A stretch of 55,376 nucleotides of DNA from Eubacteriales bacterium (lineage in GTDB: Bacteria; Bacillota; Clostridia; Lachnospirales; Lachnospiraceae): positions 1 through 55,376 of the forward strand of contig JAUNHB010000008.1 of assembly GCA_030524125.1 (NCBI GenBank). Direction: 5' to 3'. Positions 1-55,376 of the stretch are shown in pieces. The notes under the pieces are model-generated. The model searched no databases. It was not told the DNA's origin and was given only the letters and a program-made list of their open reading frames with translations. Within the stretch, counting starts at the first letter, position 1; each line of letters begins with the position of its first letter. A program made the translations under genes and the position numbers.

Positions 1-34
1 CAGCCAGCTCACAGCAAAGCTGTTCGCTGTCCGT

Positions 35-82
35 TGCCGTGCAAATGGCTGTCCGTGCAAGCACGGCAGCCGCTTGCACGGC
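35..82. repeat. Nested hairpin with GTGCAAGCAC core
   Basis: Three nested inverted repeats: outer arms GCCGTGCAA/TTGCACGGC are perfect, middle arms GGCTG/CAGCC, and inner arms CCGTGC/GCACGG around AA. The inner CGTGCAAGCACG palindrome recurs in the repeats at 21490 and 39950-40125. It lies downstream of the tsf terminator. Function unknown; it may be the edge of a dispersed repeat continuing left of the window. Confidence 0.6.
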
Positions 83-90
83 GTATCGCA

Positions 91-121
91 CAAAAAGAGC
101 TCCGGATCATCCGAAGCTCTC
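91..121 (-). terminator. Rho-independent terminator of rpsB-tsf
   Basis: Read on the minus strand, an 11-bp stem with one imperfect pair (arms 110-120 and 96-106, three-base loop) is followed by a run of T. It sits about 70 bases after the tsf stop codon and would end the rpsB-tsf transcript. Confidence 0.85.
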
Positions 122-188
122 TCAAAAATTCACCTGTAAAGCAGAGATCCGCCGCCGGGCTTACTCTGCTCCTTCCGGCCTGATCTGC

Positions 189-1127
189 TTAGTTGCCCAT
201 CTGCGCCGCAACCTCGGCTGCAAAGTCCTCGTTCTTCTTCTCCAGTCCCTCGCCGGTCTCAAAGCGGACAAAGCCTTTGACCGTGATCTTTGCGCCGTTC
301 TCTTTTGCGACCTGCGCCACATAAGCGGACACGAGCTGCTTGCCGTCCTCAGCCTTTACGTAGACCTGATCCATCAGGCAGATCTCCTTGAGCTGCTTGT
401 TCAGGCGGCCCATCACTGCGCCGTTGATCACCTTCTCCGGCTTTCCGGCCATCTTCGGGTCGTTCTCGATCTGCGCCTTGATGATCTCCAGCTCATGCGC
501 CTTGTACTCCTCGTCGACCTCGCTGTCGTTGGTGTACACCGGCTTCAGAGCCGCGATCTGCATCGCGATGTTCTTCGCCATCTCTTTGATCGCGTCGTTC
601 ACAACGTCGGTCTCAACGTCCACAAGAACGCCGATCTTTCCGCCTGCGTGAATGTAGGAGGAAATGAATCCGTTCTGCTCCTCCATCTGCTGGAAACGGC
701 GGATGTTCATATTCTCGCCGATCACTGCAATCTGCGCGGCCAGCTCTTCCTTTACGGTCTTGCTGGTATCTGCAGCCCACGTCTCGGCCAGAAATGCGTC
801 GATGTCTGCCGCGTCGGTGGTCAGCGCCTGCGCTGCGACCTGAGCTACATAGCCGCGGAATTTCTCGTTCTTTGCCACAAAGTCGGTCTCTGCATTGACC
901 TCCACTGCGACTGCCTTCTTCTCGTCGTCGGTCAGCGCGGTAGCGACAATACCCTCGGCCGCGATACGGCTGGCCTTCTTCTGTGCGGTGGCAAGTCCTT
1001 TCTCACGCAGGAAATCCACTGCCGCCTCCATGTTGCCGTCGGTGGACGCCAGCGCCTTCTTGCAGTCCATCATGCCCGCACCGGTCATCTCTCTTAATTC
1101 TTTTACCATTGCTGCTGTAATAGCCAT
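189..1127 (-). CDS. tsf: Translation elongation factor Ts
   Basis: EF-Ts, the cytosolic nucleotide-exchange factor that recycles EF-Tu-GDP to EF-Tu-GTP. The 312-residue product has the family's N-terminal UBA-like helix region (VKELREMTGAGMMDCKKAL) and the signature TDFVAKN near residue 81, which contacts EF-Tu. Length is normal for the full-size, two-core-domain form. The ATG at 1127 follows AGGAGG at good spacing. It lies 74 bases after rpsB on the same strand, the usual rpsB-tsf order, and is followed by a terminator at 91-121. Nothing unusual is seen. Confidence 0.98.
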   Translation of the reverse strand: MAITAAMVKELREMTGAGMMDCKKALASTDGNMEAAVDFLREKGLATAQKKASRIAAEGIVATALTDDEKKAVAVEVNAETDFVAKNEKFRGYVAQVAAQALTTDAADIDAFLAETWAADTSKTVKEELAAQIAVIGENMNIRRFQQMEEQNGFISSYIHAGGKIGVLVDVETDVVNDAIKEMAKNIAMQIAALKPVYTNDSEVDEEYKAHELEIIKAQIENDPKMAGKPEKVINGAVMGRLNKQLKEICLMDQVYVKAEDGKQLVSAYVAQVAKENGAKITVKGFVRFETGEGLEKKNEDFAAEVAAQMGN

Positions 1128-1201
1128 GATCTGATTCCTCCTGTGGGATATTTATGAGGCACCCGAAGCGCGGATACGCTCCGGATGCCTGTTGCAATTC
1201 C

Positions 1202-1939
1202 TTACTCCTCTGCCGCCTGCTCCTCGTCGTAAGCCGCGTCGTCATACTCCTCGGCCTCGCCCTGATTTGCCTCGATGACAGCGTCGGCCATCTTGGACAC
1301 GATCAGCTTCACGGCGCGGATCGCATCGTCGTTGCCCGGGATCACATAGTCAAGCTCCTCCGGATCGCAGTTGGTATCGCAGATGCCGATCAGCGGGATT
1401 CCAAGGGTGTGAGCCTCCTGTACGCAGATTCTCTCCTTCTTCGGATCCACGACGAAAATCGCATCCGGAATGTCGCGCATCTCTTTGATGCCGCCCAGAT
1501 TCTTCTGAAGCTTCTCCATCTCCTTCTTCAGCGCGATGACCTCTTTCTTCGGCAGTACGTCGAAGGTTCCGTCCTCCTGCATGTTCTCGATCGCTTTCAG
1601 TCTGGCGATCCGTCCCTGGATCGTCTTGAAGTTGGTGAGCATGCCGCCCAGCCATCTCTCGTTCACATAGAACATACCGCAGCGCTCCGCCTCGGTCGCG
1701 ATCGCATCCTGCGCCTGCTTCTTCGTTCCCACGAACAGGATCTTGCCGCCCTCCGCAGCGATGTCGGCAACCGCTTTATAAGCCTCGTCCACCTTTCCCA
1801 CAGATTTCTGCAGGTCGATGATGTAGATGCCGTTTCTCTCGGTGTAGATGTACTCCGCCATCTTGGGGTTCCATCTTCTGGTCTGGTGACCAAAGTGTAC
1901 GCCGGCTTCCAGTAACTGTTTCATTGAAATTACGCTCAT
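1202..1939 (-). CDS. rpsB: 30S ribosomal protein S2
   Basis: Small-subunit protein S2, 245 residues. It shows the S2 opening ([20 protein letters not shown]), the FVGTKKQAQ segment and the conserved DPKKE and [14 protein letters not shown] motifs. The frame stays open further upstream, but the ATG at 1939 is chosen because GGAGGAAG sits directly before it and the S2 family begins here. The C-terminus is an acidic tail of Glu, Ala and Tyr. First gene of the rpsB-tsf operon; a near-consensus promoter lies at 2073-2101, leaving a leader of about 125 bases in which an autoregulatory S2-binding structure could sit, though I could not fold one with confidence. Confidence 0.98.
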
Positions 1940-2072
1940 TTTTCTTCCTCCATCTGGTTTTTCTTCCGCATGACGTATGGTCCAGAGAGACCCGCAAAGG
2001 GCACCCCTCTCCGTATCCGTCCGCGTGATTATTTGCGCCCATATTTTTACGAGCGCGAAAAGAGCCTTGTAT

Positions 2073-2101
2073 AATATAGCATAGCGGGCGCACAGCGTCA
2101 A
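2073..2101 (-). promoter_or_regulatory. Sigma-A promoter of rpsB-tsf
   Basis: On the minus strand TTGACG and TATATT are separated by 17 bases, a near-consensus housekeeping promoter pointing at rpsB. Confidence 0.85.
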
Positions 2102-2129
2102 GTTGTTTTTTACTTGAGTTTCCGCAGTT

Positions 2130-3134
2130 TTATCCATCGCTCTCTTCCAAGGCAAGTTCAGCCAACTCTTGAAGCTTATCTTTCAAAATCTTTTTGTCCG
2201 GCAGACGCAAGGTATAGTCTGAAACCAATGTTGGAGACATACTACGGCTCAAAGCATATTCAACCACAGCATCATCTTTGCTTGCACATAGAATCAGTCC
2301 CACGCTTGGGTTTTCATTTGGCTTTTTTACATCTCTGTCTAAGGCTTCAAGATAAAAATTGATTTGTCCGATATGTTCAGGCTTAAACTTACCGATTTTT
2401 AATTCAATGGGAACAAGGCAAGATAACGCGCGGTTATAAAACAACAAATCAATAAAGAAATCCTGTCCGCCAACTTGTACGCGGTATTCCTCGCCGATAA
2501 AGGTAAAGTCTTTTCCGAACTCTAAAATGAATTGCTTTAAGTTCCCAATGATTGCTTTTCTAAAATTGCGTTCGGAATATTGCCCGGGTAAATCGAGAAA
2601 CTCCAATACATATGTGTCAAGAATACTATTACGAACATTCTGGGACACAAGTTCAGGCGGTCGCTTTCCAGACGATAACATATAACGCTCATAATAAGCA
2701 CTATCAAGCTGCCTTTCGAGCTCACGAGATGAATAATGCTCTTTTGCAGCTAAAGCCACATAAAAATCTCGTTCTTCCTTAGTTTTGGATTTTGACATAA
2801 TTAAAAGATGATTCGTCCAACTGATTTGTGTCAGCAGTGCTGACACAAATTCGTCGTCTCGATATGTTTCATAGAATTGTTTCATTCTATATAGTCCACG
2901 CCGATTAAATCCTTTTACTGTCGGAGCAGACTCTGAAATGTATGTGGCAACCTCATCAATAATTTTATCGCCAAAAGAAGATTCAGCGCAAAGATCCGAA
3001 AGGTATTCTCCCACGTCCCAATACATATGAATCAGCTCGGCATTGACAGCTTTCAAAGCTCTGCCTTTCGCATTTTCAATTATTGAAATAACTGCGCCGA
3101 AATCGTTATCGTTTGAAGTTAATTCTTTTGACAT
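2130..3134 (-). CDS. YhcG/DUF1016-type PD-(D/E)xK nuclease-like protein
   Basis: 334-residue protein of the YhcG (DUF1016) family. These have an N-terminal helical DUF1016 domain and a C-terminal PD-(D/E)xK nuclease fold. Visible here: the N-terminal region with the [10 protein letters not shown] motif near residue 37; the segment [12 protein letters not shown] typical of the family; and a nuclease-like core around residues 225-255 with [14 protein letters not shown] (Asp) followed by PIELKIGKF (Glu-x-Lys). Family members are often found near restriction or mobile regions, but the role here is unproven. The gene is clearly AT-richer than its surroundings and single, between rpsB and an unrelated operon, which suggests transfer. 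Start at ATG 3134 after AAGGGTG; an extended -10 promoter is at 3168-3196. Confidence 0.85.
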
Positions 3135-3167
3135 GAATTCACCCTTTTACAGTTTATATGTAGCACG

Positions 3168-3196
3168 ATTATACCATATCAGTCCGAAGTCTCCAA
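3168..3196 (-). promoter_or_regulatory. Promoter of the DUF1016 gene
   Basis: Minus strand: TTGGAG, 17 bases, TATAAT, with TGG directly before the -10 (extended -10). About 34 bases upstream of the start codon. Confidence 0.7.
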
Positions 3197-3214
3197 TATA
3201 TTAACCGTAATTTT

Positions 3215-3817
3215 TTAAATGTCGATCTCCCGGTCCCTGAAATAATATCGCTCGTCCCGCTCGCCGATTTCCCGCAGCACGCGGCACGGATTGCCCGCCG
3301 CCACCACATTGGCCGGGATATCCTTCGTGACGATGCTCCCGGCGCCGATCACCGTGTTGTCCCCGATGGTCACTCCCGGCAGGATCACCGCTCCGGCCCC
3401 CAGCCAGCAGTTTTTCCCGATCCGGACGGGCATATTGTACTGGTAGCCCTGCTCCCGCAGCCGCGGCAGGATCGGATGCCCCGCCGTCGCGATCGTGACG
3501 TTCGGGCCGATCATCGTGTAGTCCCCCACATAGATGTGGGTGTCGTCCACGCAGGTCAGATGGAAATTCGCGTACACTCCTTTTCCGAAATGCACGTGCT
3601 TCCCTCCGAAATTGGAGTAAAACGGCGGCTCGATGTAGCAGCCCTCCCCGATCTCGGAAAACATTTCCTTCAGCATGGCCTCCCGTCTGGCCGTCTCTCC
3701 CGGCCTCGTGCTGTTGAAGTCGTACAGACGCTCCAGACATCCGGCCTGCTCCTTCATGATGCTCTCATCCCCCGGCAGATAGAGCTCTCCCGTGTGCATC
3801 CTGTCCTTCATATTCAT
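3215..3817 (-). CDS. Maltose/galactoside O-acetyltransferase family
   Basis: 200-residue left-handed beta-helix acetyltransferase of the Maa/LacA type, which transfers acetyl from acetyl-CoA to a sugar hydroxyl in the cytosol. Seen: the family N-terminal helix (MHTGELYLPGD), hexapeptide repeats through residues 65-185, catalytic-site segment TIATAGHPI with the conserved His near residue 115, and the closing VVAAGNPCRVLREI. Length matches the family. The start at 3817 (AAGGAGG nine bases upstream) lies inside the 3' end of the MATE gene, giving a 53-bp overlap and implying co-transcription. The acetyl acceptor cannot be told from sequence. Confidence 0.9.
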   Translation of the reverse strand: MNMKDRMHTGELYLPGDESIMKEQAGCLERLYDFNSTRPGETARREAMLKEMFSEIGEGCYIEPPFYSNFGGKHVHFGKGVYANFHLTCVDDTHIYVGDYTMIGPNVTIATAGHPILPRLREQGYQYNMPVRIGKNCWLGAGAVILPGVTIGDNTVIGAGSIVTKDIPANVVAAGNPCRVLREIGERDERYYFRDREIDI

Positions 3818-5174
3818 CTCCTGTTTCCTCCTTGCGGGTCAGATCCTTCACCCATTGATATTTTCTGTAATGCCGGTACACCGCCGGCAGCTTCACGATC
3901 TCGTCCATGCTGATGATCACATACACGGCGGGCATCGGCAACCGCAGCGCGAACGCCGCGGCGAAGCCCAGCGGAACGGTCACAAGCCACATGGTGACCG
4001 CGTCGCAGCAAAATCCGAACCGGCTGTCCCCTCCTGCGCAGAAGATCCCGCCGATGGTCGTGGCGTTGACGGACTTCCCGATCATATAGTACGAACAGAC
4101 CGCCAGCATCCCTCTCAGGTAGCCGGACGACTGCCCGTTCAGACCGGCCGCCGTCAGGATGAGCGGCGTCAGCAGCAGAAGCGCCGCGCCGGCGGCCGTA
4201 CCGGTTAAAACCGCCAGCCTGCACAGACGCCCTCCATAGACTCTGGCCTGCTCAAGCCTGCCCGCTCCCAACTCGTTTCCGACCATGATCCCTCCGCCGC
4301 TTCCCAGTCCGATGCAGAAGCACGCCGCCAGATTTTTCACGATGTTCGCGATGGAGTTCGCCGCCACCGCGTCGCTTCCCATATGCCCCATGATCACCGA
4401 ATACATCGTAAAGCCCACGCCCCACACGATCTCGTTTCCGAGGACCGGCGCCGTATATTTCCAGAAATCCTTCCGAAGAACCCTGTCGTCCCTCGCCAGA
4501 TCGCGCAGGCGGAGTCTCACCCGGTCCGGCCCGGCCGTCTCCTTTGCGCACCATATGACCTCCGCCGCCCTTGCGGCCACCGTGGCCAGCGCGGCTCCCG
4601 CGATCCCAAGACCCGGTAGCCCGAACAGCCCGAAGATCAGAACGGCGTTGAGCGCGATGTTCAGGACGACGCTGACCGCGCTGATCAGACTGCTTTTCCC
4701 GGCCCTTCCGCTGTTTTTCAGCGCGCACAGACAGATCTGCGAGATCCCGGTCAGGACGTAGGACGGCGACGCCGCCCGGAGATAGACGGCCCCTCCCACG
4801 ATCAGCTCCGCCTCGTTGGTAAACAGGCGCATCAGCCCTTCCGGCGCCGCCAGCGCCGCCATCGTAAAGGCAAAGGATACCAGCGCCGTGACCTTCATAC
4901 TGTGCGCGAAGACGCGCTCCACCGACTCCCTGTCCCCCTTGCCCCAGTACTGGGCCGCCAGCGCGGAAAAGCCGATGGTCATGGCCGCCAGAAACAGATT
5001 CTGCACAAATGCGATCTGTCCGGCCAGCGACACCGCGGAGAGCGCCTCCTGCATCAGAGCCCCCAGCATCAGAGCGTCGGACGCGCTGACGAGCGCCAGC
5101 ATAAACTGCTGAAACGCGATGGGAAGGACCAGCCGGAGCAGCTTTCTCATAAAATCGGGATCCGTCTTTGTCAT
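3765..5174 (-). CDS. MATE family multidrug/sodium antiporter
   Basis: 469-residue integral membrane exporter of the MATE family (NorM/DinF-like), expected to expel cationic compounds in exchange for Na+ or H+. Twelve hydrophobic segments in two halves are recognisable, beginning with LVLPIAFQQFMLALVSASD, and the second half starts near residue 240 (YTAPVLGNEIVWGVGFTMY). Start ATG 5174 follows AGAGGAG. Divergent from an AraC regulator and upstream of an overlapping acetyltransferase gene; the three may form one response unit. Substrate unknown. Confidence 0.93.
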   Translation of the reverse strand: MTKTDPDFMRKLLRLVLPIAFQQFMLALVSASDALMLGALMQEALSAVSLAGQIAFVQNLFLAAMTIGFSALAAQYWGKGDRESVERVFAHSMKVTALVSFAFTMAALAAPEGLMRLFTNEAELIVGGAVYLRAASPSYVLTGISQICLCALKNSGRAGKSSLISAVSVVLNIALNAVLIFGLFGLPGLGIAGAALATVAARAAEVIWCAKETAGPDRVRLRLRDLARDDRVLRKDFWKYTAPVLGNEIVWGVGFTMYSVIMGHMGSDAVAANSIANIVKNLAACFCIGLGSGGGIMVGNELGAGRLEQARVYGGRLCRLAVLTGTAAGAALLLLTPLILTAAGLNGQSSGYLRGMLAVCSYYMIGKSVNATTIGGIFCAGGDSRFGFCCDAVTMWLVTVPLGFAAAFALRLPMPAVYVIISMDEIVKLPAVYRHYRKYQWVKDLTRKEETGDEYEGQDAHGRALSAGG

Positions 5175-5215
5175 CTTCGTTTCTCCTCTTGCTTTTCATT
5201 TTCTCATGCACTATG

Positions 5216-5244
5216 ATTATACGGTGGAGAAAAGAGGATTTCTA
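5216..5244 (-). promoter_or_regulatory. Promoter of the MATE-acetyltransferase operon
   Basis: Minus strand: TAGAAA, 17 bases, consensus TATAAT, about 40 bases before the MATE start. Confidence 0.65.
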
Positions 5245-5285
5245 TCATATTTCTGCGCGATTCTATAACAATCCTGCGAGGTTCT

Positions 5286-5314
5286 GACTGTTCACAGGCC
5301 CCCTGCAAACAGTC
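5286..5314. promoter_or_regulatory. Inverted repeat between MATE and AraC genes
   Basis: GACTGTT and AACAGTC form perfect 7-bp arms separated by 15 bases in the divergent intergenic region. A plausible binding site for the adjacent AraC-type regulator; no direct evidence. Confidence 0.4.
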
Positions 5315-5356
5315 GCCTTCTCGGGTTCATTTTGAAATGTAATGCGAGGTTTTCCC

Positions 5357-6238
5357 ATGTGCCCATGCGCTCAGCTAAACGACGACCGTTCCGAAAGAGT
5401 TCCCTACACCTGCCCCGGCTATCCGATCCATGTGACGAAAAGCCGGCTCTGCGACTATCCCAATTACACGGCGCCCAGCCACTGGCATGACGATATGGAA
5501 TTTATCGTCGTTCTGTCCGGCCAGATGGATTACAGCGTCAACGGGACCGTCGTCACGCTGCGGGAGGGCGAGGGGATCGTCGTCAACGCCCGGCAGATGC
5601 ACTTCGGATTTTCCGCCGCGCGCGCCTCCTGCGAGTTTCTGTGCATCCTCCTTCATCCGGAGCTGCTCTGCTCCGTCTCCTCCCTGGAGCAGGATTTTGT
5701 GCTGCCGGTCCTCCAAAACGGCAGCGCGCCTTTTGCGCTCCTGCATCCTGGCTGTCCGTGGCAGGAGCGCATCCTGAAGGAACTCTTCTCCATGTACGAC
5801 GCCAGTCTGGAGGGCGGCGCGGCCCCGCTGAAGATCCAGTCCTCCTTCGCGGCGGTGTGGGCGCTCCTCTACGAGCATCTCCCCGTCCAAAAGACGCCGT
5901 CCGACTATCCGGGCGCGGATCTTGCGATCATGAAAAATATGGTGGGATATATCCAGAAGCACTATGCAGAAAAGCTGACGCTGGCCGATATCGCGGCGGC
6001 CGGAGCGGTGGGCCAGAGCAAGTGCTGTAAGCTTTTTCAGAAATATGTACAGCAGACGCCGGTGCTGTATCTGAATCAGCACCGGCTGAGCAAAAGCGTC
6101 GGGCTTCTGCGCTCCACGGATCTGAGCGTCACCGAGATCGCCCTGTCCGTCGGCTTCCGCAGCGCCAGCTACTACGCGGAGTCGTTCCGTAAATGGTGCG
6201 GAAAAAGCCCGACCGCCTTCAAAAACGAACTTCCGTAG
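5357..6238 (+). CDS. AraC family transcriptional regulator
   Basis: 293-residue regulator. Residues about 20-110 form a cupin-type sensor domain (HWHDDMEFIVVLSGQMDYSVNG, split here by many His and Gly typical of small-ligand sensing); residues about 195-290 carry the two-helix-turn-helix AraC DNA-binding domain, with the signature IALSVGFRSASYYAESFRKW. Start chosen at ATG 5357, preceded by GCGAGG at seven bases; the in-frame ATG at 5342 lacks a ribosome site. Divergently placed from the MATE operon, which is its likely target. Effector unknown; the cupin type is common in sugar-responsive members. Confidence 0.92.
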   Translation: MCPCAQLNDDRSERVPYTCPGYPIHVTKSRLCDYPNYTAPSHWHDDMEFIVVLSGQMDYSVNGTVVTLREGEGIVVNARQMHFGFSAARASCEFLCILLHPELLCSVSSLEQDFVLPVLQNGSAPFALLHPGCPWQERILKELFSMYDASLEGGAAPLKIQSSFAAVWALLYEHLPVQKTPSDYPGADLAIMKNMVGYIQKHYAEKLTLADIAAAGAVGQSKCCKLFQKYVQQTPVLYLNQHRLSKSVGLLRSTDLSVTEIALSVGFRSASYYAESFRKWCGKSPTAFKNELP

Positions 6239-6265
6239 GAGATGTCCTGCCGCCGGAGCCTTCTC

Positions 6266-7714
6266 TTAACGGGCGGTCCCGTAGACGAGATCGATGGGGC
6301 CAAGCTTCCAGAATGTCCCTGCGAAGCCGCTCACTTTCACATAGGAGGGCTTTTCCAGAAACATTCTCGAGGTGAACACCGTCTTTCCGCCGTCGGCAAA
6401 GATTTCCAGACTGGAGCTGTCCGCCCACAGACGGATTTCTTGCGTCCCCTCAAGGCGCTTCGCGTACCGCTTCGTCCCGAATTTTTCCGCATACAGGAAG
6501 GTCATGCGGCTTCTGTCAAGGCAAAATTCCAGATCGTCTCCGGAAAATCTCACGCATTCGCCCGCCTCGTTTCCGATCTCGATCCAAAACCGTTCCCCCG
6601 CCGCGCCCTCCAGCGCGAAGGCGCATCCTCCCGAAAGGGAAAGGCTGCCGCCGTCCGTGACCGGAACCGCTTCTCCCTTCAGAGCCTCCAGTTCCTTTGC
6701 CGGTCTTTGCACAAGGCGGTCTCCCTCCAGCTCCAGCTCTCTTGGCATGGTCATCATGTGGGCCCAGTTGCTTCCGTCCGTCGGATAGGCGCTCTTGGAG
6801 TTGCCAAGCCACCCGAACAAAAGCTGCCTGCCCTGCCCGTCCCGGTAGGTCTGGGGCGCGTAGAAGTCAAATCCCTTGTCCATCTCATAGAACCGTTCAA
6901 AGGAGAAGCTTCCGGCGTCCGTATCCAGAGGCTCCCCGACCGCGTAAACGACGGAAAACACGTTCCGGAAATCATACCGGTTCTCCCCCTCGATTCCCAT
7001 GGGCGAGAAAAACAGGACGCCCCGATCCTGCCGTTCAAAATAATTCGGACATTCCAGCATATAGCCGAACGGATATTCCCCGATGTCCAGACAGCCGCGG
7101 AAAGAAAAGCGCTCCGGATCCTCCCCCTCGTAGAAGAAGAGCCGTCCCTTCTCGTTCCGGTCCTGCGCGCCGGTCAGCATATAATATTTTCCGTCCCTCA
7201 CGAACACGAAGGGATCCCGGTACTCTCTGGTGCAAAGCTCCGGGTCCGCCGGAAGGATGCAGCTTCGCTCCGCGATCCTCCCGCCGTCGAACAGCGCATG
7301 GCAGGTGGAGGGCCGCTGCTCCTCCCCCTCGATGCCCGTATAGTAGATATGGGTCTTTCCGCCGTCCGTCAGCGCCATCCCCGTGTAGCATCCGTGATCG
7401 TCAAAGGGACGGTCCGGATACATTCCCACGCCCCGGTCCTCATAGTGGATAAAGTCCTTCGTCGTCAGATGATACCAGTGCTTCAGCCCATGGACAGGCC
7501 CGGCCGGAAACCACTGGTAGAAGATGTGGTGCACGCCGTCCGCCTCGAACAGTCCGTTCGGATCGTTCATCAGACCGCATTTCGGCGCGATGTGCCACAG
7601 CGGATAGAACGGATCCTCCTTCGTCGTCTTTAAAATTCTGTCATAATATTCCTCCGGCATATCCTTCAGTTGGATATGCCGGTTCTGATGATTGGAAAAA
7701 TCATATTGAAACAT
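6266..7714 (-). CDS. scrB: Glycoside hydrolase family 32, sucrose-6-phosphate hydrolase
   Basis: 482-residue cytosolic GH32 enzyme, expected to cleave sucrose-6-phosphate to glucose-6-phosphate and fructose. Catalytic motifs are in place: nucleophile Asp in MNDPNG near residue 51, transition-state Asp in the RDP motif (REYRDPFVF), and the acid/base Glu in ECPNYFE. The residue before MNDPNG is Leu instead of the common Trp. The C-terminal beta-sandwich is present (residues about 340-480). Start ATG 7714 follows GGAGCAG; the gene begins 19 bases after scrA, so both are on one transcript under ScrR control. Confidence 0.93.
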   Translation of the reverse strand: MFQYDFSNHQNRHIQLKDMPEEYYDRILKTTKEDPFYPLWHIAPKCGLMNDPNGLFEADGVHHIFYQWFPAGPVHGLKHWYHLTTKDFIHYEDRGVGMYPDRPFDDHGCYTGMALTDGGKTHIYYTGIEGEEQRPSTCHALFDGGRIAERSCILPADPELCTREYRDPFVFVRDGKYYMLTGAQDRNEKGRLFFYEGEDPERFSFRGCLDIGEYPFGYMLECPNYFERQDRGVLFFSPMGIEGENRYDFRNVFSVVYAVGEPLDTDAGSFSFERFYEMDKGFDFYAPQTYRDGQGRQLLFGWLGNSKSAYPTDGSNWAHMMTMPRELELEGDRLVQRPAKELEALKGEAVPVTDGGSLSLSGGCAFALEGAAGERFWIEIGNEAGECVRFSGDDLEFCLDRSRMTFLYAEKFGTKRYAKRLEGTQEIRLWADSSSLEIFADGGKTVFTSRMFLEKPSYVKVSGFAGTFWKLGPIDLVYGTAR

Positions 7715-7733
7715 GCTGTCTGCTCCTTGCCGG

Positions 7734-9113
7734 TCAGTTTTCCTGTTCTGTATTTTTTCTCATGGTAAGCCACGTCCCCGCGAAGCCCACGCCGATAGAC
7801 AGCGCCAGCACGATGATGTACTGCAGCATTCCCTCCTGCAGATACAGGAGCATCCCCGGGAACATGGACGCGCCGGTTCCCTGCGCGCACAGGCCCACGA
7901 TGGCCGCAAATCCGCCTCCTACTGCGCCTCCCAGGCAGCCCATGAAGAAGGGCTTGATCCGCGGGAAGGTCAGTCCGTACATGACGGGCTCCGAGATGCC
8001 GAACAGAGCCGGGATCAGCGCCGGGATCATGTTCGCGCGGGTCTGTTTGTTCTTCTGCATCAGGACGATGGCGAGTCCTGCTCCGAGCTGGCCTGCGATG
8101 GCGGCGGAGCCCATGGGGTTGATGTAGTCCACGCCGGTCTCCGTAAAGATGCTGACGATGATCGGCGTCACCGTGTGATGCATTCCCACGGAGCAAAGGA
8201 TCTGGATCAGTCCGCCGTAGGCGATACCGCCGATGCCGAAGGGCAGCGTCAGAAGCTGGAGGATCAGGTCAGTCAGCCCTTTCTCGATTCCCATGAGGAT
8301 CGGGCCCACCGCAAACAGGCCTACCAGCAGGGAGATCAGAAGCGTCAGGAACGGTACGAGCAGCAGGTCCACAATATCCGGGATCACCTTGTGAAGCTTC
8401 TTCTCAAGCGTCGCCGCGAAAAATCCCATGAACAGCGCCGGGATCACGGAGCTCTGGTATCCTGTGATGTTGAGCGCCAGCGGCCCGATGTTCATGTGCA
8501 GGGCCTCCTCCGTGCCGTTTACCACCGCCCATTTGTCAGGCAGGTTCGGGGACACGAGCATCAGTCCCAGCACGATTCCCAGGATCGGGGAGCCGCCGAA
8601 TTTCCGGCAGGCGGACCATGCCACAAGAACCGGAATAAACGTGTAGGCCGTGTCCGTCAGGATCGTGTAGATCGCGTCAAACTCCGGCGAAAACGCGATG
8701 CCGAAGCCGTTGATCAGAAGGCTCCGAAGCCCCATCAGAATACCCGTCGCCAGCAGGACCGGGATGATCGGGATGAAAATATCGGAGATCATCTTTGTCA
8801 CCGACTGGAAGCTCAGCTTCTCCTTCTCCCCCGATGCGGAAGCGCCGCTCTCTCCCGACGCCCCGGTCAGCTTCTGCACCTCGTCGCACACCTTGTTCAC
8901 AAATCCCGTTCCAAGGATCACCTGATGCTGTCCGCTCTTCTCAAAATATCCCGCTACGCCCGGGATCTCCTTGAACGCATTCGCATCCACCTTTCCTGCG
9001 TCCTTCAGCGTCACCCGGAGGCGCGTCGCGCAGTGCGTCACGCTGACGACGTTTTCCTTTCCTCCCAATGCCTGGAGCACTTTCTGTGCCACTACTGCCG
9101 GATCTTTTTTCAT
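7734..9113 (-). CDS. scrA: PTS sucrose-type transporter, EIIBC
   Basis: 459-residue membrane permease of the glucose/sucrose PTS family that imports and phosphorylates a disaccharide. N-terminal EIIB domain (residues 1-80) has the phosphorylated Cys in VTHCATRLRV; residues about 105-450 form EIIC with some ten membrane segments. There is no EIIA domain, so a free glucose-type EIIA must donate phosphate, as known for ScrA proteins. Start placed at ATG 9113 after AAGGAG rather than at the upstream open frame, which crosses an operator. The flanking GH32 and LacI genes point to sucrose; trehalose-type substrate cannot be excluded. Confidence 0.9.
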   Translation of the reverse strand: MKKDPAVVAQKVLQALGGKENVVSVTHCATRLRVTLKDAGKVDANAFKEIPGVAGYFEKSGQHQVILGTGFVNKVCDEVQKLTGASGESGASASGEKEKLSFQSVTKMISDIFIPIIPVLLATGILMGLRSLLINGFGIAFSPEFDAIYTILTDTAYTFIPVLVAWSACRKFGGSPILGIVLGLMLVSPNLPDKWAVVNGTEEALHMNIGPLALNITGYQSSVIPALFMGFFAATLEKKLHKVIPDIVDLLLVPFLTLLISLLVGLFAVGPILMGIEKGLTDLILQLLTLPFGIGGIAYGGLIQILCSVGMHHTVTPIIVSIFTETGVDYINPMGSAAIAGQLGAGLAIVLMQKNKQTRANMIPALIPALFGISEPVMYGLTFPRIKPFFMGCLGGAVGGGFAAIVGLCAQGTGASMFPGMLLYLQEGMLQYIIVLALSIGVGFAGTWLTMRKNTEQEN

Positions 9114-9164
9114 TTCTTTTCTCCTTCCCTCTCTTCGCATGTGCATCATGCCTCTTTTTTTCTT

Positions 9165-9182
9165 TATCGAATCGATTCGATA
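9165..9182. promoter_or_regulatory. LacI-type operator, promoter-distal
   Basis: Perfect 18-bp palindrome TATCGAATCGATTCGATA with the central CG typical of LacI/GalR operators, within the scrA leader. Likely bound by ScrR. Confidence 0.85.
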
Positions 9183-9239
9183 TGGATGATTTTTTTGGTG
9201 ACACTCGATTTTTAATCTCCGTGTCACCTCATTTTTGTT

Positions 9240-9257
9240 TATCGAACCGATTCGATG
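9240..9257. promoter_or_regulatory. LacI-type operator overlapping the scrA start region
   Basis: Near-perfect copy of the 9165 palindrome (one central change, ATCGAACCGATTCGAT), starting about 12 bases downstream of the -10 box. The two sites are 75 bp apart centre to centre, about seven helical turns, which suits looping by a LacI-family tetramer or paired dimers. Between them lies a further inverted repeat, GGTGACAC/GTGTCACC at 9197-9228. Confidence 0.82.
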
Positions 9258-9268
9258 TCTGTGAGAAC

Positions 9269-9297
9269 ATCATAATATGCCCAAAGCGTTTCGTCAA
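9269..9297 (-). promoter_or_regulatory. Promoter of scrAB
   Basis: Minus strand: TTGACG, 17 bases, TATGAT. The proximal ScrR operator lies immediately downstream, where binding would block initiation. Confidence 0.85.
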
Positions 9298-9377
9298 TCC
9301 TTTTTGATGCTGATTTTCACGTTTCTCTTTTTTTCACAAAAATCCGTCACTGTTTTTATGGAAAATCACGGTTCGCC

Positions 9378-10355
9378 TCAGAGCGTTCCCCCTTCCTGCA
9401 CCGAGACCGGCAGCACCCGGTCCATCGCCTGCGCGCCCCGGCCCTCCACCATGCTCACGATCAGCTCCACCGACTGCTGCGCCAGCTCCTGCACCGGCTG
9501 CATGACCGCCGTCACCTCCCGCTCGCCAAGTCTCGTGACATAGGTTCCGTCGATGGCCACGATGCTCATATCCTCCGGCACCCGTCTGCCTCTTCTGGCC
9601 GCCTCCTTCATGCACGCGATGGCCGCCATATCCACGCCCAGGATCCCGTCGGCGTCGGGGCAGAGCTCAAACACCCGCTCCGCCGCCGCGGCGTACTGCT
9701 CCGGCGTGAACGTATTGTATCCCACAGACACATCCACGACCTCCGCTCCGCTCTGCCTCATGCAGCGCCGGAACGTCTCGTCCCGCTCCGATTCGTAATT
9801 GCGGATCGTGTGGGAGCTTACCAGCTGGGCGATCCGCTTTCTTCCTCTTGCGGCGAACAGGGCGGCCGCCAGCTCCCCGATCTGTCTCTTGTCCGCCCGC
9901 ACCGTGGGGATCTGCTCCGCCAGATAGCGGTCCAACGTCAGTATGGGCCTGCTGACCCGGAGATAGTTGGACACCTCCAGCGAGTGCGCTCCCATGATCA
10001 CGCCGTCCATCGTCTTTCTCTCCAGCATATCCAGATAGTCCTGTTCCACGTCCTCCCGGCCCGCCGTACCGCAGACCATCGTCTTGTAGCCTTTCCCGTA
10101 CAGCGCCTTCTCCGCGTGCTTCACGAACGCGGAGAAAAACGGATGCGCGATGTCCGGTATGATGATCCCGATGATGTGGGACTGTCTGCTCTTCAGGTTC
10201 CGCCCCAGCTCGCTCGGCGTGTAATTCAGCTCCTTCATCGCCCGCTCGATTTTTTCCCTCGTCTCCTTGGAGACATACCCTTTATTGTTGCAGGCGATGG
10301 ATACCGTGCTCCTCGATACTCCCGCCAGCTTTGCCACGTCACTGATACTCGCCAC
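9378..10355 (-). CDS. scrR: LacI family repressor of the sucrose locus
   Basis: 325-residue LacI/GalR-type repressor. Residues 1-50 form the helix-turn-helix and hinge (SISDVAKLAGVSRSTVS), followed by a periplasmic-binding-protein-like sensor core beginning at HIIGIIIPDIAHPFF. Start is GTG at 10355; no ATG in frame fits the family start, and AAAGGA lies 11 bases upstream. It sits directly upstream of scrA on the same strand with its own promoter at 10417-10445 and two matching operators before scrA, so control of scrAB is strongly implied. The inducer is probably sucrose-6-phosphate or fructose, by family analogy. Confidence 0.9.
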   Translation of the reverse strand: MASISDVAKLAGVSRSTVSIACNNKGYVSKETREKIERAMKELNYTPSELGRNLKSRQSHIIGIIIPDIAHPFFSAFVKHAEKALYGKGYKTMVCGTAGREDVEQDYLDMLERKTMDGVIMGAHSLEVSNYLRVSRPILTLDRYLAEQIPTVRADKRQIGELAAALFAARGRKRIAQLVSSHTIRNYESERDETFRRCMRQSGAEVVDVSVGYNTFTPEQYAAAAERVFELCPDADGILGVDMAAIACMKEAARRGRRVPEDMSIVAIDGTYVTRLGEREVTAVMQPVQELAQQSVELIVSMVEGRGAQAMDRVLPVSVQEGGTL

Positions 10356-10416
10356 GTTCTGTCATTTCCTTTCGCCGCCCCGGTCGCGGGGTGAAAACTT
10401 GCTTTTCTTCACGCTC

Positions 10417-10445
10417 ATTATATCAGCAGCCGCAGGAGAATGCAA
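10417..10445 (-). promoter_or_regulatory. Promoter of scrR
   Basis: Minus strand: TTGCAT, 17 bases, consensus TATAAT. The -35 box abuts the hairpin at 10445-10476. Confidence 0.75.
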
Positions 10446-10476
10446 TGCGCCCCGGCCTTTTCAAGCCGGGGCGCAT
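10445..10476 (-). terminator. Strong hairpin after adhE
   Basis: Perfect 12-bp GC-rich stem (arms ATGCGCCCCGGC and its complement) with an 8-base loop, 26 bases past the adhE stop. There is no T-run after it on the minus strand, so it may be a weak or factor-assisted terminator or a 3'-end stabiliser. Confidence 0.55.
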
Positions 10477-10501
10477 CGTCTGGGTCTGTATGGTTTTTTC
10501 C

Positions 10502-13120
10502 TTAGCCTTCGTGATATGCTTTCAGATAGATCTCCTTGATCTCGGACAGGAGCGGATATCTCGGGTTGGCTCCGGTACACTGGTCGTTGAAGGCGTTCTC
10601 CACCATCTCGTCCAGCGTCGCCATGAAGTCCTCCTCCTTGATGCCGTAATCCTTGATGGTCCTCTTGATGCCCACCTTCTCCTTCAGCTCCGCGATCGCC
10701 TTGATGAAGTTCTCAAACACTTCGTCGTCGTTCTTGCCCTGGATGCCGACAAATCTGGCCATCTCGCAGTATCTCTCCTTCGCGTGGGGATACGGATACT
10801 GGGAGAAGGTTCCCATCTTCACAGGAGCCGGGTCGGCGTTGTAGCGCATGACGAGCTCGATCAGCAGCGCGTTGGCCACGCCGTGGGGCAGATGATGATA
10901 AGCGCCCAGCTTGTGAGCCATGGAATGGCACACGCCCAGGAACGCATTGGCGAACGCCATACCGGCCATCGTGGAAGCGTTGGCCATCTTCTCTCTGGCC
11001 ACCGGATCCTTCGCGCCGTTCTCGTAAGCCTTCGGCAGATACTCAAAAATATTTTTCGTGGCCTTCAAAGCCAGGCCGTCCGTAAAGTCGGTGGCCATGA
11101 TGGACACGTAAGCCTCCAGAGAGTGGGTCAGGGCGTCGATACCGGACGCGCTGGTCAGGCCCTTCGGCTGGTTCATCATATAATCGGTGTCGATGATCGC
11201 CATGTTCGGCATCAGCTCATAGTCCGCGATAGGCCACTTGGTCCCCGTATCCGCATCGGTGATGATCGCAAACGGCGTCACCTCGGAGCCCGTGCCGGAG
11301 GAAGTGGGAACCGCCACAAACATGGCCTTCTGTCCCATCTTCGGGAACGTGTAGACTCTCTTCCGGATGTCCATGAAATCCATGGCCAGATCCTCAAACG
11401 CGCACTCGGGATGCTCGTACATGAGCCACATGATCTTTCCGGCGTCCATGGCGGAGCCGCCGCCCAGGGCGATGATCACGTCGGGCTCGAAAGCGCGAAG
11501 CTGCTCCACGCCCTTCCTCGCCGTCTGAAGCGTCGGATCCGGAGCGACCTCGTGGAAGCAGGCGTAGGTGATGCCCATCTCGTCCAGCTTGTCGGTGATC
11601 GGCTTCGTATAGCCGTTTCCGAACAGGAAGCCGTCGGTCACGATGAACGCTTTCTTCTTGTGATAATAGGTACGCAGCTCGTCAAGCGCCACCGGCAGGC
11701 AGCCTTTCTTGAAGTATACCTTCGGCGGGGTTCTGAACCAGAGCATATTCTCTCTCCTTTCAGCGACGGTCTTCGTGTTCAGCAGATGCTTCACATTGAC
11801 GTTCTCCGATACGGAGTTTCCGCCGTAGGAGCCGCAGCCCAGCGTCAGAGACGGCTCGAGCTTGAAGTTGTACAGATCGCCGATGCCTCCGTGAGAGGAC
11901 GGCGTGTTGACCAGAATCCGGCACGTCTTCATGCGCAGCGCGTGCTCGTTCATCTTTTCCTTCTCCGACGGATGGATATAGAGCGAGGAAGTGTGGCCGT
12001 AGCCTCCGTCTTCGATCAGCCGCTCGGACATATCGAGCGCCGTGGCGAAATCCTTCGCCTTGTAGAGCGCCAGCACCGGGGACAGCTTCTCATGGGCGAA
12101 GGGCTCCGACGGCTCCACGGAGGTCACTTCTCCGATGAGGATCTTCGTATTTTCCGGCACCTCGAATCCGGCCAGCTTCGCGATGGTGGCCGCTTTTTGT
12201 CCCACGATCTTCGCGTTGACCGTGCCGTTTTCGTTGAGGATGATGGCTCTCATCTTGTCCATCTCCGCCTTGCTCAGCACATGGCAGCCGCGCTTGACAA
12301 ATTCCGCCTTCACCTTGTCGTAAATGTCCTCGATCGCCGTCACCGACTGCTCCGACGCGCAGATCATGCCGTTGTCGAAGGTCTTGGAATGGATGACCGA
12401 ATAGACTGCGGTCTCGATGTCGCAGCTGCTGTCCATGATGACCGGCGTATTGCCGGGTCCCACGCCGATGGCCGGATTGCCGGACGAATACGCGGCCTTC
12501 ACCATGCCGGGGCCGCCGGTCGCTAAAATTACATCCACGGATTTCATCAGAAGTCCGGACAGCTCCAGCGTGGGCTCCTCCACCCAGCCGATGATCCCCT
12601 CGGGCGCTCCCGCCTTCACGGCCGCGTCCAGCACCACCTTCGCCGCCTCGATCGTACATTTCTTTGCGCGCGGGTGGGGGCTGATGATGATGGCGTTTCT
12701 CGTCTTCAGACAGATCAGGCATTTGAAGATCGCCGTGGACGTGGGGTTCGTCGTCGGGATGACCGCCCCGACCAGTCCCACCGGCTCCGCGATCTTCTTG
12801 ATGCCATAGGAAGTATCCTCCTCGATCACACCGCAGGTCTTCACGTTCTTGTAGGCATTGTACATGTACTCGGCCGCGTAGTGGTTTTTGATCACCTTGT
12901 CCTCCACGACTCCCATGCCTGTCTCCTCGCAGGCCAGCTTGGCCAGCGGAATACGCTGCTTGTTGGCCGCCATGGCGGCCTCAAAAAAGATTTTGTCCAC
13001 CTGCTCCTGTGTGTAGGTGGAAAAGATCTTCTGGGCCTCTCGCATGTCAGCGATCTTCTGCTGCAAAAGCTCCGCGCTGTTTGCCGCCTCGGGCGCCTTC
13101 GCCGTTTCCTGTTTTGCCAT
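10502..13120 (-). CDS. adhE: Bifunctional acetaldehyde-CoA/alcohol dehydrogenase
   Basis: 872-residue AdhE that reduces acetyl-CoA to acetaldehyde and then ethanol with two NADH, the main fermentative redox sink; the protein forms cytosolic spirosomes. Residues about 1-440 are the aldehyde dehydrogenase domain with catalytic Cys in MICASEQSV; residues about 455-870 are the iron-dependent alcohol dehydrogenase, with the NAD motif GGGSAMDAGK and metal-binding His in HSMAHKLGAYHHLPHG. Full length. ATG 13120 follows AAGGAGGG. Single-gene unit between scrR and trkH. Regulation probably redox-linked by family habit, but I found no convincing Rex site upstream. Confidence 0.97.
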   Translation of the reverse strand: MAKQETAKAPEAANSAELLQQKIADMREAQKIFSTYTQEQVDKIFFEAAMAANKQRIPLAKLACEETGMGVVEDKVIKNHYAAEYMYNAYKNVKTCGVIEEDTSYGIKKIAEPVGLVGAVIPTTNPTSTAIFKCLICLKTRNAIIISPHPRAKKCTIEAAKVVLDAAVKAGAPEGIIGWVEEPTLELSGLLMKSVDVILATGGPGMVKAAYSSGNPAIGVGPGNTPVIMDSSCDIETAVYSVIHSKTFDNGMICASEQSVTAIEDIYDKVKAEFVKRGCHVLSKAEMDKMRAIILNENGTVNAKIVGQKAATIAKLAGFEVPENTKILIGEVTSVEPSEPFAHEKLSPVLALYKAKDFATALDMSERLIEDGGYGHTSSLYIHPSEKEKMNEHALRMKTCRILVNTPSSHGGIGDLYNFKLEPSLTLGCGSYGGNSVSENVNVKHLLNTKTVAERRENMLWFRTPPKVYFKKGCLPVALDELRTYYHKKKAFIVTDGFLFGNGYTKPITDKLDEMGITYACFHEVAPDPTLQTARKGVEQLRAFEPDVIIALGGGSAMDAGKIMWLMYEHPECAFEDLAMDFMDIRKRVYTFPKMGQKAMFVAVPTSSGTGSEVTPFAIITDADTGTKWPIADYELMPNMAIIDTDYMMNQPKGLTSASGIDALTHSLEAYVSIMATDFTDGLALKATKNIFEYLPKAYENGAKDPVAREKMANASTMAGMAFANAFLGVCHSMAHKLGAYHHLPHGVANALLIELVMRYNADPAPVKMGTFSQYPYPHAKERYCEMARFVGIQGKNDDEVFENFIKAIAELKEKVGIKRTIKDYGIKEEDFMATLDEMVENAFNDQCTGANPRYPLLSEIKEIYLKAYHEG

Positions 13121-13203
13121 AAATACCCTCCTTTTTGATTTTTCTATACGTCACATGCATTGCATGACATATCCCTGATCCCATATGACAGGAGATTCCG
13201 ATT

Positions 13204-13266
13204 TTGTCTAAAATGACAATTTTTTCCTCAGTCTCTCCGCTCCCTATGTACATTCTAACATAGGGA
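13204..13266. promoter_or_regulatory. Two inverted repeats upstream of adhE
   Basis: TTGTC-6 bases-GACAA at 13204-13219 and a 9-bp hairpin TCCCTATGT/ACATAGGGA at 13241-13266 lie in the 200-bp gap between adhE and trkH. They could be operator or attenuator elements. I could not place a convincing -35/-10 pair here. Confidence 0.35.
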
Positions 13267-13319
13267 CATCAAAAAAGAAAGCACAGTTTTCGCAATCTCT
13301 GCCGAATCGCAGCGTACGC

Positions 13320-14768
13320 TCAGCCAAGCTGTTTCCTGCGCAGCAGATAGATGGCCGGAACGAGCATCGGGAAGATCTCAAGCCGTCCCGCCAGCATATC
13401 CAGCGACAGCACCAGCTTGGACAGATCGGAGTAGGCGGCAAAATTCCGGGTCGGCCCCACCATCCCGAGTCCGGGCCCCACGTTGTTGAGCGCGGCGGCC
13501 ACCGCGCTGAAGTTGGTCACTCCGTCAAAATTGTCCAGCGACAGGATCAGGATCGACGTCACGAAGATCCCCAGATATGCCACCAGAAATACGTTGATGG
13601 AACGCATGACCTCATGCTCCACCGTCTTTCCCTCAAACCGGATCTTGCGCACGTTTCTCGGGTGGAGGATGAACGCCAGCTCCTTCATGACCGTCTTTGC
13701 CATGATGCAGATGCGGGACACCTTGATGCCGCCGCCCGTGCTGCCCGCGCAGGCACCGATGAACATCAGGAGCACGAGGATCTCTCTGGAAAATTCCGGC
13801 CAGAGGTCGAAATCCACGCTGGCAAAGCCGGTGGTCGTAATGATGGAGGCCACCTGAAAGGCCGCGTGGCGGACCGTCAGGCCCGCGCTCCTGAAGGTGT
13901 GGTAGGTGTTGAGAGAGATCAGCGCCGTGGCGATCCCGATGATACCGAAGTAGACTCTGGCCTCCTCGCACCTGAGCCCCTCCCGGAATTTCTTCACATA
14001 AAACAGGAAGTAGACGTTAAAATTCACGCCGAACAGGATCATAAAGATCGTCAGCAGCCACTGGGTCAGCGCGTTGTAGCTGGCCGCGCTGCTGTTGAGC
14101 ACCGAAAATCCTCCTGTCCCCGCCGTGGCGAAGGCCAGATTGATCGAGTCAAACACCGGGCAGCCCGACAGGATCAGGCTGACGACCATGACCGCCGTCA
14201 TGCAGAAATAGATCTCATACAGGATCTTTGCGGAGCTTCGCACCTTCGGCACCAGCTTCCCGACGGACGGCCCCGGGCTCTCCGCCTTCATCAGATGCAT
14301 GCTGGAGGCTCCGGCCAGCGGCAGGAGGGCCAGCATAAACACCAGCACGCCCATACCTCCCACCCAGTGGGAAAAGCTTCTCCACATGAGGATCGCGCGC
14401 GGCGCGGCCTCCACGTCGGCCATGACCGACGACCCCGTGGTCGTAAAGCCCGACACGATCTCAAAGAACGCGTCGAAGGGGTTGGTCAGAACTCCGCTGG
14501 CATAGAGCGGCACCGCCCCGCAGAGGCTGAGCGCCAGCCAGCAGAGGGCCACGCTCACGTAGCCCTCCGCAGAAAAAATCGTCGTATTTTCCGGCCTGCT
14601 GCCCCGCAGCAGCGCTCCCGCCGCCAGGCAGAACAGGGCGGAGCCCACAAACACCGCCAGACAATGGCCCTCCCGGTAGATGACCGCCGTCAGCGCCGGA
14701 ACCAGCATGAGCGCCGCCTCCAGCATGATGATGCTTCCTACAATATAACGAATCATTCTCTTGTTCAT
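13320..14768 (-). CDS. trkH: Trk/Ktr potassium uptake channel subunit TrkH
   Basis: 482-residue membrane subunit of the Trk K+ uptake system. Four pore loops carry the selectivity-filter glycines: TTTGSSV, ATAGTGGFS, TTTGFAS and NVGPGLG. About ten membrane helices in four M1-P-M2 repeats are readable. Start set at ATG 14768, whose ATGA overlaps the trkA stop codon, so translation is coupled to the cytosolic regulator. The open frame upstream lies inside trkA and is discarded. Length is normal for TrkH. Confidence 0.95.
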   Translation of the reverse strand: MNKRMIRYIVGSIIMLEAALMLVPALTAVIYREGHCLAVFVGSALFCLAAGALLRGSRPENTTIFSAEGYVSVALCWLALSLCGAVPLYASGVLTNPFDAFFEIVSGFTTTGSSVMADVEAAPRAILMWRSFSHWVGGMGVLVFMLALLPLAGASSMHLMKAESPGPSVGKLVPKVRSSAKILYEIYFCMTAVMVVSLILSGCPVFDSINLAFATAGTGGFSVLNSSAASYNALTQWLLTIFMILFGVNFNVYFLFYVKKFREGLRCEEARVYFGIIGIATALISLNTYHTFRSAGLTVRHAAFQVASIITTTGFASVDFDLWPEFSREILVLLMFIGACAGSTGGGIKVSRICIMAKTVMKELAFILHPRNVRKIRFEGKTVEHEVMRSINVFLVAYLGIFVTSILILSLDNFDGVTNFSAVAAALNNVGPGLGMVGPTRNFAAYSDLSKLVLSLDMLAGRLEIFPMLVPAIYLLRRKQLG

Positions 14769-16174
14769 TGCGCCTGCTCCACCCTCATCTGATACGCGCC
14801 TGTCACGGCGGCCGGATGTTTCAAAATATCGCGGATATCCTTGAAGGCTCCGCACTCGGTCGTGATGATGACCACAGAATCGCCCTCCTTCAGGCAGTCC
14901 TGTCCCTTGGGAATGATGATGCGCCCCTTCCTGTGGATGGCGCACACGAGAAGGTTCGGCTTAAATTCCAGCTCCTGAAGCGGGGTGTCCGTCACCTCGC
15001 TGCCGGTCCTTATGACAAATTCCAGTGCCTCCGCGTTGCCGTCCACTAGACGGTACAGCGTCTCCACATTGCTCCCGATAGAATTCTGCATGGCGCGCAC
15101 ATACTGAAGGATCGTCTCCGACGTGATGTGCTTCGGATAGATCAGGCTTCCGATATTTAAGGAGCCGATGATGGTGTCGTATGTGTTCCGGTTGACCTTC
15201 GTGATCTTCTTTGCCTTGCTCATGCTCTTCGCGTAAAGCGCCAGCATGACGTTCTCCTCGTCCATGTTGGTCAGAGCCGCAAAGCCCTCCGCGGTGGCCA
15301 GCCCTTCCTCCGCCAGAAGTTCCCGGTCCGTTCCGTCCCCGTTGATGATCATGGCCTTCGGCAGCAGCTCGCACAGCATCTCGCAGGCGGCCCGGTCCTT
15401 CTCCACGATCTTCACGTGGATCCCCATTTCCAGAAGCCGCTTTGCCAGATAGAAAGAAATCTTTCCGCCGCCGATGATCATCGTGTTGCGCACCTGATTG
15501 GTCTCGATGCCGATGGCCCGGAAAAACCGGCTGGCATTCAGGGGAGACGCCACCACGGAGATCATGTCCCCTTCCTCGAGAGACACCTCTCCGTCGGGAA
15601 TGAGCACCTCATGGCCGCGCTCCACGATGCAGATCAGCACCTCGCAGCTGGACAGAAGCGACAGATCCTTGATCTTCTTTCCGCAGAGCGGGTTTTTCTC
15701 CTCCAGCTGAAAGCGCAGAAGCTCGATCCTGCCGTTGGCGAAGGTGTCGATGTCGATGGCGGACGGAAAACGCAGAAGCCGCGCCATCTCCATGGCCGCC
15801 GCCCACTCCGGGTTGATGACCATGGACAGGCCCAGCTCGTCCTTGATATGATGGATTTCATGCTGATAGATCGGATTCCTGACCCGGGCGATGGTCTGAC
15901 AGCCTCCGGCCTTCTTGGCGATCAGGCAGCTCAGCAGATTGACCTCGTCCGCGTTAGTCACCGCGATCATCAGGTCCGCCGTGTCCACGCCCGCATCCAT
16001 CTGGATGTCGTAGCTGGCCCCGTTTCCGACGATGCCCCTGACGTCCGCCGTGTTGGTGATCTGCTGGATCGCGCCCGGTCTTAAGTCGATCACCGTAATG
16101 TCATGCTTTTCTATGCTGAGCTGCTCCGCCAGCGCTCTTCCAACTTTGCCGCAGCCCGCAATGATAATGTTCAT
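14765..16174 (-). CDS. trkA: Trk potassium uptake regulatory subunit TrkA
   Basis: 469-residue peripheral NAD(H)-binding subunit that gates TrkH. Two tandem RCK units are visible: first Rossmann motif IIIAGCGKVGRAL at the N-terminus, second near residue 220 (MIIGGGKISFYLAKRLLEMG), each followed by a TrkA_C domain. The start at ATG 16174 (MNIIIAG) is preferred because GGAGGAGAG lies just before it and inside the longer frame. Four-base overlap with trkH. Promoter candidate at 16214-16242. Confidence 0.95.
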   Translation of the reverse strand: MNIIIAGCGKVGRALAEQLSIEKHDITVIDLRPGAIQQITNTADVRGIVGNGASYDIQMDAGVDTADLMIAVTNADEVNLLSCLIAKKAGGCQTIARVRNPIYQHEIHHIKDELGLSMVINPEWAAAMEMARLLRFPSAIDIDTFANGRIELLRFQLEEKNPLCGKKIKDLSLLSSCEVLICIVERGHEVLIPDGEVSLEEGDMISVVASPLNASRFFRAIGIETNQVRNTMIIGGGKISFYLAKRLLEMGIHVKIVEKDRAACEMLCELLPKAMIINGDGTDRELLAEEGLATAEGFAALTNMDEENVMLALYAKSMSKAKKITKVNRNTYDTIIGSLNIGSLIYPKHITSETILQYVRAMQNSIGSNVETLYRLVDGNAEALEFVIRTGSEVTDTPLQELEFKPNLLVCAIHRKGRIIIPKGQDCLKEGDSVVIITTECGAFKDIRDILKHPAAVTGAYQMRVEQAQ

Positions 16175-16213
16175 CTTTGGTCTCTCTCCTCCTGTTTGCA
16201 TCCGTTATAGACT

Positions 16214-16242
16214 AATATAACACTGACCGTTCAAAACTGCAA
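16214..16242 (-). promoter_or_regulatory. Promoter of trkAH
   Basis: Minus strand: TTGCAG, 17 bases, TATATT, about 40 bases before trkA. The -35 is weak. Confidence 0.5.
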
Positions 16243-16255
16243 CGATAACAATCAC

Positions 16256-16397
16256 AACAGTTCAGCCAGCCGGAAATGGCAGGGCAAAATTGTGCCTGCA
16301 CGAATTTGGATCTGTTGTTTCCGGCTGAGGGAGCGCCGATTATGAGCAAAGGCAGCCGCGTCAGCGCGACTTTGCGAATGGCGCGGGCTGAACTGTT
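16256..16397. repeat. MITE-like dispersed repeat, copy 1
   Basis: 142-bp element bounded by perfect 12-bp terminal inverted repeats AACAGTTCAGCC/GGCTGAACTGTT. The inside is largely shared, in inverted orientation, with the copy at 21377-21534, including GGCTGAGGGAGCG and TTATGAGCAAAGG stretches. It has no coding capacity and fills the gap between trkA and cotJC. No clear target-site duplication seen. Confidence 0.8.
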
Positions 16398-16460
16398 ACC
16401 GGAATCCGTGGCGTCCCCTCTCTGCCATGGTCTGGAGACGCCGGATCCTCCGTTTTTTCG

Positions 16461-17087
16461 TCAGCTCTGCCCGCCGCAGCCGCCCTTCACGCCCGTGTCA
16501 AACTCCGGATTCATAATATAGAAGTTTCTGGAATCCAAATGCTCCTGCGTGATGCGGAGCGTCTCGCCGAACCTCTGGAAATGCACGATCTCCCGCGCCC
16601 GCAGGAAGCGGAGCGGATCCGCCACCTCCGGATCCTTGACCAGACGCAGCAGGTTGTCGTACGTCGTGCGCGCCTTCTGCTCCGCCGCCAGATCCTCCAT
16701 CAGATCCGTGATCACGTCTCCCTTGGACTGAAATTCACAGGCGTTGAACGGAATCCCTCCCGCGGCCTGGGGCCAGAGCGCCGCCGTGTGATCCACATAA
16801 TATTTGTCAAAGCCCGACGCCTTCAGCTCCTCCATGGACATGCCCTTTGTGAGCTGGTAGACGATGGCGCAGATCATCTCGAGGTGGGCGAGCTCCTCCG
16901 TCCCAATATCCGTCAGCGTCGCCATGCACTCCTTGTACGGCATGGTGTAGCGCTGCGCCAGATAGCGCATGCTGGCGCCCAGCTCTCCGTCCGGGCCGCC
17001 GAACTGGGAGATGATCAGCTGCGCCATCTTCGGGTTCGGATTTTTGATATTGACCGGATACTGCAGTCGTTTCTCATAATTCCACAT
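16461..17087 (-). CDS. cotJC: Spore coat protein CotJC (manganese-catalase family)
   Basis: 208-residue ferritin-like protein of the CotJC/manganese catalase family, a structural and possibly peroxide-removing part of the spore coat. Metal-ligand glutamates of the four-helix bundle can be seen in GTEELAHLEM and AAEQKARTTY, with REIVHFQRFGE carrying the last Glu/His pair. Starts with the family's MWNYEKRLQYPV. Third gene of cotJABC, its ATG directly follows the cotJB stop. Ends in a Gly/Cys-rich tail. Expression is expected only in the mother cell during sporulation. Confidence 0.95.
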   Translation of the reverse strand: MWNYEKRLQYPVNIKNPNPKMAQLIISQFGGPDGELGASMRYLAQRYTMPYKECMATLTDIGTEELAHLEMICAIVYQLTKGMSMEELKASGFDKYYVDHTAALWPQAAGGIPFNACEFQSKGDVITDLMEDLAAEQKARTTYDNLLRLVKDPEVADPLRFLRAREIVHFQRFGETLRITQEHLDSRNFYIMNPEFDTGVKGGCGGQS

Positions 17088-17360
17088 TTAGCAGTCGCCT
17101 CCTTCCCACGGCCACGGGCGGTTGACCCACTCCCATCCTGCTCTGCAGCCCCGCGCCGTGTCGATGGTCAGCGGGCCGTAGAGCGCCGCGTAGTCCTGAA
17201 GGGCCTGCCGTCTGAGCTGGCTGTATTCCTGAAAATAAGCAAGCGCCGCCGGGTCCGACGGGTGGGTGTCCAGATAGAGATTCGCCTCCTGCACGGCGAA
17301 GCTGACCATATCCACCCATCTGAGCATCTGCTGTCTGGTCGGTGTGTTCTGCGCCGTCAT
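17088..17360 (-). CDS. cotJB: Spore coat protein CotJB
   Basis: 90-residue CotJB, a small coat-assembly protein co-made with CotJC. Family features: MLRWVDMVSFAVQEANLYLDTHP region and the C-terminal WVNRPWPWEGGDC. Start taken at ATG 17360, six bases after GGAGG and overlapping the cotJA stop as ATGA; an in-frame GTG two codons earlier is less likely. Tightly packed between cotJA and cotJC. Confidence 0.92.
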   Translation of the reverse strand: MTAQNTPTRQQMLRWVDMVSFAVQEANLYLDTHPSDPAALAYFQEYSQLRRQALQDYAALYGPLTIDTARGCRAGWEWVNRPWPWEGGDC

Positions 17361-17557
17361 CTGCACCCTCCTCTCACGCCGAGAAACGGCTTGTTGAGGT
17401 CCGGAAAGACCGTGCCGCAGGACAGGCCCTTTTCCAGATCATAGACTGCGCCCCATCGCTGCCACGGCACATAGGCCATTCCGACCGGATAGTCTCCGCC
17501 CGTCATGTCCGGCATCTGCCCGACGCCGCCCGCGGAGCATCTCTGATAATTTTCCAA
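17357..17557 (-). CDS. cotJA: Spore coat associated protein CotJA
   Basis: About 66-residue CotJA, first gene of the spore-coat operon. Recognisable core: YPVGMAYVPWQRW followed by a Tyr/Leu segment and TVFPDLNKPF, the family hallmark. The start is uncertain: TTG at 17557 gives MENYQRCSAGG and has GAGAGG about 11 bases upstream; an internal ATG (PDMTGG) would give a shorter protein. The longer open frame continues through a terminator and is rejected. Overlaps cotJB by four bases. Confidence 0.85.
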   Translation of the reverse strand: MENYQRCSAGGVGQMPDMTGGDYPVGMAYVPWQRWGAVYDLEKGLSCGTVFPDLNKPFLGVRGGCR

Positions 17558-17590
17558 TTTGACAGTTTCCTCTCTTCTTCTCTTTCCTTT

Positions 17591-17617
17591 TATCCTATGT
17601 GCGCACGCAAAAAAGGT
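17591..17617 (-). promoter_or_regulatory. Candidate sporulation (sigma-E/K) promoter of cotJABC
   Basis: On the minus strand AC, 16 bases, CATAGGATA fits the mother-cell sigma pattern AC-N16-CATA-NNN-TA. It sits about 34 bases before the presumed cotJA start and its upstream half overlaps the terminator of the preceding gene. No sigma-A promoter is visible in this short gap. Confidence 0.45.
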
Positions 17618-17639
17618 GATAGAAATGCATCTATCACCT
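17609..17639 (-). terminator. Terminator of the rhomboid-like gene
   Basis: Minus strand: 9-bp stem AGGTGATAG/CTATCACCT with an 8-base loop, followed by six T. It separates the rhomboid-like gene from cotJ. Confidence 0.88.
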
Positions 17640-17687
17640 GCGCCTGTCATATACTGTTACGTTTTGCTCCCGCCGCGCGCCGTAAGA

Positions 17688-18554
17688 TCACTTCCGATGC
17701 TCGTGGGTAAAGAGATGATCCTGACAATACTCGTAATTGCCCGCGCATTTGGAGCAAAAACGAAACTCCAGCTCCTCCCCGTCCTGCTCCGTCCTTCCGC
17801 AGACCGCGCAGCGGTGGTGGCTGCCGCCGCGGGCCGCCCGCACCTTCTTTTTGTAGCTTCTGCGGCGCTTCCCCGTTTTGGACGAAAACCGGTTTTTCTG
17901 GCTTCCCACCATAAAAATGATCAGATTCAGCAGGGAGACGAACGCCGCCAGACCGCCCGCCGGATCCGGATAGATCCCCATGCGTATGAGGTACAGGACC
18001 GCCGGTCCGGGCAGAAACGCCAGAAGCCCGCCCACGATGGCCACGCCGTAGACGATCCCCTCGATGATCCCCAGCCATTTAGCCTTGATGGGAATGATGA
18101 AAAACAGCAGAAATTCCATATCCGGAAACAGGTATGTGAACACCAGAAACAACGACAGGTTCAGATACGTCGTTCCCATGGCGAGATTCACTCCCGTCAC
18201 CGCATAGACCAGAAGGCACGCCGCCACGTGGAGGATCACGCCGGAAAACAAATACAGGTTGAACCGGAACGCTCCCCATGCGTATTCCAGACTGTTGCCG
18301 ATCATATAATAAAGGTAGAGCGCCAGCAGCATAAACATCAGATTGGCGCTGGGCGGCTGGATGATAAACGTAAAAATCCTCCAGATCTGCCCGTGCAGGA
18401 TCGCCTCCGCATCCAGACAGAGGAGCGACCCGTACAGCTCCGGCTGCATGATCTCCAGCACATATCCGACGACATACAGCATGATCACATAATACATCAG
18501 ATTGGGAATCGCATATTTCCCATATTTTCTTTCCAGCTTATCCAGCCACCCCAT
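17688..18554 (-). CDS. Rhomboid-like membrane protein with C-terminal zinc ribbon
   Basis: 288-residue polytopic membrane protein resembling the rhomboid/Derlin fold. About six hydrophobic segments lie between residues 15 and 215 (for example PNLMYYVIMLYVVGYVLEI and IWRIFTFIIQP, the latter like the rhomboid WRxxT segment). The rhomboid protease motif GxSG is absent, so it is probably not a protease. A basic linker (KRRRSYKKK) leads to a Cys/His cluster: CAVCGR, FCSKCAG, YCQDH, THEH, which could bind zinc. The start at ATG 18554 is fixed by a perfect promoter at 18588-18616 that overlaps the longer open frame, and by GGAGGG upstream. Function unknown. Confidence 0.8.
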   Translation of the reverse strand: MGWLDKLERKYGKYAIPNLMYYVIMLYVVGYVLEIMQPELYGSLLCLDAEAILHGQIWRIFTFIIQPPSANLMFMLLALYLYYMIGNSLEYAWGAFRFNLYLFSGVILHVAACLLVYAVTGVNLAMGTTYLNLSLFLVFTYLFPDMEFLLFFIIPIKAKWLGIIEGIVYGVAIVGGLLAFLPGPAVLYLIRMGIYPDPAGGLAAFVSLLNLIIFMVGSQKNRFSSKTGKRRRSYKKKVRAARGGSHHRCAVCGRTEQDGEELEFRFCSKCAGNYEYCQDHLFTHEHRK

Positions 18555-18587
18555 CGCGCGCCCTCCGTCCGCAGTCTTATTGAACCC

Positions 18588-18616
18588 ATTATAGTTTTCC
18601 ATAAGCCGTTTGTCAA
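18588..18616 (-). promoter_or_regulatory. Consensus sigma-A promoter of the rhomboid-like gene
   Basis: Minus strand: TTGACA, 17 bases, TATAAT: perfect consensus. It rules out the upstream ATG as start codon. Confidence 0.92.
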
Positions 18617-18688
18617 CGCCCCGCGCCGCGCCCTGCGCTCCGGATCAGAAGGATATTTCCGCGCGTCCGTCAAAGCTTCCCCCGGCTC

Positions 18689-20860
18689 TCACAGGCCGGG
18701 GGCTTCCGCAAGTCCGGGATCCCACCGCTCACAGCCGCTTCCGTCGAGCTTCACGGCCAGCCACTCCTGTGCCAATCGCTTTGGCTCTTCAGTCTCCTGC
18801 TCCTCCCAGCTTCCCCAAAGCTCCGCCCGGACGTAGAGCGTATCGCCGATGACGACCGGCTCCTCGTACCGCATATCGCCCCACGACGCCTGCAGGTAGG
18901 GCCATTCCCCGAGAAGATCGCCTCCCAGATACCCGTCTCTCTCCGTCTGCCGGATCCCGAATGCCCGCAGGCACCGCACCAGCCCTTCCTCGCGGCTGTC
19001 GTCCGGAAGGGTCCCGACGCTCACCAGATCCCATGAGACCGAAAGCTTCTCCTGCATCTCCCGATTCAGGATCGAGATGGCACGGTCCTCGGGTCTGCGC
19101 GCCGCCAGCAGGCGGCCGTGCTCCGGATCTGTTCCCAGAAGGGACAGCTCCGCCGCAGCCAGCGTCTCTCCGCTTAAGCCCAGATCCGCCCGGTAGATCC
19201 CCGGCTCCACAGTCCCGTCCCCGCTCTTCTTCTCATAATAGAGCGAACCGTCCATGACGAAAAAACGCTCCGCGTCTGTGAACAGTCCCCGTCCGACCGT
19301 TCCTGTCTCCGGATCCAGAAAATACAGCTCTCCATGGAACGCCCCGTCCTCATATTCCCCCGCGGACCAGAGGATCCGTACCCCGTCCGCATACAGACAG
19401 GAGGCCGTCCCCTCATAAGCCGCCCCCAGCGGTTCGCTCTCCATTGTCGCCGTATCGTACGCCGCCAGCTCGCGGCCGCTTCCGTCTTTCGTCAGCCGTT
19501 CATAATAAAGCTGCTCTCCTCCGGCGTCGCCGCCCACAAGCCGCCCCTGCCCGATCCTGCGGGAACCGCTCCCGTCCGTCTCATACTGATACAGCCAGGA
19601 GACCCCGTCCTCGTCTTCCATGGACAGATAGATCCGGTTTCCGTCGGACCAGAGGCTCCTTCCCTCCAGATAATAAAGCTTTCCTCCCACGCGGATGAGG
19701 CTGTTCCCGTTGCCCTCCGGCGCCGGAGCTTCCTGCCTTTCCTCCTCTGCGGACTTACGGCTCTCTCCTGTCTCTGGCGCCGCGCCCTGCTCCTGCCGGT
19801 CGGCCGGAGATCCCTGCGGGCGCAGCAGCAGCCCCGCGGCCGCTCCCAGCACGCACAGGAGCGCCAAAAGAGAGACGAACACGCTCCGTTTCCGATAGCG
19901 CAGGACGCTCCGGATCCTGCTTCTGACCGACGGCTCCCCGAAGGTCAGCGGCGTCAGAAGATACCCGTTTTGCTTCGCCGCGTATTTTAAAATGCTTTCG
20001 GCATATCGCTTCCGGATGTCCCCCTCGGTCCTTTCCAGCACCGCCTCGTCGCAGGAGATCTCCATATCCCGGCAGCTAAGTCCGTAGGCCAGCCAGACGG
20101 CCGGGTTGAACCAGTGGCAGATCGCCGTCAGCAAAAAGAAGCTTCTAAGCAGCGGATCGCGCCTTTTCCGGTGACATTCCTCATGGGCTGTGATATGCTC
20201 GCGCTCCTCCGGCTCCAGATCCGCCGGAAGGCAGACGACCGGACGCAGGATTCCCCACAGAAACGGCGCGGGAAGGCCCTCGTACTCCCGGATCCGCCGT
20301 CTGTCATCCCGCCGGACACAGCGGCTTTTCCTGAGACGGAGCGCCAGACAGACTGCCTGAAGCGCCTGAAAGCCGACGGCCAGCACGACCCCTGAGAGCC
20401 ACACCCACGGCGCGGCCCGCCAGAACACAGAGCCGGCGCTTCCCCGAAGGGCAGCGGCCCCCTGTCCGTCCGCTTTCATCGTAAGATCCGACCTCCCGAC
20501 CGCCCCGCTTTTTGTACTCTCCGCCGCAGGCGCGCCGAAATCCGGCTCCCCGACAGCAGACGCGCCAAAGTCCGCCAAAACTTCCGACTCCCCGGCCGCC
20601 GACAGCAGATAGACCGTATCCGATACGCGCTCCTCCGTGCGGAGCGCCAGATTCTCCACCGCTTCCGGGATCAGGCTTACAGGGCTTCGCACCGGGAACG
20701 GAATGCACAGATTCAAAAACACGATCGCCCACAGATAATAGACATATTTCCGCGGACAGCCGGTCAGCTTCAGCAGCGCCAGTCGGACCGCGAACACTAC
20801 CGCCGCGCTGTAGCAGCCGATCAGGCTCATCCCAAGGATCGTTCCAAACAGCTCTCTCAT
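18689..20860 (-). CDS. BlaR1/MecR1-type M56 metallopeptidase sensor with non-PBP sensor domain
   Basis: 723-residue membrane sensor-protease. N-terminal half (residues 1-330) is M56: membrane helices at about 1-55 and 150-180, zinc motif HEECH (HExxH) near residue 230, then DEAVLE as the third-ligand region, and a last helix near 335 (VSLLALLCVLGAAAGLLL). In BlaR1 the extracellular part is a penicillin-binding domain; here residues about 365-723 are instead a repeat-rich domain with recurring GGKLYYLEG, GEQLYYERL, DGSLYYEKK motifs, like a DUF5050/beta-propeller sensor. A low-complexity Glu/Gly linker joins them. Overlaps blaI by four bases, so both act as one switch. The signal is unlikely to be a beta-lactam. 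Confidence 0.85.
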   Translation of the reverse strand: MRELFGTILGMSLIGCYSAAVVFAVRLALLKLTGCPRKYVYYLWAIVFLNLCIPFPVRSPVSLIPEAVENLALRTEERVSDTVYLLSAAGESEVLADFGASAVGEPDFGAPAAESTKSGAVGRSDLTMKADGQGAAALRGSAGSVFWRAAPWVWLSGVVLAVGFQALQAVCLALRLRKSRCVRRDDRRRIREYEGLPAPFLWGILRPVVCLPADLEPEEREHITAHEECHRKRRDPLLRSFFLLTAICHWFNPAVWLAYGLSCRDMEISCDEAVLERTEGDIRKRYAESILKYAAKQNGYLLTPLTFGEPSVRSRIRSVLRYRKRSVFVSLLALLCVLGAAAGLLLRPQGSPADRQEQGAAPETGESRKSAEEERQEAPAPEGNGNSLIRVGGKLYYLEGRSLWSDGNRIYLSMEDEDGVSWLYQYETDGSGSRRIGQGRLVGGDAGGEQLYYERLTKDGSGRELAAYDTATMESEPLGAAYEGTASCLYADGVRILWSAGEYEDGAFHGELYFLDPETGTVGRGLFTDAERFFVMDGSLYYEKKSGDGTVEPGIYRADLGLSGETLAAAELSLLGTDPEHGRLLAARRPEDRAISILNREMQEKLSVSWDLVSVGTLPDDSREEGLVRCLRAFGIRQTERDGYLGGDLLGEWPYLQASWGDMRYEEPVVIGDTLYVRAELWGSWEEQETEEPKRLAQEWLAVKLDGSGCERWDPGLAEAPGL

Positions 20861-21225
20861 CCCTCTTCCTCCCGATACGCCTCGATCATACGGGCCAGCT
20901 CCTCGATCTCCTTTTTGTCAAGCTTGCGCTTCTTTAAAAAGGCGGCCACAAATCCCGGCAGGGACCCCCCGTAATTTTCCTCCAGATAACGCTCTCCCTT
21001 TCTTCTGGCGTACTCCTCCCGGCTCATACGCGCGCTGACCACCGCCCGTTCGTTCTGAAAGATCTCATTTTCGCACAGCTTCCGAAGTACGGTGTAGGTG
21101 GTGGATTTTTTCCACCCAAGCCGGCCAGCGGCCAGACGCACCAGCTCCCCGCTCCCCAGCGGCTCGTTGTCCCAGATCAGCTCCGCCAGCTCCTTTTCCG
21201 CCTCGGTCATCAGATAGATCACCAT
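20857..21225 (-). CDS. BlaI/MecI family repressor
   Basis: 122-residue winged-helix repressor of the BlaI/MecI/CopY family. DNA-binding part is residues 1-75 (LTEAEKELAELIWDN-like opening, then KKSTTYTVLRKLCENEI, the recognition helix); the rest is the dimer region, cleaved by BlaR1-type proteases on induction. Start at ATG 21225, seven bases after AAGGAGGGG; the longer frame crosses the promoter. Its stop overlaps the sensor gene start (ATGA). It likely represses its own operon through the repeats at 21255-21291. No beta-lactamase gene is nearby, so the regulated genes are unknown beyond autoregulation. Confidence 0.92.
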   Translation of the reverse strand: MVIYLMTEAEKELAELIWDNEPLGSGELVRLAAGRLGWKKSTTYTVLRKLCENEIFQNERAVVSARMSREEYARRKGERYLEENYGGSLPGFVAAFLKKRKLDKKEIEELARMIEAYREEEG

Positions 21226-21254
21226 GTGTCTCCCCTCCTTTTTCACGTTTTTCT

Positions 21255-21312
21255 GGTTTAAAAAATATAAACCTTCTGATTTGAGTTTATAATTTTTAGA
21301 CCCGGTTGTCAA
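21255..21312 (-). promoter_or_regulatory. Promoter and likely BlaI operator
   Basis: Minus strand: TTGACA at 21307-21312; the -10 is TAAACT (17-bp spacing) or TATAAA (15-bp). GTTTAT/ATAAAC inverted arms overlap the -10, and GGTTTA/TAAACC at 21255-21273 follow. These dyads differ from the classical BlaI TACA/TGTA operator but sit where autoregulation would act. Confidence 0.6.
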
Positions 21313-21376
21313 GCACGATTTTGCATACTACGATTCACAGCCCCCCATGCGCACTCGTCGCCTCTGTGACGGGGGG

Positions 21377-21534
21377 ACGTTCAGCCCGCGCCATTCGCAA
21401 AGCCGCGCTGACGCGCTCCCCGCCGCTTACGCGGCTACCTTTGCTCATAATCGGGCGCTCCCTCAGCCGGGAACAGCAGATCAAAATTCGTGCAAGCACG
21501 ATTTTGCCCCGCCGCCCCGGCTGGCTGAACTGTT
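21377..21534. repeat. MITE-like dispersed repeat, copy 2 (inverted)
   Basis: About 158 bp with ends CGTTCAGCC/GGCTGAACTGTT, opposite in orientation to the 16256 copy and nearly identical inside except for an added stretch of about 18 bases. It contains AAAATTCGTGCAAGCACGATTTT, split as TCGTGCAAGCACGA palindrome flanked by A/T arms. Together with the two promoters it fills the 425-bp non-coding gap between blaI and the activase gene. Confidence 0.8.
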
Positions 21535-21563
21535 GGGACCTTAAAATCTTTACGAAAACTTTA

Positions 21564-21592
21564 TGGACTTTCCCACCCCCTTTTCCTATAAT
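21564..21592 (+). promoter_or_regulatory. Promoter of the activase/dehydratase fusion gene
   Basis: TGGACT, 17 bases, TATAAT, about 60 bases before the start codon. Confidence 0.7.
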
Positions 21593-21650
21593 GTAGCGTG
21601 ACAAAAACGAAAGAAAAATGTGAGGTGAGGGCAGACTTCTGCCGGAAATT

Positions 21651-24600
21651 ATGAGTATGCATCCATGCTATCGACTTGGGATCGACATCGGTTCCACTAC
21701 TGTAAAAATCGCGGTGCTCGACGACGACAATCGCTTTCTCTTCTCAGACTACAAACGCCATTTTGCAAACATTCAGGAGACGCTGGCCGAGCTTCTCTCC
21801 GAAGCGGTCGAAGAGCTCGGGCCCATGGACGTCTATCCGGTGATCACCGGCTCCGGCGGGCTTACGCTGGCCCAGTATCTGGACGTCCCCTTCGCGCAGG
21901 AGGTGGTAGCCGTCTCCGAGGCGCTTCAGACCTTCGCGCCGAAGACCGACGTGGCCATCGAACTTGGCGGCGAGGACGCCAAGATCATCTATTTTGAGGG
22001 CGGCAACGTGGAACAGCGCATGAACGGCATCTGCGCCGGAGGCACCGGCTCCTTCATCGACCAGATGGCCTCCCTTCTCCAGACCGACGCCACGGGGCTC
22101 AACGAGTACGCCAAAAACTACAAATCCCTGTACTCCATCGCGGCCCGCTGCGGCGTGTTCGCCAAGACAGACATCCAGCCGCTGATCAACGAAGGCGCTA
22201 CAAAAGAAGATCTGGCGGCCTCTATCTTCCAGGCGGTCGTGAACCAGACCATCAGCGGACTGGCCTGCGGAAAGCCGATCCGGGGACATGTGGCGTTTCT
22301 CGGCGGCCCGCTCCACTTCCTGTCGGAGCTTCGGGAAACCTTTATCCGGACGCTGAAGCTGGACGAGGAGCACACGATCATCCCGAAGTTTTCTCATCTG
22401 TTCGCGGCCTCCGGAAGCGCGCTCCTCTCCAAACGGGAAAAAAGCGTGTCCGCGGACGAGATGATCCAAAGACTCCAGTCCAAGATCCAGATCGCCTTTG
22501 AGATCCAGCGTCTGGATCCGCTGTTCCACGATCAGAAGGAATTTGACGATTTCTCCGCGCGCCACGCACAGGCGAAGGTCGTGAAAAAAGAACTGGCCGA
22601 CTACGAGGGCGACTGCTTCCTCGGCATCGACGCCGGCTCCACCACCACGAAGATCGCGCTGGTGGGCGAGGACGGCTCGCTGCTCTACTCCTTTTACCAC
22701 AACAACAACGGAAGCACGCTACATATCACACTGGAGGCGCTGAAGAATCTGTTCGCGCACCTTCCGGAAAAGGCGCATATCGTCCGCTCCTGCTCCACCG
22801 GCTACGGCGAGGCGCTGGTGAAGGCCGCGCTCATGCTGGACGAGGGCGAGGTGGAGACCATCTCCCACTATTACGCGGCTCAGTTTTTCGACCCGCAGGT
22901 GGACTGCATCCTCGACATCGGCGGACAGGATATGAAATGCATCCGCATCAAAAACCATACGGTGGACAACGTGCAGTTAAACGAGGCCTGTTCCTCCGGC
23001 TGCGGCTCCTTCATCGAGACCTTCGCAAAATCCCTGAACCTTTCCATTCAGGATTTCGCGCAGGCGGCTCTTTTTGCCAAAAATCCCATCGATCTGGGGA
23101 CCCGCTGCACGGTGTTCATGAACTCCCGCGTCAAGCAGGCCCAGAAGGAGGGCGCGGGCGTGGACGACATCTCCGCCGGACTCGCCTACTCGGTCATCAA
23201 AAACGCCCTTTTTAAGGTGATCAAGGTGTCCGACGCCTCCTCCCTCGGCTCCCACATCGTGGTGCAGGGCGGCACGTTTTACAACAACGCCGTCCTCAGA
23301 AGCCTCGAAAAGATCGCGGACTGTCAGGTGATCCGCCCCGACATCGCCGGCATCATGGGCGCGTTCGGAGCCGCCCTCATCGCCAGAGAGCGCTACGAGG
23401 GCCAGAAGACCACCATGCTCACGAAGGAGCAGATGGAGACGCTTCAGTATTCCACCTCCATGACCAAATGCCATGGCTGCACCAACAACTGCCGCCTGAC
23501 GGTCAATAAATTTTCCGGCGGACGCCGCTACATCTCCGGCAACCGCTGCGAGCGGGGACTTGGAAAGGAAAAGAACGCCAACCCGGCTCCGAATCTGTTC
23601 GCCTACAAAAACGAGCGGCTCTTCTCCTACGAGCCTCTGCCGACGGCGGACGCCCACAGAGGGCAGGTGGGCATCCCGCGGGTACTGAACCTGTATGAGA
23701 ACTACCCGTTCTGGTTCACCTTCTTCACGAAGCTGGGCTATCAGGTGGTGCTCTCTCCCGCATCCACCCACGAGCTGTACGAACAGGGCATCGAGTCCAT
23801 CCCCAGCGAGTCCGAGTGCTATCCGGCCAAGCTGGCCCACGGACATGTGAAGTGGCTTTTACAGCACAACATTCCTTTTATCTTCTATCCGTGCGTGCCC
23901 TACGAGCGGTCGGAGTTCAAGGACGCCAACAACCATTACAACTGCCCCATCGTCACCTCCTATGCCGAAAATATCAAAAACAACATGGAGGAGCTGTCCA
24001 CCGGGCGCTATGATTTCCGCAACCCGTTTTTGAGCTTTGAAAGCCTCGAGGTGCTGACAAAGCGGCTCGTCGAGGAGTTTGCGGGCGAAAAAGGCATGAC
24101 GGCACGGGAGATCACAGACGCGGCCAGGGCGGCGTGGGAAGAGCTGCGGCAGGCCCGCCTCGACGTGTGCAGGAAAGGGGAGGAGACTCTGAAGTGGATG
24201 GAGGAGCATCACGCCCACGGCATCGTGCTGGCCGGACGCCCCTATCACATCGACAATGAGATCAACCACGGCATCCCCGAGCTGATCAACGGCTACGGGC
24301 TTGCCGTGCTGACCGAGGACAGCGTCTCCCATTTGCTGGAGGCGGAGCGGCCTTTGCGGGTCATGGATCAGTGGATGTACCATTCCCGCCTGTACGCCGC
24401 GGCTGATTTTGTGAAAACGAGGGACGATCTGGACCTGATCCAGCTCAACTCCTTCGGCTGCGGTCTGGACGCCGTGACGACCGATCAGGTGAACGAGATC
24501 CTGACCAACTCCGGAAAGATCTACACCTGCCTGAAGATCGACGAGGTCAGCAATCTGGGCGCAGCGCGCATCCGGATCCGTTCTCTTCTGTCGGCCATCC

Positions 24601-25901
24601 GCGTCCGCGAGAAGAAAAAGGAGCCGCGCTGTATCGTTCCGTCCTCCTATGAGCGGGTGATCTTCACGGAGGAGATGCGAAAAACCTACACGATCCTCTG
24701 CCCGGATATGTCGCCCATCCATTTCCGCCTGCTGGAGCCCGCTTTCCGCTCCTGCGGCTACCACATCGACGTGCTCCCGAAGGCGGACCGCACGGCCGTG
24801 GATCTGGGCCTGAAATATGTGAACAACGACGCCTGCTACCCGTCCCTGATCGTCATCGGACAGATCATGGCAGCCGTGCTGTCGGGCAAATACGACCTTT
24901 CCAAGACCGCCATCCTGATCTCCCAGACCGGAGGCGGCTGCCGGGCCTCCAACTACATCGGCTTTATCCGCCGGGCGCTGGAGAAGGCAGGATACCCGGA
25001 TATTCCGGTCATCTCCATCAATCTGAGCGGCCTTGAGAAAAATCCGGGCTTCCGGTACACGCCGGAGATGCTGTTCAAGGGGCTGTACGCTCTGGTGTTC
25101 GGCGATCTGTTTATGAAGGTGCTCTACCGCACCCGCCCCTACGAGCTGGTGCCGGGCGAAGCCAACCGGGTGTACGAGGAGCTGAACAAGCGGTGCACAC
25201 AGTTTCTTTTGCAGAAGCGGCCGTCATGGGGCGGCTACAAGAGGCTGTGCTCCCAGATCGTGGAAGAATTTGACCGCATCCGCGTCACCGGCGAGCGCAA
25301 GCCCCGGGTCGGCGTGGTCGGCGAGATCCTCGTAAAATTCTCCCCCTCCGCCAACAACGGTCTGGTGGAGCTTCTGGAGAGCGAGGGCGCGGAGGCCGTC
25401 GTGCCGGATCTGATGGACTTTTTGCTCTACTGCTTTAAAAATACGGAATTTAAGGCCCGGTATCTGGGCAAGAAAAAGATGTCGGCCCTCATGGGCCGGG
25501 CGGGGATCCGGGCGCTGGAATTTTTCCGCTCCCCGGCCAACAGGGCGCTGAAGAAGAGCGTTCACTTCGCTCCCGCCTCGAACATCGACCACATGGCCGA
25601 CATGGCCTCCGAGATCGTGTCTCTCGGCAACCAGACCGGCGAGGGCTGGTTTTTGACAGCGGAGATGCTGGAGCTCATCGAGAACGGCACGCCCAACATC
25701 GTGTGCACCCAGCCCTTCGCCTGCCTGCCCAACCACATCGTGGGCAAAGGCGTCATCAAAGAACTCCGGCACCGCCATCCGGACTCCAACATCGTGGCCA
25801 TCGACTACGACCCGGGCGCCAGCGAGGTCAACCAGCTGAACCGGATCAAGCTGATGCTGAGCACGGCGTTTAAAAATCTGGATTTGCGGAAAGAGGCGTA
25901 A
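21651..25901 (+). CDS. Large 2-hydroxyacyl-CoA dehydratase activase-type fusion protein (BcrA/BadF ATPase, DUF2229)
   Basis: 1416-residue multidomain protein. Two ASKHA-type BcrA/BadF/HgdC ATPase domains occur in tandem: residues about 8-260 (LGIDIGSTTVKIAVL; CAGGTGSF and RCGVF cysteines) and about 320-580 (LGIDAGSTTTKIALV; CSSGCGSF and RCTVF cysteines). In HgdC these two Cys bind an inter-subunit 4Fe-4S cluster that delivers low-potential electrons. A CHGCTNNC motif (residues about 605-640) leads into a DUF2229 domain, and the C-terminal third resembles HgdB-type dehydratase subunits. Such fusions are common in Clostridia, substrate undefined. Monocistronic. The best ribosome site, GAGGTGAGG, is 20 bases upstream with a 5-bp hairpin between (21630-21643), so the start could be ATG 21651 or 21657. 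Confidence 0.9.
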   Translation: MSMHPCYRLGIDIGSTTVKIAVLDDDNRFLFSDYKRHFANIQETLAELLSEAVEELGPMDVYPVITGSGGLTLAQYLDVPFAQEVVAVSEALQTFAPKTDVAIELGGEDAKIIYFEGGNVEQRMNGICAGGTGSFIDQMASLLQTDATGLNEYAKNYKSLYSIAARCGVFAKTDIQPLINEGATKEDLAASIFQAVVNQTISGLACGKPIRGHVAFLGGPLHFLSELRETFIRTLKLDEEHTIIPKFSHLFAASGSALLSKREKSVSADEMIQRLQSKIQIAFEIQRLDPLFHDQKEFDDFSARHAQAKVVKKELADYEGDCFLGIDAGSTTTKIALVGEDGSLLYSFYHNNNGSTLHITLEALKNLFAHLPEKAHIVRSCSTGYGEALVKAALMLDEGEVETISHYYAAQFFDPQVDCILDIGGQDMKCIRIKNHTVDNVQLNEACSSGCGSFIETFAKSLNLSIQDFAQAALFAKNPIDLGTRCTVFMNSRVKQAQKEGAGVDDISAGLAYSVIKNALFKVIKVSDASSLGSHIVVQGGTFYNNAVLRSLEKIADCQVIRPDIAGIMGAFGAALIARERYEGQKTTMLTKEQMETLQYSTSMTKCHGCTNNCRLTVNKFSGGRRYISGNRCERGLGKEKNANPAPNLFAYKNERLFSYEPLPTADAHRGQVGIPRVLNLYENYPFWFTFFTKLGYQVVLSPASTHELYEQGIESIPSESECYPAKLAHGHVKWLLQHNIPFIFYPCVPYERSEFKDANNHYNCPIVTSYAENIKNNMEELSTGRYDFRNPFLSFESLEVLTKRLVEEFAGEKGMTAREITDAARAAWEELRQARLDVCRKGEETLKWMEEHHAHGIVLAGRPYHIDNEINHGIPELINGYGLAVLTEDSVSHLLEAERPLRVMDQWMYHSRLYAAADFVKTRDDLDLIQLNSFGCGLDAVTTDQVNEILTNSGKIYTCLKIDEVSNLGAARIRIRSLLSAIRVREKKKEPRCIVPSSYERVIFTEEMRKTYTILCPDMSPIHFRLLEPAFRSCGYHIDVLPKADRTAVDLGLKYVNNDACYPSLIVIGQIMAAVLSGKYDLSKTAILISQTGGGCRASNYIGFIRRALEKAGYPDIPVISINLSGLEKNPGFRYTPEMLFKGLYALVFGDLFMKVLYRTRPYELVPGEANRVYEELNKRCTQFLLQKRPSWGGYKRLCSQIVEEFDRIRVTGERKPRVGVVGEILVKFSPSANNGLVELLESEGAEAVVPDLMDFLLYCFKNTEFKARYLGKKKMSALMGRAGIRALEFFRSPANRALKKSVHFAPASNIDHMADMASEIVSLGNQTGEGWFLTAEMLELIENGTPNIVCTQPFACLPNHIVGKGVIKELRHRHPDSNIVAIDYDPGASEVNQLNRIKLMLSTAFKNLDLRKEA

Positions 25902-25904
25902 AAA

Positions 25905-25966
25905 CCCCTGCGCCCTCTGCGGACATACTGGAATGTTCGCGGAGGGCGCAGGGAGTTTTCTTTTTC
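25905..25966. terminator. Bidirectional terminator
   Basis: 15-bp GC-rich stem (arms 25906-25920 and 25939-25953, one imperfect pair) with T-rich tracts on both sides. It serves the activase gene on the plus strand and the LysR gene on the minus strand. Confidence 0.88.
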
Positions 25967-25969
25967 CCT

Positions 25970-26878
25970 TTATTGAATTCCCCTGCAGACAAAATCCGCC
26001 AGAAGCCGGGCCTCTTCGGTAAGGTTCTCTCTTCTGCGCCGCACATATCCGAATACGACGCTGTTCTCCCCGCCGCGGATGGGGATGCCCCGGATCTGGT
26101 CTCTTCCCTCTGCGGGTCCGGGCAGGCTTACGCTGACGCTGCAAAGCTCCGTCTCCTGCACCATCCGCAAAAGAAGCTCCCTGCTGTTGGTCATCAGGAC
26201 CTGCCCCCGCCGCCTGTGATACTGGTAGTCTTCGTTCCTCTGGATCAGCGGGATCGTCAGCGCGTCCTGGTCTGCGTCTGTCTGCACATAGCTCAGTTCG
26301 CGCAGCTCCTTTCCCGTCACCGTCTGCGCCTGGTAAAGCGGATTTTCCGGCCCCACCAGCAGCAGCGGCGTCAGGCTTTTCAGTTCTTCAAACACCAGCC
26401 TTTTGTGCTCCAGCATCTGCTGAAGAGCCGTCCGCTGCGTCCTCTCGATCTGCAAAAATCCCATATCCGCGCGGTGATGATGAACCGCCCGCAGGATTTC
26501 CTCCGCGCTTTGCTCCATGTATTCCGCCAGCAGCCCGCTCTTCGACTGCTGCGCATAAAATTCTCCGAACAGTGTTCTGAGACGGTCGTCCGGCATACTG
26601 GCGACTCTCAGAGAGCGGGCCCCCTGCACAGATCTCACATTCTGTATTTTCCCGGACTCCACCAGGATCCGGCAGGCATATTCGTACACCTTCCGTCCCG
26701 CCTCCGTAGCTTCTACGCCCCGTGCCTTTCTCCGGAGAAGCTCCACCTGAAGCTCCGTTTCCAGCGATTTTACGGTCTTGCTTATATGAGGCTGGGAGGT
26801 ATAGAGCACCTCCGCAGCCTTCTTAAAGCTCCCGCTGTCAATGCTGGCGACCAGATATTGAAGTTGTTTTAAATCCAT
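25970..26878 (-). CDS. LysR family transcriptional regulator
   Basis: 302-residue LysR-type regulator. N-terminal winged HTH at residues 1-60 (MDLKQLQYLVASIDSGSFKK, AAEVLYTSQPHISKTVKSLE), followed by an effector-binding domain. Start at ATG 26878 behind GGAGAGG; the upstream open frame has no ribosome site. It follows the YoaK-like gene by 49 bases on the same strand, with no promoter or terminator seen between, so it may be the last gene of the fumarase operon and could control the fumarase/fumarate reductase genes in response to a dicarboxylate; this is inference. Confidence 0.9.
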   Translation of the reverse strand: MDLKQLQYLVASIDSGSFKKAAEVLYTSQPHISKTVKSLETELQVELLRRKARGVEATEAGRKVYEYACRILVESGKIQNVRSVQGARSLRVASMPDDRLRTLFGEFYAQQSKSGLLAEYMEQSAEEILRAVHHHRADMGFLQIERTQRTALQQMLEHKRLVFEELKSLTPLLLVGPENPLYQAQTVTGKELRELSYVQTDADQDALTIPLIQRNEDYQYHRRRGQVLMTNSRELLLRMVQETELCSVSVSLPGPAEGRDQIRGIPIRGGENSVVFGYVRRRRENLTEEARLLADFVCRGIQ

Positions 26879-26927
26879 AATCCTCTCCCCGCGTCCGCTC
26901 AGCGGCGTCATTGTATGGTCTTCCTGC

Positions 26928-27608
26928 TTATTCTGTTTTTTCCACAAACATCAGAGCAAAGCTGATCAGCAGAAGCAGGCAGGAGCCCCAGATCACGCGG
27001 ACTCCGAAATGCAGCGACAGGTTGCCGCCGATCCCCGCGCCCAGGGCGAACAGGGCAATCACGCCGAAGTAATGCTTCACCTGCCGCAGCTGCTCCGGCT
27101 TTTTCTCCCTGCACCAGACGGACAAGGCCGCCATGCCGCTTCTCAGGTTGCCGATGCACATGGTGCTGGCATAGGAATAACCGCCCACCTTGCGGAACGC
27201 CTGTACCTGCATGGCGCAGGCAAAGGAGACCAGCGCCGTGGCAGCCATATTGAATGTTCCGGGCAGAAATCCCACAAGAAAAAGGATCAGGATCTCCAGC
27301 AGAAGGATCCCCTGTCTCCAGTGAAGCCTTTTCGCATACCGGTATCGTTCCGAAACGCGCTCTGCGACCAGCACTCCCGCAGCAAACGCCAGGATCGGGA
27401 TCAGATACCGAAGGGCGGTCCCCCACTGACCGGTCATGAAATTCTGACTCATGAGCACCACGTTTCCGGTCTGCGCATTAGAGAACACCTCTTCCCTTGT
27501 GTTGTAAGTATAAGCGTCCTGAAAGCCGCCTGACACTGCCAGAAACGCATTGTTGATAAACGCCTCCGACATCTGCTGCTGCCTTGTCAGACCTGAAAAA
27601 CGCTTCAT
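26928..27608 (-). CDS. YoaK/DUF1275 family membrane protein
   Basis: 226-residue DUF1275 (YoaK-type) membrane protein with about six helices. The family opening is visible (NNAFLAVSGGFQDAYTYNTR) together with SNAQTGNVVLMSQNF, a conserved Gly/Asn/Thr motif, and the later MCIGNLRSGMAAL repeat of it, indicating an internal duplication. Function of the family is unproven; transport has been suggested. Its ATGA overlaps the fumarase beta stop codon, so it is translationally coupled to fumarase. A dicarboxylate-linked role is a reasonable guess, not shown. Confidence 0.88.
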   Translation of the reverse strand: MKRFSGLTRQQQMSEAFINNAFLAVSGGFQDAYTYNTREEVFSNAQTGNVVLMSQNFMTGQWGTALRYLIPILAFAAGVLVAERVSERYRYAKRLHWRQGILLLEILILFLVGFLPGTFNMAATALVSFACAMQVQAFRKVGGYSYASTMCIGNLRSGMAALSVWCREKKPEQLRQVKHYFGVIALFALGAGIGGNLSLHFGVRVIWGSCLLLLISFALMFVEKTE

Positions 27609-28183
27609 TTCTCTTCGTTCCTTCCATGCGCTTTCAGATAAGCGGCGCGGCCTTCTTCGTAGAGATTCCGTCCTTCGCTGTCGATGATGACCACGAGGGG
27701 CATCTCCTCCACATAGAGCTTCCGGAGCGCCTCGGCTCCCAGATCTTCGTAGGCGATCAGCTCGCAGGTTTTGATACATTTGGCCAGCAGAGCCCCCGCG
27801 CCGCCGATGGCGCCGAAGTAGACGCCGCCGTATTGCTTCATGGCCTCCACCACCTCCGGGAGTCTCGCGCCTTTGCCGATCATGCCTCTGGCTCCCACGG
27901 ACATGAGCGTGGGCGCGTAAGCGTCCATACGTCCGCTGGTGGTGGGGCCCGCGCTTCCGATGACCTGACCGGGCTTCGCCGGGGTGGGCCCCACGTAATA
28001 GATCGTGGCGTCCGCCGGATCAAAGGGCAGCTCTTCTCCCCGCGCCAGCGCTTCGCACATGCGCTTGTGCCCCGCGTCTCTGGACGTGTAGATGGTTCCA
28101 GTCAACAGCACGCTGTCTCCCGCGTGCAGGGTGCGCGCCAGCTCTTCCGTGAGCGGCAGCTGGATCTTTTTTGGCATACTCAT
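27605..28183 (-). CDS. fumB: Class I fumarate hydratase, beta (C-terminal) subunit
   Basis: 192-residue small subunit of the two-subunit, oxygen-sensitive 4Fe-4S fumarase (or the closely related L(+)-tartrate dehydratase), interconverting malate and fumarate. Motifs: GDSVLLTGTIYTSRDAGHKRM-like opening, then YVGPTPAKPGQVIGSAGPTTSGRMD, a swivelling-domain signature. Starts one base after the alpha gene, with GGAGGTGA upstream. The fumarate reductase next door favours fumarase over tartrate dehydratase. Confidence 0.93.
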   Translation of the reverse strand: MSMPKKIQLPLTEELARTLHAGDSVLLTGTIYTSRDAGHKRMCEALARGEELPFDPADATIYYVGPTPAKPGQVIGSAGPTTSGRMDAYAPTLMSVGARGMIGKGARLPEVVEAMKQYGGVYFGAIGGAGALLAKCIKTCELIAYEDLGAEALRKLYVEEMPLVVIIDSEGRNLYEEGRAAYLKAHGRNEEK

Positions 28184-29026
28184 CTAAATCACCTCCGTTT
28201 TGTGGCGCGTCACATGGCAGTTGATGTTGACCGCGCAGGGCATTCCCGCAATGTGGGTGGGCATCGTCTCGATGTTCAGGCCGATGGCCGTAGTCCTGCC
28301 TCCGAAGCCCTGCGGCCCGATGCCAAGCCCGTTGATCCGCTCCAGCATTTCCCGCTCCAGATCCGCGTAGAACGGATCCGGGTGGGAGGAGTCCAGCGGC
28401 CGCATGAGCGCTTTTTTTGCCAGCAGCGCGCATTTGTCGAAAGTGCCTCCGATCCCTACGCCCACCACCATGGGCGGACATGGATTGGGGCCTGCGTTCT
28501 CCACCGTCTCGATGATAAAATCCTTGATCCCCTGAAGTCCCGCCGAAGGCTTGAACATGCGGATCGCGCTCATATTTTCGCTTCCGAAACCTTTTGGCCC
28601 CACGGTCACCCGGATCCGGTCGCCCGGCACGATCTCCGTGTAGAGCATGGCCGGAGTGTTGTCTCCGGTGTTGCCCCTGCGCACCGGATCGCCCACCACG
28701 GATTTCCGGAGATACCCTTTGTCGTAGCCTCTTCTCACGCCTTCGTCCACGGCAGCGGCCAGCTCTCCTCCGGTCAGATGGACGTCCTGTCCGATCTCCA
28801 GAAAGACGCAGGCCATGCCCGTGTCCTGACAGACCGGCACATTCTCCCGGTCCGCGATCCTGTAATTTTCGATGATGTTGTCCAGCACGCCCATGGCGAT
28901 CTGCCCGTCCTCACAGGCCCGGCAGCTCTCGATGGCGCACCTGACGTCCTCCGGCAGATGATTGTTCGCCTCGATGCAGAGCTTTTCAATCACATCCGTC
29001 AGACGGCTCACTTCGATTTCACGCAT
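28184..29026 (-). CDS. fumA: Class I fumarate hydratase, alpha (N-terminal) subunit
   Basis: 280-residue catalytic subunit of class I fumarase. It holds the cysteines for the 4Fe-4S cluster (VCQDTGMACVFLEIG near residue 62, ANPCPPMVVGVGIGG-like segment near residue 180, and the Cys in the INCHVTRH tail), plus the NTGDNTPAMLYTEIVPGD motif. Own promoter at 29071-29100; begins 101 bases after frdA, so it may be transcribed both alone and by read-through. Supplies fumarate for the FrdBA reductase encoded upstream. Confidence 0.94.
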   Translation of the reverse strand: MREIEVSRLTDVIEKLCIEANNHLPEDVRCAIESCRACEDGQIAMGVLDNIIENYRIADRENVPVCQDTGMACVFLEIGQDVHLTGGELAAAVDEGVRRGYDKGYLRKSVVGDPVRRGNTGDNTPAMLYTEIVPGDRIRVTVGPKGFGSENMSAIRMFKPSAGLQGIKDFIIETVENAGPNPCPPMVVGVGIGGTFDKCALLAKKALMRPLDSSHPDPFYADLEREMLERINGLGIGPQGFGGRTTAIGLNIETMPTHIAGMPCAVNINCHVTRHKTEVI

Positions 29027-29070
29027 AATGTTCCACCCCTTCGCTTCTGTCTGTTTTTCTTTGCATTCCT

Positions 29071-29100
29071 ATTCTATCACGCGCGGGCCGGTGCTGTAAA
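29071..29100 (-). promoter_or_regulatory. Internal promoter of fumAB
   Basis: Minus strand: TTTACA, 18 bases, TAGAAT, 45 bases before fumA. Between frdA and this promoter lie short GC palindromes (GCCCGCGCGGGC) that may slow transcription from upstream. Confidence 0.68.
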
Positions 29101-29127
29101 CCTGCACGCAGGCCCGCGCGGGCGTCT

Positions 29128-30729
29128 CTATCTTTCATGCCTTGCATATGCGGGAAGCAGAAGCGGCGATACGCCTCCTCCTTCCACGCCCGCCTGTTCC
29201 AGCGCTCTTGCATAATCTCTGACATGATCCGTATTCATGGATCCGATCCGGACGTCCTTTGCTCTTGCCGCTGCCGCCTTGCCCGCATTCCGTCCGAATA
29301 CGATAATGTCAAGCAACGAATTTCCCATCAGACGGTTCCTGCCGTGGATTCCTCCCACGGCCTCTCCTGCCACCAGAAGATTCGGGATCTCCTTTGTGAA
29401 TCCGTCGCCGCCGATCTCGAGACCGCCGTTCTGATAGTGAAGCGTCGGATAGACGAGAATCGGAAGCTTTCTCATATCGATGCCGTAGTTCAGATACATC
29501 CGGAGCATGGCGGGGATCCGCTTCTCGATGGTCCCCTCCCCGCCGATCCGCTCGATCATGGGCGTGTCCAGCCAGACGCCGCTTCCGATGGGAGTCGTCA
29601 CTCCTTTTCCCCTCTCGCTGCACTCGCGGATGATCGAAGCCGCCGACACGTCGCGGGTCTCCAACGGATGCATGAACGCTTCCCCTTCCCGGTTGACCAG
29701 CATCGCGCCGAGAGACCGCACCTTCTCCGTCACGAGCGCGCCGAAAATCTGGGACGGATAGGCTACCCCGGTGGGATGATACTGGATCGTGTCCTGATAG
29801 AGAAGCGGCGCGCCCGCCCGATACCCAAGGATCAGGCCGTCCGCCGTGGCTCCGTAGTGGTTGGACGTCGGGAAGCCCTGATAATGCATCCTGCCGGCGC
29901 CTCCGGTGGCGATGATCACGGTCTTCGCCCTCGCCACGAGGTAATCCCCCGTCTCCATATTCAGAAGCACGGCTCCCGCCGCCTGTCCTCTGTCGTCCTT
30001 GATGAGCTCCACCGCCGAGGTAAATTCCACGACCGGGATCTTCCGGTCCAGCACCTCGTCCCGCAGGTTTCTCATGATCTCGGCCCCGGAATAATCCTTG
30101 CAGGCATGCATCCTCTTTCTGGATGTGCCGCCTCCGTGGGTCGTGATCATATTTCCGTCCGGATCCTTGTCAAACATGACACCGAGACGGTTCAGCCACT
30201 GGATCGCGTCGGGCGCCTCCATGACCAGCCTTCGGAGAAGCTCCGGCCGCGCCGCAAAATGGCCGCCGCCGAACGCGTCCAGATAGTGCTGTACCGGCGA
30301 ATCGTTCTCCTTGTCCGCAGCCTGGATGCCGCCCTCCGCCATCATCGTGTTGGCGTCCCCGATCCGAAGCTTTGTGACGATCATCACGTCCGCCCCGGCT
30401 TCATGGGCCTCGATGGCCGCCGACGCGCCCGCGCCGCCTCCGCCGATGACCAGGACGTCCACATCATAGTCGATTTTATTAAGATCCACATCATCGGTGA
30501 GCAGGCGGCTGTTGGAATGGAGCAGCCGCACCAGCTCCTTCGGGGCCTTCTCCCCCTTGTTGGGGCCGATCCTGATCTCGTCAAACGCGTCCTCTCTGTA
30601 ATCCGGATGGAAAGCCTTCAGAAGCGCGTCCTTCTCTTCCGCCGTCATGCGGCGCGGCTCCATGCCCATACGCGCGTCTCTGGTCGCCTCCACCTTCTTC
30701 ACGGATTCCATCATTTCCGGTGTAAACAT
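29128..30729 (-). CDS. frdA: Soluble fumarate reductase flavoprotein subunit (FrdA/TfrA-like)
   Basis: 533-residue flavoprotein that would reduce fumarate to succinate. After an unusual N-terminal extension of about 85 residues comes the FAD-binding GGGGAGASAAIEAHEAG; other SdhA/FrdA marks are ATGGAGRMH, QYHPTG (active-site His/Thr), HYQNGGLEI and GGIHGRNRLMGNSLLD (catalytic Arg region). No secretion signal, so it acts in the cytosol. The cluster has no SdhC/D-type membrane anchor, hence no quinone link is expected; it resembles the soluble thiol:fumarate reductase TfrA in layout. Starts 11 bases after frdB, ribosome site AGGAGGG. Confidence 0.9.
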   Translation of the reverse strand: MFTPEMMESVKKVEATRDARMGMEPRRMTAEEKDALLKAFHPDYREDAFDEIRIGPNKGEKAPKELVRLLHSNSRLLTDDVDLNKIDYDVDVLVIGGGGAGASAAIEAHEAGADVMIVTKLRIGDANTMMAEGGIQAADKENDSPVQHYLDAFGGGHFAARPELLRRLVMEAPDAIQWLNRLGVMFDKDPDGNMITTHGGGTSRKRMHACKDYSGAEIMRNLRDEVLDRKIPVVEFTSAVELIKDDRGQAAGAVLLNMETGDYLVARAKTVIIATGGAGRMHYQGFPTSNHYGATADGLILGYRAGAPLLYQDTIQYHPTGVAYPSQIFGALVTEKVRSLGAMLVNREGEAFMHPLETRDVSAASIIRECSERGKGVTTPIGSGVWLDTPMIERIGGEGTIEKRIPAMLRMYLNYGIDMRKLPILVYPTLHYQNGGLEIGGDGFTKEIPNLLVAGEAVGGIHGRNRLMGNSLLDIIVFGRNAGKAAAARAKDVRIGSMNTDHVRDYARALEQAGVEGGGVSPLLLPAYARHER

Positions 30730-30740
30730 GGCTTTCCCTC

Positions 30741-31418
30741 CTATTTCTCAATGTCTCTTGTATTGTAAAGCTCCTGCATCTCGGTCAGCGGCTTCTGCAT
30801 GATCTGCTCGATCAGTTCATCATAATCGCCCTGATGGATCTCTTCCACCCGCCGGTTCAGATGCGCAGACTCCGGAGCGATGTATTTGCCGGTCAGCCTT
30901 CTGGCCAGCAGCCCGACCATCGGGTGGGAGATCTCCGCCGGACAGCGCACGGAGCAGCAGCCGCAGCTGACGCAGTCGAAGGATTCCTCCGCGCATTTCT
31001 CCAGCTCGCCTCTCTGGGCGTACGCGATATACTGCATGACATTCAGATCCATCGTACAGGCTTTCGTACAGGCGTTGCAGCCGATGCAGCTGTAAATCTC
31101 CGGATACAGCTCCATCATCACCTGCTGTCCCGGCTTCAGCCCGTTGATATCATAGAGACGCTTGTCCGTGGGGAAGAACGGAATGCTCGCCACATACATC
31201 CCTTCCTCCACCTGCGTCTGACAGGCCAGACAGGTCTTTAATTCATTCCTGCCCTTGATCCGGTAGATCGTGGCGCAGGCTCCGCAAAATCCGTGGCGGC
31301 AGCCGCAGCCTCTCTTGAGCGTATAACCGGCGTACTCCATGGCGGTCATAATGGTCAGATCGGCGGGCACGCTGTATTTTTTACCGTAAAAATATACGTT
31401 TACCATATGTTCCATCAT
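30741..31418 (-). CDS. frdB: Fumarate reductase iron-sulfur subunit (FrdB/TfrB N-terminal-like)
   Basis: 225-residue iron-sulfur protein. Residues 1-75 form a plant-type 2Fe-2S domain (CGCRHGFCGAC and CLAC); residues about 105-165 bind two 4Fe-4S clusters (CIGCNACTKAC and CVSCGCCSVRCP). It would carry electrons to the FAD of FrdA. Archaeal TfrB adds a C-terminal HdrB-like CCG domain; here that part is missing but a separate HdrB is encoded at the other end of the cluster. Two adjacent ATG codons (31418 and 31415) are possible starts after AAAGGA. Confidence 0.88.
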   Translation of the reverse strand: MMEHMVNVYFYGKKYSVPADLTIMTAMEYAGYTLKRGCGCRHGFCGACATIYRIKGRNELKTCLACQTQVEEGMYVASIPFFPTDKRLYDINGLKPGQQVMMELYPEIYSCIGCNACTKACTMDLNVMQYIAYAQRGELEKCAEESFDCVSCGCCSVRCPAEISHPMVGLLARRLTGKYIAPESAHLNRRVEEIHQGDYDELIEQIMQKPLTEMQELYNTRDIEK

Positions 31419-31485
31419 CGTTATCCTTTCCTTTCAACGCTGGGATCCGCCGCCTCACAGAAAGCACCCGGCGGCGGTCAGTCGG

Positions 31486-32340
31486 TCAGTATTCCGCCGG
31501 AAGCTCGTCCAGCTCGTCGCAGCGGAACACCGGGCCGTCCTTGCAGACATATTTGGTTCCGATATTGCATCGTCCGCATTTGCCGATGCCGCATTTCATC
31601 CGCAGCTCCAGCGTCGTGTAGACCTGCTCCCTTGAAAATCCCAGCTCCTCCAGTCCCGCAAGCACAAATTTGATCATGATCGGCGGACCGCAGACCAGCG
31701 CGGTTTTGTCCGTGTCAAATCCGATCTCTTTTAAGTAGGACGGCACGAAACCCACATGGCCGTCCCAGCCTTCCTGCTCCCGGTCAATGGTCAGATAGAC
31801 GTTCACATTCTCCGCCTTCATCCAGACCTCCCGGATCTCCTTTAGCTGCACCAGATCGTCCGCCGAGCGGGAACCGTACAGAATGTCCACCGTCCCGTAA
31901 TCCGACCGGTTGTCCAGCACATAATTGATGACCGACCGAAGCGGCGCAAGCCCGATGCCTCCCGCTATGAACAGAAGATTTTTTCCCTTCAGCCGGTCCT
32001 CCACCGGAAAGTGATTGCCGTAGGGGCCGCGGACCGCGATCTCATCGCCCACTTCAAGGCTGTGCAGGCAGTCCGTCAGCATTCCGCATTTCTTGATGCT
32101 GAATTCCTGATATTCCTTGTTGGTCGGCGAGGATGTGATGGAAAACATCCCCTCGCTGACGCCGGGCACGCACACCATGGCGCACTGACCCGGCATATGC
32201 TCAAAAAGCTTTCCGCCTCCGGGCGCGTTGACCCGGAACGTCTTCACATCCGGCGTCTCCTGTCGGATATCCGTGATGATCCCCACCTGCGGGATCAGAA
32301 GATCCGGCGTGTAGTCTTTGTGACAGGTACATTCGCTCAT
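31486..32340 (-). CDS. flxA: FAD/NAD(P)H-binding oxidoreductase, FlxA/AsrB-like
   Basis: 284-residue cytosolic flavoprotein of the ferredoxin-NADP reductase fold, like AsrB and the FlxA subunit. Residues about 15-105 bind FAD (GMFSITSSPTNKE); 110-230 bind NAD(P)H (LLFIAGGIGLAPLRSVI and LVCGPPIMIKFV); the C-terminus holds a 2Fe-2S motif CGIGKCGRCNIG...C like dihydroorotate dehydrogenase electron-transfer subunits. It is the expected entry point for NADH electrons into the Hdr complex. Overlaps flxB by ATGA. Anaerobic sulfite reductase B is the alternative, but no AsrC gene is present. Confidence 0.87.
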   Translation of the reverse strand: MSECTCHKDYTPDLLIPQVGIITDIRQETPDVKTFRVNAPGGGKLFEHMPGQCAMVCVPGVSEGMFSITSSPTNKEYQEFSIKKCGMLTDCLHSLEVGDEIAVRGPYGNHFPVEDRLKGKNLLFIAGGIGLAPLRSVINYVLDNRSDYGTVDILYGSRSADDLVQLKEIREVWMKAENVNVYLTIDREQEGWDGHVGFVPSYLKEIGFDTDKTALVCGPPIMIKFVLAGLEELGFSREQVYTTLELRMKCGIGKCGRCNIGTKYVCKDGPVFRCDELDELPAEY

Positions 32341-33380
32341 GCTTCCGCGCCTCCTTCCTTCTCAAACGCTTTGACGACCTTGACGATATTCAGCGCGGAC
32401 GGACATTTCTCCACGCAGCGCCCGCATCCGACGCACGAATACATCCCGTCGTTGTTGGCCGGGAAATAGACCAGCTTATGCATAAAGCGCTGGCGGAATC
32501 TCTGCATCTGGCTGGTCCGGTTGTTTCCGTGCGCCATCATCGTAAAATCCGAGTACATGCAGGAGTCCCAGCAGCGGAATCTTTTGACGCCGTTTCCGGT
32601 ATCATAATCCCTGATGTCATAGCACTGACAGGTGGGGCAGACGAACGTGCAGGTCCCGCAGGCCAGACACGGCCTGTAAAGCTCCTCCCACAAAGATGAG
32701 CCAAATCTCTCCTCCACCGCATTCCCGTCCCAGCCGTCCAGCGAAAGCTCCATATACGGGAGCTCCCCGACGATCCGGCGGGTTTTCTCTTTTTCTTCCT
32801 CCAGCAGACTTTGCTCCTGCCCCGAAGCCTCCTCCAGAAGTCCTCCGAGCATAACGGTCAGCTGTTCTCCCTTCTCCGTCTGCGCCTTCCAGAGCAGATC
32901 GTCTCCCGCAAACCATACGGCCACATCCGCCGACGGCTCCGTACAGTCCACGCCGAACACCTTGCAAAAGCAGCTCTCCTCCGGCTCCCGGCAGGCCAGC
33001 GAGACGACCGTCCCGTGCTCCCGTCTGGCCGCGTAGAAGGAATCCGCCGGCTCCGCCAAAAACACCTGATCCAGCACGCGCACGCCCTGTACGTCGCAGG
33101 GCTTCATGCCAAATACGACAAATCTCTGTTCCTTCAAAGCCTCCGGCTCCACGGTCAGCCTCCGCCCTTCCTTCACACAGGTATAGAGCGTCTCGCTCTG
33201 CGGGAAGAACACATCTTTCGGCGACTTGACGCTTTTGAGCGTATCGAGGTCCACCTCCGCATCCTCCGTCCAGATCCCATAATTCACCTGCCCGGCCGTG
33301 CGGACCGGAAGATAAAGCTCCTGTTCTGCGGCGATCGCGCGGAATAATGCCGACAGATTTTCTCTTGCGATCTTATACAT
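32337..33380 (-). CDS. flxB: 4Fe-4S dicluster protein, FlxB/AsrA-like
   Basis: 347-residue iron-sulfur protein of the AsrA/FlxB type. The N-terminal two thirds have family features (VVFGMKPCDVQGVRVLD and SCFCKVFG). Near the C-terminus two 4Fe-4S motifs occur: CLACGTCTFVCPTCQC and CVGCGRCVEKCPS. It probably relays electrons between FlxA and the Hdr core. Starts three bases after flxC and overlaps flxA. Confidence 0.85.
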   Translation of the reverse strand: MYKIARENLSALFRAIAAEQELYLPVRTAGQVNYGIWTEDAEVDLDTLKSVKSPKDVFFPQSETLYTCVKEGRRLTVEPEALKEQRFVVFGMKPCDVQGVRVLDQVFLAEPADSFYAARREHGTVVSLACREPEESCFCKVFGVDCTEPSADVAVWFAGDDLLWKAQTEKGEQLTVMLGGLLEEASGQEQSLLEEEKEKTRRIVGELPYMELSLDGWDGNAVEERFGSSLWEELYRPCLACGTCTFVCPTCQCYDIRDYDTGNGVKRFRCWDSCMYSDFTMMAHGNNRTSQMQRFRQRFMHKLVYFPANNDGMYSCVGCGRCVEKCPSALNIVKVVKAFEKEGGAEA

Positions 33381-33383
33381 CCA

Positions 33384-34358
33384 TTATCCCCTTTCTCCCA
33401 CAATCCCGGGTTCCACATCTTCGATTGTATAGCTGGTCAGCGGCCCTTTGGACTCCGCGTCCGCTCCGGCCTGATACTCCCCGTAGAAGACGTCGATATC
33501 CTTGATGAACTTCCGGTTGAACAGATGAAGCGGAATCCCCTGAGGACAGACTCTGCTGCATTCCCCGCAGTCCGTACAGCGCCCCGCCACATGAAACGCG
33601 CGGATGATATGAAACATTTTCTCCTCAAAAGAATCCGAATTGGCCTTCTGGGCGCTGTCAAACTTCGTGCTGTCAAATACGCATTTCCTGCAGCTGCAGG
33701 CCGGACAGACATTGCGGCACGCGTTGCAGCGGATACATTTGCTGAGCTCCTTCTGAAAGAACGCGAACCGCTCCTCCGGGCTCATGGCCTCGATCCTCTC
33801 CACCTCGGCGAACCGGTCCGCATCCTGCGTCTCTTTGGACGTCCCCAGCTGTTCGTCAAAGATCCTGTGCTCCTTGCCCTTGCACACATGGCAGCGGGAC
33901 AGCATGGCGTCCTCATAGGAAATGCTTTTCTGCCCGTAGATCGTGTCGATGGACAGCGTCTTTTCGTCCTCCTCGATCCCGGCTCCGCGGATCGTGCGGA
34001 TCCCTTTGATCCCGTGCGCCCGGATCTTCTCCATATCCAGCTTTCCGCGACATCCCACGCCGATGATGTACGCCTTGTCCCGGTCCACCCGGTGCTCCTT
34101 CAAAAGCTGATTGAAGCTGTAGGTATCGCAGGGCTTCAGACAGACCAGCGTCTTTCCGTCAAGCTTCGACGCCTCGATCATATATTTACTTAGATTGGCC
34201 CCGCAGAATCCGTCGTACACAAAATCCCGCAGGCTTTCCTGCGTCTCAAAATACGCAGGCTCCGGATTCCACGGCATATCTCCGGCTCTCCAGCCCAGCA
34301 CTCTGTCCACTGTCCCGTCCGCCAGAAGCGCCGCAGCCCTCTCTCTTAGTTCCTGCAT
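33384..34358 (-). CDS. flxC: 4Fe-4S/FrhB-type iron-sulfur protein, FlxC-like
   Basis: 324-residue iron-sulfur protein. N-terminal region resembles the coenzyme F420 hydrogenase/dehydrogenase beta family (LVCLKPCDTYSFNQLL, GVGCRGKLD); C-terminal half has two 4Fe-4S motifs, CIRCNACRNVCPACSC and CTDCGECSRVCPQG, plus further Cys (RCHVCKG). Start at ATG 34358 preceded by GGAGG, overlapping mvhD by 13 bases; the longer open frame lies inside mvhD and is dropped. The FlxC assignment rests on gene order and domain make-up. Confidence 0.82.
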   Translation of the reverse strand: MQELRERAAALLADGTVDRVLGWRAGDMPWNPEPAYFETQESLRDFVYDGFCGANLSKYMIEASKLDGKTLVCLKPCDTYSFNQLLKEHRVDRDKAYIIGVGCRGKLDMEKIRAHGIKGIRTIRGAGIEEDEKTLSIDTIYGQKSISYEDAMLSRCHVCKGKEHRIFDEQLGTSKETQDADRFAEVERIEAMSPEERFAFFQKELSKCIRCNACRNVCPACSCRKCVFDSTKFDSAQKANSDSFEEKMFHIIRAFHVAGRCTDCGECSRVCPQGIPLHLFNRKFIKDIDVFYGEYQAGADAESKGPLTSYTIEDVEPGIVGERG

Positions 34359-34789
34359 CTTAAGTCCTCCAATCTCACGTTTCTGCCCAGAGAACGAACC
34401 TTCTCCACAAATTCGTTCATGGTCTGGGAGAACTTTACGCCTTCCGCGGCGGACACCCACTCCACGCGGGTCCGTCCGTTCTCGACTCCCAGATAATCCA
34501 GCATCGAGAACAACAGCGTCATACGCCTTCTGGCATAATAGTTTCCGGTGGAGTAATGGCAGTCGCCCGGGTGGCACCCGCACAGGATCACGCCGTCCGC
34601 CCCCTTCTCAAATGCGCGGAGGATAAACATGGGATTGACCCGGCAGGAGCACGGCACACGGATGATCTTCACATCCGCCGGATAGGACAGTCTGCTGCTC
34701 CCGGCCAGATCCGCGCCCGCGTAGCTGCACCAGTTGCAGCAGAAGGCCACAATCTTTGGCCTGAATGTTTCGTTGGTTTCTATCGACAT
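34346..34789 (-). CDS. mvhD: MvhD/FlxD-type 2Fe-2S electron transfer protein
   Basis: 147-residue MvhD-family protein that docks an electron donor module to HdrA. Cysteines for the 2Fe-2S cluster are visible: CCNWCSYAG, VPCSCRVNP, LCGCHPGDCHY. Start at ATG 34789, which overlaps the 3' end of hdrA by ten bases and so suggests coupled synthesis. In characterised complexes MvhD or FlxD bridges the hydrogenase or NADH-oxidising part and HdrA; that role fits here. Confidence 0.9.
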   Translation of the reverse strand: MSIETNETFRPKIVAFCCNWCSYAGADLAGSSRLSYPADVKIIRVPCSCRVNPMFILRAFEKGADGVILCGCHPGDCHYSTGNYYARRRMTLLFSMLDYLGVENGRTRVEWVSAAEGVKFSQTMNEFVEKVRSLGRNVRLEDLRCRN

Positions 34790-36768
34790 ATTGCATCCAC
34801 CTCCGCGATCAGTTCTCTGTTGGAGAAGCCTTTCAGATCCATCGCTCCGGACGGGCAGGCCACCGTGCAGGCCCCGCAGCCCTGGCACAGCGCGCCGTTC
34901 ACCACCGCCAGACGGCGCTCCTCCCGGATTCCGTGGTCGTTGACCTGTCGTGTTTCATACGTGATAGCGCCGTAGGGACATACGTTGGCGCACATCGAAC
35001 AGCCGTTGCACAAAAGCTCGTCGGACTGAGCCGTACAGGGATTCGTCATCAGCCGGTCCCTGGCCAGCAGTCCGATGACCTTCACCGCCGCGGCCCCTGC
35101 CTGCGCCACCGTCTCCGGAATATCTTTCGGCCCCTGGCAGACGCCGGACAGGAAGATCCCCGCCGTGGGAGATTCCACCGGACGAAGTTTCGCGTGGGCT
35201 TCCGTCAGGAAATTGTTGGTATCAATGCTGGCGGTCAGCATCGTGGCGATCTTGCGCACGTCCGGATTCGGCTCGATGGCCGCCGCCAGCACCACCATGT
35301 CCGCCTCTTTCAGGATCCGGCGGTTGTCCAGCAGATCCACGCCCTGCACCAGCAGCTTCCCGTCGGGCTGCGGGATCACCTTTCCCACCTGCCCCTTGAT
35401 ATAGTTGACACCGTACTGCTCCACCGCCCTGCGGTAGAACTCGTCGAAATTCTTGCCCGGCGTCCTCACGTCGATGTAAAATACCGTCACATTCACATCC
35501 GGATATTTATCCCGGATCAGCATGGCGTGCTTGGCCGTGTACATGCAGCAGATCTTGGAGCAGTAGCTCTTTCCGCGGCTGTCGGCGCACCGGCTTCCCA
35601 CGCACTGGATAAAGACCATCTCCTTTGGCGCTTTCCCGTCGGACAGACGCTCCAGATGCCCTTTGGTCGGACCCGCCGCGTTCATGACGCGCTCCAGCTC
35701 CAGCGACGTGATCACGTCCGGGCTCTGGCTGTAGGCATACTCGTCATACTGATCCAGCCTGATCACATCAAATCCGGTAGCGACCACGATCGCCCCGTAT
35801 TTCTGCGTGACGATCTCATCCTGCTGATCGTAGTCGACGGCTCCCGCCTGACAGACTTTCGCACAGACGCCGCATTTCCCGGTCTTGAATTTGATGCAGT
35901 TCTCCCGGTCGATGACCGGCACGTTCGGGATCGCCTGCGCGAACGGCGTATAGATCGCGGTCCGGTTCCCAAGGCCCCGGTTGAACTCGCTGGGGATTTT
36001 CTTAGAAGGACATTTCTCCTGACAGACGCCGCAGCCGGTACATTTGTCCATGTTGACGCTCCGCGCCTTCCTGCGGATATCCACGGTGAAATCCCCCACA
36101 AAGCCCGTCACCTTCTCCACTTCGCTGTATGTATAGATCGTGATCTTCTCGTGGGCCGCCGCGTCCACCATCTTCGGCGTCAGGATGCAGGCCGAGCAGT
36201 CCAGCGTCGGGAACGTCTTGTCAAGCTGCGACATCCGCCCGCCGATGCTGGGCGTCTTCTCGACGATGTCCACCTCGTAGCCCGCGTCCGCAATGTCCAA
36301 TGCCGTCTGGATCCCGGCGATACCGCCGCCGATGACCAGCGCCCGCTTGGTCACCAGACTCTCGCCCGGCGTCAGCGGCGCGTTCAGATTCACCTTCGCG
36401 ATGGCCGCTCTCGCCAGGATCACAGCCTTCTTTGTGGCTTCCTCCATATCCTTGTGGATCCATGAGCAGTGCTCTCTGATGTTGGCGATCTCCACCATAT
36501 ACGGGTTGAGCCCCGCCTTCTTCGCCGCATTCCGGAACGTCGTCTCATGCATTCTGGGCGAGCAGGAACAGATCACAAGCCCGGTCAGAGCCTTCTCCCT
36601 GATGGCGGAGGCGATCTTCGACTGCCCCGCCTCCGAGCACATGTACGGATACTCCTCCGCGTGGACGACTCCCGGCTCGAAGAGCGCCATCTCCACGACT
36701 TTCTTCACGTCCACCGTTGCAGCAATATTGCTTCCGCAATGACAGACAAATACTCCGATCCTCTGCAT
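34780..36768 (-). CDS. hdrA: HdrA-like electron-bifurcating flavoprotein
   Basis: 662-residue HdrA, the FAD-bearing core of heterodisulfide-reductase-type complexes. N-terminal domain begins IGVFVCHCGSNI and includes CSCSPRMHE; the FAD Rossmann motif VIGGGIAGIQTALDIADAG is near residue 145; ferredoxin motifs CTGCGVCQEKCP and CGVCAKVC follow near 240-300; the C-terminal ferredoxin domain has CNGCSMCANVCP and CQGCGACTVACP (residues about 580-640), the likely exit to ferredoxin. In known complexes HdrA bifurcates electrons to a low-potential ferredoxin and a high-potential acceptor. Ribosome site GGAGGTGA; four bases after hdrC. Confidence 0.93.
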   Translation of the reverse strand: MQRIGVFVCHCGSNIAATVDVKKVVEMALFEPGVVHAEEYPYMCSEAGQSKIASAIREKALTGLVICSCSPRMHETTFRNAAKKAGLNPYMVEIANIREHCSWIHKDMEEATKKAVILARAAIAKVNLNAPLTPGESLVTKRALVIGGGIAGIQTALDIADAGYEVDIVEKTPSIGGRMSQLDKTFPTLDCSACILTPKMVDAAAHEKITIYTYSEVEKVTGFVGDFTVDIRRKARSVNMDKCTGCGVCQEKCPSKKIPSEFNRGLGNRTAIYTPFAQAIPNVPVIDRENCIKFKTGKCGVCAKVCQAGAVDYDQQDEIVTQKYGAIVVATGFDVIRLDQYDEYAYSQSPDVITSLELERVMNAAGPTKGHLERLSDGKAPKEMVFIQCVGSRCADSRGKSYCSKICCMYTAKHAMLIRDKYPDVNVTVFYIDVRTPGKNFDEFYRRAVEQYGVNYIKGQVGKVIPQPDGKLLVQGVDLLDNRRILKEADMVVLAAAIEPNPDVRKIATMLTASIDTNNFLTEAHAKLRPVESPTAGIFLSGVCQGPKDIPETVAQAGAAAVKVIGLLARDRLMTNPCTAQSDELLCNGCSMCANVCPYGAITYETRQVNDHGIREERRLAVVNGALCQGCGACTVACPSGAMDLKGFSNRELIAEVDAICR

Positions 36769-36772
36769 CGGC

Positions 36773-37162
36773 TCACCTCCTGTATCTTCTGAATGCGCTG
36801 ACCAGAAGCTGCTGCGGCAGCTCCGGATCCAAAAGCTCCGGAATGTCGTCCGCTTTCAGATAGTTCTGCCCGCGCTGCCGGATCACCAGCTGCCTCGCCG
36901 CGTCGATGAGCTTTCCGGGCTTTACATCCCTCGGACATCGCTCCACGCAGGCAAAGCACGAAAGACATTTCCAGAGCGACCGGGATTCCACGAGCGCCTC
37001 GATATTTTCATTCTGCACATATGAGACAAACTGATGGGGCTTGATGTCCATCTCCTCAAAAGCCGGACAGGTGGCCGAACATTTCCCGCATTTCATACAT
37101 CTCAATGGATTCACGCCGCTGATCTGCCGGATCTGTTCCGCCTGGTTCTTCTCCTTACTCAT
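36773..37162 (-). CDS. hdrC: HdrC-like 4Fe-4S protein
   Basis: 129-residue HdrC with two 4Fe-4S motifs, CMKCGKCSATCP and CLSCFACVERCP, that wire HdrA to HdrB. Length fits the family. Overlaps hdrB by four bases (ATGA) and precedes hdrA by four bases. Confidence 0.92.
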   Translation of the reverse strand: MSKEKNQAEQIRQISGVNPLRCMKCGKCSATCPAFEEMDIKPHQFVSYVQNENIEALVESRSLWKCLSCFACVERCPRDVKPGKLIDAARQLVIRQRGQNYLKADDIPELLDPELPQQLLVSAFRRYRR

Positions 37163-37962
37163 GCCGAAGCCACCTCCCCACTCTCTTTCACTCCCAGCGC
37201 CTCCGCCAGAAGCTCCGTAAAATAACAGACCGGGATACCGCCCGCCGCGCTTCGGTTCAGGTTATACATGCACAGAGGACAGGCCGTGATCAGAAGATCT
37301 GCGCCAAATCCTTCCGCGCTCTCCTTGATCTTTTCGCACATTCCCTTTGCCATCTCTTTTTCTTTCAGAGAAATATAACCACCGCAGCACTCGTTCCGGT
37401 ACGGATAGACGACCGGCTCCGCACCGATAGCCCGGATAAAATCCTCCATGATCTTCGGATTCTCCGGATCGTCAAACGCCATCACGCTGCCCGGCCGCAG
37501 CAGAAGACATCCGTAATACGCCCCGATCCGTTTTCCGGTCAGCGGCTTTACGACAAGCTCTCTTACCCTGTCAAATCCGACCCGGTCTCTTAATACCTCC
37601 AGATAGTGGAGCACGTTGGTCTCCCCTGCATAGGGCGTCTCAAGCTTCATGTAGTTGTTTGCTTTCGTGCGGATTTCCTCCTGCTGCCTCATGTCGTTGT
37701 TGACCCGCCTGATCACATGGTGACAGGCAGAGCAGAGCGTCACCAGCTCCTGCCCTCTCTCTTTCGCCGCGTTGAGCGCCCGGACCGAGGACAGCTTTGT
37801 GGCGATCTCATCGCTGCCCAGCGGATAGACTCCGCCGCAGCACTGCCATTCCGGAAGCTCTTCCAGTTCAAATCCAAGCGCCTTCGCAGACGCCCGGGCG
37901 CAGTCATCCAGCTCCCGGGCTTTGTTTTTCAGCGTACAGCCTGGATAGTAGCTGTATTTCAT
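37159..37962 (-). CDS. hdrB: HdrB-like CCG-domain protein
   Basis: 267-residue HdrB with two CCG cysteine-rich domains: Cys near residue 9 (YYPGC), CCGGVYPLG, CSAC; and YYGCLL, ECCGGY, CPLC. In methanogens these bind two noncubane 4Fe-4S clusters that reduce a disulfide; in this bacterium the high-potential substrate is more likely a protein or the fumarate reductase branch. Start at ATG 37962 with AAGGAG; the frame is open for 59 more codons through a terminator, but no ribosome site supports them. First gene of the long cluster. Confidence 0.92.
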   Translation of the reverse strand: MKYSYYPGCTLKNKARELDDCARASAKALGFELEELPEWQCCGGVYPLGSDEIATKLSSVRALNAAKERGQELVTLCSACHHVIRRVNNDMRQQEEIRTKANNYMKLETPYAGETNVLHYLEVLRDRVGFDRVRELVVKPLTGKRIGAYYGCLLLRPGSVMAFDDPENPKIMEDFIRAIGAEPVVYPYRNECCGGYISLKEKEMAKGMCEKIKESAEGFGADLLITACPLCMYNLNRSAAGGIPVCYFTELLAEALGVKESGEVASA

Positions 37963-37990
37963 CCCGTTTCTCCTTTCTCGTTCTGTATTT

Positions 37991-38020
37991 ATTGTTATTT
38001 TTTTAACAATCAAGTGTAAA
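37991..38020 (-). promoter_or_regulatory. Candidate Rex operator and promoter before hdrB
   Basis: TTGTTATTTTTTTAACAA at 37992-38009 differs at one of 14 defined positions from the clostridial Rex pattern TTGTTAANNNNTTAACAA. It overlaps a possible promoter (minus strand TTTACA, 18 bases, AACAAT, weak -10) located just past terminator 2. Rex would block it when NADH is low. Pattern recognition only. Confidence 0.6.
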
Positions 38021-38045
38021 AAAAGAATCCTGCGATACAGGATTC
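38018..38045 (-). terminator. Second leader terminator
   Basis: Minus strand: perfect 8-bp stem GAATCCTG/CAGGATTC, 5-base loop, then seven T-richest bases. Lies 56 bases before hdrB and would stop read-through from the riboswitch promoter. Confidence 0.82.
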
Positions 38046-38121
38046 CGATCCGCCGCAGTGCGATCCCCGCGGAGCGTTTTTCCATGTCATGGAATGATTG
38101 CAGAGTTATTTCCCGTGACAT

Positions 38122-38146
38122 AAAAAAACGTCCGGACACCGGACGC
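38122..38146 (-). terminator. First leader terminator (riboswitch platform)
   Basis: Minus strand: 7-bp stem CGTCCGG/CCGGACG with a 3-base loop followed by seven T. It lies about 80 bases 3' of the cobalamin aptamer and is the natural expression platform. Confidence 0.85.
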
Positions 38147-38224
38147 AGAAAAATTTCATGAAACGCCTGCTCATGAATCTCTCTTTGCGCATCAGTCTTC
38201 CCATCGAAAACCTTTTCATGCTCT

Positions 38225-38410
38225 TCTCAGGCAGGTCTCCTGGCTTGGACTCTTCCTCCCTGCTCCGCCTTCCCGGCCTGCGGCCAGTGGTCTTTGAACA
38301 GTTCGTCCTCCTTACAGTAGCGAGGGCTGCTGCAGCATCTCACTGCATTCCCTTTTCATCCTGACCCAGGCAGACGCTGCCGCGCGCCTGCTGGTATCAG
38401 GAACCTGTGA
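38225..38410 (-). ncRNA. Cobalamin riboswitch
   Basis: On the minus strand the conserved order of the B12 aptamer is clear: AGGTTCCTGAT start, AAAAGGGAA, GCTGCAGCAGCCCTCGC, CTACTGTAA, GACCACTGG, CCGGGAAGGCGG, AGAGTCC and the B12-box-like CCAGGAGACCTGCC. It points toward hdrB, 260 bases away, with two terminators between. No B12-synthesis or B12-transport gene lies downstream; the regulated genes appear to be the Hdr-Flx-Frd cluster. Binding of cobalamin is expected to favour termination. Confidence 0.93.
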
Positions 38411-38429
38411 AGTTTTTGTATTCCTCTTA

Positions 38430-38466
38430 TTGTTAATAAAATAACATATCTTCTCCGAAAGAGCAA
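38430..38466 (-). promoter_or_regulatory. Riboswitch promoter with second Rex-like site
   Basis: TTGTTAATAAAATAACAT at 38430-38447 matches 12 of 14 defined Rex-pattern positions. It overlaps a minus-strand -10 TATTTT (38438-38443) with TTGCTC 17 bases upstream. This promoter would drive the riboswitch RNA. Confidence 0.5.
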
Positions 38467-38504
38467 CCGCTCCTGATATGCCAATCTGGAATAAGTAGCG
38501 GCCC

Positions 38505-38535
38505 GGCTTTGCGAACGGCGCGGGCCGAACGGTTG
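38505..38535. repeat. Fragment of the MITE-like repeat
   Basis: About 30 bases match the right end of the 16256 element (GCTTTGCGAACGGCGCGGGC, then CGAACGGTTG) with several changes. It also forms a GGCCCG/CGGGCC hairpin just after the MFS gene that may act in termination. Confidence 0.5.
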
Positions 38536-38545
38536 CGAAATGAGT

Positions 38546-39739
38546 TTACTTTCCTCCCGAAAGCCGCCCCATCAGCACCCAGATCAGCACCGACGATACG
38601 GCGATGCAGCCGGCTCCCAGATAGAAGTAGCCCAGCATATTGCCTCCGGCCAGCGGGATGATGACGTAGGTGGGCACCACCACCGCGCCGAGAAGCTCCA
38701 GCGTCACGGCGAAGCCGCCCGCCATGCCGGCGTATTTCGGACCGATATCGCTGAACATGACCGGAAGAGCCATCATCGCCGCGATGATGCCGCTTCTTAA
38801 GCAGCCGTTCAGGAACGACGCCGCGTAGATCCCCGCCGTCGGAAGCTGCACGAGCAGTACCGTACAGACCGCCGCGATCAGCCCCATGACCAGCATCCAG
38901 AGTCCGGGCTTTTTCGAGCGGAACACGCAGGAGGGCACCGCCACCGATCCGATGATGGATCCGATCATCAGCACCGTACCGAAGGTTCCCGCCAGATTTT
39001 CCGAATATCCTTTGACGGACGTCAGGTAAGCCACCTGAAAATTGGAGATCACGGTGGCTCCGCCCAGCAGCATCAGAAGCGCCAGCCCCATCAGCCACAC
39101 GTTTCCGCTGCGGACGGACACCTTCAGCGCCTCTCTCACCGGAACCGTCTCTGCCGCGCTCTGGGACGCGCCTCCGAAGTCCTTCTCCCGGACCAGCACG
39201 AGCCAGAAAACGCTGAGGATGACCGCGGCCACCGCCGTCACCCAGAAGGCGGCCTCCAGACTCGGATAGAAAGCGGTCGTCCCGTAGGCCACCGCCATGG
39301 AGCCCGTGGAGCCTGCCATGAGGATTCCCACCACCTTGCCGATCTTTTCCGCCGGATAGAGAGACGACACGATCTTGGAAAGGTTGCCGTTCAGTACCGT
39401 GCAGCCCACGCCCGTCATCATCATGGCGGCGAACATCATGCCGTAGCTGCCGGCGAATACTCTCAGGACAAAGCCCAGCGTGGACACCGCATAGCAGACC
39501 ATGACCGTCTTTTTGATGCCGAACCGGTCCGCCAGCACGCCCAGCACGATACTGAGGAAGATGGCCGGCACCATGGGCGAGGTCATGATGCTGGAAAACT
39601 GCGTGTCGGTCAGACTGAATTTTTCATAGATCATGGACGGGACCGCCGCCAGCTGATACTGTCCGTAGTTTCCGAGAAACAATCCCACGAACACCAGCGC
39701 GGTCACGAGCAGACATTTTTTCCCTGTTTCTTTCGACAT
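38546..39739 (-). CDS. Major facilitator superfamily transporter
   Basis: 397-residue MFS permease with about twelve helices. The loop 2-3 signature is visible (GVLADRFGIKKT) and the N-half resembles nitrate/oxalate-type and other small-anion porters. Start ATG 39739 after AAGGGG. It lies downstream of the UroD-like methyltransferase on the same strand, separated by the tandem repeat at 39765-40142, so it may import that enzyme's methylated substrate. Substrate unproven. Confidence 0.88.
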   Translation of the reverse strand: MSKETGKKCLLVTALVFVGLFLGNYGQYQLAAVPSMIYEKFSLTDTQFSSIMTSPMVPAIFLSIVLGVLADRFGIKKTVMVCYAVSTLGFVLRVFAGSYGMMFAAMMMTGVGCTVLNGNLSKIVSSLYPAEKIGKVVGILMAGSTGSMAVAYGTTAFYPSLEAAFWVTAVAAVILSVFWLVLVREKDFGGASQSAAETVPVREALKVSVRSGNVWLMGLALLMLLGGATVISNFQVAYLTSVKGYSENLAGTFGTVLMIGSIIGSVAVPSCVFRSKKPGLWMLVMGLIAAVCTVLLVQLPTAGIYAASFLNGCLRSGIIAAMMALPVMFSDIGPKYAGMAGGFAVTLELLGAVVVPTYVIIPLAGGNMLGYFYLGAGCIAVSSVLIWVLMGRLSGGK

Positions 39740-39764
39740 ATCTGATTTCCCCTTTTCTTTCCTT

Positions 39765-40142
39765 CGTCAGGTATCCGTCTCCGCTTCCGTGCAGGCACGG
39801 CGCGGCGACGGATACCCGCTGACTGTCTTTGCATAAAAGTCAGATGCTCCGTGCTTCGCACTCCCGCATCTGACCCCCAGCATTCGCAGTCCGGGCTGCC
39901 GCCCTTCCTGCTCATGCCGGGGGCGCGTCAGATATCCGTCTCCGCTTCCGTGCAAGCACGGCGCGGCGACGGATACCCGCTGACTGTCTTTGCATAAAAG
40001 TCAGACGCTCCGTGCTTCCGCACTCCCGCATCTGACCCCCAGCATTCGCAGTCCGGGCTGCCGCCCTTCCTGCTCATGCCGGGGGCGCGTCAGATATCCG
40101 TCTCCGCTTCCGTGCAAGCACGGCGCGGCGACGGATACCTGA
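39765..40142. repeat. 161/162-bp tandem repeat, two copies and a partial third
   Basis: Copies start at 39765, 39926 and 40088; the third stops after about 55 bases. Copies differ at a few positions, including one single-base indel. Each begins with a dyad GTATCCGTC/GACGGATAC enclosing CCGTGCAAGCACGG, and holds further arms CTGACT/AGTCAG and GTCAGATGC/GCATCTGAC. The unit contains CTTTGCATAAAAG, which is the reverse complement of CTTTTATGCAAAG at the 3' end of the neighbouring gene (40147-40159). It fills the 410-bp gap; no open reading frame of merit. Confidence 0.9.
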
Positions 40143-40149
40143 CTTGCTT

Positions 40150-41136
40150 TTATGCAAAGTATTTCGGGCTGAGTTTGCGGATCTCGTCCATGATCACGTC
40201 GTTGACGCCCGGGAAAATGCTTCCGTCTCCGCCGTAGGTCAGGCACGGGATAAAGTTCCCGCCCGGCGCGTAAGCGTCGCAGGCTCTTCTGACTTCCGCC
40301 CGCACCTTTTCCTCGCTCCAGTCCGCCTGGTCGATGGCCGGAGCGTCGATGCCGCCCATGAGGACCAGCTTTCTCCCTACTTCTTTCTGGATGGCCGGAA
40401 TGTCGTTCTGAGGAAGCACTCCCTGCCAGACGTTGATCCCCACGTCGATCATATCCTGCACGATGGGCTGGCAATAGCTGTCCGAATGATGGATCACGAT
40501 CACGCCGTTCTCCCGGAAATAGCTGTAGATCTTCGTGTAGCGCTCCTTAAAAAACTCTCTCCACGTGTCCGGCTGCATGAACAGGCTCGTCTTGGAGCCC
40601 CAGTCGTCGTGGAACAGCACCACGTCCGGATGGAGATTTTCCACCAGAAGCTTCGCGTACTCCAGCTTGTACTCCGTCAGATAATTCAAAAGCTCGTGAA
40701 CGTCGTCCGGCTCCAGAAGAAGATTCATCAGCGAATCCTCGAAGCCCATCAGATAATGCATCTGCTCAAAGAGCCCCGTCGCCATCAGCGAGGTGACGAG
40801 CTTTCCCTGCGCCCGGATCTCCTCCGCCTGCTTTTTCGCCTCCGTCCAGTCCAGCGGAACCTGAAGATCCGGCGCGTGCACCGTGTCTTTCCAGCAGGTC
40901 ACGTCCTTAATGACCTTGTTCTCGTCGTTGACGATGGGCATGGCGCCCGGCTCGTTCTCTCCCAGATAGATCGTGACGCCCCACGGATCCACCACGTACT
41001 CTCCCGGACGGGCCACCAGCGTGATCCCCATAAGCGGGTCAAACACAAAACCGAAGGGTTCCCACTCGTCGACCAGCGCGTCCGGCTGTCCTCCATTTAC
41101 CAAAGCCAGAAAATTTTCCTTTGCATTCATACTCAT
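40150..41136 (-). CDS. Uroporphyrinogen decarboxylase-family corrinoid methyltransferase
   Basis: 328-residue member of the UroD-like methyltransferase family (MtaA/MtbA/MtvB group), which moves methyl groups to or from a corrinoid protein. Visible: TIM-barrel strand DVVLFHDDWGSKTSLFMQP near residue 170, the VIVIHHSDSYCQPIV segment with a likely zinc-binding His-Cys pair, and LVLMGGIDAPAI. True heme-pathway UroD residues at the N-terminus (RQAGR) are absent. Start ATG 41136 with AAGGAGG. A demethylase for a methoxylated or methylated compound fits the nearby corrinoid genes; no substrate can be named. Confidence 0.85.
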   Translation of the reverse strand: MSMNAKENFLALVNGGQPDALVDEWEPFGFVFDPLMGITLVARPGEYVVDPWGVTIYLGENEPGAMPIVNDENKVIKDVTCWKDTVHAPDLQVPLDWTEAKKQAEEIRAQGKLVTSLMATGLFEQMHYLMGFEDSLMNLLLEPDDVHELLNYLTEYKLEYAKLLVENLHPDVVLFHDDWGSKTSLFMQPDTWREFFKERYTKIYSYFRENGVIVIHHSDSYCQPIVQDMIDVGINVWQGVLPQNDIPAIQKEVGRKLVLMGGIDAPAIDQADWSEEKVRAEVRRACDAYAPGGNFIPCLTYGGDGSIFPGVNDVIMDEIRKLSPKYFA

Positions 41137-41159
41137 AAAGCCTCCTTTTGTCTTCCGAT

Positions 41160-41240
41160 GTTGCGATCCACAGTCGATATGTATCTGCGAACAGACTCGT
41201 CATGCCTGCATGGAAGAGACTGACGGCTGTGAATCGCAAC
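41160..41240 (-). promoter_or_regulatory. Large hairpin in the leader of the UroD-like gene
   Basis: Arms at 41160-41176 and 41224-41240 pair over 17 positions with two mismatches (GTTGCGAT and CACAG blocks). The stem would fill almost the entire leader from about +8 to the ribosome site. It may be an operator dyad or an RNA regulator. Confidence 0.6.
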
Positions 41241-41254
41241 CTTCCGTTAGCTTT

Positions 41255-41283
41255 ATGGTACCCTTCCGGAGGGCCGGTGTAAA
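41255..41283 (-). promoter_or_regulatory. Promoter of the UroD-like gene
   Basis: Minus strand: TTTACA, 17 bases, TACCAT. Positions the long hairpin at the 5' end of the transcript. Confidence 0.55.
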
Positions 41284-41358
41284 TCCATGAAACTGTTTGC
41301 TTTTTCTGTCGGATGGTGTACAATGTGTACGATGCTTTTTATCAGGAGGGATCACGAT

Positions 41359-42849
41359 TTGAAATTGAACAGCGTTATGCTTTTTCACCGTTTAGAGAAC
41401 TATTTTGACATTGAATATGAACGTTCTTCCCAAAATCTGTATGTGCGAAGACCGGTTTTCTACAACGATTTCTTTCAGTTCGACCATCAGGTCGTCATCG
41501 TTGACGCCAGAGACATCCGTCATTGTGTAGACCGGTGCGAGAGCTGTATCCTGATCTGCCTTGGTCAGCCGGAGGAAGATGTGCGGGACGCGGGCGAAAA
41601 CGATCTGGCCGTGCTCAACGATCCCACCTCCGGCGGGATCATCCTCAATATCCTGACCAATATTTTTGAACTGTTCGACGAGTGGGATTCCCGACTGAAC
41701 CGGATCTTCTATCAGACGATGGACGTACAGGAGATGCTGGAGGCCACGGCGCAGGTGCTCTCCCCCACGATCTCTTTGCTGGACCGGGATTTCCGGTATA
41801 TCGCCTATACCAGCACGCCCGACCTCTCCCGGAAGTTTGTGGACGAGACCAACCGCCTCCCGGTCAAGGACGTGGCTCTTCTCACCTCCCGGCCCGATTT
41901 CAAGGAGCTGGAGACGCTTGAAGGCCCCTTTTCCTACACGGCCGGAGAATCTGTCGTCTATCAGAACATCTTCGACGACGGGCGCTATGTGGGCCGCCTG
42001 TGCGCGCTGCCCGACAATCCTTCTGAAGAAGAATATACCAAGGCGGTGTTCCGTCATCTGACGCCCTACATCGAACGGCTCTACGGCCAGCAGCAGACCT
42101 TCGAGGCCATCCCCGTGCGAAAGGCCGCCCTGCGCCGCCTGCTGCTGCGCTGCTTCAACGGGGAAGCGCCGGACACGGCCGCGCTCCTCTCCGCGCTCCC
42201 GGAGAACGGATACCGGCAGGGGGCTTCCCTTTGCGTGCTCTGTCTCCAGAGCGTCTCCGAGCGGTTCTCCCACAGCATGAACTATCTCTGCGCCCAGCTG
42301 GAGCGCCTAAGCCCCGGCGTGTGCTGTGTGCCGCTCCCCGGCGAGATCGGCCTTTTGCTGGACGCCGGAGTCTGCCGCGCCGACGCGTTCGCCCCGTTTC
42401 TTCTCGAAAATCATATGGCCGCAGGCGTGAGCCGGGAATTTTCGGACTGCGCGCTTCTTCTCTCCGCATGGAGCCAGTCCCGCTTCGCCCTTCAGACCGG
42501 GCTTGGGACGACGCCGCCCCGGCCTCTCTGTCCGTTTGACGACTGCGCCCTTTTGTACCTGCTCCGGCATGGGACCGGCTCTTTTCTCCCGGAGCAGATC
42601 GCGCACCCGGGCCTTCTCCTTCTTCTGAGGAGGGACCGGGAGCGCGGGACCTCCTACTACGCCACCCTGCGCGCCTATTTTGACTGCCAGTACAATGCAG
42701 CCGCTGCGGCCAAATCCCTCTACATCCACCGGAGCTCCTTCATCAACCGCATGGAGCGGGTGCAGGAGCTGATCGGATGGAATCAGCAGGATCCGGACGA
42801 GCGGCTGTACATGATGATCTCGTTTCGGATTTTAGGCGACGAACGCTGA
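41359..42849 (+). CDS. PucR/CdaR-type transcriptional regulator (paralog 1)
   Basis: 496-residue regulator. N-terminal 110 residues are a PucR-like sensor region, the middle (about 130-260) a GAF-like part, and the C-terminus the PucR HTH (LRAYFDCQYNAAAAAKSLYIHRSSFINRMERVQEL). Start set at TTG 41359 (LKLNSVMLFHRLE), eight bases after AGGAGGG, because the paralog at 47453 begins the same way; the longer ATG frame lacks a ribosome site. Divergent from the UroD-like gene, its likely target. A weak promoter (TTGCTT, 16 bases, TACAAT) lies near 41310-41337. Confidence 0.85.
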   Translation: MKLNSVMLFHRLENYFDIEYERSSQNLYVRRPVFYNDFFQFDHQVVIVDARDIRHCVDRCESCILICLGQPEEDVRDAGENDLAVLNDPTSGGIILNILTNIFELFDEWDSRLNRIFYQTMDVQEMLEATAQVLSPTISLLDRDFRYIAYTSTPDLSRKFVDETNRLPVKDVALLTSRPDFKELETLEGPFSYTAGESVVYQNIFDDGRYVGRLCALPDNPSEEEYTKAVFRHLTPYIERLYGQQQTFEAIPVRKAALRRLLLRCFNGEAPDTAALLSALPENGYRQGASLCVLCLQSVSERFSHSMNYLCAQLERLSPGVCCVPLPGEIGLLLDAGVCRADAFAPFLLENHMAAGVSREFSDCALLLSAWSQSRFALQTGLGTTPPRPLCPFDDCALLYLLRHGTGSFLPEQIAHPGLLLLLRRDRERGTSYYATLRAYFDCQYNAAAAAKSLYIHRSSFINRMERVQELIGWNQQDPDERLYMMISFRILGDER

Positions 42850-42868
42850 AAGAAACCTTGTTTCCTCT

Positions 42869-43543
42869 CTAACGATTCTCGATCTGCCAGTCGATGGGCG
42901 CAAGGCCGTGCTCTTCCAGAAAGGCGTTGGCCCTGCTGAAGTGTCTGCACCCGAAAAATCCCCGGTAGGCCGACAGCGGACTCGGATGCGGCGCTTCCAG
43001 GATCAGATGCTTTGGATTGTGAAGCATGGATTTCTTCATCTGGGCGGGCCGTCCCCACAGCAGGAACACCATGGGCCGGTCCTGCTCATCCAGCACCCGG
43101 ATGGCCGCGTCGGTGAACTCCTCCCAGCCGATGCCCCGATGGGAATTGGCCTGATGGGCGCGCACCGTCAGCACCGTGTTCAGAAGCATCACTCCCTGGC
43201 GGGCCCATTTCTCCAGATAGCCGTTGTTCGGAATGTAGCAGCCGCAGTCGTCGTGCAGCTCCTGATAAATGTTCACGAGGGACGGCGGGATCTCCACGTC
43301 CGGCTTCACCGAGAAGCAAAGCCCGTGGGCCTGCCCGTTGTTGTGATACGGATCCTGACCGAGGATCACCACCTTCACCTCCGCCAGAGGCGTGAACGCG
43401 AACGCATTGAAAATGTCGTCCGACGGCGGAAAAATCTGGTGCGTGCTGTACTCCGTTTTCACAGTCTGATATAACTTCGCATAGTATGGTTTCTTAAATT
43501 CCGGGCTCAGAGGGCCCAGCCAGTCGTTGGATATGGCTGCCAT
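42869..43543 (-). CDS. ung: Uracil-DNA glycosylase
   Basis: 224-residue family 1 UDG that removes uracil from DNA. Motif A GQDPYH holds the catalytic Asp; motif B HPSPLSAYRG holds the catalytic His; the uracil-pocket Phe is in GLCFSV. Full length. ATG 43543 follows AGGAGGT, 14 bases after hisF, so it is the last gene of the 45506-42869 operon. Convergent with the PucR gene, 19 bases apart. Confidence 0.97.
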   Translation of the reverse strand: MAAISNDWLGPLSPEFKKPYYAKLYQTVKTEYSTHQIFPPSDDIFNAFAFTPLAEVKVVILGQDPYHNNGQAHGLCFSVKPDVEIPPSLVNIYQELHDDCGCYIPNNGYLEKWARQGVMLLNTVLTVRAHQANSHRGIGWEEFTDAAIRVLDEQDRPMVFLLWGRPAQMKKSMLHNPKHLILEAPHPSPLSAYRGFFGCRHFSRANAFLEEHGLAPIDWQIENR

Positions 43544-43557
43544 GCTTTCTGTACCTC

Positions 43558-44319
43558 CTACAAACGTACGGGAACGCCTGATTCCCGCAAATATTCTTTG
43601 ACCTCCCGGATCTCCAGCTCCTTATAGTGAAAGAGCGACGCCGCCAGCGCCGCGTCGGCCCGGCCTTCGGTCAGCGCGTCGTAAAAATGCTCCTTCGTCC
43701 CGGCTCCGCCGGAGGCGATGACCGGGATTGACACCCGCTCCGCGATGGCCCGGGTGAGCGAAAGGTCGTAGCCCTCCTTCGTCCCGTCACAGTCCATGCT
43801 GGTCAGAAGGATCTCGCCCGCCCCGAGCTTCTCGGCCTTCACGGCCCACTCCACCGCGTCGATACCCATGTCCACGCGTCCTCCGTTTTTGTATATATTC
43901 CAACCGCTTCCATCGGCCCGCCGTTTGGCGTCGATGGCCACCACCACACACTGGCTCCCGAATTTATCGGCAGCCTCGCTGATGAGCTCCGGCCGCAGGA
44001 TCGCTGCCGTGTTGACGGAGATCTTGTCCGCCCCCTCGCGAAGCAGCGCTTTGAAATCCTCCACCGTGCGGATGCCTCCTCCCACGGTAAACGGGATAAA
44101 CACCTTCTCCGCCACCCGGCGCACCATATCGGCCACCGTGGCCCGGGCGTCCACGCTCGCCGTAATGTCGAGAAAGACCAGCTCGTCCGCGCCCGCCGCG
44201 TCGTAGGCCGCCGCGATCTCCACCGGATCGCCCGCGTCTCTTAAGTTCACAAAATTTACGCCCTTCACCACGCGGCCCGCGTGCACGTCCAGGCAGGGAA
44301 TGATCCGTTTCGTAAACAT
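43558..44319 (-). CDS. hisF: Imidazole glycerol phosphate synthase, cyclase subunit
   Basis: 253-residue TIM-barrel cyclase of histidine biosynthesis; with HisH it forms imidazole glycerol phosphate and AICAR. The catalytic Asp is in [18 protein letters not shown], the second Asp in [16 protein letters not shown]. Normal length. Begins three bases after hisH. Other his genes are not in the window. Confidence 0.97.
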
Positions 44320-44322
44320 AGG

Positions 44323-44934
44323 CTAATCCTCCAGCTCTGCAAAATTTTTCAGTATGGCAAGCCCCACGCGGCTGCTCTTCTCCGGATGGAACTGACAGGC
44401 AAACACGTTTCCCTGCTCCACGGAAGCGTCGATGCTCACGCCGTACTCCGTCCTGGCTTTCACGATCTGCGGATCCTCCGCCCTCAGGTAATAGGAATGC
44501 ACAAAATATACGTACGGCTCTCTTTCCAGCCCCCCAAAGAGCCTTCCGTCTCCGGAGAGATTCAGAGAATTCCAACCGATATGGGGCACCTTGAGACCTT
44601 CGCCGTCCGGGATCCGCAGGATCTCTCCCTTCAGGATTCCAAGCCCCTCCGCACCCGGCGACTCCTCGCTTCTCTCAAACAAAAGCTGAAGCCCGAGACA
44701 GATGCCAAGAAACGGCTTTCCCTGCGCCGCAAGCTCGCGGATCACTTCCACTAGCCCGTACTCCCGCAGATGCTCCATGGCGTCCCCAAAAGAGCCCACG
44801 CCCGGCAGGATCACCTTGTCCGCCTCCAGAAGCCGCTGCCGGTCTCTCGTGACGCACACCTCCTGCCCCAGATATTTCATGGCCTTCTCCACGCTTCGGA
44901 TATTTCCCGCGTCGTAATCGATGATTCCTATCAT
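44323..44934 (-). CDS. hisH: Imidazole glycerol phosphate synthase, glutaminase subunit
   Basis: 203-residue class I glutamine amidotransferase that passes ammonia to HisF. Nucleophile Cys in FLGICLGLQLLF; His/Glu pair in QFHPEKSS. N-terminus IGIIDYDAGNIRSVEKA is typical. Its ATGA overlaps the stop of the Sir2-like gene. Confidence 0.97.
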   Translation of the reverse strand: MIGIIDYDAGNIRSVEKAMKYLGQEVCVTRDRQRLLEADKVILPGVGSFGDAMEHLREYGLVEVIRELAAQGKPFLGICLGLQLLFERSEESPGAEGLGILKGEILRIPDGEGLKVPHIGWNSLNLSGDGRLFGGLEREPYVYFVHSYYLRAEDPQIVKARTEYGVSIDASVEQGNVFACQFHPEKSSRVGLAILKNFAELED

Positions 44935-45506
44935 GCGCCCGCCTCCTTCTCTGCTCCTGCCTCACCCGCTTCGTCAGCCGGCTCCGGCTGTTCCGCTGCC
45001 GCAGTCTCTCCAGCCGTCCGCTCCGGCTGCCGCCCTGTCATGCCCGCAAAAAACCGCTCCGGATCCTCCCTGACCGGGATCCCCCGGTCAGCGATCTCCT
45101 CGGACAGCTGGGGAAATTTCCCGCTGATCCGGATGTAACGGGCTTTCTTATTAAAATAGGCCGTCTTCTCAAACGGAAAGCGGATCAGCTGCGGATGGGC
45201 GAACCCTGCGCCCAGCTCCAGCACGCACAGCCGCTGATGCAACGTAAAGGACAGCCAGCGAAGATAGTCCTCCCAGCTCTTATGCCCCCCGGGATCCTGA
45301 AGCGGAGCCGTGATCCGCTCCGGATCCAGCCCCGCCGCCTCCAGACCCGCCCTGTCTTTCAGCGTCACGATAAAATAGTCCTTGTTTTTCAGAAGTCCGG
45401 CCAGCTCCTTCCATAGCCGCGGATCGCCCGAGAGCTCCTCTCCCAGCCCCACCAGCACCAGATTCGCTTCCCGCACCTCTTTCTTTACTTCTTCCAGTGT
45501 CGCCAT
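44931..45506 (-). CDS. Sir2-like reduced Rossmann protein of unknown function
   Basis: 191-residue protein that heads the hisH-hisF-ung operon. It resembles a shortened sirtuin-type Rossmann domain: ANLVLVGLGEELS near residue 14 and LCVLELGAGFAHPQLIRFPFE near residue 94 (the latter like the LIEINL/G-x-x-P region), but the Cys4 zinc site and the catalytic GITQNIDxLH motif of active sirtuins are missing. The last 35 residues are low-complexity Ala, Glu, Gly and Pro. Role unknown; its place before hisH is probably incidental. Sirtuin relation is a weak reading. Confidence 0.7.
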   Translation of the reverse strand: MATLEEVKKEVREANLVLVGLGEELSGDPRLWKELAGLLKNKDYFIVTLKDRAGLEAAGLDPERITAPLQDPGGHKSWEDYLRWLSFTLHQRLCVLELGAGFAHPQLIRFPFEKTAYFNKKARYIRISGKFPQLSEEIADRGIPVREDPERFFAGMTGRQPERTAGETAAAEQPEPADEAGEAGAEKEAGA

Positions 45507-45553
45507 GTCGTCCTTCCTTCCCTCGTCCGCAGACAGCGGATGAAACTTGTATC

Positions 45554-45582
45554 AGTATACCACGGAAACGGAAAGTTGTCTA
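45554..45582 (-). promoter_or_regulatory. Promoter of the Sir2-like/hisH/hisF/ung operon
   Basis: Minus strand: TAGACA, 17 bases, TATACT with extended TGG before the -10. A small hairpin TCCGC/GCGGA follows in the leader. Confidence 0.8.
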
Positions 45583-45611
45583 TTTTCGATGAGACGCCGT
45601 TTTTGCGCCTG

Positions 45612-45664
45612 AAAAACAAGGCCGCCGTCCCATGACTGACGGATCAGCCATGGAGCGGCGGCCT
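45612..45664 (-). terminator. Terminator of the corrinoid methyltransferase operon
   Basis: Minus strand: 9-bp stem AGGCCGCCG/CGGCGGCCT with an inner CATGG/CCATG pairing, then TTGTTTTTC. About 30 bases past the corrinoid protein stop. Confidence 0.85.
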
Positions 45665-45694
45665 CTTAAAAGCACCGTTCAACCGTATCTGAAA

Positions 45695-46330
45695 TTATGC
45701 GACCAGCTCTTTTGCCTTCTGTGCGCAGGAAGCCGCGTCCTCGGTGTACGCATCCGCGCCGATCTCGTCCGCAAACGCCTGCGTGATCGGAGCTCCGCCT
45801 ACCATGACCTTGATGCTGCCGCGGAACGCCTCGCTGTTGAGGAGCGTCACCGTGTCCTTCAGGGCCGGCATGGTCGTGGTCAGAAGCGCGGAACAGCAGA
45901 CGATCTTCGTATCCGGATTCTGCTCCACAGCCTCCACAAACTTCTCCTTCGGAACGTCCACGCCCAGATCGATGACCTCAAAGCCTGCGGACTCCAGCAT
46001 CATGCTGACCAGATTCTTTCCGATATCGTGAAGGTCTCCGGCGACGGTTCCGATGATCACCTTTCCTGCCGCTCCGGCAACGCCCGTAGCCAGATGGGGC
46101 TTGAGCACCTCGACGCCCTTCTTCATGGCTCTTGCGGCTACCAGCATCTCGGGAACGAAGATCTCTCCTGCCTTGAACTTGGCTCCGACCTCGTCCATGG
46201 CCTTGATCATACCGTCGTTCAGGATCGCCGTCGGTTCACATCCTGCGTCCAGCGCCTCCTGAGCGGCCGCCGCGATGAGCTTTGCCTTTCCCTTTACTAC
46301 CAGATCATAAACTTCCTGAATTCCTGCCAT
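45695..46330 (-). CDS. Corrinoid (B12-binding) methyl-carrier protein
   Basis: 211-residue corrinoid protein of the MtaC/MtbC/MtvC type. Residues 1-85 are the helical cap domain; 90-211 the B12-binding Rossmann domain with the cobalt-ligand His in GDLHDIGKNL and later VGGAPIT. It carries the methyl group between the UroD-type and MtrH-type methyltransferases. Start at ATG 46330 after GGAGGTAAG; an earlier ATG lies inside the ribosome site. Downstream of the MeTr gene in one operon. Confidence 0.94.
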   Translation of the reverse strand: MAGIQEVYDLVVKGKAKLIAAAAQEALDAGCEPTAILNDGMIKAMDEVGAKFKAGEIFVPEMLVAARAMKKGVEVLKPHLATGVAGAAGKVIIGTVAGDLHDIGKNLVSMMLESAGFEVIDLGVDVPKEKFVEAVEQNPDTKIVCCSALLTTTMPALKDTVTLLNSEAFRGSIKVMVGGAPITQAFADEIGADAYTEDAASCAQKAKELVA

Positions 46331-46419
46331 TTTTCTTACCTCCATTTTTTGATTGAAAATTTATTCCCAGCGGCCCCGGAGGAATGGCGTTCTCCCAGAG
46401 CCGCCCGCGTGCGTCTCTC

Positions 46420-47223
46420 TTATTTCTTCGGTCCGAAGATGCCCTCTCTGTAAGCGCTGATGTACTCCATGCAGTAGTCGTCCAGACCAAGGAGCGCCTC
46501 GGTGGCGTAGATCACGCCCATCATATCCCGGTTGGTCGGATCTAAGATGGCGCTGTCAAGTCCCGCGTTCATGGCCAGCACCGTGAAGCCGAGATTGACC
46601 ATCTTGCGCACCGGCAGATTGAAGGAAATGTTGCTGACCGCCGCCGTGATGTGGATGTTCGGGCAGCGCTTGCGGATCGTGCTGATGACCTCCACGTTCA
46701 TGGCGATGCCGTCCTCGGACGTGCAGAGCATCTCCACCAGCGGGTCGATGTGCATGCGGGAGTGGTCGATGCCGTACTCCTCCGCTTTCTTTAAAATGTA
46801 ATCGAACACCTTCAGTCTGTCCTCCGCGCATTTGGGAATGCCCGTGTCGTCGGAGAGAAGGCAGATGACCTCCCATTTCGTACCGGCGATCAGCGGGAAG
46901 ATCTTGTCCACCTTGCCGCCCTCTCCGGACACCGAGTTAATCAGACCCGGCCGCTTGCAGTACGGAAATACCTGCGCCAGCACATCCGCGCTGGGACTGT
47001 CCACCGAGATCGGCAGATCCGTCACCTCCTGAATACAGTCGATCATCCATTTCAGCGTCTCGACCTCCTCGGCCTCCGGCACCGACGCGCAGCAGTCGAT
47101 GAACGTAGCCCCCGCATCCGCCTGCGCTTTCGCCCGGTTCCTGATAAATTCCGCATCCCTCTTCGCGATGGCTTCCGCCACGGCCGGAATGGAACCGTTG
47201 ATCTTTTCTCCAATAATGATCAT
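46420..47223 (-). CDS. Methyltetrahydrofolate:corrinoid methyltransferase (pterin-binding, AcsE/MtvA-like)
   Basis: 267-residue TIM-barrel pterin-binding enzyme related to AcsE, MetH and dihydropteroate synthase. Motifs: IIIGEKINGSIPAV at the N-terminus, GATFIDCCAS, LPISVDSPSADVL, LINSVSGEGGK, and NISFNLPVR near the C-terminus. Expected to move methyl from the corrinoid protein to tetrahydrofolate. Start at ATG 47223, eight bases after AAGGAGG. It precedes the corrinoid protein gene; promoter at 47290-47318. Confidence 0.92.
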   Translation of the reverse strand: MIIIGEKINGSIPAVAEAIAKRDAEFIRNRAKAQADAGATFIDCCASVPEAEEVETLKWMIDCIQEVTDLPISVDSPSADVLAQVFPYCKRPGLINSVSGEGGKVDKIFPLIAGTKWEVICLLSDDTGIPKCAEDRLKVFDYILKKAEEYGIDHSRMHIDPLVEMLCTSEDGIAMNVEVISTIRKRCPNIHITAAVSNISFNLPVRKMVNLGFTVLAMNAGLDSAILDPTNRDMMGVIYATEALLGLDDYCMEYISAYREGIFGPKK

Positions 47224-47289
47224 TCCATTTTCCTCCTTCTTCATATATCCTGTACAGCTTTCTCGTTCTTTCTTGTCTGTTTTCTGTAC

Positions 47290-47318
47290 ATTTTATCCAT
47301 ATCATGACTGTATCACAA
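47290..47318 (-). promoter_or_regulatory. Promoter of the MeTr-corrinoid protein operon
   Basis: Minus strand: TTGTGA, 17 bases, TAAAAT. A TGTACA hexamer at 47285-47290 touches the -10 and a second lies at 47251-47256, a possible regulator pair. Confidence 0.65.
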
Positions 47319-47392
47319 TCCCATCTTCTTCTCCACCTTCAAAATTGCTGATTTTCCGTATGCCTTTTCCTACATTTTATAGGAGCGCCGTC

Positions 47393-47421
47393 TTGCCTTT
47401 GTTTTTTTTCTGCCGTATAAT
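47393..47421 (+). promoter_or_regulatory. Promoter of PucR paralog 2
   Basis: TTGCCT, 17 bases, consensus TATAAT, 31 bases before the start codon. Confidence 0.75.
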
Positions 47422-47452
47422 GGGAGCAACGATAAAAGAAAGGATCGAATCC

Positions 47453-48976
47453 ATGAAACTGAGCGCGCTTCTGATCAGCTGGTATCTGCAAAAAAACTAC
47501 GCCATGCGGGCGTCCACATGGCTCTCCGGCGAGCCTCATCTGGAATATCCGCTGCTCTACACCGGCGGCGGGCCGCTGAGAGAGGGCGTCCTCTATGTGA
47601 CGGGAGACCCGGATTTTTCCATCCCTTCCCACAAATTGTCGAAAACCTTTGTGATCCTGACGGGTTCGCAGTTTCAGGTCTCCGAGGCGGACTATCCCAA
47701 TCTGTGCGTGCTCCCGGAGGCAGACTCTCCCTTCGAGGTACTGGCGTTTCTCCAGGAGCTCTTCTCATGTTACGCGCAGTGGAGCCAGTCCCTCTTTGAG
47801 TCCCGTCTGGCCGGAGCCACGATCCAGAATCTTCTGGATCTGACCGACCGGATCATCCCGAATCCGATGATAGTCATCGGCATGGATTTCCGGATCATCG
47901 CTTCCAAAAAAAGCCGCTACGGAGACTTAAAGATACCGGTGCTCGGCTCCGACGACGAGACCATGGATCTGATCAGCGCGCTGAAAAACGATCCCAATTA
48001 CGAGGAGGCCTACTACCGGACCGGCTATTTCCACTATCCGGGCAACGACGTCGCCGTCCCGTCCCTGTGCGTCAATATTTCCAAATTTGACAGGACGGTC
48101 TACCGGATCATGATCATGGACGGGGAAGTCCCTCTGGACGACACCTTCGGGTTCATCCTCGAATATCTGGCCCGGATGGTCTCCCACGCCCTGTCCAACA
48201 ACCCCATGGCCGGTCACGACTACGCCCACTCCCTGCACCAGATCTTCACCAATCTGCTGACGGACCCGTCCGCCGACTACGTGGATATCAGTCAACAGTT
48301 TTCCTCGGCCGGATGGATGTCCCACCATGTCTACCAGTGCGTCCTTTTGAAGACCGGTATCCTGGATCTTAAAAATCTGACGCTCCGTTCCATCTGCAGC
48401 TATGTGGAAAATTCCATCCCTGCCTCCTGCGCGGTGGAGCATCAGGGAAACGCCGTCGTCTACATCAATCTGGATCTGTGCAGCATGGATATAGACGAGA
48501 TTTCCCAGCGTCTGGCGAATTTCGTCCGGGACAGCCTCCTAAACGCCGGGTACAGCCGGAAGATGCTGGGACATTTTAATTTTCAGAGGCAGTACGTGCA
48601 GGCCTCCATCGCCCTTCAGGTCGGGCGGCGGCGCAACCCGTCCCAGTGGATCCACCATTTTAACCAGATCGCCCTGCCCTACATCTTAGAGCAGGCGACA
48701 AAAAAGCTTCCCGCGTACATGATCTGTCACGAGAAGCTGATCGCGCTGAAAAACGCCGATGAAAACAACCACACCCAGCTTTACCGCACCGTCCGGTGCT
48801 ATCTGGAAAATCACCAGAGCATCGCCCGCACCTCCGAGGCGCTCTTTATCCACAGAAGCACGCTCCTGTACCGCCTCGAGAAGATCCGGGACGCTCTGAA
48901 GACCGATTTTTCCGACCCGGAGGAGCTGCTCTACCTTCTTTTATCCTTCCGGCTTCTGGATCAGGAAGGCGACTAG
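47453..48976 (+). CDS. PucR/CdaR-type transcriptional regulator (paralog 2)
   Basis: 507-residue paralog of the 41359 product, with the same plan: N-terminal PucR-like sensor (MKLSALLISWYLQKNY), central GAF-like part (residues about 130-260) and C-terminal HTH (VRCYLENHQSIARTSEALFIHRSTLLYRLEKIRDAL). Start ATG 47453 after AAAGGA; the longer frame crosses its promoter. Divergent from the methyltransferase-corrinoid operon and convergent with the DUF2284 gene (13-base gap), so it is the likely regulator of the corrinoid system. Confidence 0.9.
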   Translation: MKLSALLISWYLQKNYAMRASTWLSGEPHLEYPLLYTGGGPLREGVLYVTGDPDFSIPSHKLSKTFVILTGSQFQVSEADYPNLCVLPEADSPFEVLAFLQELFSCYAQWSQSLFESRLAGATIQNLLDLTDRIIPNPMIVIGMDFRIIASKKSRYGDLKIPVLGSDDETMDLISALKNDPNYEEAYYRTGYFHYPGNDVAVPSLCVNISKFDRTVYRIMIMDGEVPLDDTFGFILEYLARMVSHALSNNPMAGHDYAHSLHQIFTNLLTDPSADYVDISQQFSSAGWMSHHVYQCVLLKTGILDLKNLTLRSICSYVENSIPASCAVEHQGNAVVYINLDLCSMDIDEISQRLANFVRDSLLNAGYSRKMLGHFNFQRQYVQASIALQVGRRRNPSQWIHHFNQIALPYILEQATKKLPAYMICHEKLIALKNADENNHTQLYRTVRCYLENHQSIARTSEALFIHRSTLLYRLEKIRDALKTDFSDPEELLYLLLSFRLLDQEGD

Positions 48977-48989
48977 GCAAACATCCCCG

Positions 48990-49529
48990 TCAGCCCAGCA
49001 GGTAGCAGCCGGTGTAGGCGATCGTGTTGGGACCGTAATAGTAGTCCATGCCGTTCGCCCTGCACAGATCGCTGACCACGATGCCGTAGGATTCCAGAGA
49101 CGAGATCCGCTTTGCCGGGAAGCGGCACGGCTCGTCCGGATAGGAACAGGCTTTGCAGACCGTGCAGCAGCCCGCTCCCAGACAGAGAAGCTTCGGATAC
49201 CTCTCCCGAAGGAGGTCCGCCCCCGCGAAAAACGCCTTCTTATGCCGTGCTTCCGTCTCCTGCATCCCTTCAAAATCCATGCTGTCCTCCAGCTCTCCCA
49301 CGCTCTGCACCAGGATGCCGAAGCGGTAGGGAGCGATCCTCTCCCCGCACTCCTCCAGCGATCCGCAGCCGGGCGGACATGCCCAGTTGCGTCCGTACTG
49401 CCCGCACGTGTTGGCCTCGCACATCTGCCGCACCTCCGGCAGCAGACGGATCGTGGCGCAGTCCAGACAGGCCGTGTGGTCAAAGTCGGCCTCCCCGATC
49501 AGTTGTCTTGCGTTTTCATATTCTCCCAT
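48990..49529 (-). CDS. DUF2284 cysteine-rich putative metal-binding protein
   Basis: 179-residue DUF2284 protein rich in cysteines: CLDC near residue 21, CEANTCGQYGRNWACPPGCG, CLGAGCCTVCKACSYPDEPCRF. The spacing suggests metal or iron-sulfur binding. Its function is not established; family members are often encoded near corrinoid methyltransferases. Begins three bases after the reductive-activator gene, so one operon. Ends with TGCYLLG. Confidence 0.88.
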   Translation of the reverse strand: MGEYENARQLIGEADFDHTACLDCATIRLLPEVRQMCEANTCGQYGRNWACPPGCGSLEECGERIAPYRFGILVQSVGELEDSMDFEGMQETEARHKKAFFAGADLLRERYPKLLCLGAGCCTVCKACSYPDEPCRFPAKRISSLESYGIVVSDLCRANGMDYYYGPNTIAYTGCYLLG

Positions 49530-49532
49530 CGT

Positions 49533-51029
49533 TCAATCCCCTTCCCTTTCCGGAAATTCCAGCTCGTCCACATAAATGTCCTGAAATTCCGCTTCTCTTG
49601 CCAGCTCCAGAAACTGTACGCTTCCGGCCAGCCGGCGGCTTCTCTCATACTCCTTCTGGTTCAGCGCCGCGATCTTCGCGCCTTCGCCCGCCGCGTTTCC
49701 GATGGACGTGATACGACCTCTGAGCTCCTGCGGCAGCATGCCGATGTCGCAGGCGCTCTCCGGATCCAGATAGTTGCCGAACGCGCCCGCGATCAGCACC
49801 TCCTCGATGTCCTCCACCCGGATGCCCCGCTTTTCGCAGAGCATCCGGATCCCGGCGGCGATGGCCGCCTTGGCCAGCTGAAGCTCCCGGATATCCTTCT
49901 GCACCAGCGACACGTTCTTTGTAAAATACCATGTCTGCGAGAGCCGCCCGCTCTCGTCCACCCGTCCGGTCCTGCACAGGCAGGCCGCCGCGTCCAGAAG
50001 CCCGGATCCGCAGATCCCCAGAGGCTCTCCTCCGCCGATCACATGGAAGGAGATCTCTCCCTCCTCGTCCGCCTGCACGTGGTCGATGGCTCCGGTGCTG
50101 CCCCGCATGCCGCAGCTGATCTTCGCGCCCTCAAACGCCGGGCCTGCGGCGGTGGAGCAGGCGATCAGGCCGTCCCGGTTGCCCAGCACCATCTCTCCGT
50201 TCGTTCCGATATCCACCAGCAGCGTCATTTTCTCCCGCTGCTCCAGCCGTGACGCCAGAAGGCAGCCCACCGTGTCCGCTCCCACAAATCCTCCGATGTT
50301 GGGAAGCCACATCAGCTTCGCCTGCGGATGGACCTGGATGCCGCACTCCAGAGCCGGACGGACTACCGCGTCCTTCACCTTCGGCTCGTAGGGCGCCAGC
50401 ACGAGGGAATCCACCGGGATCTCCAAAAAGAGATGATGCATACAGGTGTTTCCCACCATGACGATCCGGACGATGTCCTCCGGGCTGCCTCCGCACTCTC
50501 TGGCAAGCTCTCTCAAAAGCTCTCCGATCAGCCGCCTGATGCAGCCGCTCAGCGCCTCCGCTCCATGCTCCATGGCGTAGCTGCTGCGCATGACTACATC
50601 CGCCCCGTACTGCCGCTGCGGATTGAGCATACTTTTCACTGCCAGCGTCTCTCCCGACCTTCCGTCCATGAGGTAGACCACCACCGACGTGGAGCCAAGA
50701 TCCACCGCCGCCAGAAGCGGATGCTCCGTGTCCTTCGGAAGATTGCCCGGCGCAAACCGCACCGCTCCAGCGCTTCCCTTCGTCAGGATCTGATCCTTCT
50801 TCTTGCCGCCCTGCCCGGTATCCACCTCCATGTCCCCCCGGATCATGGTCTGACAGGCCAGACGCTCCACGCCGTCGGCCAGGATCCTGCATTTTCCGCA
50901 TTTTCCGTTGCCTCCGCAGGGCGCGTCCGGCGTCAGTCCCGCCGCCCGCTCCGCCTCCAGCACGGTCATTCCTTCCTTCGCCTCATAGACGATTTTTTCT
51001 TTCACAAAGGTCACGTTCCAAGTTTTCAA
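49533..51029 (-). CDS. Reductive activator of corrinoid proteins (RACE/RACo-like, DUF4445)
   Basis: 498-residue ATP-dependent activator that reduces accidentally oxidised Co(II) corrinoid proteins. Residues 1-85 are a 2Fe-2S ferredoxin domain (CGGNGKCGKC...C); residues about 105-480 the ASKHA-type DUF4445 part (AAVDLGSTSVVVYLMDG; LLVDIGTNGEMVLGN; IAGAFGNYLDPESA). Shorter than the roughly 600-residue RACo because the linker is reduced. Start is TTG at 51029 with GGAGGGG upstream. Together with the corrinoid protein it indicates an active methyl-transfer cycle. Confidence 0.92.
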   Translation of the reverse strand: MKTWNVTFVKEKIVYEAKEGMTVLEAERAAGLTPDAPCGGNGKCGKCRILADGVERLACQTMIRGDMEVDTGQGGKKKDQILTKGSAGAVRFAPGNLPKDTEHPLLAAVDLGSTSVVVYLMDGRSGETLAVKSMLNPQRQYGADVVMRSSYAMEHGAEALSGCIRRLIGELLRELARECGGSPEDIVRIVMVGNTCMHHLFLEIPVDSLVLAPYEPKVKDAVVRPALECGIQVHPQAKLMWLPNIGGFVGADTVGCLLASRLEQREKMTLLVDIGTNGEMVLGNRDGLIACSTAAGPAFEGAKISCGMRGSTGAIDHVQADEEGEISFHVIGGGEPLGICGSGLLDAAACLCRTGRVDESGRLSQTWYFTKNVSLVQKDIRELQLAKAAIAAGIRMLCEKRGIRVEDIEEVLIAGAFGNYLDPESACDIGMLPQELRGRITSIGNAAGEGAKIAALNQKEYERSRRLAGSVQFLELAREAEFQDIYVDELEFPEREGD

Positions 51030-51061
51030 TGCTGTCCCCTCCCATCTGTTCCACTGCTTTC

Positions 51062-51090
51062 ATTATAGCAGTCCCGGAAATTCCGCACAA
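51062..51090 (-). promoter_or_regulatory. Promoter of the RACE-DUF2284 operon
   Basis: Minus strand: TTGTGC, 17 bases, TATAAT, about 33 bases before the start. Confidence 0.7.
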
Positions 51091-51115
51091 TCCCGAAACG
51101 CGGATTTCTGTAGGC

Positions 51116-51268
51116 AACAGTTCAGCCAGCCGGAACGCGATAGTTACTGTTCGGGCCAGCCTCAAACACCTGCTGTTTGAGGCGTGAGAACGTGATTCAA
51201 GTGTGAGCGGGCTCCTTTTGCGAAGCAAAACTTCAAATGAGCCCGCGAATGGCGCGGGCTGAACTGCC
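51116..51268. repeat. MITE-like dispersed repeat, copy 3
   Basis: About 153 bp with ends AACAGTTCAGCC/GGCTGAACTG. Only the ends match copies 1 and 2; the inside is different and holds several hairpins (CCTCAAACA/TGTTTGAGG, GCGGGCTC/GAGCCCGC, TTTTGCGAAGCAAAA). Sequence just outside the right end (AGAGGCGACGAGTGCGCA) also flanks copy 2. It fills most of the gap before purC, with a lone TTGACA near 51338 and no clear -10. Confidence 0.75.
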
Positions 51269-51408
51269 TCGCAGAGGCGACGAGTGCGCACCGCCGCGGA
51301 CCGGCCGCGTTTGCGCCGCGCTTCCTCCAATTTGCGCTTGACAGCCCCCTGTAAATAATGATACGGTTACTGTGAAATTTTCAAAACCAAGCGATGAGGT
51401 GCAAGAAT

Positions 51409-52278
51409 ATGCAGGAATTAAAGCCAATCAAAGAAGGTAAGGTACGCGAGATCTACGACAACGGCGACAGTCTGATCATGGTCGCCACCGACCGCATCAG
51501 CTGCTTTGACGTCATTCTGAACAACGAGGTCACGAAAAAGGGCACGGTCCTGACGCAGATGTCCAAATTCTGGTTCGACATGACGGAGGACATTCTTCCG
51601 AACCATATGATCTCCGTGGACGTAAACGAGATGCCGGAGTTTTTCCGGCAGGACAAGTACCGCGGAAAATCCATGATGTGCCGCAAGCTCCGGATGCTTC
51701 CCATCGAATGCATCGTCCGCGGCTACATCACCGGAAGCGGCTGGGCCAGCTATCAGGAGAACGGAACCGTCTGCGGCATCCGTCTGCCGGAGGGCTTAAA
51801 GGAGTCCGACAAGCTGCCGGAGCCCATCTACACGCCGTCCACCAAGGCTGAGATCGGCGATCACGACGAGAATATTTCCTTTGAGCAGAGCGTCGAGCAT
51901 CTGGAGAAGCATTTCCCCGGCAAAGGACTCGAATACGCGGAAAAGCTCCGGGACAGCACCATCGCTCTCTATCAGAAGTGCGCGGAGTACGCGCTGAGCA
52001 AAGGGATCATCATCGCCGACACCAAGTTTGAGTTCGGTCTCGACGAGGACGGAAATCTGCTGATCGGCGACGAGATGCTCACGCCCGACAGCTCCCGCTT
52101 CTGGCCCGCCGACGGCTACGAGCCCGGCCACGGCCAGCCCTCCTTCGACAAGCAGTTCGCCCGCGACTGGCTGAAGGCCAACCCGGACAACAACTGGACG
52201 CTGCCGCAGGAGATCGTGGACAAGACCATCGCCAAATATCTTCAGGCGTACAAGATGCTGACCGGCAAAGATCTGTAA
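51409..52278 (+). CDS. purC: Phosphoribosylaminoimidazole-succinocarboxamide synthase
   Basis: 289-residue SAICAR synthase of purine biosynthesis, joining CAIR and aspartate with ATP. Motifs: IKEGKVREIY at the N-terminus, VATDRISCFD, ECIVRGYITGSGW, LIGDEMLTPDSSRFW. The size matches the longer form seen in Clostridia and yeast rather than the 237-residue enteric form. Start ATG 51409 follows GAGGTGC; the ATG at 51394 overlaps that site. Stands alone, with no other pur genes here. Confidence 0.96.
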   Translation: MQELKPIKEGKVREIYDNGDSLIMVATDRISCFDVILNNEVTKKGTVLTQMSKFWFDMTEDILPNHMISVDVNEMPEFFRQDKYRGKSMMCRKLRMLPIECIVRGYITGSGWASYQENGTVCGIRLPEGLKESDKLPEPIYTPSTKAEIGDHDENISFEQSVEHLEKHFPGKGLEYAEKLRDSTIALYQKCAEYALSKGIIIADTKFEFGLDEDGNLLIGDEMLTPDSSRFWPADGYEPGHGQPSFDKQFARDWLKANPDNNWTLPQEIVDKTIAKYLQAYKMLTGKDL

Positions 52279-52287
52279 CTCTGTAAT

Positions 52288-52318
52288 CGGATAGGGGGAG
52301 ATCTTCTTCCCCTATCCG
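52288..52318. terminator. Hairpin between purC and the convergent fusion gene
   Basis: Perfect 10-bp stem CGGATAGGGG/CCCCTATCCG with an 11-base loop, ten bases after the purC stop. No T-run on either side, so efficiency is doubtful. Confidence 0.55.
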
Positions 52319-52383
52319 CCGCGATACGCGGACAAGATGGCTTTATCTCACCCTGTTCCCTTCCAAATGTAAAGCCGCCGGCG

Positions 52384-53991
52384 CTACTCCTGCCCCATCA
52401 TTTCCGCCATTTCCCTCATATACTTTGGAATCTGAAAGCCCTGAGGACAATGTCTCGTACAGCTTCCGCAGGAAATACAGGCCGAGGGGCGTTTCCCCTC
52501 CTCCAGCGAGAGAAGATTCGCAAGCCGCCATGCTCCGCCAAGCTTCGCGTCATTGTATGCCTTCAGGAGAGCGGGGATATCCAGTCCCGCCGGACATCCC
52601 GGACAGCAGTAACGGCAGGCTGTACAGGCCACTGCCACCGCGGCGCGCTGCTTCTGCGCCGCCTCCCGGATGCATTCCTGCTCCTTCTCCGTCAGCGGAA
52701 GCGCCTCCTGATATGTACGCAGATTATCTTCCAGCTGCGCGAGCGTAGACATCCCGCTGAGCGCCACCCATACATTGGGAAGATCCAAAACCCACCGTAC
52801 CGCCCATGAAGCCAGCGAGCGGTCGGGAGCCGCTTCCTTCAAAGGCTGTGCGGCGTCCTCATTTAAGTTTGCCAGAAGTCCGCCGTGTACCGTCTCCATG
52901 ACCATCACCGGTATGCGCGCCTCTGTCAGGATCTCGTAGAGCTCCCTCGCGTCCCCGAAATACCAGTCATAATAATTGAGCTGGATCTGCACAAAATCCC
53001 ATGAATACGCCTCCAGACATCTGCGCAGCACCGCCGGGCTTCCGTGGAAGGAAAAGCCCAGACGGCGGATCGTTCCTTTTTTTCTTAAAGCGTCAAAGTA
53101 AGCGATGCATCCGTTTTCAAGAATCTCATCCGCGTCGGAATCCTGAATGCCGTGAAGCAGATAAAAGTCGATATAATCCATCTGCAGCCGTTTCAGCTGC
53201 TCCGCAAACTGCGCCCTGTAATCCGGATTCGCCTGCATGTTGTACTTATCCGCCACAAAATACCGGTTTCTCGGATACTCCCGCAGAGCCTTTCCCAGAA
53301 ACTCCTCCGACTTTCCCTCGTGATAAATATAAGCCGTATCATAATAGGTGATCCCGGCCTCCATGCACCGGTCGATGATGGCTTTCGCCTTCTCATAATC
53401 AATCGAGCCATAGTCGCCGTCTCTGACCGGCAGACGCATGACGCCCATGCCAAGGCGCGAGGGAACCGCGTCGTTCAGGCTTTTCCCAAACTCCCGGATC
53501 TCTTTCCATTTCTGTTCCTTCTGCTCCTCCTTTTCCAGCATCGTAAAAACGCCCATGTTTTCCAGCTTCAGATAGCCCAGAAAGGAATTTTCATACTCGT
53601 AAAGCGCGCCGCCGTACACATCCTCGCTCCCGGAACTCAGAAGCAGCGCCGCCTTCTTTAAGCGCAGCGGCCGATCCAGCGCATAGATCCGGTTGATCGC
53701 ACACTGGAGCTGACCTGTAAAACTGTGGTAGTAGACAGGCGACGCCAGCACGATCATATCCGCTTCATCAAGCACCGGATAAATCTCCTGCATATCGTCC
53801 TTCTGCACGCAGACGCGCTGTTCCTTTGTATGACAATACTCACAGGCAAGACATCCCGCGATCTTCCTCTGACAGACCGGGACGACCGTGACCTCATGCC
53901 CGCTCTCCCGTGCTCCCTCCGCAAACGCGGATACCATGGCCGCCGTGTTGCCATGAGGCCTTGGACTTCCGTTCAATACCAAAATTTTCAT
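52384..53991 (-). CDS. Fusion of flavodoxin-like FMN reductase, aldo/keto reductase and 4Fe-4S domain
   Basis: 535-residue cytosolic redox protein in three parts. Residues 1-175 match NAD(P)H-dependent FMN reductases/iron-sulfur flavoproteins: MKILVLNGSPRPHGNTAAM binds FMN and CLACEYCHTKEQRVC could hold a cluster. Residues about 180-460 are an aldo/keto reductase barrel (MGVMRLPV, YYDTAYIYHEGKSEEFLG with catalytic Asp/Tyr, DFYLLHG). Residues 460-535 have 4Fe-4S cysteines (CTACRYCCPGCP, CISCGSCTRHCP). Iron-sulfur AKRs occur in Clostridia; fusion to the flavin domain is unusual. Four-base overlap with the upstream small gene. Substrate unknown. Confidence 0.85.
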   Translation of the reverse strand: MKILVLNGSPRPHGNTAAMVSAFAEGARESGHEVTVVPVCQRKIAGCLACEYCHTKEQRVCVQKDDMQEIYPVLDEADMIVLASPVYYHSFTGQLQCAINRIYALDRPLRLKKAALLLSSGSEDVYGGALYEYENSFLGYLKLENMGVFTMLEKEEQKEQKWKEIREFGKSLNDAVPSRLGMGVMRLPVRDGDYGSIDYEKAKAIIDRCMEAGITYYDTAYIYHEGKSEEFLGKALREYPRNRYFVADKYNMQANPDYRAQFAEQLKRLQMDYIDFYLLHGIQDSDADEILENGCIAYFDALRKKGTIRRLGFSFHGSPAVLRRCLEAYSWDFVQIQLNYYDWYFGDARELYEILTEARIPVMVMETVHGGLLANLNEDAAQPLKEAAPDRSLASWAVRWVLDLPNVWVALSGMSTLAQLEDNLRTYQEALPLTEKEQECIREAAQKQRAAVAVACTACRYCCPGCPAGLDIPALLKAYNDAKLGGAWRLANLLSLEEGKRPSACISCGSCTRHCPQGFQIPKYMREMAEMMGQE

Positions 53992-54239
53992 GCCCTGCTC
54001 TCACTCCTTTCCACTGCCTTTCTCATCCGGAACACCAGATAATCCAGACAGTCGATCCGCCTCTGCTCCAGATGCATGGCGTCCAAAAGCGCCTGACGAT
54101 GTCTTTCCAGAAATCTCATCTGCCTTTTTATGTCGCCCTCCCCGCAAATCTCCAGAAATTCCTCCACCTGTTCCCTGCTGCAGCCGGCGTCCTTTAGATT
54201 CTGGATCACCGCGTCCTGCTCCTTTGTCTCCACACTCAT
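53988..54239 (-). CDS. Small helical protein, MerR C-terminal-like
   Basis: 83-residue, probably all-helical protein (NLKDAGCSREQVEEFLEIC; RFLERHRQALLDAMHLEQRRIDCLDYLVF) that looks like the coiled-coil effector half of a MerR regulator without its DNA-binding part. GAGGTGA precedes ATG 54239, so it appears to be made as such. ATGA overlap with the fusion gene links them. Function unknown; could modulate the fusion protein or be a relic. Confidence 0.65.
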   Translation of the reverse strand: MSVETKEQDAVIQNLKDAGCSREQVEEFLEICGEGDIKRQMRFLERHRQALLDAMHLEQRRIDCLDYLVFRMRKAVERSESRA

Positions 54240-54268
54240 CTGATCTCACCTCGTTTCTCATGTAACCT

Positions 54269-55376
54269 TCACATTCCTTCATATTCCGCCGCGCCCCGTT
54301 TCAGCCGGTCCAGTCCGTCCGCAAGGATGCTGCGCGGGCAGGCCATGTTGAGACGCAGGAAACGGGAACCGGCGGCTCCATACTGCGCTCCCTCCGACAG
54401 ATAAAGGCCCGTTCTCTCCCTGAGAAAGCGGGCCAAAGAGGCCGCGTCCTCCGTGAGCTTCCCGCAGTCGATCCACAGAAGATAGGTGGCTTCTGCTTCC
54501 GCCAGATGAAGCTTCGGAATCTCTGTCTCCAGATACTGTTTCACCAGCTGCCGGTTTTCTTCCAGATAGCCGCGCAGTTCATCCAGCCATGGGCCGCCCT
54601 CTGTGAACGCCGCCACCGCCGCCTGCACCGCAAAGGCGTTGGGCTCCGCCACCTCGTCCGTATTGATGGCACGGTACATTTTGCTCCGCAGCGCCTCGCC
54701 CGGCACGACGATGGCCGCCGTCTGCAGCCCCGCCAGATTGAAAGTCTTCGTGGGGGCGATGCAGGTCACGCTGTTTTCCCGGCACGTCTCAGACACGGAG
54801 GCAAATGGAATATACTCTTTTCCGGGCGCAGTCAGGTCGCAATGAATTTCATCGGAAAGCACGATCACATGATGCTTCGCGCACAGCTCGCCGATCCGGG
54901 AAAGCGTCTCCCGGTCCCAGATCTTCCCCACCGGGTTGTGGGGATTGCACAGGATCATCATCGTGGTCTGCGGGTCGGAGAGATCCCGTTCCAGCGCCTC
55001 AAAATCGATCCTGTACTGTCCTCCCTCATACAGCAGAGGACTTTCCAGCACCTCTCTTCCGTTATTTACAATAGAATTGAAAAAAATATTGTAGACCGGC
55101 GTCTGGATCAGCACCTTCTCTCCCGGTGTGGTCAGCTTGCGTACCGCGCTGGAGATGGCAGGCACCACGCCCGTCACAAACATCAGCCATTCTTTTTGGA
55201 TCAAAAAATGATGCCGCTGCTCCCACCATGTCTGATAAGCCTGATACCATTCGTCCGGCACGATGGAATATCCAAAGACGCCATGCTCTGCCCGTTTCAA
55301 AATGGTTTCCCGAATTTCCGGCGCTGTCTGAAAATCCATATCCGCCACCCACATGGGAAGCTCGTTTTCTTTTACG
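54269..55376 (-). CDS. MalY/PatB-type PLP-dependent C-S lyase/aminotransferase (5' end cut by window)
   Basis: At least 368 residues of a fold-type I PLP enzyme of the MalY/PatB family (cystathionine beta-lyase-like). The usual PMWVADMDF motif is at the edge of the window with ELP before it, so roughly 20-30 N-terminal residues lie outside. Seen: NPHNPVGKIW, VLSDEIHCDL, the PLP Lys in APTKTFNLAGLQTA, and the C-terminal substrate Arg in SRFLRLNMACPRSIL. Likely cleaves cystathionine or cysteine S-conjugates. First of a probable three-gene operon with the small helical and fusion genes. Confidence 0.93.
   Translation of the reverse strand, partial: VKENELPMWVADMDFQTAPEIRETILKRAEHGVFGYSIVPDEWYQAYQTWWEQRHHFLIQKEWLMFVTGVVPAISSAVRKLTTPGEKVLIQTPVYNIFFNSIVNNGREVLESPLLYEGGQYRIDFEALERDLSDPQTTMMILCNPHNPVGKIWDRETLSRIGELCAKHHVIVLSDEIHCDLTAPGKEYIPFASVSETCRENSVTCIAPTKTFNLAGLQTAAIVVPGEALRSKMYRAINTDEVAEPNAFAVQAAVAAFTEGGPWLDELRGYLEENRQLVKQYLETEIPKLHLAEAEATYLLWIDCGKLTEDAASLARFLRERTGLYLSEGAQYGAAGSRFLRLNMACPRSILADGLDRLKRGAAEYEGM

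Follow-up and report, generated by a model that had tools for sequence, protein, structure and literature searches.

Which electron donor serves the fumarate reductase of a relative of common gut fermenters that apparently lacks quinones, and can such a cell regain energy from the reaction? The question is raised by a single minus-strand operon, running from 37,962 to 26,928 in the window (the whole stretch of 55,376 nucleotides that was analysed, from a Lachnospiraceae genome), in the order hdrB-hdrC-hdrA-mvhD-flxC-flxB-flxA-frdB-frdA-fumA-fumB-DUF1275. The original prediction read this locus as an NADH-dependent bifurcating fumarate reductase, and the sequence evidence suggests that this reading is the best one: with a probability of roughly two-thirds, the operon would encode a soluble, quinone-independent, flavin-based electron-bifurcating NADH:fumarate/ferredoxin oxidoreductase.

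The identities of the twelve operon genes were assigned by HMM scans, and all were present on one strand at the positions predicted. Overlaps, announced as numerous and spanning 3-13 bases, were found at five of the eleven junctions (4, 10, 13, 4 and 4 bases, the last between fumB and the DUF1275 gene), while the other six abut or are gapped (hdrC/hdrA 4, flxC/flxB 3, flxA/frdB 67, frdB/frdA 11, frdA/fumA 101 and fumA/fumB 0). The absence of a membrane anchor was borne out for the operon, a hydropathy count giving no predicted span in its eleven enzyme genes and four in the DUF1275 gene.

All seven subunits of FlxABCD-HdrABC, reportedly described by Ramos et al. in 2015 as an NADH dehydrogenase/heterodisulfide reductase, are found in this single cluster too; the operon here differs in being tied to a fumarate reductase, and DsrC was found in none of six genomes carrying it. 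HdrB (37,159-37,962), the proposed high-potential electron exit to FrdB, contains two CCG domains (Pfam CCG matched twice) for two non-cubane [4Fe-4S] sites; it matches TIGR03288 (E=6e-40, under that model's cut-off), aligns over residues 1-259 with PDB HdrB chains, and its ten cysteines, which make up both CCG sets in full, are conserved in 88/88 Frd-linked sequences. No CCG-domain protein other than HdrB was found in its own genome, which is 80% complete. HdrC (36,773-37,162), a Fer4 dicluster protein matching NCBIfam HdrC models below cut-off, would relay electrons from HdrA to HdrB through two [4Fe-4S] clusters, whose eight cysteines are kept in 89/89 sequences. HdrA (34,780-36,768), the putative FAD bifurcation subunit, aligns over residues 3-660 with PDB 5odc_A (E=6e-203) and reaches 784 bits with the HdrA2 model, below the cut-off of 1100; in the Pfam scan it carries Fer4 and FAD/NAD domains, with inserted and C-terminal ferredoxin domains, and so resembles bifurcating HdrA. 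The [2Fe-2S] subunit MvhD/FlxD (34,346-34,789; Pfam FlpD, E=4e-55; PDB 5odc_D, E=2e-49) would link the NADH module to HdrA. As judged from these alignments, HdrA, HdrB and MvhD match solved Hdr complexes.

The NADH module comprises FlxC (33,384-34,358), an iron-sulfur relative of FdhB from Fdh-Hdr complexes according to phmmer (9t1s_M, E=2e-22; 8rvu_E; 7bkb_E), FlxB (32,337-33,380), an AsrA/sulfhydrogenase-beta-like 4Fe-4S subunit (ShyB, HydB and AsrA models; 9nez_B, E=7e-43), and FlxA (31,486-32,340), the proposed NADH oxidation site, with FAD_binding_6, NAD_binding_1 and DHODB_Fe-S_bind domains in Pfam. The cysteines of its C-terminal [2Fe-2S] domain (250, 255, 258 and 266) are kept in 80/80 sequences. 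The prediction of intact cofactor motifs thus agrees with the alignments made for several subunits, the cysteines of HdrB, HdrC, FrdB and FlxA all being kept.

In the proposed mechanism, NADH would be oxidised at FlxA and its electrons would flow from FlxB/FlxC through MvhD to the HdrA FAD, where each pair would be split. One electron would run downhill through HdrC, HdrB and FrdB to the FrdA flavin, reducing fumarate to succinate, and the second would be driven uphill via the HdrA ferredoxin domains to ferredoxin, for a net reaction of 2 NADH + fumarate + 2 Fd(ox) -> 2 NAD+ + succinate + 2 Fd(red). Computed from textbook potentials, this coupled reaction yields -33 to -49 kJ/mol. By the same calculation, NADH to fumarate is strongly exergonic by itself, as would suit a plain NADH:fumarate reductase in which Flx-Hdr merely conveys electrons to FrdBA and ferredoxin stays unreduced; a theoretical scheme for Blautia luti, in the part of PMC12773636 available, likewise has an NADH-dependent fumarate reductase and no bifurcation at that step. 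The alignment of HdrA residues 3-660 with HdrA of a bifurcating complex and its extra ferredoxin domains argue against such a plain enzyme, for which seven extra subunits would also be a costly outlay, and we regard it as improbable.

For bifurcation to end at fumarate, FrdBA must accept the electrons. FrdB (30,741-31,418; 225 aa), the proposed relay from HdrB to FrdA, would hold a [2Fe-2S] and two [4Fe-4S] clusters (Fer2_4, weak Fer4 matches), and its 12 cysteines are kept in 126/126 sequences. It has no CCG domain, and its structure model found no SdhB-like fold among the best 50 matches listed. On its profile matches, FrdB is a distant relative of known FrdB/TfrB, the TfrB model giving only E=1e-7 (31.0 bits, cut-off 385). 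The best NCBIfam match of FrdA is TfrA, at 328.4 bits against a cut-off of 718. Both scores fall short of the NCBI equivalog cut-offs, and no HdrB (CCG) domain is fused to FrdB; FrdBA is therefore not TfrAB, which corrects the earlier mention of that enzyme. The front part of the TfrB model matches FrdB and its end matches HdrB, and both partners therefore occur fused in Tfr; methanogen TfrAB likewise combines soluble FrdA and FrdB with a partner of the HdrB type, whereas HdrB is a separate protein here.

FrdA (29,128-30,729; FAD_binding_2, E=2e-68) is a fumarate reductase flavoprotein with an N-terminal extension of ~88 residues, whose AlphaFold2 model (pLDDT 86) best matches PDB 1kf6_A (TM 0.69). 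It shares the fumarate-site His/Arg residues with quinol:fumarate reductase FrdABC(D), but lacks the covalent-FAD histidine and the usual C-terminal domain PF02910 (no match in the Pfam scan); Asn127 aligns with E. coli FrdA His44, so that FAD is probably non-covalent. Many Frd-like flavoproteins of gut bacteria use enoates other than fumarate, and FrdA might likewise act on, for instance, an aryl acrylate. This is the least probable of the alternatives, given the invariance of the dicarboxylate-site residues H318, E335, R338, R359, H431 and R466 in 39/39 sequences, the fumarase encoded downstream at 61 of the 75 loci that could be tested and the fumarate reductase activity of B. luti extract. 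Here, this fumarase is of class I, with alpha subunit FumA (28,184-29,026; NF004885, 410.7 bits, cut-off 276) and beta subunit FumB (27,605-28,183; NF005310, 285 bits, cut-off 238). In five of six genomes carrying the operon, FrdA is the sole protein covering the whole FAD_binding_2 profile.

The cysteines of HdrB also bear on a two-step, thiol-linked scheme, comparable to the Desulfovibrio Flx-Hdr proposal, in which Flx-HdrABC would split NADH electrons between ferredoxin and a disulfide at HdrB, either a small molecule or a protein, and FrdBA would be fed by the dithiol as in Tfr, with no direct contact between Hdr and Frd. In Tfr, the CCG domain is the site of thiol oxidation, and it is this domain that FrdB lacks; DsrC is absent from 6/6 operon genomes; and HdrB still adjoins FrdBA at loci whose surroundings yielded no HdrA (L151, L165-L167). 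The thiol-linked scheme is thus unlikely, if a little less so than the plain reductase. In its favour, HdrB retains the ten cysteines of both non-cubane clusters (88/88) and aligns over residues 1-259 with disulfide-reducing HdrB, and Flx-Hdr is described, in the part of PMC7282089 available, as sending NADH electrons to ferredoxin and thiols. The same cysteines count against the bifurcating fumarate reductase, as a mere relay might not need both disulfide-type sites. From the sequences, we nevertheless infer direct HdrB-to-FrdB electron transfer, a single whole complex and ferredoxin reduction.

A synteny search, set beforehand as a possible refutation, found the order conserved in relatives and not specific to this strain. 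Among the best 80 relatives fetched, it holds to the contig limits: 61 have the whole nine-gene core, which in the other 19 is truncated by a contig end; flxA lies directly before frdB in 79/80 and frdA follows frdB in 79/80, the two misses being contig ends. The nine-gene order was also present in 5/5 relatives (in one, a contig end cuts frdA), and flxB-flxA-frdB-frdA in each of the 12 loci retrieved from the same family, of which two had already been counted. This association is far more than chance. With a FlxC profile built from Frd-linked sequences, full-length FlxC occurred in at least 34 of 41 genomes with FrdB versus at least 38 of 357, among the matches listed and with kinship ignored; no full-length FlxC was among the matches listed for 7 of the 41 FrdBA genomes.

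The set of FrdBA and Flx-Hdr genes occurs in three gene orders (this one and two others) on separate branches, and a tree of 48 loci, several nodes of which have low support, separates three lineages of Frd-linked Flx. In that tree, two of these lineages have unlinked Flx clusters as neighbours, and the genomes of these clusters encode frdBA at another site. Around the third lineage (L192), most neighbouring Flx sequences belong to genomes that lack frdBA, and Flx-Hdr therefore has other jobs too. FrdBA, for its part, was also seen with HdrBC alone, with another HdrABC (including an HdrA-like giant) and with cytochrome b or c, and therefore looks like a plug-in catalytic unit; outside its own phylum, 18 of 40 loci have no adjacent HdrB or HdrA-MvhD set, and some loci have no Hdr gene alongside. 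We thus lean, slightly beyond even odds, towards FrdBA being a distinct soluble fumarate reductase family that would plug into these exchangeable electron-delivery modules. Together with Flx-Hdr, it would make up a direct, thiol-free bifurcating fumarate reductase in the Lachnospiraceae and further gut Clostridia, and gut fermenters without quinones, B. luti among them, would obtain reduced ferredoxin as they form succinate, plus extra ATP where Rnf is present.

The neighbourhood also suggests in which direction the enzyme would run. Fumarate would be supplied from malate by FumAB, together with a malate dehydrogenase whose gene immediately precedes the operon in 39 of the 64 relatives that could be tested; an AspT-type transporter gene is found among the neighbours in relatives. 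Bifurcating enzymes are reversible in principle, which would permit ferredoxin-driven succinate oxidation with NAD+ (confurcation), and sucCD-like genes, judged from N-terminal residues only, lie beside some distant frdBA loci. Such reverse running is very improbable, as malate dehydrogenase, fumarase and the exporter-like gene around the gut loci form a succinate-forming layout and succinate is a B. luti product.

UbiA was found in 0/6 genomes carrying the operon (profile control 14/14; own genome 80% complete), and menaquinone is therefore probably absent. In contrast to FrdABC(D), the operon has no anchor subunit (judged within the operon) and its genomes lack this quinone biosynthesis marker. 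Although the model of SdhE from the 8-methylmenaquinol:fumarate reductase SdhABE matches HdrB (E=9e-39), SdhABE uses a quinol donor, which the missing UbiA sets apart from the present system. RnfC exceeded the cut-off in four of the six genomes, in which Rnf could convert ferredoxin into an ion gradient; from its gene content, the operon probably gains extra energy during succinate formation. Against the bifurcating reading stand the 67-base flxA/frdB gap, the distant FrdB, the FrdBA loci without Hdr and the two of six genomes in which full-length RnfC was not found.

The five-subunit fumarate reductase reported by Miura et al. in 2008 from Hydrogenobacter thermophilus resembles the proposed enzyme in being soluble and NADH-dependent; its genes are reportedly scattered, and it is not known to have been described as bifurcating. 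A 2019 preprint by Koendjbiharie and van Kranenburg reportedly proposed a bifurcating fumarate reductase for Pseudoclostridium thermosuccinogenes. In the available part of PMC7282089, the "succinate operon" of this species is proposed to couple fumarate to ferredoxin in this way; like ours, it comprises fumarase, Flx-Hdr and two fumarate reductase genes, plus a hypothetical gene (possible succinate transporter). The likeness is one of gene content; locus tags place fumarase at the opposite operon end. A complex was also proposed, in passages of PMC6315080, for gammaproteobacterial rTCA clusters in which flxABCD-hdrABC are interspersed with tfrAB and korABCD; these likewise unite Flx-Hdr with a fumarate reductase, but in an rTCA setting, with OGOR included and an annotated TfrAB. 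The original prediction knew of no characterised enzyme of this composition; our literature search, covering parts of the sources, found no biochemical demonstration of fumarate as high-potential acceptor in bifurcation, while the idea itself is already in print for both systems.

What the present analysis adds is the distribution among gut Clostridia, the exchange of modules and the presence in B. luti. According to the available part of PMC12773636, B. luti makes succinate, a major gut metabolite, its activities of fumarate reductase and NADH-malate dehydrogenase were measured and its frdAB transcript is high; a word search of the main text of this 2026 study returned no occurrence of "hdr" or "flx". 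The B. luti locus (L040) has the operon, although the strain may differ from that of PMC12773636. If the bifurcating reading is true, fumarate would serve a bifurcating enzyme as high-potential acceptor, apparently quinone-lacking bacteria would regain energy from it, and published energy balances would change. The reading is directly testable, since the fetched loci include cultured carriers (B. luti, Blautia schinkii and Clostridium asparagiforme).

Two minor features frame the operon. A consensus scan found a possible promoter at 37,991..38,020 on the minus strand (TTTACA, spacer 18, AACAAT; 9/12), a match that by itself says nothing about function. At the other end, the YoaK-like DUF1275 membrane protein (26,928-27,608; Pfam DUF1275, E=1.5e-57) is a possible transporter, and 7 of the 85 clustered loci have a related gene downstream.

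The twelve genes hdrB-hdrC-hdrA-mvhD-flxC-flxB-flxA-frdB-frdA-fumA-fumB-DUF1275 lie tightly packed on the minus strand (37962 to 26928), and with every gene located and assigned, the single-strand operon described in the original prediction is real. Genes overlap by 4-13 bases at five junctions, the widest spacings being 101 bases (frdA/fumA) and 67 bases (flxA/frdB), and by eye a purine-rich, ribosome-binding-like stretch precedes all 12 starts. Consensus matches point to a promoter-like site ahead of hdrB and to terminator-like stems between this site and the upstream MFS gene. Another promoter-like site (29071-29100, minus strand; extended -10, 10/12) falls inside the 101-base gap ahead of fumA, so that separate transcription of fumAB may also occur. 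GC content is 58.8% in the operon vs 57.8% in each flank, and a foreign insert was rejected on composition.

A chance neighbourhood was likewise rejected, the same gene order recurring in fetched relatives. FrdB orthologs (66-79% identity) were found in five of 60 relatives searched, all five with the same operon order, one frdA being truncated by a contig end; none of the 16 same-genus genomes within this set had an ortholog, which makes horizontal transfer or loss the likely origin of the pattern. A scan of named genomes returned at least 503 stretches with an FrdB relative (E up to 1e-3), of which the best 80, at 73-90% identity, were kept and examined. These best 80 originate from Lachnospiraceae, Blautia, Dorea, Mediterraneibacter, Oscillospiraceae-labelled MAGs and others, and maintain the order to each contig's limit: 61 display the complete hdrBCA-mvhD-flxCBA-frdBA core, and the remaining 19 are truncated by a contig end (18 upstream, one downstream). 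The synteny named as a check in the original prediction is conserved across genomes and not unique to one strain. In the family to which the window belongs, probably Lachnospiraceae judging by the 280 genera sampled and by the named relatives, the FrdB family was present in 34 of the 298 genomes sampled, own genome counted, covering 31 of 280 genera, and flxB-flxA-frdB-frdA was found in all 12 loci fetched. A MAG labelled Treponema (locus L112) also has this nine-gene operon, its FrdB being 74% identical, possibly through transfer, mis-binning or mislabelling.

HdrA (residues 3-660), HdrB and MvhD each align with their counterparts in solved Hdr complexes, FlxC is similar to FdhB of Fdh-Hdr complexes, FlxB to the AsrA/sulfhydrogenase beta family, and FlxA features FAD, NAD and [2Fe-2S] domains. 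The cofactor ligands are strictly kept: all ten cysteines of the two unusual HdrB clusters in 88/88 Frd-linked sequences, eight HdrC cysteines in 89/89, and twelve FrdB cysteines in 126/126 sequences. FrdA is a flavoprotein of the fumarate-reductase type, whose predicted structure (mean pLDDT 86), including a confidently folded N-terminal extension, best matches E. coli FrdA (1kf6_A, TM 0.69). The residues at the positions of the E. coli substrate site do not vary in 39 of 39 sequences. This FrdA has neither the covalent-FAD histidine nor the C-terminal domain. An L-aspartate oxidase identity was rejected, as NadB models scored below cut-off (best 258 bits vs 639); the NadB-specific glutamate was judged absent by eye. 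FrdB is distant from the classical protein (TfrB model E=1e-7, dhsB E=3e-5), and its fold search gave weak matches, mainly to ferredoxin domains of complex I and bifurcating enzymes, with a query-normalised TM of at most 0.29 among the matches listed.

In the mechanism considered here, electrons would pass from HdrB to FrdB. This putative path has a precedent, since the front part of the TfrB (thiol:fumarate reductase) model matches FrdB and its end part HdrB, and the model of SdhE, a fumarate reductase subunit, also matches HdrB. The complete disulfide-type sites retained by HdrB count against a simple relay role and make a thiol step between HdrB and FrdBA the main rival. Using textbook potentials, we computed -68 kJ/mol for NADH to fumarate alone and -33 to -49 kJ/mol for the bifurcating reaction with ferredoxin at -500 to -420 mV, so that coupling is feasible. 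The bifurcating NADH/fumarate/ferredoxin mechanism of the original prediction is the best supported reading, with a probability of about two in three.

Six genomes with the operon were profiled, four of them at least 90% complete, our own 80% and one 77%; the absence of a gene is weak evidence from one draft genome and better from six together. Menaquinone synthesis requires a UbiA-type prenyltransferase, and none was detected in the six (control positive 14/14). DsrC was rejected as a partner of HdrB, being found in 0/6 with a control positive in E. coli only (1/14). RnfC scored above cut-off in four of the six, including two genes in our own genome (contigs G000:C94 and G000:C19), and not in the other two (96% and 77% complete). 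The whole FAD_binding_2 profile was matched solely by the FrdA of this locus in 5/6, and in our own genome, at 80% completeness, the CCG domain was found solely in the operon HdrB.

A bifurcating fumarate reductase is not a new idea. In P. thermosuccinogenes, PMC7282089 reports an operon named the 'succinate operon', which unites fumarase, Flx-Hdr and fumarate reductase genes and is upregulated about fourfold when CO2 is limiting (not significantly for every subunit); it attributes the bifurcation proposal to a 2019 preprint. PMC6315080 proposes that Flx-Hdr forms a complex with TfrAB and OGOR. For Blautia luti, PMC12773636 reports measured activities of fumarate reductase (with methyl viologen) and of NADH-malate dehydrogenase, strong transcription of frdAB and a theoretical scheme invoking an NADH-dependent enzyme; the B. 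luti genome examined here, that of strain MSK.16.34 (locus L040), has the full operon. No report of a purified bifurcating enzyme was found in the literature searched, which left out most subscription papers. Given the operon's spread in gut Clostridia, its modular setting and a carrier that is in culture and has been studied biochemically, the proposal is well worth testing.

Across the phylum, an even sample of 398 genomes contained the FrdB family in 41, own counted, with no match weaker than E=9e-78 up to the 1e-30 limit. Several non-Flx contexts were checked by a Pfam scan of one member each (the pyruvate carboxylase and HdrCB contexts not among them), the other loci being assigned by tblastn with representative proteins. 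Among the 40 non-own loci, frdBA adjoins Flx-Hdr in five (in front in four, behind hdrCBA and Flx in one), a different HdrABC-MvhD set that includes a large HdrA-like protein in 12 (two truncated by contig ends), and HdrCB as the only partner in five (one on a 3.8-kb contig). It lies behind fumAB in eight, with malic enzyme in between in seven (no malic enzyme match was found in the eighth, L149), with FMN/FeS or NapC-type cytochrome genes in three (L153, L178, L184), with a cytochrome b561/FeS gene in three, behind a 1144-residue gene type resembling pyruvate carboxylase in three, and without clear partner in one (L168). HdrB or an HdrA-MvhD set is hence beside frdBA in 22/40 and absent in 18/40, including L154, which has an hdrA-like piece some kb upstream. 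The large HdrA-like proteins (1092 and 1489 residues in two measured) sit between hdrA and mvhD in L164, L170 and similar loci, that of L170 showing additional FAD and ferredoxin domains in Pfam; a 472-residue protein without Pfam match precedes frdB. Such loci possibly encode another electron-donor module for FrdBA.

Flx-Hdr-linked FrdBA form three clades, and frdBA-linked Flx three lineages in a tree of 48 loci (24 linked, and 24 unlinked from the 30 best fetched). The unlinked Flx near the gut lineage (L193, more loosely L199 and L207) and near the second linked lineage (L215) come from genomes with frdBA at another place, and the same holds for L196, L197 and L208; in the nearest set of the third lineage (L192; n=17), only the L195 and L198 genomes have it. 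Full-length FlxC, among the matches listed and ignoring kinship, was found in 34/41 FrdB genomes vs 38/357 others, using a profile that leaned towards Frd-linked sequences; three of the seven FrdB genomes without it are of the cytochrome b561 type. FlxC copies with equal scores lie about 7.8-8.0 kb from each other in three genomes (contigs G141:C7, G282:C13, G257:C1), suggesting tandem duplication of Flx-Hdr clusters.

Downstream, fumB follows in 61/75 loci having >1.5 kb beyond frdA, and an AspT/YidE-type transporter lies on the same strand in 17. A malate-dehydrogenase-like gene directly precedes hdrB in 39/64 loci having >1.1 kb before hdrB; HMMs call two tested products lactate dehydrogenase, but all 49 homologs found in 85 loci carry Arg at the specificity position. 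In the window, upstream of the operon, an MFS transporter (38546-39739) and a corrinoid-methyltransferase-like URO-D/MtaA protein (40150-41136), both on the minus strand, matched nothing in the 85 related loci (flanks up to 10 kb). Elsewhere in the window lie a 1416-residue CoA-enzyme activase (21651-25901, plus strand) with two BcrAD_BadFG domains and DUF2229, followed by a terminator-like stem-loop of 20 pairs (25906-25953), and an AdhE-type fusion of aldehyde and iron alcohol dehydrogenases (10502-13120, minus strand).
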